A stretch of DNA of 64,000 nt from Paralvinella palmiformis (lineage: Eukaryota > Annelida > Polychaeta > Terebellida > Alvinellidae), in assembly GCA_025642065.1 (NCBI GenBank), contig JAODUP010000550.1:303501-367500 (forward strand), in the 5' to 3' direction. Below the pieces are notes generated by a model. The model was not told where the DNA came from, did no database searches, and saw only the letters and a program-made list of their open reading frames with translations. The position numbers and the translations under genes are program-made. Positions within the stretch are counted from its first letter, which is position 1. Each line of letters opens with the position of its first letter. This document shows, piece by piece, positions 1 through 64,000 of the stretch.

Positions 1-50
1 GAAGTTTAGGTTATTTACTATACATCCTTATCTATGACAGAATGGTTGTC

Positions 51-1746
51 CATTCTTTGATTCATGATATATAATATAACTTTTACGGTCAGATTTGTAG
101 GGTCATTCTTTGATTCATGTTATATAATATAACTTTTCCGGTCAGATTTGTACGGTCATTCTTTTATTCATGATATATAATATAACTTTTCCGGTCAGAT
201 TTGTAGGGTCATTCTTTGATTCATGTTATATAATATAATTGTTATAGTCAGATTTGTAGGGTCATTCTTTGATTCATGATATATAATATAACTTTTACGG
301 TCAGATTTGTAGGGTCATTATTTGATTCATGATATATAATATAACTTTTACGGTCAGATTTGTACAGTCATTCTTTGATTCATGTTATATAATATAACTT
401 TTACGGTCAGATTTGTACGGTCATTCTTTTATTCATGATATATAATATAACTTTTACAGTCAGATTTGTACGGTCATTCTTTGATTCATGATATATAATA
501 TAACTTTTACGGTCAGATTTGTACGGTCATTCTTTGATTCATGATATATAATATAACTTTTACGGTCAGATTTGTAGGGTCATTCTTTGATTCATGATAT
601 ATAATATAACTTTTACGGTCAGATTTGTACGGTCATTCTTTGATTCATGATATATAATATAACTTTTACGGTCAGATTTGTAGGGTCATTCTTTGATTCA
701 TGTTATATAATATAATTGTTACAGTCAAATTTGTAGGGTCATTCTTTGATTCATGTTATATAATATAATTGTTATAGTCAGATTTGTACGGTCATTCTTT
801 GATTCATGCTATATAATATAACTTTTACGGTCAGATTTGTACGGTCATTCTTTTATTCATGATATATAATATAACTTTTACGGTCAGATTTGTACGGTCA
901 TTCTTTGATTCATGATATATAATATAACTTTTACGGTCAGATTTGTACAGTCATTCTTTGATTCATGTTATATAATATAACTTTTACGGTCAGATTTGTA
1001 CGGTCATTCATTTATTCATGATATATAATATAACTTTTACGGTCAGATTTGTACGGTCATTCTTTGATTCATGTTATATAATATAACTTTTACGGTCAGA
1101 TTTGTACGGTCATTCTTTGATTCATGATATATAATATAACTTTTACGGTCAGATTTGTACGGTCATTCTTTGATTCATGTTATATAATATAACTTTTCCG
1201 GTCAGATTTGTACGGTCATTCTTTGATTCATGATATATAATATAACTTTTACGGTCAGATTTGTACGGTCATTCTTTTATTCATGATATATAATATAACT
1301 TTTCCGGTCAGATTTGTAGGGTCATTGTTTGATTCATGACATATAATATAACCGTTACGGTCATAGCTGTACGGCCATTCTTTGATTCATGGTATCTAAC
1401 AAAACTGTTACAGTCAGTCTTGTACGGTCATTCTTTGATTCATGGCATCTAATATAACTTTTACAGTCAGATCTTTACGGCCATTCTTTGATTCATGGTA
1501 TATAATATAATTGTTACAGTCAGATTTGTACGGTCACTCTTTGATTCATGGTATATAATATAACTGTTACAGTCAGATTTGTATGGTCATTCTTTGATTC
1601 ATGGTATCTGCTAGAACCTTTACAGTCAGATATCTACGGTCATTCTTTGATTCATTGTATCTAATAGGACTGTTACATTTATATCTGTACCTCCATTCTT
1701 TGATTCATGATATCTAATAGAACATTTACAGTCATGTCTGTACATC
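51..1746. repeat. 53-bp tandem satellite, about 32 copies
   Basis: A 53-bp unit beginning cattctttgattcatg, followed by a TATATAATATAA core and gtcagatttgta, repeats with exact 53-bp spacing from 51 (starts at 51, 104, 157, 210 and so on). Units up to about 1322 differ by only a few bases. From 1323 onward they diverge progressively (tata replaced by tatcta, agattt by agatct), and the array fades out by 1746. Diagnostic variants (ttttattcatg; attgttatagtc; tacagt) recur in blocks. The left edge at 1-50 looks like a degenerate partial unit. No coding potential is seen. Confidence 0.97.
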
Positions 1747-1951
1747 AGATCCATTAGTGTTGTATCGTTAAACCAGATTTTTTAAATGGTTAATTCTTTT
1801 CACTAAAACCAAACAAAATTTCTTCATTTCAAGACGACAATTCGTTTGGTTGTTTGTATAATTTGGTATTACGTTCACACCATTTCTTCTAATGTTATCG
1901 GTGAATCTGTATCCGTGGAGATATCTTTCTTGGAGCTAACGTCATCCGATT

Positions 1952-2660
1952 TTATGAATATCTCATGAATATGAAAATCTCATCTACATTGTCTTTAACA
2001 ACTCGCACAAAATGGACAGCAACATTCCTGTCTTCAGTCACAATGTCACAACAACGTCTTTTGATTACAAGCACCACAAATACAACAAATAGCGGAATCG
2101 GTGTGAACAGCACCGCAAATAAAACCACCGAAGCCGCCATGTCCCCTTCCGGTTGCGGGAAATGTTTCTGGAGCATCAATACGCCAATGGCCAAGTTCTG
2201 GATTCCCGTTTCTACGGCAATGGTGATCGACCTTTTAAGGCCTTGTCTCGAAACAAAGGCAAAAAGAAAACCGAAACCGAAACCACACCAAGGTAGAAAG
2301 ACTCCGAGTTAGTAGTACGTTTGAGTTATCGCTGGCTAATTTGAAAATGTATAGGTTGCTATATATTACAAAAGAGAAGAGCGAAATAAGGAATAGAAAT
2401 GCCGCAGGTTTCAGGAATGTCTCGAAAGGCTTTGTTAATTCTCTTTTCAGTCTATTCAAGAGAATTCCAAGCATACAAGGTCCAACGAATTCAGCAAGGG
2501 TTATTATTATGTTCAGATAAGGTATATCCATCGTGATAAAATTTCTGAATAGACCGGACATGATGAACAATCAGAATGGCATCGTACCTGGAAGTATAAT
2601 AAAGGTTAGCAGTAGTGCCGGTAGGATGGATTGAAACATATATTCCCATTATGATGAGTT
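1952..2660 (-). pseudogene. SLC10-type (sodium/bile-acid cotransporter family) pseudogene fragment
   Basis: Read on the minus strand, three pieces of one membrane protein can be followed. They are LPALLLTFIILPGTMPF, then an in-frame TGA, then a stretch with IPYLNIIITLAEFVGPCMLG, then after a one-base shift near 2300 PWCGFGFGFLFAFVSRQG and IAVETGIQNLAIGVLMLQ, followed by FPQPEGDMAA and a last hydrophobic helix. The ETGIQN segment and the following PQPEGD match the C-terminal core of the SLC10 family, whose members carry sodium-coupled bile-acid or steroid-sulphate transport in the plasma membrane. The stop at about 2570 and the frameshift argue for a dead copy. Sequencing error or unrecognised introns are alternatives. 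Nothing upstream (N-terminal half) was recognised. Confidence 0.62.
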
Positions 2661-2846
2661 TATTAATTCGAAATATAACTAGGATAAATAATGTAACATA
2701 CAAAAATTATATAATGACTTTGTTGTTGACAATAGCCTAGTTGAAAAAATGGCATTAAAATAATTTTATTCTTCCTTTTTAGAGATCTCTTATCGATTCG
2801 CAATGTGTCATTTCAATGTTTATACTTACAAAACGCGAAAACGAGA

Positions 2847-3643
2847 CTAAAGAATGTCAGTGTCATACTGAGGTTGACGTCTCCACCAAGTAAAATACTT
2901 CAGTAATTGCTTTGGATACCTCCTGGAGAACATGCCAGTAACAAAAGTCCAATACATATTTATAATCTCATTCAAATATAAAATGAACAGAAAAGGACAG
3001 CATACAACCTTGACGGGTACCAGTGATACATTCAAATAGTGCGGTTAAACCACGGGGAGTTTTGATTCGAGATTGTAATTCGCTATACATTTGATCGAAG
3101 CGCCTTTAAAATTCTGCCGTAAATACGTTCATTGATAAGTCTGTACCATAAGTTTGTGGCATTGAATCAAAGCATTTACTGAAGTCGATAAACGTATATT
3201 AAAACCTCCCCCCAACTCTTGACATATATTTCTGCATAATGGCCAATAATGTAAATATATGATCAATTGCGGATTTACCTTTCTGATATGCACCTTGATT
3301 GGCATCGAATTTTTGTCTAGATGTGGCCCAAGACATAATTGTTAAAATATGCATACCATGTATTATCAAAAATATTCTTACGAAGTTCAACTAAATCTTT
3401 TGATTATATTCCACGAATATATCACGAATATTGGCATACAAGTTTTATTTTTAAGTAGGATGGTAAATTAGGATTTGTTCTATTTCGACAAAACTGATTT
3501 AAAACAGACGTCTTGGTAGATTTCAGTTTTTCGCAATCATTGGTATTTCTGACTTCAGCCTTTTTTGGTTGGTAACGCTTCGTTTGCCGCTTGTCCATGG
3601 TGTCGGCGGTTGCACTTTGTAGAACATCAACACTATTGTGCAC
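2847..3643 (-). mobile_element. Degenerate LINE reverse-transcriptase fragment
   Basis: Minus-strand translation at 3199-3390 contains NQGAYQKGKSAIDHIFTLLA followed by QKYMSRVGGRF, the region just before the first RT catalytic block in non-LTR elements. At 2847-3035 CCPFLFILYLNEIINMYW resembles the block after the usual GTRQGCMLSP motif. Between them the frame is broken by stops and shifts. A further minus-strand piece at 3422-3643 (LNQFCRNRTN) looks like the linker preceding RT. The clade cannot be fixed from these remnants; it is not the same element as the one at 6.9-11.8 kb. Confidence 0.65.
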
Positions 3644-4692
3644 TCTATTGTTTACGTTATAATTTCTTACGGCATCATAAAGACAATTGTTCAGCTTGGC
3701 ACGGTTGCTTGCACTGCCCAGTACACCAAGAAAGTGAACCGACTTGTTGTCGTCCCATATATACCGAGTATGTTCAACATGGTGATTACTCTCCGTGTCT
3801 ATCTGTTGTACACAGTCAAGGACAGCTGATGTGGCAAAGTGATCGGATTCGTCGAGATCATCAACAGTGAGCAGTATATATACGGTGAGCGGCTATTCAA
3901 CGTGTGAATGATGTGGATTTTTCACAGTGGTAGCAGTGATAAGCCAGATTTGTTTACGTTTCCCTTTTTCCCTTGTCGGCAGATTGGCGTGGGCTGTTGA
4001 ATGTGTCAACGGTGTGAATATCATGTACGCTCAACACCGTCAAGAGGAATGAAATGGTCAATATTTCAAGTTCTGCTGATATAATCACCAGTTAGGATTA
4101 TATAATCTTCCGGGGTTACAGAATGTAACACAATATTGCATCAAGTTCAACTACATCATCCCTTTCGTCTCGTTGGATAAAAAAGGTTGAACCATCAAAA
4201 GGTAGGTATACATATTCTACAGTAATGGGCTTTTCTAAACTGATCCTGCTTTGTCTCTATCGCGTGCAGCTTGTATCGGCGGATATAGGCGGCGTATGCT
4301 AAAATATTTGCCTATCCTGATATCAGATCCAGGAGCCTTTAGTTTGGATCTGGCGTTCTCCACAATGCTTCTGACTCACGAAAATGTGTAACAATTGGAC
4401 GTTGACGACTATCACATTTGGTCAGGGCCGTCTTAACGCATGGGCCCAACGGACACTTGCCCGCTGGCCCAACAAGCATAGGGGGCCCACAAGCATAGGG
4501 ACCCATGCTAATTTGTGTATGTTATGTTATGTATGTATGTTACTGGGCCGTTTTAACGCATGGGCATCCTGGGCAGTTGCTAATCTATGTATGATGTAAG
4601 TTGCTGTGAGTGGTTGTGTTGTTAGGGACCCCAGTGCACTGCTCTGCCCGGGAGCCTATCTGTAATAATTGGACATAGGCGTCGTTAAGACG
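3644..4692. other. No gene recognised; small internal duplication
   Basis: No convincing coding region. The segment gggccgtcttaacgcatggg (from about 4425) recurs in diverged form at about 4544 (gggccgttttaacgcatggg), suggesting a dispersed repeat end with an internal copy. ORFs here lack recognisable motifs. Confidence 0.5.
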
Positions 4693-4929
4693 TCACTGCC
4701 TTTGGTGCCGACTCGATGTGGGCGTTCGATGTTGATCGATTGGATCACTTCTTTGGCCATTTGGAGTTGTCAAGACATCGCGGACTTTTTGTTCGGATTG
4801 TTCCCACGTTTCCCTCTGACCTTCTGGGACACCATAGAACACCGGGTTACTTCTTCTTGGTTGGCCTTCCTGCGCAGTTATCTTACTTTCCATCAATTTT
4901 ACTTTAGTTTGGTGTCTCAAGGGTGACAT
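4693..4929 (-). mobile_element. LINE ORF1-like fragment (L1/transposase-22 type)
   Basis: The minus-strand frame contains RRSNPVFYGVPEGQRETWEQ followed by SEQKVRDVL, the pattern of the RNA-binding part of L1/Tx1-type ORF1 proteins (RRNNl.f.GipE ... ETWeqSE.kV). The reading is interrupted on both sides. It is probably a relic of a retrotransposon distinct from the element at 6.9-11.8 kb. Confidence 0.5.
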
Positions 4930-5810
4930 TTGTTAGTTTTTCAGAAATTGTCCATTGCTCGCCACATTTATGTTATACAGTAAATGGCAGTTATCCAATC
5001 ATTCATAGAAATCCAGAAGCTCGTTTTCTATTTTGGTCATTTTGATTATAAATTCTAATTCCGAATTACGTACGTACCTGTTTGACGTCGGAGCGCAGTC
5101 CTACCATGAGTGATATAATAGTTTGCAGGTTTGTTGCTGTTTTGTTGTATCGATTATCACAGGTTCGCTGACACTTTCAAACAATGGTCGTTAATTGTTT
5201 AATTTAGATGTTTTGTTTGAAATTCCCGCTTTCTTTGCTCTGTGAGCTGTTGTTTCTTTATTTCCTCTTCCTTTCTACCACTTTCCGGATATCCTTGCAA
5301 CATCCTTGCGTGTTTATGACCAACTTTGAGGCAACGTATATATGTTATTACCAGTTGTTTGGAATAAATCGCTAATATTGTGTGGGAATGAACAAGATTC
5401 GCCTTTTTTTTCATACACCCAATCTTTTATTTTTAATAATATATATATAAATATTTTAAAAATTAAAAAATCAACCTGCGAAAATGAAACAAATCTAGTT
5501 TTTTTTGTAATAAAATATTTATTACCAGAATTACAGTATAATAGGTATACATATTAATATTTTTACAGTACAGTTTTTTAATTAGACACGCAGTCATATC
5601 AGTTGATTGGAATAATTTCCGTCTGTCTTCTTTTGCTTTTCCTGCGAGTATTCTGTTTTCTGTAGTTCTTCCCATCCTGTAGCGTTCTCTTATTGCGTCG
5701 CGTCGTTTGTGATGGCCTCCTCTCACGGTTGGTTATCCAACTGGATCGTTCGATTGATGTTTGGACTGTCTCTATCCACAGAACACACAAGTCCCGGACC
5801 GCGCGAGCAC
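4930..5810. other. Unassigned region with basic ORF fragments
   Basis: Minus-strand frames at 5199-5414 and 5463-5820 are rich in Lys, Arg, Glu and Gln (for example RKEEEIKKQQLTEQRKREFQ and MGRTTENRILAGKAKEDRRK). They may belong to the same retroelement debris as 4693-4929, but I could not assign a domain. Confidence 0.3.
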
Positions 5811-5811
5811 G

Positions 5812-5935
5812 CACATACATTCATACATATATACACATACATATGCATATATACATACATACATATATATATATATACACGCTTATATACATATATACAT
5901 CCACACAGACGCATACACATATGGATATTGTTATA
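5812..5935. repeat. (TACATA)n-rich low-complexity tract
   Basis: Runs of acatacat, atatacac and atatatatat without coding bias. ORFs over it translate to HTYIHIYIH-type low complexity. AT-rich simple-sequence DNA continues in weaker form to about 6400. Confidence 0.85.
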
Positions 5936-6930
5936 TAACACAGTTATGTATCAATAGTTTTCTGTATACTCGAGCTGAAAAACCGTAAATATATGCTGAG
6001 ATCATTTCCATAATAACAAGTAAAAATATTCGTTCAGACAGTATAGATACACAGAGACGTTTATTTATTATTGATGGTAGACGTTACAATATTGAAATAT
6101 TTGAAAACCGAGACAAGTAAGGTTATACACACTTTTGTTTGAAAATAAAATATTTTAAAAATTAAACAGAATCAACTACATAGCGAAAGTGTTTACGATT
6201 ACTCTTACAAACATATACACACGCATATACGGATATATACATGCACGTACTTACACGTACTCATGCAAACAAATATACATAATATTCATCCAGACATTTT
6301 TCCGTGAACATACATATATACACGCATTTTTATACACTTTGTTAGCATTTTTATAATTATAGCAATACACCAAGACATATACATCTGCGCATATCCTATA
6401 GTGTCCACGCTTCCGAGTCATGGTCTTAATAATCTCTTTACAAAAAAATTAGCCAGTACTTTTTCTTAAGCACTTTTGAAACATGATATTTATATAACAC
6501 TCTTTTCATAAACTATATGGTATATAATAATATTTACCACCACCACAATAAAGGGTGCGTCTACACCAGTACTTTTAGTAAAATGTGTAACTCTCAATAT
6601 TTAACTATAGTCGTTCTGAGCTTAATTATTGTGTGGTCTTAACTATATCATTGGCGTATAGTTTATAGTTATAATTTAACAATTATCTCTTGCGGAATTT
6701 ATATGGTAGATTTATCAATATTAGCTTAATAATTATATTTCTTTTTGCTTAACGTAATTGAATTTATAATGCCTGGAAGATATTTCCAGACCCTTGCAGG
6801 GTTTTCTTTCTTTTAGATATCGGTAAGGATTGGGTCGGTTTGTTATTGGGTAAGCTCGTACAACGGTTCGACTTTTGGACTCGCCTATCTAGGGTTGTTA
6901 AGCATTATGTTTTGTACTAATTATCGAGCG
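5936..6930. other. AT-rich spacer, probably including the LINE 3' UTR
   Basis: No coding region recognised. The part nearest 6930 directly follows the ORF2 stop codon of the retrotransposon to the right (which reads leftward), so some of it may be that element's 3' untranslated region. No clear poly(A) tail or target-site duplication was found. Confidence 0.4.
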
Positions 6931-9900
6931 TTAATGAGTTGACTGGAGACGGTGGGGTATCTCTACCCATATTTGTTTAAATAAGGTCGGATTCATTGTC
7001 TGGAAATCGACTTTCAGTTTTTCTTCTATTCGGCAGTATAGGAAGTTCCGTATCTGACTCACTAGGCCAGTCGTAATATTCTTCCGAAAATACCAAATAG
7101 TGTCTTTTCCTATATTAATCAAAATAATAATTCATCGTTGTAGATAGGTAGGGGCTTTATCTTTGGGGAGTAGGTTATATATGATTGAACGGTAGTTTAG
7201 GATGATTTCCCCATCTATATTTGGTTCGTGTTTTCGAATTAATGATATAATTTCTTTCCAGGTAATTTTAGCAATTTTACAGTGGAGGAAGGCGTGTTCT
7301 GTTGTCTCTACCCGTTTACAGTAATCACACAATGGATTTTTCCGGAGATGAAAACGATATAGTCGATGATTTATTGGTAATATTTCAGTGTATAATTCTC
7401 CAACTAAGGGCTCTTGTTTGTGGATAGTTATTTTTGTCATGTATGTTTTGCCATGAAGTCTTAAAATCGATGTTTGGATGTTTTGATACAACTCTGGATT
7501 TGGTTCTGTCTTTGTTAAGGAGAGACCAATAAACAAATTTTGTTGGGATTATGTTCGTTGGTAGTGAGTTTCCAAATAATGGAGTTGTTTGTTTAAACGA
7601 ACTTAGGCAGCTCTCGTAAAAGGCAGATGGTTGTGGTGCGTGGGGAATCATATTTCTTGTTGCTAGTGGTTTAAGGTTTCTTAGTTGAAAGCCGAGCCAG
7701 TATTCGGTAAAGGAGTGCCATTTTTTAAAGGAACCGAAGAGGAACTGATATATGTGTTTTATATGAAAGGCTTCAATTTTTGTGGGGATGTTTACCATTC
7801 GGAGCCCTCCGTCACAAAAATCTTATAGATTACATTTCTCTTGATAAATTCTGGGCCATTATACCAGAAATAATTAAATATATACTTTGTATAGAAAGAA
7901 ATGCTAGTTTTATCTAGTGGTAAGGTCGAGTAGACATGCCATAATTTCGAACATGCAAATACATTTATTATGTGTGGTTTTAGTGTCATAGCAAGATGTC
8001 TAGTTTTAAGTAGGTCAATTGTAGAGGCGAACTTGGGTCGGATATTATTTGTGTTGTAGACTGAATAGTTGCCAATTCCGAGGTAAACTCCGTAAAATTT
8101 AAAAAACGATGATGTCATATTGATGTTAAAGGTTTCTGGTCTTTTGTTTGCCCAAGCGCCTAGCCAAAGTCCTTTACTCTTGCTTTTATTTATTATGGCT
8201 CCGGAAGCTGTACCAAAGTAATTGGCTATTTCAAAGGATCTTGTTACTGATGGTAGATCAGTTAAGATAAGGGTCGCGTCCTCCGCATATTGCGTTATTC
8301 GAATTTTTTTTTTCATGGTTGGTAATTTTAGTCCATTTATGTAAGGGTCTTTTCTGATTTGATTAGCCAAGAATTCTATGTATAAGACGTAGAGAAAAGG
8401 TATAAGGGACAGCCTTATCTGACACCACGGGTTATTTGGAAGGGTTTGGAGAAGAAGCCATCAACTTCTATTATTGAAGTGATATCTTTGTATAATAGCT
8501 GTACCCACTTAATGATGGAGTCTCCAAATCCATAGGATTGAAGAGCGGCGAATAAAAAATCGTGGGAGACTTATTAAAAATTAATATACAATGTAGTTGT
8601 TTTACATTAACGTAATCTATTAGGTTTCTAATTAAATGTATATTGTCGAGGATTGAACGCCCTTTTGTTGCGCAAGTTTGGTCCAAGTTAATTATGTTGT
8701 CCATTAGTCTATTTGTTAAGACTTTAGCTATAATCTTATAATCGAAGTTTAAAAGAGAGATAGGCCGCCAGTAATCGAGATTTTCATGGAATATTTTATT
8801 TTTGCAGAAAAGTGTTATGATCCCTTCTCTTTGTGTGGGGAGTAAGCGACCTTCTTTATATAGTATATTGATTATTTGGGTAAATTCCTCCAACATAAGA
8901 TGAATGAATTGGGAATAAAATTCTTTTGGAAGTCCGTCGCTGCCTGGGCATTTATTATTACTCATGGATTTTATCGCTCTTAAGATTTCTTCCTTAGTTA
9001 TGTTATGTCCCTTTCCCAGGAGTTAGTGTCTGTTGTGAAAAGAAATTCTTTCATTGTTTTTTTGTTTACTGGTTTCGATGAAAGGAGGGATTCGTAATAT
9101 AGTCTGCATTATTTTAATATTTCTTTTTGTTCGGTATATTGTTTTCCATTTCGAATTAAGGATGGCATATGTTTTTTCATTATATTCTTTTCTTCTTTTC
9201 TCAAGAAGAATGTTGCTGTCTTTTCTGAGCTATCTATCTGTTGAATCCGTGATCGGATTTTACTTCCCTCATTTTCTTTTGTTAAAAGTAATTTTAATTG
9301 TTGTTCTAAATTTAGAATTTCTTCTTTGAAGGCTCCTGGAAGATCAGTTTGTAGCTGTTGGTATTTGGAAAGTTTATATTCTAGGACAGTTATTTTATTT
9401 CTTGTTTTATTTGCTAATCGTTTAGAGTGATTTATTATTATTTCTTTGCAGTTATTTTTGCACTGCTCCAACCATTCAGGATTTATCTGGTGTTTTTTAT
9501 ATTCGGAGAGAAATTCTATTATTTCTTGTTGTAATTTTTGGTCCATGAGAACGGACACGTTGCTCTTCCAGTAGGATGTACCACGTTTCTGGCTAGAGGT
9601 CCTCTCTGTTAATGTGACGAATTTGTGGTCTGAGAAGATGTTGGGAATTATATTACAATCTAATGTGTCTTTTAATGCAGGTTTGTTTACATAGAAACGA
9701 TCTAGACGGCAATATATTCCGGATCGATTCCATGTAAACTCCTGATTTTGGGGATGTAGATGACGGAAAGCATCCGACAGTTCAAATTCGTTTTGAATAG
9801 AGTCATTATTTTTTTTCCTACGTGACCTCTTCGTGTATTACCACCCAATTTATCCATGTCTGAGTTTTCAGTAAAATTAAAATCACCTCCTATAAAAAGG

Positions 9901-10262
9901 TGCATCTTGCAATGGCAGAAGGATTCTAGACTAATTATGAATTTGGGCAGTAGACATTAATAAAGCGGTAGTTGATTTGATTAATTTTTAAGGTTAGGGT
10001 AACTAAACGGCCAAAACTGTCATGGTGGAAGGAGATTAATTTGTGTTTGAATTTTGGGTGTAACATAATTGCCACACCTCGACTTCGGAAGGATCCAAAG
10101 GACCACCAAATAGGACCTTTCCATTCATTTTGAATTTGTTTTGCAATTTTATTACCAAAAATGTGTGTTTCCTGTATAAAGATGATGTCGAAATGTTTTT
10201 GTTTGCAATATTCGTTTATTACTGTTTAGTAACCCAGAGATGTTAATAGTAGTAATTATGAA
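6931..10262 (-). pseudogene. Retrotransposon ORF2 (endonuclease-reverse transcriptase), broken
   Basis: Endonuclease: FDIIFIQETHIF at about 10160-10195 and GGDFNFTENSDMDKLGG near 9850-9905 carry the catalytic E and the DFN block. A linker rich in Lys and Gln lies at 9109-9558. Reverse transcriptase: NNKCPGSDGLPKEFY near 8920-8965, YWRPISLLNFDYKIIAKVL near 8710-8790, then QYAEDATLILTD near 8260-8300, where the usual YADD box reads YAED. C-terminal Cys/His motif: PLCDYCKRVETTEHAFLHC near 7270-7350. Reading continues to a stop at 6931. The frame is lost several times, for example at 7128, 7385-7536, about 7795 and 8400-8470, so no full protein can be made. Confidence 0.85.
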
Positions 10263-10359
10263 AGAGGTCGTCAGTGGGTGGATATTTTATTTTAACTTTT
10301 CTTTCGTGGATTCTATTGGTGGGTTGTCATCTTCCGAAGTGGTTTGGTTTTGGTTTTGT

Positions 10360-10605
10360 TGTTCGGGGAGAATCCCCAGGCTGTCGCTTAATCAGCACAG
10401 CCTCTATGTTGGAGTGGTTGAGAAACCTCCTCCCCCACCACTCACAGGGGAGCAGTACGAAAAGATGGAGCCGAAATACCCTGAGGGTGGTCACTGCCGG
10501 AGTGTTTTACGCCCTCAGGGGGTTTTTAACGTCCCCCTTTATTTTAAATAATTCAGTGGAGACGGCAGCGCCATTTAACGTGGTCAGCCACCCACGATGT
10601 AGTGA
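10360..10605. repeat. Dispersed GC-richer repeat, copy 1
   Basis: From ggggagaatccccaggctgt to gtggtcagccacccacgat this segment matches 50098-50310 nearly base for base through the core (ggagtggttgagaaa, ctcccccaccactcacaggg, ccctgagggtggtcactgcc). The two differ mainly in a short stretch near the right end. It sits between ORF1 and ORF2 of the retrotransposon. The class is unknown. Confidence 0.85.
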
Positions 10606-10711
10606 GCCGAGAAATTAATCCCTGGAAAAGTTTCGACCTCTTACGACCTCCGACGTGTCTCTTTTACCCTTCCTTCGCTTTTTCTTATTTTTGGGGGGTA
10701 ACTGTTGCCAG

Positions 10712-11713
10712 CTATCGGGAGTGTTTTGGTTTACGAAGGAAATTTCCACTTCCATTTTGTCGGAGGAAGTGCCCTTTTTCATTTTCTATTTTGTTATTTT
10801 GTTGGTCATCTGTCTCTGATGGTATGTCTATTATTAGGGCTTCTTCGGAAGACGACAATTCTTGTTGTATGTTTATTTCTGTTTCGGACTTTGTGTTTGT
10901 ATCGTTTTCTTGTGTCTTTTTGTTTTCTGTTCGTTCAATGGTTGACATGGCTGCTTCATCCATGTCATCGTGCACAATGGGGACGTTTCCAGTCAAGGCC
11001 GCTTTATAGCCGCCTTGGCATTCAACGTCTCTATGGCCGAAAGACCGGCATTGCCGACAGCAGGGAGTGGTGCAGCCAGCATGTATGTGTCCTTCACGTC
11101 GACAGCGCAGACAAACTGGAGGCCTCCCGGTGTACGTAATTAAGGTTTCATGGTAGGTGTTTGCTGTCATGTCGTACACTTTGTAAAGGTATGGTATCTG
11201 CGTAGTGTCGTTCGTATCATTAAGTCGGAGGATGGCACTCCTTACCTGTATTCCCGTGTTAAATAAGTTTGCGCCGCTATTAAATTTCACCGTGCTTTTG
11301 TCATATTTAACGGCCTTTACCATAATGGCTTCACCAAAGGTGGCTTGTAATTGTCTCGCTATCCAAGGCGGAAGCCAGTGTATTCGTATTTTAACCTCTT
11401 TTTTAGAAACGGTACCAAAACTTCCTTAGAAGTTGTTTACCACAACTTCACCTGCATTTAGCATTTTTTGTTTGCTTTCGTCAGAGCGAAGTGTGACGTA
11501 CCATTCTGCATTACGAGAAAGAAGTGGCCCTAAATGTTCTAGTTCTGCCGCAGGGACTAGCTGCGTTAAGGCGAGTCGAACGTCGAAACGATTTTCGTAT
11601 CAAGTCCTTTCTCGAATGTCGTTGGCACGAGAGATCTCCTGGCGCTTCCATTCCTCGTCAGTTAAAGGATTATTATCCTTAGGTCCGTTGAAATTCCTGC
11701 GTGTCGTACTCAT
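10712..11713 (-). pseudogene. Retrotransposon ORF1 (zinc-knuckle RNA-binding protein), two internal stops
   Basis: A minus-strand ATG at 11713 opens MSTTRRNFNGPKDNN. TGA at 11600-11602 and TAA at 11426-11428 interrupt the frame. The intact part (11323-10712) contains CLRCRREGHIHAGCTTPCCR followed by QCRSFGHRDVEC, that is, two CCHC-type knuckles (C-x2-C-x4-H-x4-C), and an acidic Ser/Glu-rich tail. This arrangement is typical of Tx1/Jockey-type ORF1 nucleic-acid-binding proteins. It precedes ORF2 by about 450 bp. Confidence 0.82.
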
Positions 11714-11790
11714 CCTATCCCAAAACACCTCCACGGAAATCTTTAGTAAAAAGCGAAAGATTTATACGTGGAGTAAAAAGCGACAGATTT

Positions 11791-14360
11791 ATACGTGGAT
11801 TGAAGAGAAACCAGACTTGGTTTTTATTTAGCTTTCAATGTAAAACCCATTAGTGAAACTCAAGTTGATTAAGGCATCCATTAAAATATTATTATTATTA
11901 TATTATGGTGTTACTATCATATTGAGAACATCAGTCAAATAATTTCATATGATACTCAAAACTCTGGTACAGAGCTTAGTAACACATGGTGTGTAGACTA
12001 TCAAAGTTGTTATTTTATGGTATCTCACGTGTACTGACAGCGCATGAACACGTCAGCTTCGTACCACGAACGCACAAGTGGGAGCACATCACAATCGTCT
12101 GGACTACTTTGTACACAATATAAAATCAAAGACTACTAAATCGTTTGATGGACGTTCTCAATACACGAACTGCAAGCCATCATGATAATATTGACCTAGA
12201 TCATCATGGTCAATGATGTGATGATCTCTTTAGAATGCCAAAATTGATGTTAACGTTTTGAAGAAACTTCCTAAAACATACCTTTTTTATTTGGCATTAA
12301 TGACTATAACCTAGTTCAATGTAATTTGTCAAACGTGTGTTGTCACCGTCTGTTTAATTACACCAAAGTATTTTATAAATTGTTCTTAATTATATTGTTA
12401 TATGTCCATCTTGATTGTTTTTGAGCAGTTATCACACACACACACACACACACAGTATATTTTGCCTATTATTATTACTATTACACTATAACCTTATACC
12501 ATAAATTTGGAAGATGTCTTTTTCTAAAGCATTTTCACACATGATCATTAACATTGTATGTGGCGTACAATGATCTAAATCCGATCTAGTATTATCAAGT
12601 CATTACTGTTTTATAGGGTTTTTTTTTTGTATTGTTACATTTACCAGTTGGAACATTGTATGTAATCCTTCTAATATTGCTATTATAAGTACAATGTAAT
12701 CATTCAGCTGACACATTCAGAATAAAACAGGGATGTGCAGGCTTAATAATTAGAATATGGCTTTGTGGTGCTGGAAAATCAACTTCCGCGTGATGTGGAT
12801 CACCTACAAATAAGTCAACATAGTGCTATGTGTGGTTTTTTTCCAAATAGTGCAAGGATGATTGTGGGGAAGATACACACACACACACACACACACACAC
12901 GTGCAGGGTTTTTAGCACTCCAGCAATGTCTAAAGTATTGACATAAGACTTTTATTAAATCCATCAGTACTAATTTGTTTATATTTATTTGTGTAACACA
13001 AAATTGACCAAAATGAACAAAACAATAAAATATTGAACAGTATTCAGATGTGTTATCCAGAGATGCCATTTTGTTGCGTCTTCAAAATTCACTTCAACGG
13101 AGCACCAAACATGAGACCACTGATTGGCATTTACCTCTTCAGTGGTTGAGTATCCTTACTGTCAGTGGTAGTCAGATTGTTAACAGAAATAACAACATAG
13201 CTCGACATAATATTGATAATTAGATTAGTCTTCTACCACAGTTTTAATATTGATCTTTTTTTACTGATATGATATTGTATAAAGCCTGAATATTATTGAT
13301 GCACCACTCAATAAATAACAACAAATAACATCCAACATTTTGATAGATAGTCATGCAAAAAGTTATGTAATCATCTACGAATAACAATTTCAATAAGTGT
13401 CGGTGCGAGATTATAAGTTATCAGCATCATCACAATCATAACAGTACAACGGACGTGTATAGATGATATCGTTTAATACAACAAATGAGCAGTTGTCACA
13501 GCTGTATCAGAAAATAGATATCCATATGAGCAACAGCTGTGACTTCAATGGAGCAGAGCAGTCAAACCACATCGTGTGTATAATTATGAAGCAAGGACTA
13601 GTCTCATCAATTGAAAACTGCACTGATAAATCTTAAGTAGACACGCTTCTGACTGTTGATACATTGTAATGCTAGACATGCCATGTGTGAGCTAAAACAT
13701 GTCTGCTACAGGCCACACACTGGTTTCATAAATGTTTTTATAGCATTTATGCTTTTCTAGAACGTGCAATATACCTATCAAACAGCATCAGTTGAACACT
13801 ACACGACAAAACTAGTTTGAACAAACAACATTTTGGGTTGTAACAGTATCTACACATTTATGACTTATAATATTGATAAATGCTACATAAAAAAGTACAT
13901 GCTATTTAATACAAAATTACTATTTTATATACATCTGTAAAATATGAAAGACCCGTTAATGTCATTGCATACTGTTACTATATCACGCAACAAAATATAC
14001 AGACATATCCACGTAGACGTTAGGTAAATGAATTAAAGTGCAGGCACTGTTCAAACTGACTTTAGTAACAAGAGTAACCATACAACATTAAAACAGACAC
14101 CAACATAAATACAAGATATACCAATATCAAATAAGATTGCCGTACCTTTTCACACTGTTATTGACCAGATAACGACACTTGAAAATAACAGTCAACAATA
14201 TGTTAAATTGCAGCTATCACTCTAACACCAATCAGATTTAAAGGTTTTGAATATAAGTATTCTACATCGTGCAAAAATATATACATGACACATCAGCCAA
14301 CTGACTAATCAAACAACAGAATGGTCACATCATCATCATCTGATGGTATGATTTTCTCTC
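11791..14360. other. 3' flank / 3' UTR region of the receptor gene
   Basis: No coding region recognised. (CA)n tracts lie at 12432-12454 and 12875-12900. The receptor transcript reads leftward into this region from its stop at 14361, so part of it must be 3' UTR. Its end cannot be fixed. Confidence 0.5.
12951..12989 (-). promoter_or_regulatory. Candidate polyadenylation signals (AATAAA x2)
   Basis: On the minus strand AATAAA occurs at 12989-12984 and 12956-12951, about 1.4 kb past the stop codon. They are the nearest exact hexamers I found. Several ATTAAA hexamers occur closer, so the choice is uncertain. Confidence 0.25.
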
Positions 14361-14609
14361 TCACAACTGTCCGGCAGTTGTCAGTAGTGGCATTGTAGGA
14401 CTGCTCAGCAGACCCTTACGCTGTTTTTGCTTTCGCTGTTCTGCCATCTGGTCTTTCAGCTCAGCCAGCTGTTGAGATAACGTCTGAACAAGCTGGTTAG
14501 TGGTTTCCAGCTGATGTTGGAGATTCCGTAGTTCATTCTGCTCTCCATCAGCCTCTTCTGCCGCTAAAGACATGGCTCTCATACGAGGAAACCAGTCAAG
14601 ATCTTTGTT
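14361..14609 (-). CDS. ITPR: ITPR last exon (C-terminal coiled coil, stop)
   Basis: 82 codons plus [23 protein letters not shown], then a heptad coiled coil ([37 protein letters not shown]), then a short tail ending TTAGQL. Matches the tetramerisation coil of IP3Rs. Confidence 0.98.
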
Positions 14610-17600
14610 CTGTGTATGCAACAGAATAAAAACAGCTCATTACGTTTTTAGTTTAGAGCAACATAAAACATATGTCTCCTTCATTTTTGTTCACAATCAA
14701 ATACATTTCACAATGAAATTCTCACTTACCAAACAAAATTTTACTTATTTAATATCTTCTCCAAAACAAATTAATTTTATTGCCAACATTTTCTAAGATT
14801 ACTATAAAACTGATAATCTAATGCTAAACAACAAAGCCCATGAACAAGTGCTGTCATGGTTAATGTGTTTAAAAAACTAGGGTGAAAAACACAAAACCAA
14901 AATCGATGAACAAAATCATTCAATGACACTGTGTTTGTTCCACTTGGAGCACAGCATCAGCATAAGTCCTGTCCTTAAAAATAAATAAATAAGGGGGCTT
15001 AGTAAAACAAGTGGTAAGTAATTGGTGACGAGAACCAATTCTGCATAAAAAATCTACATGCCTCAAAATCTGATTGCTTGATTTGTTTAGCCTCGGCACT
15101 GGTCATGTCTCAGACAAGTGGCCGAAGGGCAACTTCCTGGGGAAATATCCAACAACCACGGGTATGAGCTAGATTCGAACATACAACGCAGAGGTTTGCA
15201 GTTCAATGCTTTAACCAAAGTGCTATCAAAGCACCTACATGCTTCACGTATAGATAGTACTAAACTTCATGATACTGAATTCAGTTTTATGACTCATAGT
15301 AGAGCACAAACAATCATTGACTCGTTTTGTTGATTCTCTTATCGCAGGATCCACTGAAGATGAGTGAATAGCAACAAATTAAAGATTTCCTAACCTTGAT
15401 CATCGCGTGGACATAGCTCTCTGGGCCAGTAAACTCAGTTGGATCCTTCACCCTCACTAACACTACGAAGTACAGATAATGCCACATGTTGTGTTCCTTT
15501 GTGCAGTGTTCCTCGAATGAGACAGTTTTATTGTCGAATGCAGATCTATCCAGTCCTTATGAATAGATGAAAAGATTACACAATGAATGATCAATATAGT
15601 GAATAGGTGTTGTCGAATTATTGTAATATTTATAAAGGCTTCTAGTTACAGGTACATAATTTTAATTGCGACTCAACGAGATGATAAATAAATTATAAAT
15701 GAATAAAAGAAGGATGACAAGTGTAATTTGCATGAATATAAACATTGTAACTAAATATTCGTTAGCCCTCAGCCCATAAAAGTAACTCGTCATCTGAAGT
15801 ACTGCGTTAATCATTAATCTTGTGGCAATTTCTCTTCTTCACAATTGCTTTCTAAAGTTGTTTTGTTGTTGCTGCTGTTTTTATGGCCATCTTTGTATAC
15901 ATGGTAGGTTAAATGGACCTAATGAACTTCAAAGATAATGAGATAAAACATCCTTCTCACTTAGCCTTGCTGGGATTTGAACCAAGGTGTTATATATATG
16001 TGGCCAACTGTACAATCAGGTATGGGATGGAGGTATCTCTGTTTTTTAAAGATTGACATGCTTCATTTATTAAACAATAACATCAATTATCTTATTTGGT
16101 ACTGAGGTTCTATTGATAACAGATCTTTGTAATTCGCTACAATAGGCAACTCAGTTTCCCCAGGAGTATTCAGGAATTTTAGCATAAAACTTCCTTACAC
16201 AGACATTTATATGGCCTAATCCTCTAACCTTAGCACAACAGGATGTTTATTCCTGGATGAAGTCTTGCCCACTCTACTGACTGAGGCACTGCAACCCGAC
16301 TGCGGCAACATAAAGATCATTCGAGGTTAACTGAAAGTCACCATTTTTACAGCCTTACCACAAATAAAACAGGTGTTCTTCAGGATCTCTTCCTTTTGTT
16401 GCTTCTCGCTCCTCAGGTCGGCAAACGTGTCGATGATGACACCAAAGATCAGGTTCAGAATGATGATGATAAGAATGAAGTAGAACAACAAGTCATAGAT
16501 GACACGAGCAATAAACAATGGCTCCTGGAAGAAAAGAACAAAACAAAAACAACAATAAACAATGGCTCCTGGAAGAAAAACACCCCTAAAACAACAATAA
16601 ACAATGGTTCCTGGAAGAAAAGAAAAAAACATTATAAAATGGCCACCCACAAAACAATTATATGAAAGAACATTCTTCTGTAGAATCCACTCATTGACCT
16701 CTATAATAAATACTGATAAACAACGCTCGGGTCTACATACAGAGGCACTTGGTTTGCGTAAGACATCTCCTATGCCTCCACCATTTCTCAGCCCTTCATT
16801 AAGTGTTGTTATAATGCACATTATCAACGAGTCGCAGTGGCGTTCTTTGTCTGCATCACTTGTCTGTTCTATGGCCTTCATAACTGTTAGGAATACATTT
16901 AGACAGTGGATATGTATAGATATGTACACACCATATATGAGTGATGATGTACATTTTTTAAATATAGGCCAAGTTTAGATTGTGGTATGGGGGAGGGGGT
17001 AAAAGGTATGTCTGGCCAGAAGTAATAACTGGTTTCTTGAACAACAATATTTTTAGATGTTACTGATTGCAATTAAGTGTTCACACATCAATGGTGTCTA
17101 TTTACAGATATGTTTAAAAACATCTTTATATGATGATGATGACTGATGTTTTATGGCCACTTTTGTACACATGGTAGGCTAAATGGGCTGAGTGACCTCC
17201 AAAGGTAATGAAGCGAAGTCAAAGATGAAATGTCCTTCAGATATGCCCACGCCGAGATTCGAACTCAGGTGGTAGTGATCTGTGGTCCAATGTGCTACCA
17301 ACTAGACCACGGAGGCACCCCGGTTCTTTATACAAAAACATGTTAAAGGGTGCTCTATTAAATATACATTATTGTTATTATTAAAAGTAGCAATGTTTTC
17401 TAATTATGATAACTAGGAAGGACTTCACCAGAAAGGTCATAAACTACAATATTATTGTTAATGTGGTAAAATTTGGTGTTTTTAAAAACTTGTTGAAATT
17501 ATATCAAAGCATCTGACCAAAACTAAATAGCTGAGGTTACGGCCTGGCTAGCTAAGCAGTTGTCAAATATCTAAATGAATAACATTAGTTGCTATACATA

Positions 17601-20600
17601 TTACAAATGAACTGACCTATTCACAATTTGGTCAAAAGACCAGAAAACATCGCTTAGGTGACCTGAAGTTTGACAGTTGTATTTTTGTCAATAAAGCTCA
17701 AAAGTGTCTTCTAAGTAAATAAACAACATATTTATATTTGTATTCTGTACGAATGACTTTTATTCTAAACAAATGACTTTAATTTGTATGTTAAACGCCA
17801 GCCTGTATACTGATTAAAACAATTCTAACCACTTGCATAATTTTTGACAGATTTATGTAGTATCAATAGTTGTAATAGAGATTATAATTTCAATTTTGCA
17901 TCCTCTAATCCTCTAAAAAGAGAACCACCGAAAAATATTTTATTAAAACAATTATATCACTCGTACTATTGTCATACATAATTGATTAATGAAAGCAACA
18001 TTTATATTGATAATATATCATATACAAGTTTAAAATTACATATCTGACCTGAAGGTAAAGGATGAGTATACAAGAAATAAATGTCTGAAGTTTTCCATCT
18101 CAAAATTCCATCACATTTCAGGCAAAGTGCCTGACGAGGATGATGATGATGATGATTGATGTTTTACAGCCACTTTTGTGCAAATGGTAGGCAAAATGGG
18201 CCGAGCGACCTCCAAAGGTAATGAAGCAAATGAAAGATGAAACAACCGTCAGATATGCCCACACGCTGAGATCCGAACACGGGTGGTAGTGATCTGTGAT
18301 CCAACATGCTACAGCTAGACCATGGGGCCACCCCTAGGCAAAGTGTCTGATAACATCTCATGGCAATATTAATGAAAGGTGTAAACACATGCTATTTATA
18401 TTCTTACTTCAACAATAAACACCCAATGTTTAACCATTTGCAGGATTTGTTTATGTCAGATGACCAAAGATTATGTCTTTAAAGACAAATTATATTAACC
18501 ATAACTATAATCATCCACAGTGTGGTAATACAGATAGATGGAAAGACTATGGTATGACTAACATGTTTCATTTTGTGTCTCATTCTTTTCCTGGATGTTT
18601 TCCTGTTTACTGAAGCATTCTTGTGAAGAACAGCTCCCATCTGGTCCTAAGTTACTGTTTCCACCGACTGCTGAACCAGCTGCAACTCCAGCTGCAACAC
18701 CAATTGTCATACCACCACCGGCTAATAAGTCGGCTGCAGCCTTTGTTACATCTGCAATTAAAAACAGCAGTAGATTAAAATAGAGCTTTGTTCAAAACAC
18801 CAAATGGAAATTTAATCATTAGTGAATGATTGAACTCGTATAACTCGATATTTAGGAACAAATGCAGAAAAAAAGGGACAATGTGTGTTTAATAAAGGAA
18901 CAAAACTAACTAAAAACCTCTAAGGTGCTTCACAGAGGTTCAACAAAAAAGACAAAACAAATATTAGCAGCAAAGAAAATAATACAAAAGCCATTCACTG
19001 ACATGTATATTACTTGATCATCAATCGACATAGGTTTGTTAGCAAGGTCATTAACCCCAATCCACAGCCAATAACAAACATAATTCTGAGCCACACACAC
19101 ACACACACACACAAACAAACAAACACATGCACACAAACAAATGTACACCACTAATATACAGAAACAGTCAGTACCAACCTGCATTGACAACAGGACTTAG
19201 CATCTCAATCTCGATAAGAAAATCATCTCGGAAGAATATAAAGCCAACAATTGAGAAGAGATAGATCAGGATTAGAGCTAATAATGCTGTGAGCAGGATT
19301 GAGCGGCCATTCTTTGTGGTAGAGCGGATTACATTCAACAATGTCTCCTCTCTGTAGATAATGTCCAATAACTGCCAGGAAAAAACATATCAGTTATATC
19401 ATTATGGTGAATCTTCAGTTCACTTTTCAAAGCGAAAGTTACATTAGCGATTATTGTAGATGTAGTTACTCATCTGCATAGCAGTAATCCACTGACAATT
19501 AAATAAAATCCAATAACATTTGTGGTCAATAAACTACGAGAAATAACATATAATGATGCCCGATGATGGGTTCAACTTCAGAGTATTAAACTTAATGTCA
19601 GGATGAACTATTCCACCCACAATATTTACACTTTAGTGAAACCATTAAATGTAACAACCTTCCTACTTTTGTTCTCTTAAGTATAAAACTAGTGATGACG
19701 TGCTGATGAACTCGTGATCAAGTTATGCAGTTACACTGTATAACTAATCACTGTATTGCAGGAATTTGGTGCAAGTTCTGTTTGTTAGGACCAAATTAAA
19801 TATAATAAGATTTACTATTAAGGCTAGCATTAATAAAAATAATACAGTAGGCCCCCGTTATAACATAGATGTTGGCGTCTGCAAGCTGTCAACCATGTTA
19901 AAGGTGGACCATGAAGCGAGACCAATCGTTGTCATGGTGGCAGGTGGGCAAAAATAGAGTCCATGTATTGAAAATTACATAGAACTGTCCATTTCATAAA
20001 TATTCCAAGTAATTGTTTCATCATTTGTTGACTTCCACAAAAATGTACATGTGAATTATAAACTGTGAAAAAGTCTTCAAATTATTTCAAAACATTTGAT
20101 TGGTCAGTGGCAGATTTCATGATCTCACGAATTGGGATCCAAGGTCTGACCATGTTATATCCAATTTAGTGTTATACTGGTTCGCATTATAATGGGAGCC
20201 CATTGTACTCTGGTAAAAAGCCAGCATTAGAAGTGCATACAAACCAAGAGACTGTAGAAGAATTCGTGTAAACAAAGTCCCAGCAGGCTGATGATTAGAT
20301 AGCCCATGTGGTAGACAAACTCGAAGTCTATCAATATCTGTCTTAATGGCTTTGTAAAAGTCCCTCTGTTACCCATTATACTCACAACGAATATTATACT
20401 TGTTATAACCTAGAGAGAAAAATATATAATTAAACAAATCAACATGATATTATCAATGTAGAGTGCTATTTTGAAGTACAGCTTTGAGGCAAATACTGGT
20501 ATTATGTCACACTACAAACAGATCTTCAGTAATGGGAAAAGTTATTGAAATAAAATCTTTTAGTTCATAGAAATACATTCATAAAAGTGAATACAATGCC

Positions 20601-20980
20601 GTGCCTATTAACTAAACATATCTGTGACGTTACAGATTTTTTAAACTGATATATTTGCAGCCCTGATAAACTCTACTGTGAAACCAAATACATGGATGTT
20701 TAAATTTAATTTGATAAATGGAAATCTGGAGAAAAAAGAAAATTTACACCCCATATATATCTCCCTGATATGATATGAATGAATACTCACATTCAGTGTG
20801 CCCAAGAGGAGCAGTGTATGTTGTAAACCAATTGAAAAGACAAATCTGAGAATGGTTGATGCTATCAGAGTACGCATACCAGTGTGTCTTGGTAAACAGA
20901 GAACAACAACTAGTGATATCAACAGTGCTAGCCAGATTAATGCTGATAAACGTGGATCAAGTTCTGTAACAGCATAAAGA

Positions 20981-21015
<35 letters not shown>

Positions 21016-24000
21016 GTGAATTCTGCAAATAAGAACTAAATTCACCTTTGTATCATGATATAAATAAACTGATGATATTTACGTAATTTATTACACTTAC
21101 AAGCTCCGCAGCTTATAGTAAAAGAGGCATTATAATTGAAATGGACCCTTCGAAAAAATAACAAACCTAATTAAGCTAAAGAAACTCATTCATTCTGAGT
21201 GAGAAAAACTCTATGACAATCACATCATATTATTATATTGATTTGACTAGAAATATTTCATCAATGTTTTGTTTACAAATTGCAACTTTTTCCTAACGAT
21301 AATTGACATAATACTTTACCCACCAATATTACTACCACTGAATGGATAAAATATGGCCACTATCAGGTTAATAAGTACAGCAAAGTTGAACAAAATCCCA
21401 CTCCACATAGACATATGGCTGCTTAACCAGAACAGGTAAGGATTGCCTGAAAATGACAATACATATCATAAACTGAGATGAAATTATGGATCTGAACAAT
21501 TTTCAGAACGACGTACATTTAGCGGAATAGTTTTTCATTACGTATGTTTATTATAAAAAATATGTATTTACCTCTGAGCTGTTTCTGCCACTTCATCTCG
21601 GCAAACAGATCCTCAACTTTATTGAAAAAGTCGAACACTTTACTGTTTTGATCATCCCTCTTAGTTGTGGTGTAAATCCGATCTTTGGTCTCCTTGGTCA
21701 GGTAAATACACACTTCGGGAATTGGAAACGTGATCTGTTCTAGAGACCGGTCACTGCGAACGATCTGCAGAATGAGATAAACCATAATATCAGTGTGTGC
21801 GTCCAAATTTAAAATATGTTAAGTTACTGTTAAACCCTACGGTGACAACACATAAGAACACCTAGTTATGTAGTATGATATGTGATATATTCCAATCAGC
21901 TTAGGTATTAGATTGAGTGTATTTTGTATGTGACTATATTACTAACATGTCTTTCTATTCATATACAAAGGTAGAGTTTAGTGCCTTGTCTTCATGAAAT
22001 CCTGGATACACAAACATATAATCTTGTAATGATATCTATATTTTCTAGAGAATATATTGAATTATTCTGGTATTAAATGTTCAGAGTTGAGATGCTTCCA
22101 CTCAGATTTAGATATTTTAAGGGATTAAGAACTTACAAAACAGAAGATACTAACAATATGGTGTACAAACAATAAAAACAATCACTTTCATTCTCATATT
22201 CAGTGAGATTATTATAAAAACGGTAACAATCACGATGTCACATTTATCATACATACTTGCAATGTGAACAGTGATTTCTATATCATCGCTAATCATCTGG
22301 AAATACTGGTAGTTAACAGCACGTGACTATCAACTATTATTACATAAAGACTGGCATGCTTGTGAGATCCAAATAACAGTTTGGTGAAAATGAATCTTAA
22401 TTTATCGAATAAGACTAGTAGACAGAGATGTGGTGATTTTGTTCCAACTATCGCTCACACAAACATGACTGATTGGAACTTCAATTAGGAAGTGTTATTA
22501 ATTCATTGTTTCACAGCACATCTGGAGGTACTGGTAGGTAACAGTGTGTGACTATCAGGTATTATTACATTAAGACTGGCATGTTTGTGAGATCCAAATA
22601 ACAGTTTAGTGAAAAGTATTTGTTATATATTCAATAATAATGGATTAGTAGGCAACGATGTGATGATTTTATTCCGACTCTGGCTCTTATTGGGTTGAAT
22701 CCTAGTGATGTGTGTCAAGGATGGCCAAAAACATCTTTCCTTCAGCTGGTAGGAAATATGACGCATGTATAAGTCGAGGTGCTCCTGAGAACTATTCGCG
22801 AGTATATACAGTACTATAAAAAATACAGGAGTTCGACGCCTTTAGACAGCTCAGTGAACATCATTTTTAAGTAATAATCAGAAATCATGCTTCGTTACTA
22901 TTTTCACCATTACCATTTTAGTTGTGCACACACTAAGAAGTATGTGATGCCGAAATGTATTTGCATGCGGATTGTATGACTTCATATGATTTAAAAAGTA
23001 TGAAAATTGGCAAATGTGCTTGGGTAGTTCGGCAAAAAGTGCCATGGCATTACATTCAGAAATCAGAGCTCATCCTTCCAAACAATTCTCCTAACTGACA
23101 TACTTATATTGTGTTTGTGATGTGTACATACCGTGGTCACTCTGATGCTAATATTCATAATACTTAGTTTATGTTTAGAGTATAGACCAAATAAATATTG
23201 ATAATGGTATGCAATCATCCCCATATCATAAATCAAACCTGGACTATATAACAATATTTTAACTGCAGAGAACCTAAGGCATTAACTGTAACCAAAATTT
23301 AATGAGAGAGCAGGAATTTGCAGTGAAATCATATTTTACAGCTATCTTCAGGTATTTATTATTTATGCTGTCATTCCTTGAAAAACACAGAATCTCCAAT
23401 TACTGTTCAAATACAATGCTTAATTCAAAAGGAACAAGACATGACAGAACAAAATTTAAAAGAAGGATTGATATATGACATTCAAACAACTGTGAATTAT
23501 TTTGTGTTCAATGAAACACATCAAATCCCTATTTTGTTTCCAAGTACAAAGTTCTGGAAAAATACAATCAAAACAAATAATTTTTGCTGTAATAATAATT
23601 CAAATTTAGAATTTAACAAATACAGATTTTAAAGTACAAATTTAAGAAATTTAAAGACAAATTTTCCAAAATTTCTAAATTGAAGTGAGCAATAACAGTT
23701 TTACTCATACAGGGTTCATACACATTTTGACATCTCAGATTCCAGAACTTTCCAGGACCTTCCAATGTCAAATTCAAGGACCTTTTCAATGAATTCACGA
23801 ACTTTCAACGCGCAAAGATACACCCATATTTCGGAAGAAGTGTAATGACTGAATTCCTGTACACTTCTGATTAGAAATATAGATCTATATGTCCAAATTC
23901 CAGGACTTTCAAGGACCTCCACAAAAATTCCAGGCCTGGAATCCAAATTTTCAAATTCCAGGACTTTCCAGGTTTTCAAGGACCTGTGCGAACCCTGTCA

Positions 24001-26353
24001 TAATTCCAGTTAAACATGATAAAAAAGAGAGGAAACCTTCAGAAGATTTATACATTATATAACTATAAGCCACATGCTTCATCAACAATGCTCACAATAA
24101 TTATGCTCAATATCTCAGCTGCTAACTTTACATAGGATTACGTCAATATAAAACTTCTATTCACATTACCTCAATCAGTGCTGTGTGTTTAGCATAATAC
24201 TCCAGTGCCATATCAATATTATTGTCTTGACCAGTTTTCAACAAATCACTCAATTCTTTGTTGTGTTTTGCTAACTGAAATTAGATCAAATAACATCAAA
24301 ACATCACGTTACAGTTTACTAACACATCAATGGTAAAACCATAGCCACACACACACACACACACACACACACGCCACACACGCCACACACACACACACAC
24401 ACACGCCACACACACACACCACACACACACACACGCCACACACACACACAATTTAGATAAGTACTTTATATTAAAAAAGCAAATTGCCATTTACATGTAT
24501 GCCAATATAATGCAAAACAGTTAATACTAACAGATCTACTGCTATATATTATTGCTAATTCCATGTACCTGATGAGCTAGAATATATATATTGTGTCCAA
24601 CATCCTTAGGAGTAGCCTGATCTTCACTGCCAAGGCTGTCATCTAATCCTTCACTGAGCTCATCATGTTGATGGTAAGCATGACATGTTACATCAATCTG
24701 AAACAACAATGTATTAAGTGTGGATGATGCACACATTGTTACACGCACACACACTGAGGCAGACATGCATACAGATGTAGGCACACATCTACCACACTGT
24801 AAGAGAGAGCAGAGAGTGGGAAAGAGAGGAGAGGAAGAGAACATAAAGTAGGGTTCATAATACATATTCACATAAAGTAGGGTTCACAACACATATTCAG
24901 TAGAATCTACTCTACAGCTAACTAAACACTACTATGTTATTATACTACAATTATGGGACACACAATACTAATAACTATTTAAGTGACACAGAGGAGACTT
25001 TTCATTTGATATAGAATCTTTCAGTATTAATACTATTCACTCAATCGTTTACCAGTTGTCTAGGACTCATGTTAAACATTATCCTCTCGGCATTTTCACT
25101 ATCGTGGCGACTCTCCATGATGGCCAGCAATAGCTTAGAGGCATTATTCTGTGGAGGAGAGGGAAATAATCATCAGTATGGCAATGAAGCTAGTAAGGTA
25201 GTCACCTCAAGTTATACTACTATGACAACGCAGTTATTACGACATAATAAGAAACATCCGAGTTCGTCATTTATTACACGTACCAAGAAACAGAAAACTT
25301 AGAAGCTGCTGTAACATTACCTTCAGTTCAAGAATGAGATCCATCCTGTGTTTCCCAAGAGGATTGATATCATTCAGAATTAGTGAGATAATTATGTCAA
25401 TCCCATTACTCTCATGTTTAGCTATGGCATTCTGAAAGACCAGAGAGAAACCATGCAGTTACTTAGATGATAATGATGATGAATGTCTTACGGCCACTTT
25501 TGTGCACATGGTAGGCTAAATGGGTCGAGCGACCTCCAAAGATAATGAAGCGAAGTCAAAGATGAAACACCCTTCAGATATGCCGATGCCGAGATTCGAA
25601 ACTCAGTTGGTAGTGATCTGTGGCCCAACGTGCTACCAATTAGACCACAGAGAAAATGATTCATAATGCTAATATATAACCTACTATGTGTGCATTACCT
25701 CTTTGTTTATTTATATTCTTACTGTTAGTAATCAAATATTGACAACTCATGACAACAAATTATATTATTAATTTTAACTGACATAACATAAGCTCAAACT
25801 ATCGACAAAGAACTTATTTAGCCGGAAACATTCAACCATAACAATTAAAAATATGGAGATCTTCAGGTATATGCCAACCTGGTTTTCATGACAAGGTCCC
25901 TGGCAGTATTCTGTTAAGCTAGCCAGTGTCTGATTAATTAATGCCACATTACTCTCATTGATGTAAAGTCCAAGCAGACCAAGTCCTCCGGTCGTACTAC
26001 CACATATACCCTCCAAAAACTGCAGTGTCTCACACACCAGGTTGTAATTATTTTTGTTGTTTTGTTGGCGCAAGAAATTCTGAAAACACAGACAATTTAT
26101 TTGATATATTATGCACAAAGCAGCTTCACAACAGCACACAAGTGCCAAAAGAAACGTTTCATAAAAGACATGTTCCATTCATAATGCACAAACTAACACA
26201 CTAACAGTAAGACACACACACACACACACAAAAACAATCAATTATAGATAAATCATATTATTTCACTTATTCTCTGATGTAAGAAAACATACTTTTAAGA
26301 AAACTTATTTTACTTAACTTTATATAAGACAAGGATTATTGACTTGTTTTGGT

Positions 26354-26394
<41 letters not shown>

Positions 26395-29300
26395 TATAAT
26401 TTATTTTAAACTCATAGGACTCTTAATGGCATTTATCATGATATTAGTATTTTCAATGACAGACCTGTAAGTCTCTGTTGTGGTTTTCACATAACAGCTG
26501 AAGGAATCTGAGAATTGGTTGCATACATTGCACTTCTGCCGATAGTTTGTTGTCTTTGTCCTTATCAGTACTTCCCTCATCTAAAGGCAGGCTCTGTGAC
26601 ACAGACACATCAGCATCATCATTAAGCCTCTGCTGTCGTACCTGAGCAAATGCCCGGCTCGTTGTTAGGGCGGCATCGTCGAACTGTTCTCTCATCTCGC
26701 CACAGACTACAGCACCATTAGCTTTACCTGAGCAGGTGGTATCATGTAAAAAAACTAATTTCATGGATGGTAGTGACTGTTGACTAGCTGTGAAGTTAAC
26801 CACAACAACTATTTTATCACGCACACCCATCACTTCAGATGTCACAATGCTTTAATGATGAGTGTAAACACCCAACAACAAACAATAATTATACTAGATT
26901 ACTAGCTAAAATATATTTTAAAATCCACGCAGAATTTGGTGCATTGTGTAAGTCGTTCAATGATGTACAAAGAAGTAATTAAATATCATTTTATTTCAGT
27001 TACTAATTATGACATGCCGGAAGTTAGTTACAGTGAGACGATGATTGATTGGTATTTTACAGCCACCTTTGTGCATTTGGTAGGCTAAATGGGTCGAGCG
27101 ACCTCAAAAGATAATGAAGTGAAGTCAAAGATGAAACAGCCTTCAGATATGCCCACGCCAAGATTTAAACATGAGTGGTAGTGATATGTGGCCAACACAC
27201 TACCATTAAGCCACAGAGGTGCCCTAGTTACAGTGAGACACTTCTAACACCAATATCGTTAAAGGATTATTAATATTGTCTAACAAGAAGTCATTTTACA
27301 TATATCATTAAACGGTTGCTCATTGCAGGAGGCTCCATTAGATGGAGGCAACACTGAATGAACCGTTTGATCCAGAGTGCCACTAAACAATACTTGTTCA
27401 CTCACTTTACAACCAAAATAAGTACCAGTACATAATCCGTTGTGAAACCTACATTTTTTCTTGTTGTCTTCAGTAGTTGATGTTTCAGTAGTTTTTCCAC
27501 CTGTCAGCTGATCGCCCGTGTTTACGGACACTGTGACCTTTATTTCTTGAAGTGCATCACACATCCTGTCATACAATACCTTGAAGAACTTCTCACAATT
27601 CTTGTTATCTTTTAGATGATCATAGAATGATTGCTGAAAGATGTAAGACCTCTTATTTAAGTTTGACTCTATAGGTTTTTATACCACTAGCATTGCTTAG
27701 GCTAGGGAATCATATTGTTGATTTTATTTAAGATGATTTCGGTTAATTAGCCTCAGCAATGGTCTCAAGTGTGACAGGTGGCTGAGGGATGACTCGTTTG
27801 AAAAAGGTAATCACAGTGTGGGTGTGTGTCTGCTTGCACATGTTTTTTTTAATACAGAGAAGCAGAGAGGGTGTGTGTGCTAACAACTTAAGGTTTATAA
27901 ATAACAGAGCAGAAAGACATTCCTCTGTCACCAAATCTTTGAATTTTAACTAACTATTGTGATAAATAGATATATCTCACACAAACTGAATAACTGACAC
28001 AGATACAGGATTCAATACTGAAGTAAAAATTAATCCAGTATTCATGTGATGATGATAGTTGATGTTTTGTGGACACTTTTGTGTACATGGTAGGATAAAT
28101 GGACCGAGGAACCTTCAAAGGAAATGAAGCGAAGTAAAGATGAAACATCCTTCAGATATGACCAAGCTGAGATTTGAGCTCAGGTGGTTGAGACCTGTGG
28201 CCAACCACGCTATCAGTTAGACCATGGAGGCACCCCCAGTGTTCAAGTCAGGTTAGTACAATTAACAGAACATAATTTATTAAACAATAAAATCTAATAC
28301 ACAACAAATACCACTAACTTTAGTACGTCAGCTTTAGTCATTTTATTGCTAATTTATACAGATGACAGGCTGAATCGGCCAGACAACTGCTGATGCCGAT
28401 GACGCAAAATGAAAGAGATGAAACAAATTTCCAACTGTCAGGGAAGACAGCTGTGATGTCCATTATGTTTTTGTATTTACATTTATAACCGAAGAATGGA
28501 ATTAACTAACTGATGGAAATAAACGGACAGCTGCTGTGACCTTTGACTTCTACTCATGGTAATTGATTCCTTCCGACACTAGCGTGCTCTGATAGTACAT
28601 TGGTTAGAGCACATGAGCTACAAACCTCCATGTAATGTGTTCAAATACAAATCTTATCCATGTCTGTAGGATGTTTCTCTAAGAAAAATCAGATCGCTGG
28701 CATATGTCCCTCCTATGACCATGGCTGGGGCTAAACAATACCATTACTCACTCACTCATTCTTCAAAAACTAACCCAATTTCACAGCATGACAACTAATG
28801 GAGAATTAAATACTCTAATTAAAAAAAAAAACTATCAGATTATAGTTGATGTGGATTAATTGGAAGCATGCCATTTTGGAATCGATATTAGCAGAGTTTA
28901 TACCGAGTCATGTAAACAATTCAAATGTTCCATTAATAAGTGCACTTCGTGTCCTAGATATTGTGACAAAAGACAAAAAAATAACAACACCTGCCACTTT
29001 TTATATTCATCCCCAATTAAACAATTAATTCTATAATTGAATCAAATCAAAGAATAAATAAATGAATTCAAATTATTTTACAGCACGTGATCTGGTTTGT
29101 TCATTTAACAATCATTGTTTCCTAACACTGTGTAGTACTTTTACCTGGGAAGAGGTAGACCAGTACACCAATACAGGTACTGTATTTTGCGATACACCTG
29201 TCTTACATAACAATGTATTAACAAATAATCTGACGGTACCAATTTTCAATAAATATATGTTTACTTCAGTTACAGTCTTGAGTTCTATTTAATTTATGGG

Positions 29301-30050
29301 TAATTAAATGATATGAATAATTCACAAAAATTCTCATATGCGACAAATCCAGTAACATCTTTGGGTGATAATCACGACGGTGTTAATTCGATTCACCGGA
29401 CAGCATATTAATTTCAGATTAACACTGAATAAAGTGGAACTCATTTATCTAAATAAAAAAAATTATATCAATTACCACATTTTTCTATATGTTTCAAAAC
29501 ACAGAAGGTATTTTAATATTTTATCTGAAGGAGCAGGCCATAGACAAAAATAAACAGTGAAGAAATATAAATAGTAAATATACTATTTAAGTTTGAACCT
29601 CTTGTTGCCATTGAACAAACATACAGAGTATTAAACAGGTGGCTATAAAATGTTATGACATACTTTCATATTCATGTAATAACACACATGATAGGAATTT
29701 ATTTTGAGTTAAACAAGGTTATAATTGTATTAATCAAATCTCTATTTGATATAATTAGAATTCTGAAAAGAATATGATATCACCTATAAAAATATTAGAT
29801 ACACAGTACTTAATGGGATTAACTAATTCTATTTTCGAGATTTAACAGATGTGGCAGCCAATTAATTATATTTATTTGTGAGTGTGAAATGATTCTGCAC
29901 AATTAATATATTTCTACATTTATCATGTTCCAGCATTAAAAAGCGACACAACATGTGATTTAGTAAAGTTGTGTGCATAAATATTCTGTTAAGTATGAAA
30001 TTACAAAGTTGTGTGCTTATAACTATACATGCTGTGACTATTCGTATGTG

Positions 30051-30087
<37 letters not shown>

Positions 30088-30270
30088 ATGTATAAAAGAG
30101 TAAAATCAATAAAATCAATATCCTGCATTATTATTTTTGTGTGTGAAAACTGATGATTCAAGATCTTTCAAATAAATACAAGTAACTGAATTGAAACTGC
30201 CTTATTTGGAATTGTAAAATATGATGTAGAATTGAAACTGACCACCAAAGCTGCACTGTAAATAAAAAGT

Positions 30271-30307
<37 letters not shown>

Positions 30308-33300
30308 CAAAAGGGTGAACCGAGTAAGATAATGTTTTCAAGTTTTAAATGGTTACAGCAAAATGTTTCGTCATCTAAAATACTTCTAACCTGGATAATT
30401 GTGTTTCCTTCTTCAAGCAGAGCAATGCCAAGTTCTAAGGTCTCTGTAAAGACCAATCTTGAGTTGTTACTTATAATAAGGTCAACTACAAGGTCACTGG
30501 CTCCCTGTTCATCTAAATGACACTGTAATAAAACAAATTATTTTCACACTTAATTTCGTCTTGTACATGAGTGAGTTAGGTTAAACCGAACCTACAACAA
30601 TATATGCACCAATAGATATCTCTAAAGCAAAACTATATCTGAAATCACTGTATTCCCAATGAAAATTGGCAGCATATAAAACAATTTGAGGTAAACTGCC
30701 TAGTACAGCTATATTATAACATGAAACAATGACAAGATGGGTTTCAATAATAAACAAAATTGCATAATTTATCCCACTTCACTAATGATATAGATATATT
30801 AACTGATCACAGAGCTTGAGTGTTTTATGATACCTGAACATCATGAAGTGTCATCTCAGCTCGGCTAAGCAGTTTTCCTCGAGACTGTATTGGAGCATGT
30901 ATGTTTGGAGATGACAATGAACCGACATTTTCTCGACCAGTTAAGGCCCGCACTTTGCCATGGTAACGAGTCAACAACGTCTGTCGTAATGATTCACCCT
31001 AAATTAGTCGTGATGGAATAAATAAATAGCCTTAGCAACAAACAAGAAATATTATCATCGTTTGGCTACATACACAAAAGAAACACGAGAACATTTATTG
31101 ATATTATACTAGCATCTTTCAGGTAAGAATGAAACTAGGCATAACATTTTTAATACCTTCTTTAATACAACAGTCAATGAATGAAATAAACTTCAGTATG
31201 TTTTAAACTGATGCATAATAATAAAACAGGATCACGAAAAGTAAATATTGTCCAAAGTTGTCAGTTCAGTATATTATATTCCAGTCTTCTTACCCGTCTG
31301 TGATCATCAAGTTCCTTTCTGCTCATTGCCTGTACATCCACCTTATAATAGAACACAATGTGCCAAGGAGGTTTTAATATTTTGTACAGGAACAATCAAG
31401 AAAGTAACTAATTATCAAACCTAAACATAGATCCTACTATAAATTAACTAAACTATAAAGACTATCGGCTCTAAGCAGACATTTCACAAATGATCTTGAT
31501 GTCCAAATGTAAAATATACTTAATTAAAGACAATCTCTAAAACTACAAGATGCTTAGCGAGTGTAGAAATGAAATATTTACACGAATCAATAAATATAAT
31601 ATTTACATTTTAGAGAAACAGTTAAAAAGTCAAAAGTCAGAGACATACACACACACACACACACACACAGTGTAGTTATATATACAGTGTGGTGTGCAGC
31701 TTATCATCTAAGTATGATCTGTATTACTGCTACAATTACCAGGCAAAATAAATAAATATATTTAAATAGGTATGTACACATGTTTACCTTTTCACCATAG
31801 TCTATGACGACAGACATCATCTGTTTCAGCGTCTGTAGCACTTTAGCACAGAGTTTATGCTCGCCTTCCTCCAGGAGTTTCTCCGTGTGAGTTATCAATC
31901 TGAAAAGATAAATAATATCTAAGCTAGATTGTTCATTATAACAGAACACGCTAGACCAATCAGAAACGTAACATTTAGCTGACACGACGAAAGTTCACCA
32001 ACCTAGAAATGAATCCACCACTTTCGCATTTTTTTCTGGCTTCAGTATTTACCGGAAAGAGTAATTCTGGTCGATGCAACACATCAACGAGTACTGATAA
32101 TTCGGCCTGAACCAATGGCTTTAATTGATCTTCCAAAAGTGATACGATGTCCTATGGAATGCATTACAAATTATTATTTGATCAGGTGCAGAAACTAGAA
32201 CAATCTAACAAGTAACATCTACTCACTGTTTTAATCACCCAAGATTACTGGATTGGAGTATACAATGCCACACATGATTATGAGAGCAGCTTAATTTATA
32301 TTCCATGACATTGTCATGACAATATGCCAAACAAAGTGAAAATATCTTTTAACAAAACCTTCAGCACTATTCCAACATACAAGGAACCAACAACGTTGGT
32401 AGTTTATGCAAGTTGTCGATATTTGTGTGCGCACCTACCTGAAGACCTTCTATTATGGTTCTATAATCTCTGTTTACAGTGAGTGTGGAATCTTTGCGTA
32501 TTTTTCCAGCTTTAATCCAATGCTGAGTGTGTTTCATAACAATCTGTGATCGTGAGAATAGTGTGTTGACCTGACTGTCCAAATCTACCGGGAGAGCTAT
32601 ACCTCGGGTCTTTGCTGAATAAAAATATCAAATAAACATCATTTTTATTAAGCATCTGCGTTCTTCTTAATATCAATTCATATGGTGATCATTGAGAATA
32701 ACTAATAACACAAGACTGTCAATCTCGTGCAGATGGAAGAAGCCAACATAACTCTCACAAAGTCAAACAACAGCAAGGCTGTATAATTACCAAGATCTGA
32801 CAATGCCTTGATACAGTTCTCCACGTGATATTTCTGCTGTCCAGTTAGCCAGGAACAATGAGACAGTCTAAATGCTTGTTGGAGAAGCTTAACAAACACC
32901 GGCTGTCGTGTCTGTAACAAATACAATGAACACCACAAATGAGATGGGTGTATGTGTGAGTGTGTGTGAACAACTGAGTGAATTGGCTTAGCTTCATCTG
33001 TGAAGTATACACCTATAAAAAAAATAAACAAGATTCGCTTTCCAAGAACTCGTATACTGTCGCTTTAAATTGTGTCTGTAATGTAATGGCAAATTTCAAA
33101 AAATACAATTAACAAAACACAGCCGTCCTTCCTCAGGATCACAATATTTGGAAATAAAAAATAGAACATCATTATTCTGGTAACAGTATGAAGCTATTTT
33201 CTATCAGCAAAAATAACAAACCATCTAAATAATTCTTTAAGGTGATCACCAAATTCAAGAATATCTTTTTTATATTTTCTAAGAAAACATAGGTGAAATA

Positions 33301-36300
33301 TGTTAAACTCAACATTTATTTGTTTATTTAAGTACATGTGCAGTTTTTTAATATTTCACACGGTAAAGAGCAGATTAAATAACTCTCCCTCACACACACA
33401 CACATGCACACAAACATGCACACACACATAACTAGCAAATAAAAAAACTAAACGTTTCTAAGAAACAAATGAGGATAAGAATATTGGTTTTTACATAAAT
33501 ATTACAGTAACGTGTAAAATGTAATGTAGACAGAGTTAAATGTACTGTATTGGTAAACAGACTAACATCAAAAATTATTACAAACAATTGAGTACAGAGA
33601 ATTCTCTTCGCTTTGACTGTGCAGCAATTGAGATGTAATTTACAGTAATAGATCCTGTAGTGAAGCTAATGTTATCATTAAAATTAATTTATCTCTGTTA
33701 ATGGCTACATTCATCTGCTAAAAATTGTCAAGAAAGTAGAATGAAAAAAGAAAAATTACAATTACTGAAGAAAATAAACCAGAAATACAGTCTTCAATTG
33801 TGTAATTCTGCTAGAAGTTGACACTAACTTCTTCACGATGATCAGTACCCTGAATGCGTACACACACGCATGCATGCACATGCGCTCACACACATCTATG
33901 AATAGACATGCACTGGCATGATATTTTGAGAAATGTCAGGCTCATTAACTCGATATTAGTACATCAAGACATGTTTTTAAATAGCCTCACCTCCCAATAT
34001 AAGAAATAGACATTTAAACTATATATTAGTTATAACAATAACTCCCAGATTTACTGAAATCATTGATCATCAATGATAATAAAATGATTTGCTTCAGTAA
34101 CAGTAAATAATTGATCAGGTGTTAACTGTCTTCGAGTGGATCTTAATTTGCAAAGATAAATCCTTGAAAATTTGTGGAACACCACATGAAATGCATAAGA
34201 TACTATTGTCTATATTAATTCCACCAGAATCCTGTCTATGTTAAAAAATTCAAGGCTACTGATTCAAACATTACTCATTGATTGGAAAGTGTGTTACAAA
34301 TTAGTCTAGGACACAAAACAGAGATGCCACGACAGAACTACTGTAAGTTCAGACAGCTAAGTAACAACCAGGATTAACAAATCATAAGGTGGTACTTTCT
34401 ATTAAAAAAGCAAAGGAAAACAATCTAGAAATGAACTCACTCTATGGCTGTTAATTGAAAATGATTCAGGAGAAAATCTTTAATTATCCGTTACACGTCA
34501 TTATGGAAGATTAGAAACAGACAGAAAAAGGTTCATTTATGCACAATTCGGAAGTAGCTACAGAGATGTGATTATAAAAGGTACAGCCAAGACTGACTTA
34601 GGATGCCAACACGCTAAACACAATACCATAACAGAACAACATCTACAAATGACAACTTACACCAATGTTTTGTCGTGTGTGGACAATGTCAGAGCCAAAA
34701 AAACGCACCAACATATGGAATGACGAATAAAAAACATATATATTACACATAATAATGACTTTATCATATCGTTTACAATGGACACACAATGCACATTTTT
34801 AATATAGAACAACAATCACCATATGACAAGCATAAAATAATAAATAATTAAAAAGAATAGGTAAAGTTGTAGTTATCTCTTGCTGCACCACTAACAAGGA
34901 GAGACATCGGGTAGAATTAGCCGGCAGGGTTTTGTACAAAAATAACAACTAGATTAAGCCAGACTGGGGATGTATCCCTTACAAACCTGTTACTAATGGG
35001 CAACCACATGGTTACATCAGTAGACCATGAAATAAAGTAAGTGTAACAAATATAATCTGCTACGTCTGTATCTCTTCATTGGTTTCGTTACTCCAGATTT
35101 TGGAAATTTGTTTAATGGCAGATCAGAATATGTGGACAATGTTCCGGTTGGGTAGCACAACTCTCTTCCTACATTCTGTCACATAGATATGGTTAGCACC
35201 ATTTCTATGTGACAAGTACCAAAAGTAGGCAGAGAGAGAGAGCAAAAGTTGTAGTAAGAGTTTTTCCCGAAGATGGTGCATTGCAGATCCCATTACTGGT
35301 GGTCAATGCTGACGAAATGCACAGAATGCAGGCTTGGTAAGTTAAACCTAATTAGACATGGATTACGTCTTGGAAAATTGAGGATGAATGATACTACTTA
35401 AAAGAAAACCCTGGTTCACAATAACAGATGACTGATAGACATTTGGTACTGGATGAACCAGAAGAAAGATGCTAGAGGTGATGATAAGATTGAGGTATGA
35501 GTCATTCTAAAAACCCATCATATACATGAAGGCTGTCTTCCAGTAATGCAGTAATGCAGGAACTTTGTCTACATCCAGCAGGAAAAATATCATCTGAATC
35601 AGAGAGTCTTCACTTGCTATTCATTTCTCAGTGATAAGCAGTGATTAGAAGTGCATCGTCTTTTGGAAAGATCAGATCTGTTTTTTAAACTCATCTGTTT
35701 AAGGCTGCCTCTCGAGTTATGAATATCCAATGACTGAAATTTCATGTTAAGTTTTAGATACCATGATTAGTGGGATTTAACATTTCAACACTATTAAACG
35801 ACCAACTGCAGAGGATTAAATTAGTTGTGTTTTTTTAGGCTGCCTGTGGTGAATGTTCCCATAGCTCAGTGACTTGGCATCTGGCGACAACCGTCCATTG
35901 TTCCAGTTACATTCAACAAAATCTTGTGTACACATTCCTGCAATAATCCTGCCTAATATAATGTACTATATTGCCTGCCTTAAGACTTAGCCACCAGCGA
36001 ATAAATGTCTAATGGTCTAGCATCAATCAGTCAGGAAAGGATTTGGTCTTGTTGCTTAGCCTTGTTTAGTTCCAAGTCACTCATGGATGGGACAGATGGC
36101 TAAATGACATCTGCCGAGTGAAACAACTCCCACAGATATGGGTAAATGGTTCCCACAGCCAAGGAAGTATTATTTTCCAGGACATTTCCAGAACTTTTCC
36201 AAGACAAAATTACCATTTTCCGGGACAAAATATACAAGATTTAAAGGTAATAAATCAGATCTGTGCGAAAAAGGATGTCATATTTTTTCACTGTGTGATA

Positions 36301-39300
36301 GATTATTCACATTTTATATTTTTATCTCCTCACCCCTTTTAGCTGTCTGATTGACCCAATTTTATTTAAATTTTAACTAACATGGGATATTAAGATTATG
36401 TACCATTACTCATTTCCCCTCTTAATCAAAGTTTTCTTCTACAGGCATAATATTTATTCACAGACTGTTTTTGTTCTAAGTGGCAATATTTTTTCCAGGA
36501 CATTTCCTGATTTGGTAAATTTCAAGGACATTTTCTGGACCTGGAAAATTAATTAGTTTTCAGCACAGTGCCATAACCACCATGCCTTCAGAATACCCAA
36601 AGCACCAGTCAGATACTCAAGCCAGAGCCGTAAAAAAGCATTTTACATAAATTATGTTAGCTGCCTGTTGAAGAGTCTACTACCATGCAGTTATAAAGCT
36701 TTGCAAAGCCCTGCAATTATTGGCACTTAGTTATTTTTTAAATATGGTGCACATGCATTGGTGAAGAATTACAGAGACGTCTTTACATTAGTCATCACCA
36801 GACATTAGATTACAACTAGTAATTTCAGTATGTGGCAACACAAACATGGAACCTAGGCCTTTCACACAACATTCGTGAAGTCCAAATATTGAACATTTTA
36901 CGGGAATGAATTCAAACTGATTTGTTTCCAGTACACTTCTTTGCTTAAAAGATTCACATTATTTAAATTAATGCATTTTAATATTAATTTGTTTTAGTAG
37001 TTTTCAAGAGATAATTTTTTTTTTACATGTAGAAGTATCAGTATTAAGTGCTTTTGAATGTTATTGCATAGAAATAGTTATAAAATCTGATAATTATACA
37101 AAATAAAATATAACCCGATACTGGAAAACTGTAAGCTTATTATTAATAAATTACACTAATTGTTTCCTAAACAACAAACTAGTATTTTATCACCAGTGAA
37201 AATTAGTTAGTGTATCTGTTGTAGCGTAAATTTGTCAACAACATATCTGTACTTTTTCAAGTTACACAAGCATCCTAATTAAAATGTACTACCCTTATCA
37301 ATTACAAGCATATAAGCACTTTTGTAGTTCAATCACCAACATACCCCCAGTATATGTACAGTTGTAATCTGATTACTAACAAAACTGTACTGTTGTAATC
37401 TGATCATTACCATACATGTACTGTTATAATATGGCCACTAACATACCTGTACTGTTGCAATCTGATTGCAAACATACCTGTACTGTAGCGCTCTGATCAG
37501 AAAATGGAGAGTTGAAGAAGGTGGTTATAATGTTCATCACCGTTTCGGTCACGTATTCTTCCAGCATTTTATCAGCATGTTTACGGTCATGTGTTGCATT
37601 ACATACCTAACAGCAATGAAATCAATCATAATAACAATTAGTGAAATTTAAGAAAAACAAAGTTGACAGATAAATTACCAGATCTGGTCTATGACTTAAT
37701 ACAAATATTATGAGCCAAGTTAATTAGTAATACTTGGTGTTAGATGATGCACTACGATTACCATGGCCATGTCAACGAGAAAGTTCTCAAACAAGTTCCA
37801 CATGTGATTGCTAGTATATATCTCTTTCATTTCCACCTCTGTGTCGATATAGCAGTGATTTAGAAAGTTGATGTAAGCATTCTTCACCTGAAATGCAAAA
37901 CACTAATATTACCATAAAAACGTCTTTGCCTTGACTCCAGCTGATTGAATGTGCATACCACGAATTGAATTATCCAAAAACGACAATAGACCACCAGAAG
38001 ATGATCTCACTCTAAAATCTGCACACAAACAGGATAAATAAATTATGAATTGTATGAAATATTGTCAGTTAACAGTGGCCTAAAATATTAAATGTGATGT
38101 TTCTGATCCCGTAAACATGATCGTTCCAACATCAACAGAAACCAATACAGACCTCGGGAATACAATCAGGATGTGTAACAACATTGACAATGTCATCCAG
38201 AGGCAGCAGGGAATGACACTTGATCTCGGTGTAGACATTCTTTCCCTCGGTACAACAGGCCAACAATTGTACGAGGTTAATGTGGTATATGAGTGGACTC
38301 GATGGATCCATACGGTGATGTTCTGATTGCATCAGCTCTAACAATGCGTTGAATGATGCTTTGTCATTGTAAAATAGCAACACTTCTTCTCCGACATTTA
38401 CCAGCTAGAAAATGGCACAAACAATTTATGATCAGTCCAAGTTATAACGCAGTTGATGTTAGTGTATGTCGCCCAATTATAGATCTTAGGTGGATGTGAG
38501 AATCCATGCACATGTGCCTGCACACACACACACACACACACCATATGTAAGAAAATGTCTTTTGTATCTTTTACCTTATAAAAATAGATTTAACACAAAT
38601 ATGCATTATTAATGAAAAGCTGCAGTTGAACAAATACAAATAACCAATAACCACCAATATTCTTTATTTTATTTACATATTTCACTTTTATGCACAAATA
38701 AAACTGAAATACACATGACAAAACTACACAAAAACATTATCACACCTCTACTTAAGCTATTTATTGCTAAACTAAATTAAGTGCACAGCTTATCATATTG
38801 ACCGACATGACATAAAATGATAAAGCACTGAGAGTGGAAAACATTTACTAAACCAGAGGCAACTACAGACACCAAGAACAAAGCAATAATAATAATATTT
38901 ATCCTTTATAACTTAAATAACTCACACAAATGCACACAAAAAATCTCGGTTAGATACAAGAAAAGCTTTCTATTAGATACACCACATCTATTTCAGTGCT
39001 GGTGTATCGCATAAACTGAGGTGATGATTTTCTACCATATAACAAGACTAATGTGGACTGTGGCTCAGGCAGAACAACCCAGAATCTTGGCTGTAGACAT
39101 CATGTGATACTTAACACTCCGATGGCTAGCATGTTTATCCGTATATATCAAGTGAAATCTGTCATTTGTTTTGTCTTTGTTTCTGTCCGCTTTTTGCTTT
39201 TATATAAACACAGAATTACGAGTCGAGCACTAACTGTCTCTCTCTGTCTGCATGGCTACTTATAGGCCACAGTTGGTAGTGCATTATACGAAGTCCTAGG

Positions 39301-42300
39301 ATCAAATCAGAATGTTACCTGTCTGTACCCGTCAGATATTTCATCTTTCAGTAAGGAGGGTTCTAATCCGATCATCCCATTTTGCATCGGGCTAGTCCCA
39401 TCGCCACGTAACACCCCCCCAAGATGTGACCAGTGCAAAGTCGAAATAAAGTATCTACCCACTCTAGGATATACTAATATATATATATCTCACTCTGCCT
39501 CTACCAGTCTAACTATCTGTTTGTAACTACTTGGCTGAATGCAATGCACACTGTTTTGTTAATGACTTAAATAATATTGCTCTCAATAACTGGGTGTCAG
39601 TGGAACACACAACTTATGAAGGGCACATAATATACCCCTGAATAACATCACTAACCGATGTCATCATTATATCCTGAGCCTTTCTATTGAATTTTGCCAA
39701 GGTGCTCTAAAGAACAAATCATGGAAGATTCATCATTTAAACAGCCAATAACCAAATGGCATGGACAGATATATTAAGATAAATAGACAGTTAAAGTATA
39801 TTTAAGTACTGATTTACCCGCACTTTCTAAATCATCATAGCACTAAATCAACTGAGAGAGAGAGAGACATTATCACAAAGAACACAAACAATGATTAACA
39901 TAAAAACATACTATGAAAATTACAGTAAAACGAATCATTTATAAATCTTCATAGCTTTTTCAGGTCATATTGTAAATAATATAAAAATAGAAAAAAATAT
40001 GTTAACAAAAAAGAGAAAACATTACAATTACAATAAATATCGAACAAAGTATACATAATTTTATGAAATATTATGACCCGCTGCAAGTAATAGCATGGAA
40101 TAATAAGATTATAAAATTAGTTACTATCTTTTGTAAAGGTTGAAAGACTGGATAATGTTCTCTTGGTTTGCTAGGCTTAAATGTTGATGTACGCACAGTA
40201 GCTTAAATGGATGTAACCATCTTCAGAGGCAATTAGGTGATGTGAAAGATGAAACACCCTTCTGACATAACAAAATCAGAGTTTGAACCCAGGTGCTACA
40301 GACTTGTGGCCAGCCATGCTACCAGTTAGGCAATAAAGGTGCCCCTTAGTTGGCTGGGTAAACTCTTTTAGAAACGATACAAGTCGGTTGAATTTATGTG
40401 GGAAATTTCATGGAAAAAATGTGTGGTTGCCAGGTTGAGATTTGCCAGTTTCCAATAATAACTGCTGGTGGGTGATTATTGTGTGCACCCCAAATGAATA
40501 CAGTGATACCACGATATCCAGTCTTGATCATACACCTCAACAGAAAGCAACTATAATAGGACCGTTTAGTCACTGCATGTACAGTTTTTTCAATAACAGT
40601 CATATGTCATCTATTTTACAGTCCCTCGTCGCCTATTTTAATGGCAGAAAATCGGTCAGCTACTTTGGTTTTAGAATGCACCAAGTACTCCATTTTCCAA
40701 ATTTTTCAGCGGAGAGCCACTAAACCCCCTTGCAGAGAAGGGTCACTACTGTGTTAATATGACTACCACTATCCCACAGCCAGCCCTTCACTACCTAATC
40801 CCCCCCCCTGCATTCATACCTCCCTCCAGCGAACAAGTAAATTTTACAGGCCACCACAGGTGAGCTGCTGCCTACTTTTTGTAAGGGATCATCTACTTTA
40901 TTCCTTACTAAAAAGGCTGCTGCAATAACCAATCTGTTATTCTTATATATTGTAAACTCTGTGTGTATGTGTATGTTTCAAAACAGCCTTCCCCAAATAC
41001 CAGAGAACCATATAACAAAAAACACATCAAGAAAACGGTCATTCCTTTGTGAAAACATTAACCGCCAATCTTCAGTATTCAATTCCAGAAATAAACAAAC
41101 AATTAACAAACAAGCATCTTACCTCTGACATCACAGCATCCTGACAACGTCTGATATAGTTTCCCTCACACTTGACAATAGTCTGCAGAAACTTAAGGTA
41201 TTCATTGTGGCGACCGTGTGACTCAATACACCTAACAAAATGTTGTACTACACGCTCCGTCACTTCATTACACAGCTGTATGTTGTCCTTGAATATGGCA
41301 CGAGCTGTTTCTGCTTCTAGCAACTATTTGATAATAAATAACTTGCTATATGATTACCTGGAGAATGTCTGTCATGATGATTATACTGGTATCTGTCACT
41401 ATTACCATCACACACACACACACACACACAGATAATTACATCTAACATGCAAAATTACAATTATAAATAGAGCATTTCTTGATGCCGTAGATATTATTAA
41501 TCATAAAGAATACTTACACCAGGAGTGAGGAACAGGTCAAGGTTTTTATGGAGAAGTATTTGATTTGAGTGGTTGTTGAGGCAGAAACTCTGTAAGAACT
41601 CATGTGCCAGCTTCATCACTTCATGCATACGGATATCATCATTCTGTAAGTTCATTATTAAATTATATACATTAATACAAACAGACTGAAGAGAAATTCA
41701 CAGCTTCTCATTAAACTATTCCAAGTATAAAAGGTATTCCGGCTGCATAATTACTTACATCACTACACTTTTCTGTAATAATGATTAATTAATGTGTTCC
41801 ACCCAACACTAGCTGAATACACATTATCTGTATAGAATACAAACTGTATTCAAACTACACCTAGTAAATATAACCATATATTATTTATATTACTGTAAAT
41901 AATATATGATTGTTAACCTTTTTACCATATACCTCAGATATTACAGGTTCTCCATTCTAATTCCAGTTTATGCTGTTAGCCTTCATCATGTATGTTTAAT
42001 GATTTGTTATGAATGATAACTTTTCTTTATCATAATACTATCGGCCACAAACCTTATCATATGCTATCTGTAGTAATTCCAATACCACATTATGGGCTCC
42101 CATGTTTCTCAGCAGTCTTTGTTCATGTTTTCTTGGTTTTTTGCCTAAGGTTGTTGTCTGGACACACAATGAGGTTAAACGTTTCAGAATTTCCTTAATA
42201 CTCTTGTAATTCTTGGCAGCAGCTGGATCCATATTCTGACCATGATCAGTATCTACGACCAGAGGACCTTCTGCATCCTAAAATATTATTTTATAAAACA

Positions 42301-43738
42301 ATCGGAGATGAATCATAGAGCCAAATGGTTTATATGGAAATAACAGTATAAAGTTGGTAATCAATTAAACAATCATATTTGCTTCAGCTGAAAATGAAGT
42401 TATTCAATTCATTATTTTCCAATATTAAGTATCCAGTATTTGTGAGGTATATTACTCATTTAACTTTATCTAATATTTACATATATGTCTTATGCTAATA
42501 AATATCTTTTCAAAAATTAAAAACATCTGAGAGACTTCCAACACTTTTAATATGAGTTAAAACTTTATTAAATACTTATAATGCTGTACCTAATGCTGAA
42601 AACATATCGAACACTCCTGAATGTATTACCATTTCTAATAAGTCAAATATTTGTAAATGCATCCAATGCTAACAGTATGTCAAATATATTGAAGTGTATT
42701 TAAGCGTCTCAGAATTTATAATGTTTAAAATGCTATAAATCTACCATCTGATTAGGATCATGTCTACATCTTACTGTATTCTGTTGTTCTCCATCTTTCT
42801 TCTTTTTCTTGATGTCTTCGCCTTTAGACTTGTACACCCAAAGTTCTGACTTCTCAACGCGACCGCGGAGATCATCGAGATCTGTCTTAATCTGCTTGTA
42901 ATTATCCACATCGGATTCGGATACTAAAAGCTGAACCTAGTTCAAACATACACAAAATACCTGTTTATAACAACCATTGTTAGGGAAAACAAATTATCAC
43001 CAAGGAATGTTCATTTCCTCTCTTTTCTTGTTCATATCAAAATATTAACAACATAATGCCAAATAATTGTTCATAAACAATCTATCAAACTGATTCACAT
43101 ATAATACCTATAAAACACTTGTACCTGCAATAATATGTACCTGCAGTGATTTCTACATGTGGCATGTAATGCAGGGAGTCCATTAATAAACATAACACTT
43201 TTAAGAAAAAATTAGATTTATTCGTATTTAACCAAAAACGTTCAAAATGTGTATCATCATTATATTTGGCAAACAAACATTGTTTAGCCCACCAAAATAT
43301 ATGTTCATGACATTACACAATAGAATGCATTTTTTAAACTTGTTGTGAAAGATTTACAAGCAAATCCACCATATCTGTGATTATATACAAAATATGACAT
43401 GTGATATCATTGGGCCAGTGGTTATGTTCTATCATGGTTACCACAGCTGAGAAAATATTATTTTCCAGGAGATTTCCAGGACGTTTCCAATACAAAATTA
43501 CCATTTTCCAGGACAAAATATACAAGATTTAAAGGTAATAAATCAAGATCTGTGCATATTTATTCAAGGTATGACAGATTATTGACATTTTTATTGTACA
43601 TCCTACTCCTGACCCTTTGTAGCTGTCTGATCCACACAGTTTTATTTATATTTTAACATGACATTTTGTAAAATTCAAGGACATTTCCAGGACCTGGAAA
43701 ATTAATTTGTTATTTTCCAGGTTATGTGGGAACCCTAT

Positions 43739-43780
<42 letters not shown>

Positions 43781-46700
43781 CTTTACCATGACTGCTTCCA
43801 TTAAACAACCAAATACATGTACCATCATATTAAGGGTGCATAGATAACAGAAGGTTTTCAGTGTACTTTGATTCTCATCGCTGTAACAGATGAAATTTAA
43901 TTAATCAATGTATTATAGTATCAACATGTTAACATTTCAACAATCGCAGAAATAGAGTTAGTATACCTGCTTGAAGGCTTGTAGCACTTCCTGTCTCTGA
44001 CTAAAATGTCTAAACAAGAGCTGAAGAGCACCAGACACTAATGGTGGATAGTTATGCATAACTAGATTCAGAAGCACTCTGAGAAATGTTCTGCCACCTT
44101 GTCCATCCAAGTCTAACTCCGTTGACTCAGCACTTTGAAAAAAAAAAAAAAACATAATTAAAGGTCAACTGACATTTTAGAATGTTCTCAGGCCTGCTAC
44201 TTTCTACACAGTTCATGAAAAATAGTCTATCAAAATGTATTAAATATATAAAACTAAATAATAAATACTCTTATTAATGTATGCGTCTACTTAAATTCAT
44301 TAACAGCTGCCAAACATCGCCTCAAGTAACCATTATTAATCAGAATTTATGAACACTGAACTGAACAAAGCTGGTACCGTTATTTGACATCTAAACTAAT
44401 CAGCACAGAACATTTCAAACACCAATATTAAAACAAAAGAACACACCTTCCCCCAAATATATCTTCAGCTTGAGCACCAATACTTTCTAAGTCTAATCCT
44501 GAAAAACAGAAAGAACAGCAATATAAACAGAATCTCGTAAAACCAGAAAAGCTTAACGTTTTCCATTCTTCTCACAACCGTTACCAATTATATATTATTG
44601 CAAATAAAATGTACTAAATGTGTTTACAGAAAGGAAATAGAATAAGCAGAGATGCTATTAAACTTGCAATAACAGTGACTAGTGTGTAGTAAGTGTGATT
44701 AAAGAAAATTAAAATATATTAACAAATGGTACTAACGTAAATATTAATATAAATGGTTTATTACACTAAAATATACTGAGACATAACAAGGCAGCAGGTA
44801 AATATATTGAATATGGTCATAAAAATAACAGCTGAATAACTAAAAAGACATCGAAATTAAAAATGATGTTTAACAATATTATGATAAAGCTTAGTTCGGT
44901 AACTAAAGCCTGCTATTTTCTATTGTACACTTGAAAGGCAGGATTATATCAATGTAAGCACATAATTATTAACTATGTAAAAAATTTATATATTTAAAAT
45001 ACAATACAAGAATAAAACTACAATCAATGATACATTTGAGAAATTTGTACAATGACAGCACATCAACAACAAAATTAAATATAATTATTAACCAAACAAT
45101 CAGCTAAAATATAATCTTATGCACTATTTCCGTCTGGTGAAAAGTTCAGATGTGTTCTATGTAAAACCAAATGAATCCAGAAAAGTTCCATAACTGATTC
45201 AGCATTGTGCTTTAATAATATGTAATTAAAATTTTTATTTTGTACGTAGGCACACAAATTCCCGCGCTTATAACTGCTGTTCCAGCAATGGGCTAATAAA
45301 CTATATCTTATTTTATCAGTTTATTTTCAATAATCATTCATAGTTCCTGTCTTAATGCTTCTTTATAATGGTTTGTTCATTTTAATTACATTATCAGCTC
45401 AACATTGTGAAAAACTATAAGTCGAGTTGTTTAGTAGCCTAAGTGCTACTAAAAACTAGGACACGTGGCTGATTGGACAACTGCCTAGAGAAATAAATCC
45501 CATAAATACGGGTACACACTGGATTCGAACCCACAGCCTGAAGGTTTGCAGCACAGTGCTCTAGCCACTGCAATATCAGAATGCTCTCATAAACGATGAT
45601 GGTCCATTTCTTTAAATTAAATTTTTCCGCATAAAGCCAGAAAACATCTGCAGGATGTAGTTCTAAAGAACAATACCAATCCATTCATTTTGGAAAAATG
45701 GGTTAGTTCATTAGTTGTGTCTGAAAAAAGACGGAGAACTCCTGAAATAAGATTTGAACAGAAGCATACCCCAGGGATACTTCAAAAGAATAGTCTACGT
45801 GCCAAATGTAAGAAAAGAATTTAGTTTTTAGTATTATAGCTAACTAACCATTTTAACTAACAGCTTTTAAAAGGATACCTCCCAGAACACTACAACAGGA
45901 AAACAAAAATGTCACACTACCTAATAAGGAATACACACTAACCACGTCATATATGAACTGGCATACATAACACAAACCTAGACACCACACTTAAAACAAC
46001 AGAAACCAGTTAACCTGATAATGAACCATCTTTGTTAAGGTCATAGCGTTTTTTGAAGCCACACAAAAGGCAAGCAATGCGATAATCCAAGCGCACATTA
46101 CACAGATACTGAAAATATAAAATCGTATACTGGACATTGAATGACGTGGTTCATCAAATGGCACAATAGCTAGTTACTGTTAAATGGTTTACAACGGTAT
46201 GACTGTATAACTGGAAGGGGTCATTGGAGAAGGATGAAGATGGTGATGATGTGCATAACTGGAATAAACCCAAAAGTGACTCGACAAGCAGCCAATCAGC
46301 TACAAGCTGCCTAAAGAAACGATAAAAATTTAAACGTTTGCTCAAAAATAGGCCATCATGGTAAGAAATCTTTGAGATGATATAAACGAAGTTACCTGAA
46401 ACATTTATGTACGAAATGAGTTCAGAATATTTTCACATTTTTCTCTGCACAAATGCTCAGATTTTAATATGAAAATAAAGCTCTGTTTCCAAAATGAATC
46501 CAGCTTTTGCATTTCTGATTGATTAAATAAGACGATTAATCGGCGATAATTCCAAACCAACCAGTGAAGTTTTATGACCATGTAATTGACTCGAGCTTTA
46601 TGCAAAGGCAGAACAACATCTTGCAGGGTTATTATCCGGAACATAGCTGGGTAGTTCAGGGCAAAGACATTACTTCAACGAGTTCTCAATGCCAAATTAT

Positions 46701-49700
46701 GTCAAAATCTGAATCGAAACCGATGTGTTAACTTTTACTGGTTGAATGCGAGCTATGGAGTTAATGAAGTGTATTCCAAGTCTGTCCAAAGCTAATTGCA
46801 AATTTCAAAGGATTTCCAGGGTATTTTTAGCCAAAATACAAGTCAAAGATTTCAAGAAGCTGTGTAAATCCTTTAACTTCCATGAATGCATTACTGATAT
46901 CAATAAAAAGATGAAATTCCTTGCTTTCATAAGTAGTTTTGAGAAACTATTCAATCAACTCAGGCCTCATAAAATTTATCAAGATTTAGGAGACTGGAAA
47001 ACGAAATTTGTAATCTTTCGAATTAAGATAATTATTTAGCAGAGAATAACTTTTTGAAATACAAGTACATAAACTACAAAGAAGAGATAATCTAGACCAA
47101 AGTATTAAACTTGAGTTTGCCCAACCCCCGTACTGGGTGCACCAATGATCTTGATTCTTTTCGAGGATATTGGCACAACAGAAGTTTTGTAATTATTAAT
47201 AATTATTATTATCATCAGTGTGTCTTATTGTTACAGAGTTCTCTATAGCATTGTTCATAATGGCTGGAGCTTCACATAACATGGCATAAATGTTGTATTG
47301 TTTCAAATAAAAGCCTGAACCATTGGTGTATCAAAAATATACAAAACCTCCACAAATTATCAGGTTAGATGCTTTTGACTAAAGTGTTCTAACACTGAAA
47401 AGTAGGCACACACACTTCCCATATCTACATCTACATATATTTTAACTTGATATCTAAATAGAAAAGTGAACATTTACCCTTATCCATGAGTTCTGATGTG
47501 AATGAGACAGGCATTGGCATATAAATCTTCAAAGATGCATGCATGTAACCAGCCATTCACACAGTTCCCACAGCCAAGGAAATATTATTTTTCAGGACTT
47601 ATCCCAGACAAAATTACCATTTTCCAGGACAAAGATTTAAAGGTAATAAATCAAGGTATGCATGAAAAGGCATATCCTATTTATTCAATGTATGATTGAT
47701 TATCGACATTTTTATAGTACAGCCTCCGCCTCACCTCTCCTAGCAGTCTGATCCACCCACTTTTATTTAAATTTTAACTAACATGGGAGATCAATATTAT
47801 GTACAGGCATTCTTTTTCTTCTACAATCGAAGTTTTCTTTACAGGCATAATATTTTTTCACAAGCTTTTTTTGTGTTCTAAGTGGATTTTTTCAAAGGCA
47901 GTATATTTCCCAGGACATTTCCCGATTTCTTTAATTCAAGGACATTTCCTGGACCTGGAAAATAAATTTGTTATTTTCAAGGTTGATGGGAACCCTGATT
48001 CAAGCAAAATCAGGTATACAATGACCAGTGTTAGAAATAAGAGGCCCGGTGCCTGGGACTGACAATTCTCAACTCAGGTTTGCATCTTTCTATATTTGCC
48101 GGCCCAGTGGACGTGCTGATATTCAACCTATTCTACGTTTCGCACAGCAAATAAAATGGTTAAAGTAATAAGAAACAATCATTTATTCAAAGAACGAATG
48201 CAGACTTTTATATGTCATTTTCAACATGTGTTTTGCTGCCAATGTAGGCAAAAGTGAACTTGAGTCTCATCATGTGTGCGGATAAGTCATTGTCTTTATG
48301 TTTTAAACATGCTCTTGTTGACATATGAAGCATTGGTACGACGGTGGTTATTGGCCAAATATCAGTGGAATCTCCTTTTTCAACCAACCTGAAATCTTTT
48401 TACATACATGGCTCTGATAGTTACCTGGGGAAATTTAAATCTCACACTCTTGCACAGCAATCTATCGGCAACATGTTACATCATTATTTGGGGATTGAAC
48501 CTCACAAAAGGAAGCAAAGAATTGAACCCATAGTAACAAATAAAGTATATGATGCCACCAAAAGGAAAAGAAAAATAGTTCCCTCATGGAAAGCTGAATT
48601 TTCATAGCTTCTGGTCAATGAAGAGGTAAGCTTAAATATTTCAGATCTACCAATATTATTGATTCATCATGCACAACATTCAGGCTTTGCTAAATTAGAT
48701 ATCATTCACCAAACTACACCTGAAATGATCCCATGAATTTATTGGATAGGGCAAAACTGATTAGGCATTGGGAACTGGCTAACACATTTCAGAAAGGCCT
48801 CTAATGAATGTGGATTTTCACAGACGAAAATCACTAAGTCTCAGTATCGCAACAAACTGACATCGACCACAATGATGATGATGATGATGCTGATGGCAAT
48901 TCAGCTGCACTCCGCTAACATTTCTGGCTTTGATGCTAAGCAGGTAAATTCACCAGTGGAACCTACACCACTACAGAAGGACCAACTTCATGGAGGCATG
49001 TAGGCAAAGGGCTATGCCTGAGACCCAGGAAATAGAAGATGCATTGAAGGCAGCAGCGGATAGTCAGGCAGACGATGCTGATGAGGCAGTGATCACAATT
49101 GGCTCAGCTCCATGCTCTGATTGTGATTCAGATTTTTCTGATCTAGAGGAATCCGATCCTCCCAGTGAATGAACAGTTCAAAGAATATTTAGTTTTATGT
49201 TGAAATAAAGATGGATGTTTAATAACTAAATCATGAGTTGCTTTGTATTTCACATGGTGAAAATAAGCTTAGGACTATTTCATTGTTTTTCTTGACCTCG
49301 CCACACCTACATTTGCAAACCCATTTCCATTGACAATTATTCACCCCATCATGCATAAATGATAAACTATTATGCCCTCTTGCCCCAGTACTAGTATTTT
49401 TAGCCTATACATTACTCCCAACTATTTTTATGCACATCCAGCTTGCTTTACAGTTTCTGGGCTGCTATTTTCTTGCAGCACCTGGGCCGGCAACGTTTCA
49501 TCAAGGCTGCCAACTTTTAGGACTTGCCAGCCCTGGTGTCTGATGATTTTTTGAGGGAATTTTCGACGATACTGACAATGACTATGTGTAATTGATCTCA
49601 TTTACATTTTTACTATAATATATCCAATAAATTGATCCTAATACTGATGATATTAACTTAAATAAGTTAATACAGATAAAAATAAATATCATTGATTGAA

Positions 49701-50327
49701 CAATATACAAATGAATTTAAGTCAATTCAACATACCCCACATACTTTTTCATGACAACAAAGATCTGATCAGGCTGACTGAATTTGATCATTTTTATAAT
49801 TGGTTTCCAGATTGAAGAAATGGATTGTTGTCAGTATCATTATCTGGGACTGGCTGGTATTTCAGTGGGTCCACAGCAGACAAGGGGTCAATTCAATTCT
49901 GGAATTGGTGGTCAATTCCAATTCCAATATTGATTATTTAAATAAAATGGAATTGAGAAATTTTGAATTGGAATTGAGAAATTTTGAATTGGAATTGAAG
50001 TTTCATACAAACAAATTTAATCCAGAAATTAATTTACCATTTTTACAATGTGTTAGCAATATACTGGAACCATAATGATCCAGAACTTCCTTTGTTTTTT
50101 GGGGGGAGAATCCCCAGGCTGTTGCTTATTTAGCACAGCCTCTATATTGGAGTGGTTGAGAAATCTCCTCCCCCACCACTCACAGGGGAGCAGTATGGAA
50201 AGATGGAGCCGAAATACCCTGAGGGTGGTCACTGCCAGAGTGTTTTACATCCTCAGGGGTCTGTAACGTCCCCGGTTATTTTTATTTTCAGTGGTCAGCC
50301 ACCCACGATAACTCCAGAACTTTGGTT

Positions 50328-50375
<48 letters not shown>

Positions 50376-50897
50376 TACATACCCCAAGTGAGCATTTAAC
50401 CAATTAAAATGATCTGGATACCGTGAGCTCCACCCCCAACACTGTGACACCACCACATAGCATACCTGTAATCTATATAGAGATATTGCTATTTAGGAAT
50501 TAATTAATTTATCATCTCATCGGGAATGCCAATCTGGAGCAAAATCTTTCCCCTCCTTTCCTAAAACTGTGACTACTATAGCCTGTCCCCAGACCTAACT
50601 GTTTTAATAACCATTTGAAATCTTTTGTAATATGTCATTGGTTTAGTACGGAACTAGAACATTGGTTTCAAGGCTTCTACTGGACAGTGGAATATAAACA
50701 CATCTTTGATGATTACAAAATATACTTTTATATGGGGATTCACACAAGACTATGATCCACCACTTGATATAATCAAAATATCTCTTTAGCTAAAAGCGGC
50801 TTGTGGTTAGGCTTGCACCATTTTTTTACCAGATTAACATTTACATGTGGTGTTACCAATATACTGGAACCAAATTGATCCAGAACAATGCTTCCTT

Positions 50898-50949
<52 letters not shown>

Positions 50950-53900
50950 TATGCACACTGACTGTGGCACCCCACATGAGCATTTAACCAATTAAAATGG
51001 TCAGGATACCATTGGCTCCGCCCCCAACACGGTGACACCACCACATAGCATGCATGTAATCTATATAGAGATATTGCTATTTAGGAATTTACCCCCATTC
51101 AATGTTTAGAACAGGCAAAAAATAAATAAACCCACAAATTAATTTACTATTTAATTATTTAATTCAGAAATATTTCTTCCAAAACAATCCTATTTGGAAT
51201 ATAAACTACTCGGAGTAGGTATTCCAAGTAGGTACTCGGCGTACCTACTCATGGTAATAAGTATTAGGCAAAAAAAGAGGCAGAAAAAACAGAATAGGAA
51301 AATTTGGAATTGGAATTGATAAATTTCAGGTGGAATTAGAATTGACCAAATGGAATTGACTCCATGTCTGGTCCACACGACTTGAAAATAAAATAAAGAA
51401 GACCAAGTTGTAGGCTTTATTTGTGGCCAGAACACAGCTGGGGGGGCGGGTGATGAGTTCAAGTGGGGATGTCCGACCCCCCTCCAGTCAAAATGTTTGG
51501 AGAAAAACAACAAGAGGTGACAAGAATGGGAGAATAGATGATATACCCTTATAAACCAGTGTTTTATTGCAGAAGGAGCTTAATTTCAAAGTATAAAAGT
51601 CACCAGAATACAATTACACGATCAATTGTGATAAAATAAGCAACTAAAAATACGGACAATCTACCCTTTCCCTAAAAAGGAGATTTGTCAAAAAAAAAGG
51701 AGGAAATAAAGTAGATCTAGCAGAATCATGAAATTAAGGAGACGTGGACACACTGTATTTTAACTTATTGTTTGGGTGTTAAATGAACATTTTGAAGTTT
51801 ACTACTGAGTATGTTGCAGAAGCACCCTAAATGTCTGGAAGGATATCAACCATCTTCCAGAAAACAATGCCACTACCTAATGCAAATCAAGTTATTTACG
51901 TGAAGCAGACGAATCACTGTTAGTGTTAGTAGTTCATTAATAAAAAGAATCATTACACTGCAAAAAGAACTTAAATAAAAAGGATGCATCAACATGCAAA
52001 TGTTGGCGATTAGCATAAATTAACAAGAACATATCATTACAAGCAATGGTTTGAGTATCAGGTGTGGAAACGTGCCTGGTCTGGGTTATTGTCAAAACAT
52101 GCAGCAGGACAGCAGCATTAAGCAAGAAGCTGGAAAATGGTGACATGGCACATGTCTGAAAGGTAAGTGGCCAGATGAGTGCTTCATCATGTCGAGGATA
52201 GTTACCATCTGTTGTCTTTGTAGAATTATTTTCATCAAATTCTCGCTTGAAGATCGACAGCAGACATGAGATACGGTAGTCTAGTCTGACATTGAGGATA
52301 AACTGTTGTGCAGGAAAAGAAGAATATCATACAGAAAAGCTTCACTCAACTGATCAAAAATAAATAAATAAAGGTGCAAACATTCATTTGAATGTACGTC
52401 TCAAGTGGTAGTGGCCGCCATTAAGACTGTAGCTGCAGATACAATGAATAAAAACCTAAACAACTTCTAAATATGAATAAAAATATTCATCATACAAAAT
52501 ACAGATTCTGATTCCATAAAAACAGAAAGCTGTGAATCAGTGGCGCAGGTACACATAGGAAATCAGAAAAAAGTAAACAATCAGAGAAAATTATAAATAA
52601 ACGTAATACACTGCAAATGCCAAGTACGAGGTACCTGAAGAAGAAACAGCTTCAGGTGTTAATTTATGTTCAAAACGTCTTAAATGAAAAATTAGGCTGA
52701 AAATAATGTTTTGAATTAATAGTCACAGAATCTGAATTAAAAATTGAACATTATTTGCATCAACATATTCTATGTATTATTCAGTGGAATTAAGAAATAA
52801 GTTTAGAATTTACTGATCAAACACCAAATAACTAGAATATATTATTTTGCAAACATTTTCATAAGCTGATCATATTATATTACTGAATTAACAGACATAG
52901 AAGCTAAATAACTTAATTAATAATATGACACTATCTCAATTAACATATTCCCCATATAGTTCTGCAGAAAGAAAATAAATAATTAGAAACTGCATGTTGA
53001 ACTCTTGCTCTTTTAATTCACAGAATGTTACATATTAAGGATGGGCATGTTAGAACCAGTAAACAGTCATAACTGGCGATTTTGTCATTTAAATTAAAAG
53101 CACAAATCACGGGGCTTCTCACCGTTGTCAAAACAAACAAATATATGTGCCATTTATTGAGGTGGTCAAATTGAATTCAAATTAACCCGCTTTGATGCAA
53201 GCAGACACAAATATTTGTAAGCTTGAAAATTTTGGACTGAGGCTGGAGTTCCTCCATTTCAGGTGGTAGATGATTTGTGTTTGAAAAGAAAAATGACACG
53301 ATCATAAACGTTCAATCTAGTCATAAATTTAGTACACTTTCAATACAGAATCTGCCTTCTGAAACATGCACAACTTGGATATGATCAGCTAACATTTGTT
53401 ATCAGACATGAAATATTACAATCACACAAGATAATATAATAAATACCTGAAGAATTTCAATTATTTTCAGTTTAGTTTCCATAATCAGACTATCTTCAGC
53501 AGCGGTGTTTGTTATGGATGAGGCCTTTCCCTGTTTGACGACCTCGGCCATGGATACAGGCTTCTGTATTGTATTATTATTGTCACTGGCTGCTCCTAAC
53601 ATCATCCCACTAAGCGACCGTAACATGCCACCACGTCCTGGAATATTAAATCAAACTACAATTACTGTGTGTGCTTATTCACCTATTCTTTTTCACTTCA
53701 CAGCTTGAACACTGAGTGCCAAATTATATCGTTGATTATAATTTATCAATAAATACATTTATCCTAACTATAACAAAACATTTGGATATTGAAAATTATA
53801 ATGATGATGATGATGATGGGACCATTGCGATCAGTGTTGGTGTAAATTATAAGTAAATTACGGTGAGTGACAACATTGATCACTGGAAGAAAAGGTAAAC

Positions 53901-54103
53901 ATGATATGAAGTGAGGAGAAAAGAATAAGAGAAAGAAATATTGAAAAGGTGTAGCTCTGATGGAGACATCTCCCAAACATGGGTAACACAAGTGTTCGAA
54001 GCCGGATCCCAAATGTCTGTAGCATAGTACTCCATCAATCAAAATGTTAGATTTGAAAATAACATACATACACACACACATAGACAAACAGGCAGACAGA
54101 CAG

Positions 54104-54141
<38 letters not shown>

Positions 54142-57100
54142 ATAAACAAATTAGAGTTGTCTAAATCATGCCATATAATTTCAGATTAACTGTGCAAATT
54201 CAAATGGACTTTTAATAAAAAGGTCAAATAAAACAGACACAAGCACTACCCTTTAAATCATCTGGCTTTTATAAGAAAGAGATTTGCAAGCACAACAAAA
54301 CCAATAAAGAAGGTAACATCTAAAATGACCATTGGTTCTGAATTAAACATTATTGAGCAGTAATTTCAGAAATACACATTTTGCATCAGCAATAATTATG
54401 CTGCCTATGCATGACAAATATATTCCAGAACAAAAAAAAGTGTATAACACAAAAACACATACAGACTGATAAACAGAAAACATTGTGATACACAATATTA
54501 TATACACCATCGCTGTGATACACAACACGATATACACTACACAACAGTACGTCGCTTTATATCAACCTGTGGCCTTGTCTTCTGTTTTGCAGCAAATCAC
54601 AAGGAAGCAGAGACGTAAATACAGATGTGGCAGAATAATAGACAACTATGAAATTGTTCGGCGAGACTCTTATGGAATACCGAGTTAATTATCAAACTTG
54701 TGCAACATCAAGTATAATCGAATCTCAATTAACTAAACTGCTAGCAGGACAAGATTAAAATCTGGTTCATTTTCAATTCAGATAATCGATTTCTCTCCAA
54801 ATCTGAGTAGTACTTAAAGGAAAACTTTGTGATCTAGTTAACTAAATTTGAACGAATCAAACCCCAGATAACTTCTCGAATTGATGGGCAATTCCAATTC
54901 CAGAATTGGAACTTCTTTATTTAAAAAATGGAATTTATAATTTGGAATTGAAGTTTGCTACAAAAACATTAAATCCACAAATTAATTTACCATTTAATTT
55001 TTTAATTCAGAAATATTTCCTCGATGACAATCCTACTTGGAATATAAACTATTTGGAGTACGTATTCTAAGTAGGTATTCAGAGTACTTACTCATTGTAA
55101 TAACTGGAATTGACAAAATGGAATTGACCCCATGTTTGCCTGCGAGTTCACTATAATAGTTCCAATGATATGAAACTCGGCTAACAGGTTTCGTTAAATT
55201 AAGACATGATATGGAACGTGCTTTAACAAATAACAATTTACGTCACGTTTAACTCCCCCCCCTTATATTATGCTAACCTGCTATTCCGTTCATTTTGGCA
55301 CAGATAACGGCATCCGATACGCAATCCAGAATACTTAGTAACGTTTTAGTCAATCGAAGCAGGTCACTAAAACTGTAGAATCCAAAATATATCAGATGTC
55401 TGGCTAGCTTCACAACCTGGATAGTTATAAACATAAAGTCATATATCATTCTCTATGTTAAGACTGATACCCAAAAAACAAAGCGGTGGTTTATAATTGA
55501 TCGCATATGTTATTATCACAGAGCACACATCGGCATTCTAAAGGTTGAAATCGATATTTACTTTTCAATAACACCTTCTCTGATATTTGCACAAGCTACT
55601 ACAGTTAGCTCAGCAAAAATTATAAAAAGGCCCTAATCTGGCTCATTAAGTCACTATGAAATGGTAATTAACTATTGTTAGTTCAATTTATATTAAGAGA
55701 AGAAATATCCATGTTATACACTAAGAAATGGGCAATTAATCAGTGTCAGGTCAGTGTAAATTACAAAGAGAAAAGAATTACTTCATCATAAACTAACAAA
55801 ATGGTAGATATACCAAACGATAAGATTTAAACAACACACCATACGGACCGTGCTAAGAAAGCATTTACCTCGTATGTGAGTTTGTTCTGTTCTTTGTCAC
55901 CGAAGGACAAAGAATGACTGACGACATTACAGAGATAGTCCTCCACAAATAGAATGGTATTCGTAAATTTGTACTTTACGGCTTCTTTCTGCGGATCTTT
56001 TGATTTGTTAGACTCGTAGCTGAAAAGTATGGAAAGTATACCGTTAACTAATAACGAATTACATAATTTACACGAACACTATGGCATCATAAAACCAGTA
56101 ATAACATTTAAAAACCGGAATGGCTTAAAGATAAATGAGGTTGAATTAGCCGAACTTAGCACAGAAGTTACACCCTGTAGTTGTGCTATACCAAAGCACT
56201 GTGTGTGTGTGTGTGTGTGTGTGTACATTAGTGCATGCACACTTGATAAGTATCCTTTGAGCCACTCAAGCTCTCCGCTGACATTAACTGCGGAATATGA
56301 ATAAGTAAATAAATAATGGTAAAAAAACACACCTTGAACATGCTACAATCAAGGCATATAAATTGGGCTGGGGGGGGGGGGGAGAGGAACTTAATACATA
56401 CTTTAGACATGATATCTATGATGATAACGGGCACGGGAATATAAACTTAATAATCAAACATAATGCTGGAATATAATACAAAAACGCAGGCGTATTAATC
56501 AATAATGGTTACGCCATACTTCTCACGGATTACTGTCAACGTTATACAACAACTCGTTCTCTCGATTAATCCAATGGAAAAATTCTTCATACTGGCAAGC
56601 CGGAACAAACAAATGATGGGACGTCGGCATTTATGTACAGCAAGGAATGAAGTAAATCTAAGGACAATTTAACCTTGGTCCAAAGGACATGTTTATACAA
56701 ATGTGAATCTATTTTTTGAAAAGGAAATCATAATGGCGCGTATCTAAAAGAAGCCACTTGCGACTATCTATGTGACTCATCTTAAACAAATTATAATAGA
56801 AGAAATCATTCACTGACACACAGAAAACTGAAAACAAACCACTCTTCTTCATTATCATGCCAATGTGTAATTAGTATAAAATAAGTATGTTCAATATTTA
56901 TCAAGTAGGAAAGACTGTAAATGTATACACAGAGCTAAATGTATATATATGTGTGTTCGTGCATATGTGTGTGTATGTGTGTGTTTGTGTGAGTGAAACA
57001 TTAATCAAGAGCAAAATGCAAAATGCATACAGCCTTTTCTTCAGTATTTCTTCATATCTGTAAAAGGCAAATACAGACACTGTCCAATTTCAGATAAAGT

Positions 57101-59653
57101 CATAAAGAACTACACAGAAACCAGACAATAAAACGAAATAATTGAATCTAAAGGTGTTAACTAAACAATCACAAAATAAGAGACGGAACACTTTTCTATA
57201 TAATCTATCGCCTTTTATGCCAATTTTTATACAACGACACCACGTCATAATGTGCAGACAGAACCAGTACAGCAAATATCACAATGGAACCTAATTTAAT
57301 ATTTGAAACTAAAAATATAAAATACAACAGTAAATAACTAAACAAGTGTCATCAGGTAATTGGAAATAGTTCAACCTCCTTCACACTGCAATAATAAAAC
57401 GTCACATTTCTTGACATAAAAAGCACCTTCCCAGATCTAGTACCATAAACCTAGTAACTCTAGTGTGACACCGATTGGCCGCTGACTGATTGGAAAATTA
57501 TATAGAATAAAGACAAGCAATGACAATAACACCTACTCATCAATGGAGATGAGCGCTGGTATTTCAGACCAGAGACGGGCATATTTAACTGGCGTCACTG
57601 TCTCCTGTGGGTCACGGTCTACGTGCATGTGGTGCATCAATCGGCAGAATGAGGCTCGCAGCTCATACGGAAGAATCTCATCTGACATACACCTGAAAAT
57701 AGGACCACTTTAAAACTGACAGCACAAAATATGACACGAAGATCTTCCTTAATGCGTTGCTCAAGAAGATTTATCGGTGGATGGAATGTTCGAGGACACA
57801 GAAACATTGTTTTAGAAAATGCCCCATCAAACAAGAGGAGTGCTTACTCATCAATTGCCTTTTCACTTATGCTAACAGAATTGAACAGGAAAAGTGAAAC
57901 ATAAGCAACATTGAAAGTAAGCATCTTATTAAGAACAAAAACAAAAAAGCATCATGATACTTAAATTGTATTTGCTTTCCGACACTGCTGATGGTGTAGT
58001 AAAGTGGGACCCAATTTTATTTTATTAAAATATATTTGTAAATTATCTATACCTCAATATAAGATCCACATCGAGCTGAGAAGACAGGCTGTTGATTGCC
58101 AAGTATTGTCTATCCAGACACATGTTTGAGAAGAGATCAAGTTGATGCCTATAATAATCCAGGACATCTTTGTCCTCCTTTACACCATCGGATATGGCCA
58201 GATCCCGGATACCTTTAGATTTCATGCTGTTCTCCCAACAGAGCACCACCTCCTCCTCCTCCTCAATCGTAATGATCGGTTCTGATGGCTCCTCACCTTC
58301 AATTTGTTGTACTTCCATTTCTACTTCTACCTGAGTCTTGATGATTCTGAATAATTATTATGCTCACTTATAGTGTGTGTGTGTGCGCACGCATGTGCAC
58401 ACACACACACACACACACTTAAAAGACAAAGTTTTATACAGTCCATAGTTGAAGTTGTGTGTGTGGGCATGCACACACACATGTACACATGCACAAACAC
58501 ACACACACAAACACAAGCATGATAGTAAAACAATTTGCAAATTACTGCATTGTAAATTTCATACCTGGTGTCAATCAGTATATCAGCATTTTTATCAGCT
58601 AGAACAGATTTACATATCAGTTCTTGTGTGACTGGGATGGCAACCTTGTTAGACACACACAGGTCAGACAGATAGTCAAGAAATCTGTAAATATTAAACA
58701 ATATTTCTATGTTGACAAATACACTTAGCACAAGTTGTCGAATGTCAAGTATTGTAAATCTATCCAAAACTATTTCTTAAAATAACTCACAATAATTTTT
58801 TTTAAATAACAAAACCACTCTGGTGTATATGAAGAAAAAAAAACAGTGGTTACCTTGGTTCTCTGTTCTTTCTGACCAAATTGACAAAGGTGTCAATTTC
58901 AGATCCGGTGATATGCTTTTCCAGTAGCTTTCTGTTGTTATGGAGCAATGCTGTAATGGTATCTTCTGCCAAAACATCACAGCCAATCTGAGCTTGCATG
59001 AATGGGAACTTTTTAGCAATGTATTCCTGTTGAATACAAAATGGATTGAAACAGATAAGTGCTTCAAAACTTTATGGATGGGTTGTGTTCAGGTTAATGT
59101 GCAGAAAGAAAAATGCATACGTGAATAATATTGTTTCAAAGTCTTTATGAAGACAAAACATGTTGAAGCTTTTATGATAAATTTCCAACTTCATTGAGAA
59201 TTATTTCCAGTTGAACCAGACTAGTGGAGAACCATATTTTTTATTCTAACAAAGCAACCAAGAAAATGGTAATACACACAGACAGTTTGTTGATAAGTTA
59301 AAATATTCCTTCTTCCCAGATAGTAACCCTTTCCTCACTTCATTTGTAGACTGTGCATACAATTATTGCAATTTATTTTCATTTTTTGGCAATTCATTTT
59401 CTTTGAACAAACACTGATAGTACACTGTTTTCGTGCTGGCCCCAAAATTCAGTTATTTATCCCAAAGTGGAAGTTAATTAATTCCTTAACATTTGTTCAT
59501 AGGGAAGTGAGATCTAGAGTCTGTACTGTTGAAGCAAACTGTTAACTTAGATGACATAGCTCATAAAACCAACATTAGAACAGCCAATGTTAGACATTTA
59601 GGAACTAGCAAATAAGTGACAGTCACCATTGATTATAAAAAGAAACATTTCCC

Positions 59654-59696
<43 letters not shown>

Positions 59697-62600
59697 TTAT
59701 TTTTAATGTAAACAAGTTTGCTATATACCCTCACAGTATAGGTGCATACAACACAGAGGGGAAGCCCCCTAATAAAACGCATCACAAACACAAATATTAC
59801 TAGGATTTGAACTCTGATCTGCAGGAGCATGATACATTCAAGAATCACTGAAGAATGTGCACATGGTCAAGACGTTTTAATCCTGGTTGTGGAATACTAG
59901 GATGTATATAGATGATGATGATGATGACTGATGTTTTACGGCCAGTTTTGGGCAAAAGGTAGGCTAAATGGGCCAAGCGACCTCCAAAGGTAATGAGGCG
60001 AAGTCAAAGACGAAACAACCTTCAGATATGCCCACGCCGAGATTTGAACACGGGTGGTAGTGATCTGTGGTCCAACACGCTACCGCTAGACCACGGAGGC
60101 GCCCACTAAGATGTATATAGAAAGGAGACTTATTTTTAACACTGAATCAGTTTACTTCAGGATGGAAAGACCGAACTAGAAACACAGAAACAAATACCGC
60201 TGTCATGACTGAAGTAATAAAGATAACATATTATTTTTAGGAAATGTGATGCAACCAGGCTAACAACTTTTTATATACTAAATGTAGACGTTCAGAAGTA
60301 GGCTAGAGATATTACCTGGTTCTTTCTGTAGCTTTGCTGTGAAAGTTTGAGCAGTCTGTAGCACAGTCTACAGATAGATCTGAAAGGAGCATGTCTCGGA
60401 TCGGAGAGTTCCTCCATGTTTAAGACTGGGCCACGATCAGCTGTGGCTGTAAATGGTGCTTCAAGTATCTTAAATACCTTGATTGAATTAGATAAAAATT
60501 AGCGGAATGCAAAGCACATTAAGCTACTACTTCATACACTACTATGTTTGTGCGTGTGTGCACGCGTGCATGTGCACACACGCACAAACACACAAGCATG
60601 CAATGCATAGATAGCAAAAATAAATAAAATATATTACTTTATTAGTGATTTTATTTTGTTTCTTGAGGACACTACTGCAACATATCTAAACTTTTAACAA
60701 AATAATTTAGTCTTTAATCATCTCAGTTAGAAGTTTCTCAATCTGTCTCTCAGTTAATCGATAATTTATATCTCAATACATTTCATCACTGTTGATGCAT
60801 TATTATATTAAATATAACAAAAATCTTACCTGTTTCAGTATATTTTGTTCTCTAAGTAATTTCTGGCGTTCCCTGTCAGGATTTGAGATGGACACATCAA
60901 GTGGATCACCTCCCGTGTGGTTCTGTTGGTCAGCCACAAAATATATCATATCTGAGAGCAGCTGTGTGACAAACCTGTTGTGATGTATGATGTATAGGTT
61001 GCACTTAATAAACACAGACCACATTATAATTCATCTGCAGCAAATAAACCTAGCATTAATACACTGATAACAGAGAGCTACCTTTCATGAAATCATTCAC
61101 GTGACTGGTTTTATCACACAATACATTATGCATTAAGGCTTGTGTACCATCACAGGACAAAGGCTGTCTTGCAATAAGCTGGATTACAAACCTGCGTTCA
61201 TTCTGAGTTATTGAGCCAACTTTCTCTAGTTTAGAAGCTATGGCACCAAGCACTTTGCTGGCATCATTGGCAAAGTCCAAGTCCCTAACCTCTGACGGTG
61301 ATACTGGCACCACATTAAAGGCTTCCTTGTCTTCCTTTATAGCAGCACAGCCAACCTAAATAATATATATTTATTATATTACCTAGAATAGAAACAGACA
61401 GAAGATGGCACTGATTATCGGTACTTGGATCTTCATCACAATTAGATTGCTATATATTCCAGTTAAAATGTAGACAGAAATATTATAGTTAATAAGAGAC
61501 AACTTTAGATGTAAAAATCTTACTGATTCTTGGTAATGATGATATGCTACATGAATAAAAGAATAGGACATATACAGATTAATGTGGCCTACCAATGAAA
61601 AGGGGGGGGGGTATATAACATGTAAAAATACAGGGCTTTATATATACACTAGAATCCATACTTTCCTGCATCAAATTCATCACTAATCCATTAAAACTGA
61701 TTTGGATTTTTCTTGTTGATCAGTGTTTATGCATATTCATGAGACTTTAGAAAATAAACGTGTGCAAAAACAGGTCTCATATGGCAAGCCAAACCAATTT
61801 CTTACTTATTAGTATGTTAATTTATATATTTAGTGTAATATATCCCCCCCCTCTCTCTCTCTCCACAACACACACACACACACACACACCTATACAAGCA
61901 TTTATACAAATACACACACACATGCATATATGTTCTTGTTTTCACAGCACTTTATTATAAAATTTTATACAGTCCTACCGAATGAAAACATTGTGGAGAA
62001 TGCAAATGTAACTAAGCATTGATCAACAGCCAAAACCTATATTTTGGTGATTCGATGGTGACAAACTACAGGCATAGGGCAGAAAATCACTGGTACGCTA
62101 TGCCAGGCTGGCTAGATAGCAACTAACTGATGAATCGTACTTAGAAGACCAATAACAGTGGTTTAATCATAAGGGGATTTGCGAGATACCGATTTTATCC
62201 TTGGGATAAACGATTCAACCATATATTATATGTTTAACATATAAAATTATTACACCAGTTGCCTATTTGGAAATTGCACCATCAACCAGTTTGTTTACAA
62301 CATGATAACAGGAGACAGGCGGGAAACTGAATTTTCTATATGCTCACATGAACTAAAACACATGGAACCCGAGATACACACGTAAATCCAAGAATCTCTT
62401 TTTAATCTGTAAAAATCTTTTAAAATAGCACAGGGTTCATACACATTCTGACATCTCAGATTTGAGGACTTTCCAGGACCTTCCAATGTCGAATTCAAGG
62501 ACCATTTCAATGAATTCAGGAACTTTTAACGCGCAAAGATGCATCCATATTTCGGAAGATGTGTAACGACTGAATTCCTGCATGCTTATAATTAGAAATA

Positions 62601-63975
62601 TAGATCTATATGTCCAATTTCAAGGACCTCTAGAAAAATCCCAGGACTTTCCAGGTCTGAAATCCAAATTTTCAAATTCCAGGACTTTCCAGGTTTTCAA
62701 GGACCTGTGCGAACCCTGTAGCACATCCGACAGCAACATGAACATAATTAATTACTTATGGTCATCGCACATTCTCTACTATCGATCTTAAACAATGCTC
62801 ATTTAGATGTGAGATTTATTGAAGAAAAACTGTTTTTTTTATAGTGTGCCAATATTTTCTGATTATTATAGCTATAAAATATGAATCCATGTGTGATTTG
62901 ATCATCTGGTGTTTACAACTGGCTAATAATTAAAGCAATGGTAAAGTAGATGAACCACATTAAATACGAGACATTTTCAAGGGGTCATATTTGACATGGT
63001 CTGTAAATGTAATACACATAATTCGTTGCCTTCCAAGTTCCAAACAGTGTTCTTGTTTCTTTGACGTAGCTCTCTACAATTTAACAGCTAATTATAACAT
63101 TCTCAGTGAGATTGACACTATGTTAGTACTTGTTGCCGATCTTAAGTACATATTAAATACCAGGAATGTGTGGGTAAGTGTTATGCTACTTTACAAAATA
63201 TATAAATGCTTAAATATAGCAGAACATTACCAGGATTGGTTCAAAGCTGTTACCTCATGTAAAAAGTGATTGTGTGCTTGAAAGTATGAATTCAAGCAGA
63301 AATAGCCTTGTATATTCTACATACTTTTGTATATGAACATAGATTAGATTATTGTTATTGGAAGACAGCCTATTGGCCAAATAACACCAGGCAACATATA
63401 TACATAATGTACTTTTATAAAATGAAATTCATGTTTATCCTATATTATGTATCAGTTGCCAAATAAAAAATATTGAATTGGAAGAAATAAATTGAATTTG
63501 ATTAAGTCACAACATTCTGTATATGCCTTTTTAGTGAATCCAAACAGCCAGCTATAAGTACTATCAGTTAATATATTCCTTAACAAAGCAACAATAGATA
63601 ATATATCAATAACTGAAAGAAGTGTGAATTAGCACATGCAAGAATATTTTAGTCAAAATTGCACAATTCATAAGAAGAAATATTTTATATTACACAGAAA
63701 GCTGTATTAACAAACATGATCAGATAACCCATTCGGGAAGTAATCAGTAAATGTGACACATTTCAAACAGCGCATAAATGGCGATGAATTTTGCATTAAG
63801 GAATCTGTCCATTTGATAACAGCATCATACCAGATGCAAGGCTCCAGAGAAGTACGCATACAGGTATTACCTTATGCATGATTGGTTTGTCTTCATCCAC
63901 ATCAATAGGAATACTTGTACTGTGAACCCAGGTGCCTGTACACAGGTGTCTTAATCGCACATAGGTATCACTACA
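14361..63975 (-). CDS. ITPR: Inositol 1,4,5-trisphosphate receptor (5' end outside window)
   Basis: Intracellular Ca2+-release channel of the endoplasmic reticulum, opened by IP3 and Ca2+; a tetramer. Forty-five exons with AG/GT boundaries and compatible phases sum to 7080 nt including TGA; two further exons (46015-46108 and 39656-39706) look alternative. The reading starts near vertebrate residue 430 and ends at the normal C terminus. Seen in order: the IP3-core alpha domain with R-E-R-Q-K-L-L-R and Y-R-K (equivalents of R504/K508/R511 and Y567/R568/K569 by recalled rodent numbering), helical/armadillo repeats, ILD, S1-S6, GGGIGD filter, FICG...H-x4-H zinc site, coiled coil with QRKQKQR. Vertebrate PKA sites are weak or absent: RRDS reads RKDS (exon 23) and GRRES reads TGRENVGS (exon 27). 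No in-frame stop or frameshift is present. The N-terminal suppressor domain and promoter lie right of the window. Confidence 0.97.
15088..15240 (-). mobile_element. tRNA-derived SINE family 2, copy 1
   Basis: Minus strand shows an A-box-like GGTTAAAGCATTGAACTGCAA and a B-box-like TGTTCGAATCTAG. Resembles 45460-45595. Confidence 0.6.
15395..15555 (-). CDS. ITPR: ITPR exon 44 (linker zinc site)
   Basis: 161 nt. [20 protein letters not shown] with H-x4-H completing the C-x2-C of exon 43, then [16 protein letters not shown]. Confidence 0.97.
15866..16016 (-). mobile_element. tRNA-derived SINE family 1, copy 1 (diverged)
   Basis: Shares atggccatctttgtatacat and ggtaggttaaatgga with the family. 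The tRNA-like head is eroded (gggatttgaaccaaggtg). Confidence 0.65.
16359..16524 (-). CDS. ITPR: ITPR exon 43 (S6 gate)
   Basis: 166 nt. [20 protein letters not shown] then [20 protein letters not shown] and TCFIC, the first half of the zinc site. The acceptor region is triplicated (16510-16625). Confidence 0.98.
16510..16625. repeat. Triplicated 3' splice site with exon edge
   Basis: Three tandem copies of acaataaacaatggctcctg plus gaagaaaa (minus strand: cttccag|GAGCCATTGTTTATTG), with exon-like edges at 16524, 16568 and 16610. Only 16524 gives the frame. Confidence 0.88.
16741..16883 (-). CDS. ITPR: ITPR exon 42 (pore helix and selectivity filter)
   Basis: 143 nt. [20 protein letters not shown] then [13 protein letters not shown]. 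The filter is GGGIGD (vertebrate GGGVGD), shared in form with ryanodine receptors. Confidence 0.97.
17133..17322 (-). mobile_element. tRNA-derived SINE family 1, copy 2
   Basis: Minus strand starts GGTGCCTCCGTGGTCTAGTT, with B box GAGTTCGAATCTC, body, and a short (ATC)n end (plus gatgatgatgac). The head resembles tRNA-Glu/Gly/Asp. Confidence 0.85.
18138..18339 (-). mobile_element. tRNA-derived SINE family 1, copy 3
   Basis: Same body (cacttttgtgcaaatggtag; gccgagcgacctccaaaggt) and a (gat)n tail on the plus strand. Confidence 0.85.
18563..18751 (-). CDS. ITPR: ITPR exon 41 (luminal loop, Ala/Gly-rich)
   Basis: 189 nt, phase 1-1. [20 protein letters not shown] then GSAVGG, a Cys-containing stretch ([12 protein letters not shown]), and two N-glycosylation sequons (NETQNET). 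It sits in the luminal loop between S5 and the pore helix, the least conserved part of IP3Rs; the Ala/Gly run has no vertebrate counterpart. A multiple of three, so it can be skipped without a frameshift. Confidence 0.85.
19179..19371 (-). CDS. ITPR: ITPR exon 40 (S4-S5 linker, S5)
   Basis: 193 nt. [20 protein letters not shown] then [20 protein letters not shown] and FFRDD. Confidence 0.97.
20245..20409 (-). CDS. ITPR: ITPR exon 39 (S3-S4)
   Basis: 55 codons. [20 protein letters not shown] then [20 protein letters not shown] and EFFYSLL, joining LLDIIYREE in the next exon. Confidence 0.95.
20791..20963 (-). CDS. ITPR: ITPR exon 38 (S2 to S3)
   Basis: 173 nt. [20 protein letters not shown] (S2) then [20 protein letters not shown]. 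Confidence 0.95.
20982..21013. repeat. (TA)n microsatellite
   Basis: Uninterrupted AT dinucleotides about 20 bp right of exon 38's acceptor side. Confidence 0.95.
21324..21446 (-). CDS. ITPR: ITPR exon 37 (S1)
   Basis: 123 nt. [20 protein letters not shown] then [15 protein letters not shown], the first membrane helix. The donor ATTG|gtggg is chosen for phase; ATTGGTGG|gtaaag would break the frame. Confidence 0.93.
21572..21764 (-). CDS. ITPR: ITPR exon 36 (intervening lateral domain)
   Basis: 193 nt. [20 protein letters not shown] then [20 protein letters not shown]; couples cytosolic solenoids to the pore. Confidence 0.97.
22290..22690. repeat. Diverged direct duplication in an intron
   Basis: About 170 bp at 22290-22460 recurs at about 22510-22690 (for example agactggcatgcttgtgaga / agactggcatgtttgtgaga, tccaaataacagttt). 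No coding content. Confidence 0.75.
23710..23997. mobile_element. 288-bp TIR element, copy 1 (CAGGGTTC ends)
   Basis: Begins CAGGGTTCATACAC and ends GTGCGAACCCTG. Flanked by TCATA on both sides (23705-23709 and 23998-24002). The interior is a run of ggactttccagg-type motifs. No transposase. Translated ORFs over it are repeat artefacts. Confidence 0.88.
24170..24274 (-). CDS. ITPR: ITPR exon 35
   Basis: 35 codons. [13 protein letters not shown] then [15 protein letters not shown], entering the intervening lateral domain. Confidence 0.97.
24343..24452. repeat. (CA)n with CACACGCC interruptions
   Basis: Compound microsatellite; ORFs over it (Cys/Val runs) are meaningless. Confidence 0.95.
24569..24697 (-). 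CDS. ITPR: ITPR exon 34
   Basis: 43 codons. An acidic variable loop ([16 protein letters not shown]) then [12 protein letters not shown]. Confidence 0.96.
25053..25148 (-). CDS. ITPR: ITPR exon 33
   Basis: 32 codons. [20 protein letters not shown] then [12 protein letters not shown]. Confidence 0.97.
25321..25431 (-). CDS. ITPR: ITPR exon 32
   Basis: 37 codons. [20 protein letters not shown] then [12 protein letters not shown]. Confidence 0.97.
25467..25652 (-). mobile_element. tRNA-derived SINE family 1, copy 4
   Basis: Same body and tRNA-like head (ccgagattcgaaactcagtt on the plus strand). Lies just left of exon 32's acceptor-side intron. Confidence 0.85.
25879..26079 (-). CDS. ITPR: ITPR exon 31
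   Basis: 67 codons. [53 protein letters not shown]: the most conserved part of the RIH-associated domain shared with ryanodine receptors. Confidence 0.98.
26356..26391. repeat. (TA)n microsatellite
   Basis: About 18 AT repeats in the intron left of exon 30. Confidence 0.95.
26465..26727 (-). CDS. ITPR: ITPR exon 30
   Basis: 263 nt. [20 protein letters not shown], then [20 protein letters not shown], an invariant IP3R block. The acceptor ctgctcag is chosen for phase 2 with the preceding T. The frame is also open upstream, so another acceptor is possible. Confidence 0.9.
27040..27225 (-). mobile_element. tRNA-derived SINE family 1, copy 5
   Basis: Same body (tgcatttggtaggctaaatg; gtcgagcgacctcaaaagat). 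The head is mutated at the B box. Confidence 0.82.
27453..27633 (-). CDS. ITPR: ITPR exon 29
   Basis: 181 nt. [20 protein letters not shown] then VTVSVNTGD and a variable Thr/Gly-rich tail. The donor AAAAAAT|gtagg is inferred from phase with exon 30; the frame stays open beyond it to about 27280. Confidence 0.88.
28045..28236 (-). mobile_element. tRNA-derived SINE family 1, copy 6
   Basis: Same body (gtacatggtaggataaatgg) and head (accatggaggcacccc at the right end). A very eroded relative may follow at 28355-28430. Confidence 0.8.
28563..28725 (+). mobile_element. tRNA-derived SINE family 2, copy 3 (plus strand)
   Basis: Plus strand: TTGGTTAGAGCACATGAGCT and GTGTTCAAATACAAATC with A/B-box spacing, then a non-tRNA body. 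Confidence 0.6.
30053..30305. repeat. Two (TA)n microsatellites
   Basis: Tracts at 30053-30085 and 30273-30305 separated by unique sequence. Confidence 0.93.
30391..30522 (-). CDS. ITPR: ITPR exon 28
   Basis: 44 codons. [20 protein letters not shown] then [13 protein letters not shown]. Confidence 0.97.
30834..30998 (-). CDS. ITPR: ITPR exon 27 (regulatory loop)
   Basis: 55 codons. [20 protein letters not shown] then [11 protein letters not shown]. The vertebrate second PKA motif GRRES is replaced by TGRENVGS. Confidence 0.95.
31294..31341 (-). CDS. ITPR: ITPR microexon at the SII splice position (16 codons)
   Basis: 48 nt, phase 0-0, acceptor attataag, donor CGG|gtaaga. Encodes [16 protein letters not shown] between YGEK and GESLRQ, the place where mammalian ITPR1 carries the regulated SII insert ending DHKR. 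Removing it keeps the frame, so it is probably optional. Confidence 0.85.
31788..31899 (-). CDS. ITPR: ITPR exon 25
   Basis: 112 nt. [20 protein letters not shown] then VIDYGEK, which ends exactly at the vertebrate SII splice position. Confidence 0.96.
32003..32151 (-). CDS. ITPR: ITPR exon 24
   Basis: 149 nt. [20 protein letters not shown] then [20 protein letters not shown]; very conserved. Confidence 0.97.
32439..32614 (-). CDS. ITPR: ITPR exon 23 (weakened PKA site)
   Basis: 176 nt. [20 protein letters not shown], later [20 protein letters not shown]. The vertebrate PKA motif RRDS reads RKDS here, so basophilic phosphorylation remains possible but is weaker by consensus. Confidence 0.96.
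32791..32911 (-). CDS. ITPR: ITPR exon 22
   Basis: 121 nt. [20 protein letters not shown] then [20 protein letters not shown]. Confidence 0.96.
33030..37339. other. Long receptor intron between exons 21 and 22
   Basis: Apart from the TIR element at 36136-36570 and short (CA)n tracts near 33390 and 33860, I see no coding region or RNA gene. Confidence 0.5.
36136..36570. mobile_element. Related TIR element family B, copy 1
   Basis: ggttcccacagccaaggaag at the left and ggacctggaaaattaatt at the right align with 47560-47997. The right terminus is missing or mutated. Confidence 0.7.
37340..37503. repeat. About 31-bp tandem repeat built from an exon end and its splice donor
   Basis: The unit acatacctgtactgt..aatctgatt.. 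recurs about five times. The rightmost unit is the real end of exon 21 plus gtatgt. The unit at 37441-37471 keeps an intact CAG|gtatgt; units further left are mutated. Confidence 0.75.
37478..37606 (-). CDS. ITPR: ITPR exon 21
   Basis: 43 codons. [20 protein letters not shown] then [14 protein letters not shown]. The last exon bases and donor have been tandemly copied into the intron (37340-37477). Confidence 0.96.
37762..37887 (-). CDS. ITPR: ITPR exon 20
   Basis: 42 codons. [20 protein letters not shown] then [19 protein letters not shown]. Confidence 0.97.
38153..38404 (-). CDS. ITPR: ITPR exon 19
   Basis: 84 codons, phase 0-0. [20 protein letters not shown] then [18 protein letters not shown]. 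The donor is gtctgt. Confidence 0.97.
39656..39706 (-). CDS. ITPR: Candidate ITPR cassette exon (17 codons)
   Basis: Acceptor ttctttag and donor TCG|gttagt bound an open 51-nt segment reading [17 protein letters not shown], phase 0-0, between exons whose junction is already complete without it. Its second half resembles the end of exon 18 ([12 protein letters not shown] versus [12 protein letters not shown]), so it may be a diverged partial duplicate. It would insert 17 residues just before LVNVGEEV. Vertebrate IP3Rs have no insert here that I know of. Confidence 0.6.
40170..40346 (-). mobile_element. tRNA-derived SINE family 1, copy 7 (diverged)
   Basis: agtttgaacccaggtgctac and ttaggcaataaaggtgcccc align with the family head; the body is diverged. 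Confidence 0.7.
41123..41323 (-). CDS. ITPR: ITPR exon 18
   Basis: 67 codons. [20 protein letters not shown] then [20 protein letters not shown], ending AVMSE. The next canonical exon (38404) continues [14 protein letters not shown]. Confidence 0.97.
41518..41643 (-). CDS. ITPR: ITPR exon 17
   Basis: 42 codons, phase 0-0. [20 protein letters not shown] then [13 protein letters not shown]. Confidence 0.96.
42053..42277 (-). CDS. ITPR: ITPR exon 16
   Basis: 75 codons. [17 protein letters not shown], then [20 protein letters not shown]; the [10 protein letters not shown] block is a family hallmark. Confidence 0.97.
42775..42936 (-). CDS. ITPR: ITPR exon 15
   Basis: 54 codons, phase 0-0. [20 protein letters not shown] then [20 protein letters not shown]. 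The Lys-rich end lies where vertebrate paralogues vary. Confidence 0.95.
43431..43735. mobile_element. Related TIR element family B, copy 2 (shorter)
   Basis: Left ggttaccacagctgag, right ggttatgtgggaaccct; internal sequence shared with 47.6 kb but with a deletion. It abuts a (TA)n tract. Confidence 0.7.
43737..43778. repeat. (TA)n microsatellite
   Basis: Directly adjoins the right end of a TIR element (43431-43735). Confidence 0.93.
43967..44132 (-). CDS. ITPR: ITPR exon 14
   Basis: 166 nt. [20 protein letters not shown] then [20 protein letters not shown]; almost identical to vertebrate IP3Rs. Confidence 0.97.
44447..44498 (-). CDS. ITPR: ITPR exon 13 (short)
   Basis: 52 nt. [16 protein letters not shown] matches vertebrate LDFEHIEEQAEGIFGG. 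The donor is gtgtgt, weaker than most in this gene. Confidence 0.92.
45460..45595 (-). mobile_element. tRNA-derived SINE family 2, copy 2
   Basis: Minus strand: AGTGGCTAGAGCACTGTGCT (A box) and GGGTTCGAATCCAGTGTG (B box). An ORF across it is an accident of the repeat. Confidence 0.72.
46015..46108 (-). CDS. ITPR: ITPR exon 12, alternative version (12b) with EF-hand-like loop
   Basis: 94 nt, phase 0 to 1, acceptor ttcag, donor TCAG|gttaac. [20 protein letters not shown] then [11 protein letters not shown]. The central [11 protein letters not shown] core is shared with exon 12a, but the C-terminal half differs and, joined to exon 13 (GLDL), forms [13 protein letters not shown]. No stop or frameshift interrupts it. 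Lengths of 97 and 94 nt make the two copies interchangeable but not combinable. Expression is inferred, not shown. Confidence 0.83.
47560..47997. mobile_element. Related TIR element family B, copy 3
   Basis: Ends CACAGTTCCCACAGCC and GGTTGATGGGAACCCTG (inverted, two mismatches in the first ten bases); ATTCA flanks both sides. Interior holds the same ggacatttcc motifs. Confidence 0.78.
48344..49172 (+). pseudogene. Unidentified coding-like remnant inside a receptor intron
   Basis: Plus-strand frames read [20 protein letters not shown] then [14 protein letters not shown], a stop at about 48605, patchy reading, then [20 protein letters not shown] and [17 protein letters not shown] to a stop at 49172. 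An aataaag follows at about 49203. It looks like a decayed protein gene or transposon-derived (possibly hAT-like) ORF, but I do not recognise the family. Confidence 0.4.
50098..50310. repeat. Dispersed GC-richer repeat, copy 2
   Basis: Matches 10360-10605. Flanked by tccagaactt on both sides (about 50079 and 50312), and absent from the parallel copy at 50860-50890, so it is an insertion. Confidence 0.85.
50320..51089. repeat. Internal duplication around two (TA)n tracts
   Basis: gagcatttaaccaattaaaa through atagagatattgctatttag occurs at about 50381-50500 and again at about 50969-51089. Each copy is preceded by a (TA)n tract. Confidence 0.85.
52206..52302 (-). CDS. ITPR: ITPR exon 12, canonical version (12a)
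   Basis: 97 nt, phase 0 to 1. [20 protein letters not shown] then [13 protein letters not shown], matching the vertebrate [24 protein letters not shown]. Acceptor acaacag, donor GATG|gtaac. An alternative copy lies 6.1 kb downstream at 46015-46108. Confidence 0.95.
53447..53637 (-). CDS. ITPR: ITPR exon 11 (variable Gly/Met loop, then KLKIIEILQ helix)
   Basis: 191 nt. [20 protein letters not shown] is the variable loop. The exon ends [12 protein letters not shown], the helix directly before the duplicated exon 12. Confidence 0.95.
54105..54138. repeat. (GA)n microsatellite
   Basis: Purine-pure GA run of about 34 bp. Confidence 0.95.
54880..55141. mobile_element. Short relative of the hAT-like element
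   Basis: Shares ccacaaattaatttaccatt, the block around ggaatataaact, and right end gaattgaccccatg with 49877-51370. The left end is unclear. Confidence 0.6.
55278..55416 (-). CDS. ITPR: ITPR exon 10
   Basis: 139 nt. [20 protein letters not shown] then [13 protein letters not shown], nearly invariant in IP3Rs. Confidence 0.97.
55869..56019 (-). CDS. ITPR: ITPR exon 9
   Basis: 151 nt. [20 protein letters not shown] then [11 protein letters not shown], aligning with the vertebrate FVEEYLRDVV...DKEKNKLTFE stretch. Confidence 0.95.
57537..57692 (-). CDS. ITPR: ITPR exon 8
   Basis: 156 nt. [20 protein letters not shown] then [12 protein letters not shown]. The donor is GATGA|gtaggt; reading two codons further would hit TAG, which fixes the boundary. 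Confidence 0.96.
58053..58346 (-). CDS. ITPR: ITPR exon 7 (acidic loop and helix)
   Basis: 294 nt, the longest internal exon. An acidic stretch ([16 protein letters not shown]) replaces the vertebrate GEDEEEVWLFW segment, followed by [20 protein letters not shown]. Confidence 0.96.
58372..58513. repeat. Alternating GT/CA tracts with inverted symmetry
   Basis: gtgtgtgtgtgcgcacgcatgtgcacacac at the left half and a second gtgtgtgt...gcacacacac at 58457-58513. Confidence 0.9.
58565..58684 (-). CDS. ITPR: ITPR exon 6
   Basis: 120 nt. [20 protein letters not shown] then ELICKSVL; diagnostic IP3R helical repeat sequence. Confidence 0.96.
58854..59026 (-). CDS. ITPR: ITPR exon 5
   Basis: 173 nt. 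[20 protein letters not shown] and [14 protein letters not shown] are strongly conserved armadillo-like helices just after the ligand core. Confidence 0.97.
59656..59696. repeat. (TA)n(GA)n compound microsatellite
   Basis: TA run followed directly by GA run. Confidence 0.95.
59911..60108 (-). mobile_element. tRNA-derived SINE family 1, copy 8 (best preserved)
   Basis: Minus strand: GGGCGCCTCCGTGGTCTAGC head, GTGTTCAAATCTC B box, body, and (ATC)n end. The cleanest copy for deriving a consensus. Confidence 0.88.
60316..60477 (-). CDS. ITPR: ITPR exon 4 (IP3-binding Y-R-K)
   Basis: 54 codons, phase 0-0. [20 protein letters not shown] then SYRKNQ at the exon end; Y-R-K equals Y567/R568/K569 of the mammalian ligand pocket. 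Confidence 0.97.
60830..60974 (-). CDS. ITPR: ITPR exon 3 (IP3-coordinating Arg/Lys cluster)
   Basis: 145 nt. [14 protein letters not shown] leads to [18 protein letters not shown]. The R, K and R equivalent to R504, K508 and R511, which contact IP3 phosphates in mammalian receptors, are all present. Confidence 0.97.
61192..61355 (-). CDS. ITPR: ITPR exon 2 (IP3-binding core)
   Basis: 164 nt. Encodes [20 protein letters not shown] and [18 protein letters not shown], ending NER plus AG. The intron after the donor stays open for 45 further codons (see findings). Confidence 0.96.
61360..63870. other. Receptor intron between exons 1 and 2
   Basis: Contains a G run at about 61602, (CA)n at 61866-61890 and the 288-bp element at 62431-62718. 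The plus-strand ORF at 62991-63269 has no recognisable motif. Confidence 0.5.
62431..62718. mobile_element. 288-bp TIR element, copy 2
   Basis: Same length, ends and interior as 23710-23997; flanked by TAGCA on both sides (62426-62430, 62719-62723). Confidence 0.9.
63871..63975 (-). CDS. ITPR: ITPR exon 1 of window (end of beta-trefoil)
   Basis: 35 codons, phase 0 to 0, donor AAG|gtaata. Contains [20 protein letters not shown], a near-invariant IP3R stretch at the end of the beta-trefoil half of the ligand-binding core. The acceptor ctgag lies 25 bp from the window edge, so a longer exon cannot be excluded. Confidence 0.9.
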
Positions 63976-64000
63976 CTCAGGTAAAACAGAGAGCAAAATA

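Follow-up and report, generated by a model that had tools for sequence, protein, structure and literature searches.

Exons 12a and 12b of an invertebrate inositol trisphosphate receptor (IP3R) gene are, judging from their phases and joins, a mutually exclusive pair, and the analysis supports that only exon 12b, when spliced at the stronger of its two donors, makes an EF-hand-type loop together with exon 13. The receptor with exon 12b (isoform B) plausibly has a Ca2+-binding loop that would order loop 2 of the central linker domain, so that the exon pair would act as a splice-controlled Ca2+ switch; the probability of this reading was put at about 0.45. The window, i.e., the whole 64,000-nt stretch of Paralvinella palmiformis DNA that was analyzed, had been annotated before from its letters alone. 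The exon numbering follows that sequence-only reading, and the receptor with exon 12a is referred to as isoform A.

In a tblastn search, exon matches to human ITPR1 were colinear on the minus strand. The homology stays colinear as far as the C-terminal channel region of the receptor, as befits a member of the ITPR family. The solved structure of IP3R1 in the PDB matched the segment of exons 12a to 14 with an E-value of 5.6e-43 and the same segment with exon 12b with an E-value of 9.6e-38. By homology, the gene is an IP3R, and the Ca2+-gated channel suspected in the sequence-only reading was confirmed both by the tblastn colinearity and by the PDB match to IP3R1. Among the matches listed, the top organism-labelled match to the segment was from Lottia gigantea (74% identity), and another homologous fragment shared 82% identity with the segment. 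For the splice junctions, 32 of 42 were kept as confident and the other 10 were dropped ahead of scoring. When exon 12b was used as a query against the species' own genome (594 Mb, 2597 contigs), it was found in one place, this window; three candidates were scored, and exon 12a was not reported by the query.

Other features were noted outside the IP3R gene. Pieces of a non-LTR retrotransposon are located on the minus strand at 7135-9022 in separate ORFs, with 28.6 bits for RVT_1 (cut-off, 29.6) and 33.3 bits for zf-RVT (cut-off, 27.5). Three ORFs adjoining these pieces, up to 11425, appeared by eye to be related to them and had no Pfam match. Two overlapping ORFs rich in hydrophobic stretches, at 1952-2570 on the minus strand, appeared by eye to be part of a membrane transporter gene and had no Pfam match either.

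The order on the minus strand is exon 11, 12a, 12b, 13, and 14 (Table 1), and the flanks tested were AG and GT. Since exon 11 finishes in phase 0 whereas exon 13 opens in phase 1, exactly one of the two intervening exons is needed, each of which runs from phase 0 to phase 1. The joins with 12a only and with 12b only kept the frame open. The joins with both exons or with neither hit early stops, indicating that 12a and 12b are mutually exclusive. They are homologous tandem exons of equal phases whose double use or skipping would be unproductive, and exon 12b, previously described as an alternative to 12a, thus belongs to an either-or pair that is enforced by the reading frame. The two exons are about 6.1 kb apart, which is probably too far for a steric block to be the means of exclusion. 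The inverted pairs in the introns (25 of 32 shown) consisted of AT/CA tracts and two imperfect pairs. One imperfect pair (27 nt, 81%) is located within the intron between 12a and 12b, at 49912-49938 with 51293-51319, and the other (25 nt, 76%) flanks exon 12b, at 44962-44986 and 47182-47206; no docking element is claimed.

Table 1. Positions in the window of the IP3R gene and of the features around the alternative exons
Feature	Positions	Strand	Remarks
IP3 receptor gene	14397..63918	minus	Extent of tblastn matches, running from 63918 to 14397; the gene's 5' part is beyond the window
Exon 11, 3' part	53447..53497	minus	Ends in phase 0
Exon 12a	52206..52302	minus	97 nt; 32 residues and first base of Gly; AG/GT flanks; phase 0 to 1; similar to homologue fragments spanning the site
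Exon 12b	46015..46108	minus	94 nt; 31 residues and first base of Gly; AG/GT flanks; phase 0 to 1; likeness to 12a
Loop positions 1-9, DLNKDGSLS	46016..46042	minus	Inside exon 12b
Weaker competing phase-1 donor, GATG/gttcat	46021..46030	minus	Exon end at 46027; its use would abolish the loop
Exon 13	44447..44498	minus	52 nt; codes for the rest of the loop (positions 10-13, GLDL) and 13 further residues
Exon 14	43967..44132	minus	Carries LDLDGQGG, an acidic motif past the loop that is conserved in the homologue alignment

In comparison with exon 12a, exon 12b has the appearance of a long-standing exon under selection. Among the 23 aligned codons, 2 were identical, 12 differed synonymously, and 9 differed non-synonymously; the differences at the three codon positions numbered 9, 7, and 16. 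The two exons have 14 of the 23 residues in common, 12 of them encoded by different codons, and the stretch NVRLDYRI was preserved with changed codons. In a Nei-Gojobori count, dS was saturated and dN was 0.35. To what extent neutral drift would leave such an exon was simulated with change on the 12b branch only and 20,000 runs per rate. The probability that at least 14 of the 23 residues and both splice sites were retained without a stop was 0.22 at 0.2 substitutions per site, 0.064 at 0.3, 0.012 at 0.4, and 0.0013 at 0.5, and it was 0 at 0.75 and 1.0. The higher rates are the likely ones because the synonymous sites are saturated, but a lopsided history is possible with only one pair to compare. 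The 12b acceptor outscored 10 of the 32 acceptors of the gene, and 10% of the AG sites on the strand scored as high.

Protein searches for relatives of 12b gave no candidates in the short range. In the full-length range there were no candidates either, and no full-length IP3R was returned at all, indicating that the animal proteins searched were mostly fragments and that the absence of 12b from them is weak evidence either way. No 12b-type sequence, DxNxDG, or NKDG was present in the protein matches listed (120 of 494), 81 of which span the loop.

Exon 12b ends with DLNKDGSLS and one base of Gly, and exon 13 finishes the Gly codon and adds LDL. The first base of Asp1 is at 46042, and the last base of Leu13 is at 44488. 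The split loop was proposed in the sequence-only reading and is borne out by the exon ends, the AG/GT flanks, and the phases. Since the loop is split in the DNA, it exists only after splicing. Its 13 residues match the PROSITE EF-hand pattern PS00018, with fitting residues at positions 1, 3, 5, 6, 8, 9, 12, and 13, and the scan of isoform B confirmed the pattern fit that had been noted earlier. The scan also agreed with the statement that the canonical exon cannot form the loop, as there were no matches in isoform A. In addition, no match to PS00018 was detected for 12b spliced at its other donor, in human ITPR1 (2357 aa), in the 120 IP3R-like fragments listed out of 494 (81 of these 120 span the loop), in the 119,994 aa of the six-frame translation of the window, or in the 40 of 42 junction peptides covered.

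The pattern match is above chance, but moderately so, as indicated by the following estimates. By chance, 0.016 PS00018 matches are expected per shuffled IP3R of 2357 aa. When Asp1 and the GLDL of exon 13 are given, the probability that the pattern is filled by eight residues drawn at random is 0.0018, and with a hand-entered polar residue mix the value is 0.005. The information added by exon 12b is confined to positions 2-9, because GLDL is contributed by exon 13 and Asp1 is common at the site (of the 37 letters there in an alignment of 47 hand-picked fragments, 25 are Asp and 9 are Glu). The 12a form has D1, N3, and, one residue later, the DL of exon 13, indicating that few changes would be needed for the loop.

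The profile scores of the loop were below the Pfam cut-offs. The top Pfam match for isoform B was Dockerin_1, with 14.4-17.5 bits against a cut-off of 22.9 and E-values of 0.043, 0.0094, and 0.0049 for the 159-aa segment, 42 aa, and the 31-aa cut, respectively. EF-hand_5 reached 11.2-13.4 bits against a cut-off of 25.9 (E-values of 0.27, 0.094, and 0.054 for 159, 42, and 31 aa, respectively), EF-hand_6 reached 12.9 bits against a cut-off of 25, and the 12b peptide was not listed for EF-hand_1. A true single EF-hand of 25 aa, included as a control, scored 25 bits for EF-hand_1 (cut-off, 25.4) and 20.4 bits for EF-hand_5. Pfam gave nothing for the isoform A peptide, the donor-1 peptide, or all seven of seven shuffles of the 31-mer. 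In a PDB sequence search with isoform B, the closest EF-hand was that of secretagogin, which was not significant (E = 0.03). Matches with E-values of 0.03-1 included calcineurin B homologous protein 2, dockerins, and sarcoplasmic Ca-binding protein, and the same search returned unrelated TtuA chains at E-values of 0.18-0.99.

The loop departs from a standard EF-hand in several respects. The flank of an EF-hand is expected to be hydrophobic at positions -4 and -1, as defined in PMC9177970. Isoform B has Tyr at -1 and Lys at -4, with Phe at -5. The term "canonical" that was given to this EF-hand therefore holds for the PS00018 residues, but not for Lys at -4, Asp at 12, or the Pfam scores below cut-off. 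Similarly, the flanking helices that had been suggested are found on both sides of this site in a low-confidence model of a canonical homologue, but the entering helix has no hydrophobic residue at -4. Two earlier cautions stand: position 12 is Asp, not Glu, and a pattern search of the isoform segment, of the six-frame translation, and of 40 of the 42 junction peptides gave no second EF-hand to pair with it, although a degenerate partner would escape such a search. In calmodulin-type EF-hands, Asp at position 12 usually weakens Ca2+ binding. In dockerin loops, position 12 is Asp and the entering helix is unneeded. F-hands are described as resembling EF-hands (PMC4728124). Dockerin_1 as the best profile, below its cut-off, would fit an F-hand-like site.

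Exon 14 encodes LDLDGQGG about 20 residues past the loop, and all 47 IP3R fragments in the alignment have both Asp residues of this motif. The motif, which isoform A has as well, deviates from the EF-hand pattern. A Ca2+-binding region at residues 994-1059 of mammalian IP3R1 was reportedly described by Sienaert in 1997, and LDLDGQGG may fall within the stretch of human IP3R1 reported as Ca2+-binding.

The segment aligns with residues 977-1094 of human IP3R3, in which the exon pair corresponds approximately to residues 977-1023 of the central linker domain. In this domain, loop 2 comprises Pro1003-Met1023 and loop 3 comprises Phe1036-Met1044 (PMC10613215). Loop 2 is one of four otherwise disordered linkers, which are ordered only between tetramers in inhibited higher-order assemblies (PMC10613215). 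A manual count on the alignment placed Pro1003 after the end of the FKKEF helix, which corresponds to the end of the conserved part of exon 12, and Met1023 just before the stretch matching exon 13. This placement indicates that the exon pair exchanges the helix end and loop 2; the correspondence to loop 2 was absent from the sequence-only reading. A model of the canonical homologue, built from that sequence and 46 hand-picked relatives out of 120 listed, had a helix at 2-38, a loop at 39-46, and a helix at 47-59, with a mean pLDDT of 49.6, so that it is usable for the outline only, and cautiously.

By its sequence, each exon encodes a helix end and the start of the following loop. In isoform A, this is an ordinary polar loop. 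In isoform B, Asp1, Asn3, Asp5, Ser9, and Asp12, together with Gly6 and Leu8, are placed as in a Ca2+ loop of the EF-hand or dockerin type (F-hand), and isoform B would most likely have a compact loop that can accommodate a divalent ion in place of a floppy one. Isoform B would bind Ca2+ here, probably weakly, because it is a lone site with Asp as its last ligand. The bound Ca2+ would order loop 2 beyond the ordering brought about by contact with a neighbour. More speculatively, Ca2+ bound to isoform B would promote or prevent the contact between tetramers and so shift Ca2+-dependent inhibition or clustering. This effect on the contact is proposed because human loop 2 is ordered only at the tetramer contact in inhibited assemblies. 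That splicing controls an extra Ca2+ loop at the tetramer contact, by which cells would choose whether Ca2+ locks or releases inhibited clusters, is rather unlikely. As for splicing as a switch of a Ca2+ loop, as first put forward, the IP3R identity, the either-or pair, and the restriction of the loop to 12b speak for it, but the entering helix and the profile are weaker than had been stated.

It is quite possible that the exons are a real exclusive pair whose effect on the helix end and loop 2 comes from changed packing and charge and that the likeness to an EF-hand is fortuitous. The exchanged stretch changes from a net charge of -1 (16 residues, isoform A) to +2 (15 residues, isoform B), and FIL at the exon start is replaced by YLC, which could alter contacts between tetramers or with a partner protein. 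The position of loop 2 as an inter-tetramer contact in the human receptor and the sub-threshold Pfam profiles are in line with such remodeling, as is the chance occurrence of the pattern in 0.2-0.5% of draws with the flanking residues given, and exons 37a/37b of CaV2.1 are a precedent that works without direct Ca2+ binding. However, the oxygen ligands, Gly6, the hydrophobic residue at position 8, and the acidic residue at position 12 are all in register, which would be unneeded for charge or packing.

The remaining alternatives concern the splicing and fate of exon 12b. The exon has a second phase-1 donor, which was absent from the sequence-only reading. Splicing at this upstream donor (GATG/gttcat, exon end at 46027) would give DLNKDGLDLESI, a product that is four residues shorter and lacks the EF-hand loop. 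The upstream donor is the counterpart of the 12a donor (GATG/gtaact), with the same last four bases, and it has the same phase as the loop-forming donor and leaves the frame open. With a matrix built from the gene's own 32 junctions, it scored -2.0 bits (3 of 32 donors lower; 28% of the strand's GT sites as high) versus 2.8 bits for the loop-forming donor CAG/gttaac with its exon end at 46015 (13 of 32 gene donors lower; 3% of GT sites as high), a contrast that may be somewhat inflated because the 32 junctions were chosen partly with a generic donor matrix. By these scores, the loop-forming donor appears favoured, and a product without the loop is improbable. Still less probable is that 12b is a dead duplicate whose splicing has been lost. 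Its splice sites are of middling strength, with 10 of 32 acceptors and 13 of 32 donors scoring lower, and the protein searches, with 120 of 494 matches listed, found no 12b homologue; however, the frame and splice sites are intact despite saturated synonymous change, for which neutral drift gives a probability of 0.0013 at 0.5 substitutions per site, although 0.22-0.06 at 0.2-0.3. It is very improbable that 12b serves as a poison exon, double inclusion or skipping of which would lower the IP3R level via frame shift and decay. The inclusion of both or neither exon does lead to early stops, but 12b alone gives an open product, and conserved protein sequence would be needless in such an exon, yet NVRLDYRI was kept with changed codons.

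The shut-off of IP3Rs by high Ca2+ is still debated. A mutational study of the CD site inferred that another site or sites must inhibit at saturating ATP (PMC11938044). A natural isoform pair whose differences are confined to a helix end and a loop, at a surface that is ordered between tetramers of inhibited assemblies, would be a clean natural experiment on Ca2+ inhibition.

No such exon pair in an IP3R was found in the literature searched, which was mostly without subscription papers. Splicing is known to change the cytosolic part of IP3Rs (PMC4204029), but the optional exon of the Tribolium receptor, GDSLLDER, is at another place, residues 922-929 (PMC4204029). Ca2+-related elements are also present in cytosolic regions of this channel family. 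Ryanodine receptors (RyR) have an EF-hand pair, but this is located in the carboxy-terminal region (PMC8301844). The CD site of IP3Rs (E1122/E1125 in human IP3R3) is about 100 residues downstream of loop 2, is formed by residues of CLD and ARM2, and is not called an EF-hand loop in the excerpt of PMC11938044.

Exons 37a/37b (EFa/EFb) of CaV2.1 resemble the pair described here in that they are mutually exclusive, are 97 nt long, and belong to a Ca2+ channel, to which they contribute part of an EF-hand-like element, and the two isoforms differ in Ca2+ feedback (PMC7235277). In contrast to the IP3R, CaV2.1 is a plasma-membrane channel, and its element is thought to relay calmodulin regulation, not to bind Ca2+ (PMC7235277). 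The length of 97 nt is the same as that of exon 12a, which is probably a coincidence.

In two other systems, a Ca2+ site is switched by splicing. In alpha-actinin 1 (ACTN1), alternative exons change one EF-hand: the EF-hand domain is active in the 19a form, and the 19b form is Ca2+ insensitive, with fitted Kd values of 44.8 uM for the brain form and 54.7 uM for the non-muscle form (PMC4435478). However, ACTN1 is a cytoskeletal protein, and its alternative EF-hand is part of an established EF-hand domain, whereas the loop described here arises in a channel domain of another kind, and the brain mRNA of ACTN1 includes both exons, which would break the frame in the IP3R gene. Exons 4a/4b of OGDH are mutually exclusive duplicates, one of which has an EF-like DADLD motif that makes the enzyme Ca2+ sensitive (PMC7969005). 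OGDH is a metabolic enzyme, and its motif is without Gly6 and an acidic residue at position 12 (PMC9177970), both of which are present in the 12b isoform. Since alpha-actinin and OGDH already offer examples of a splice-switched Ca2+ loop, the principle itself is not new.
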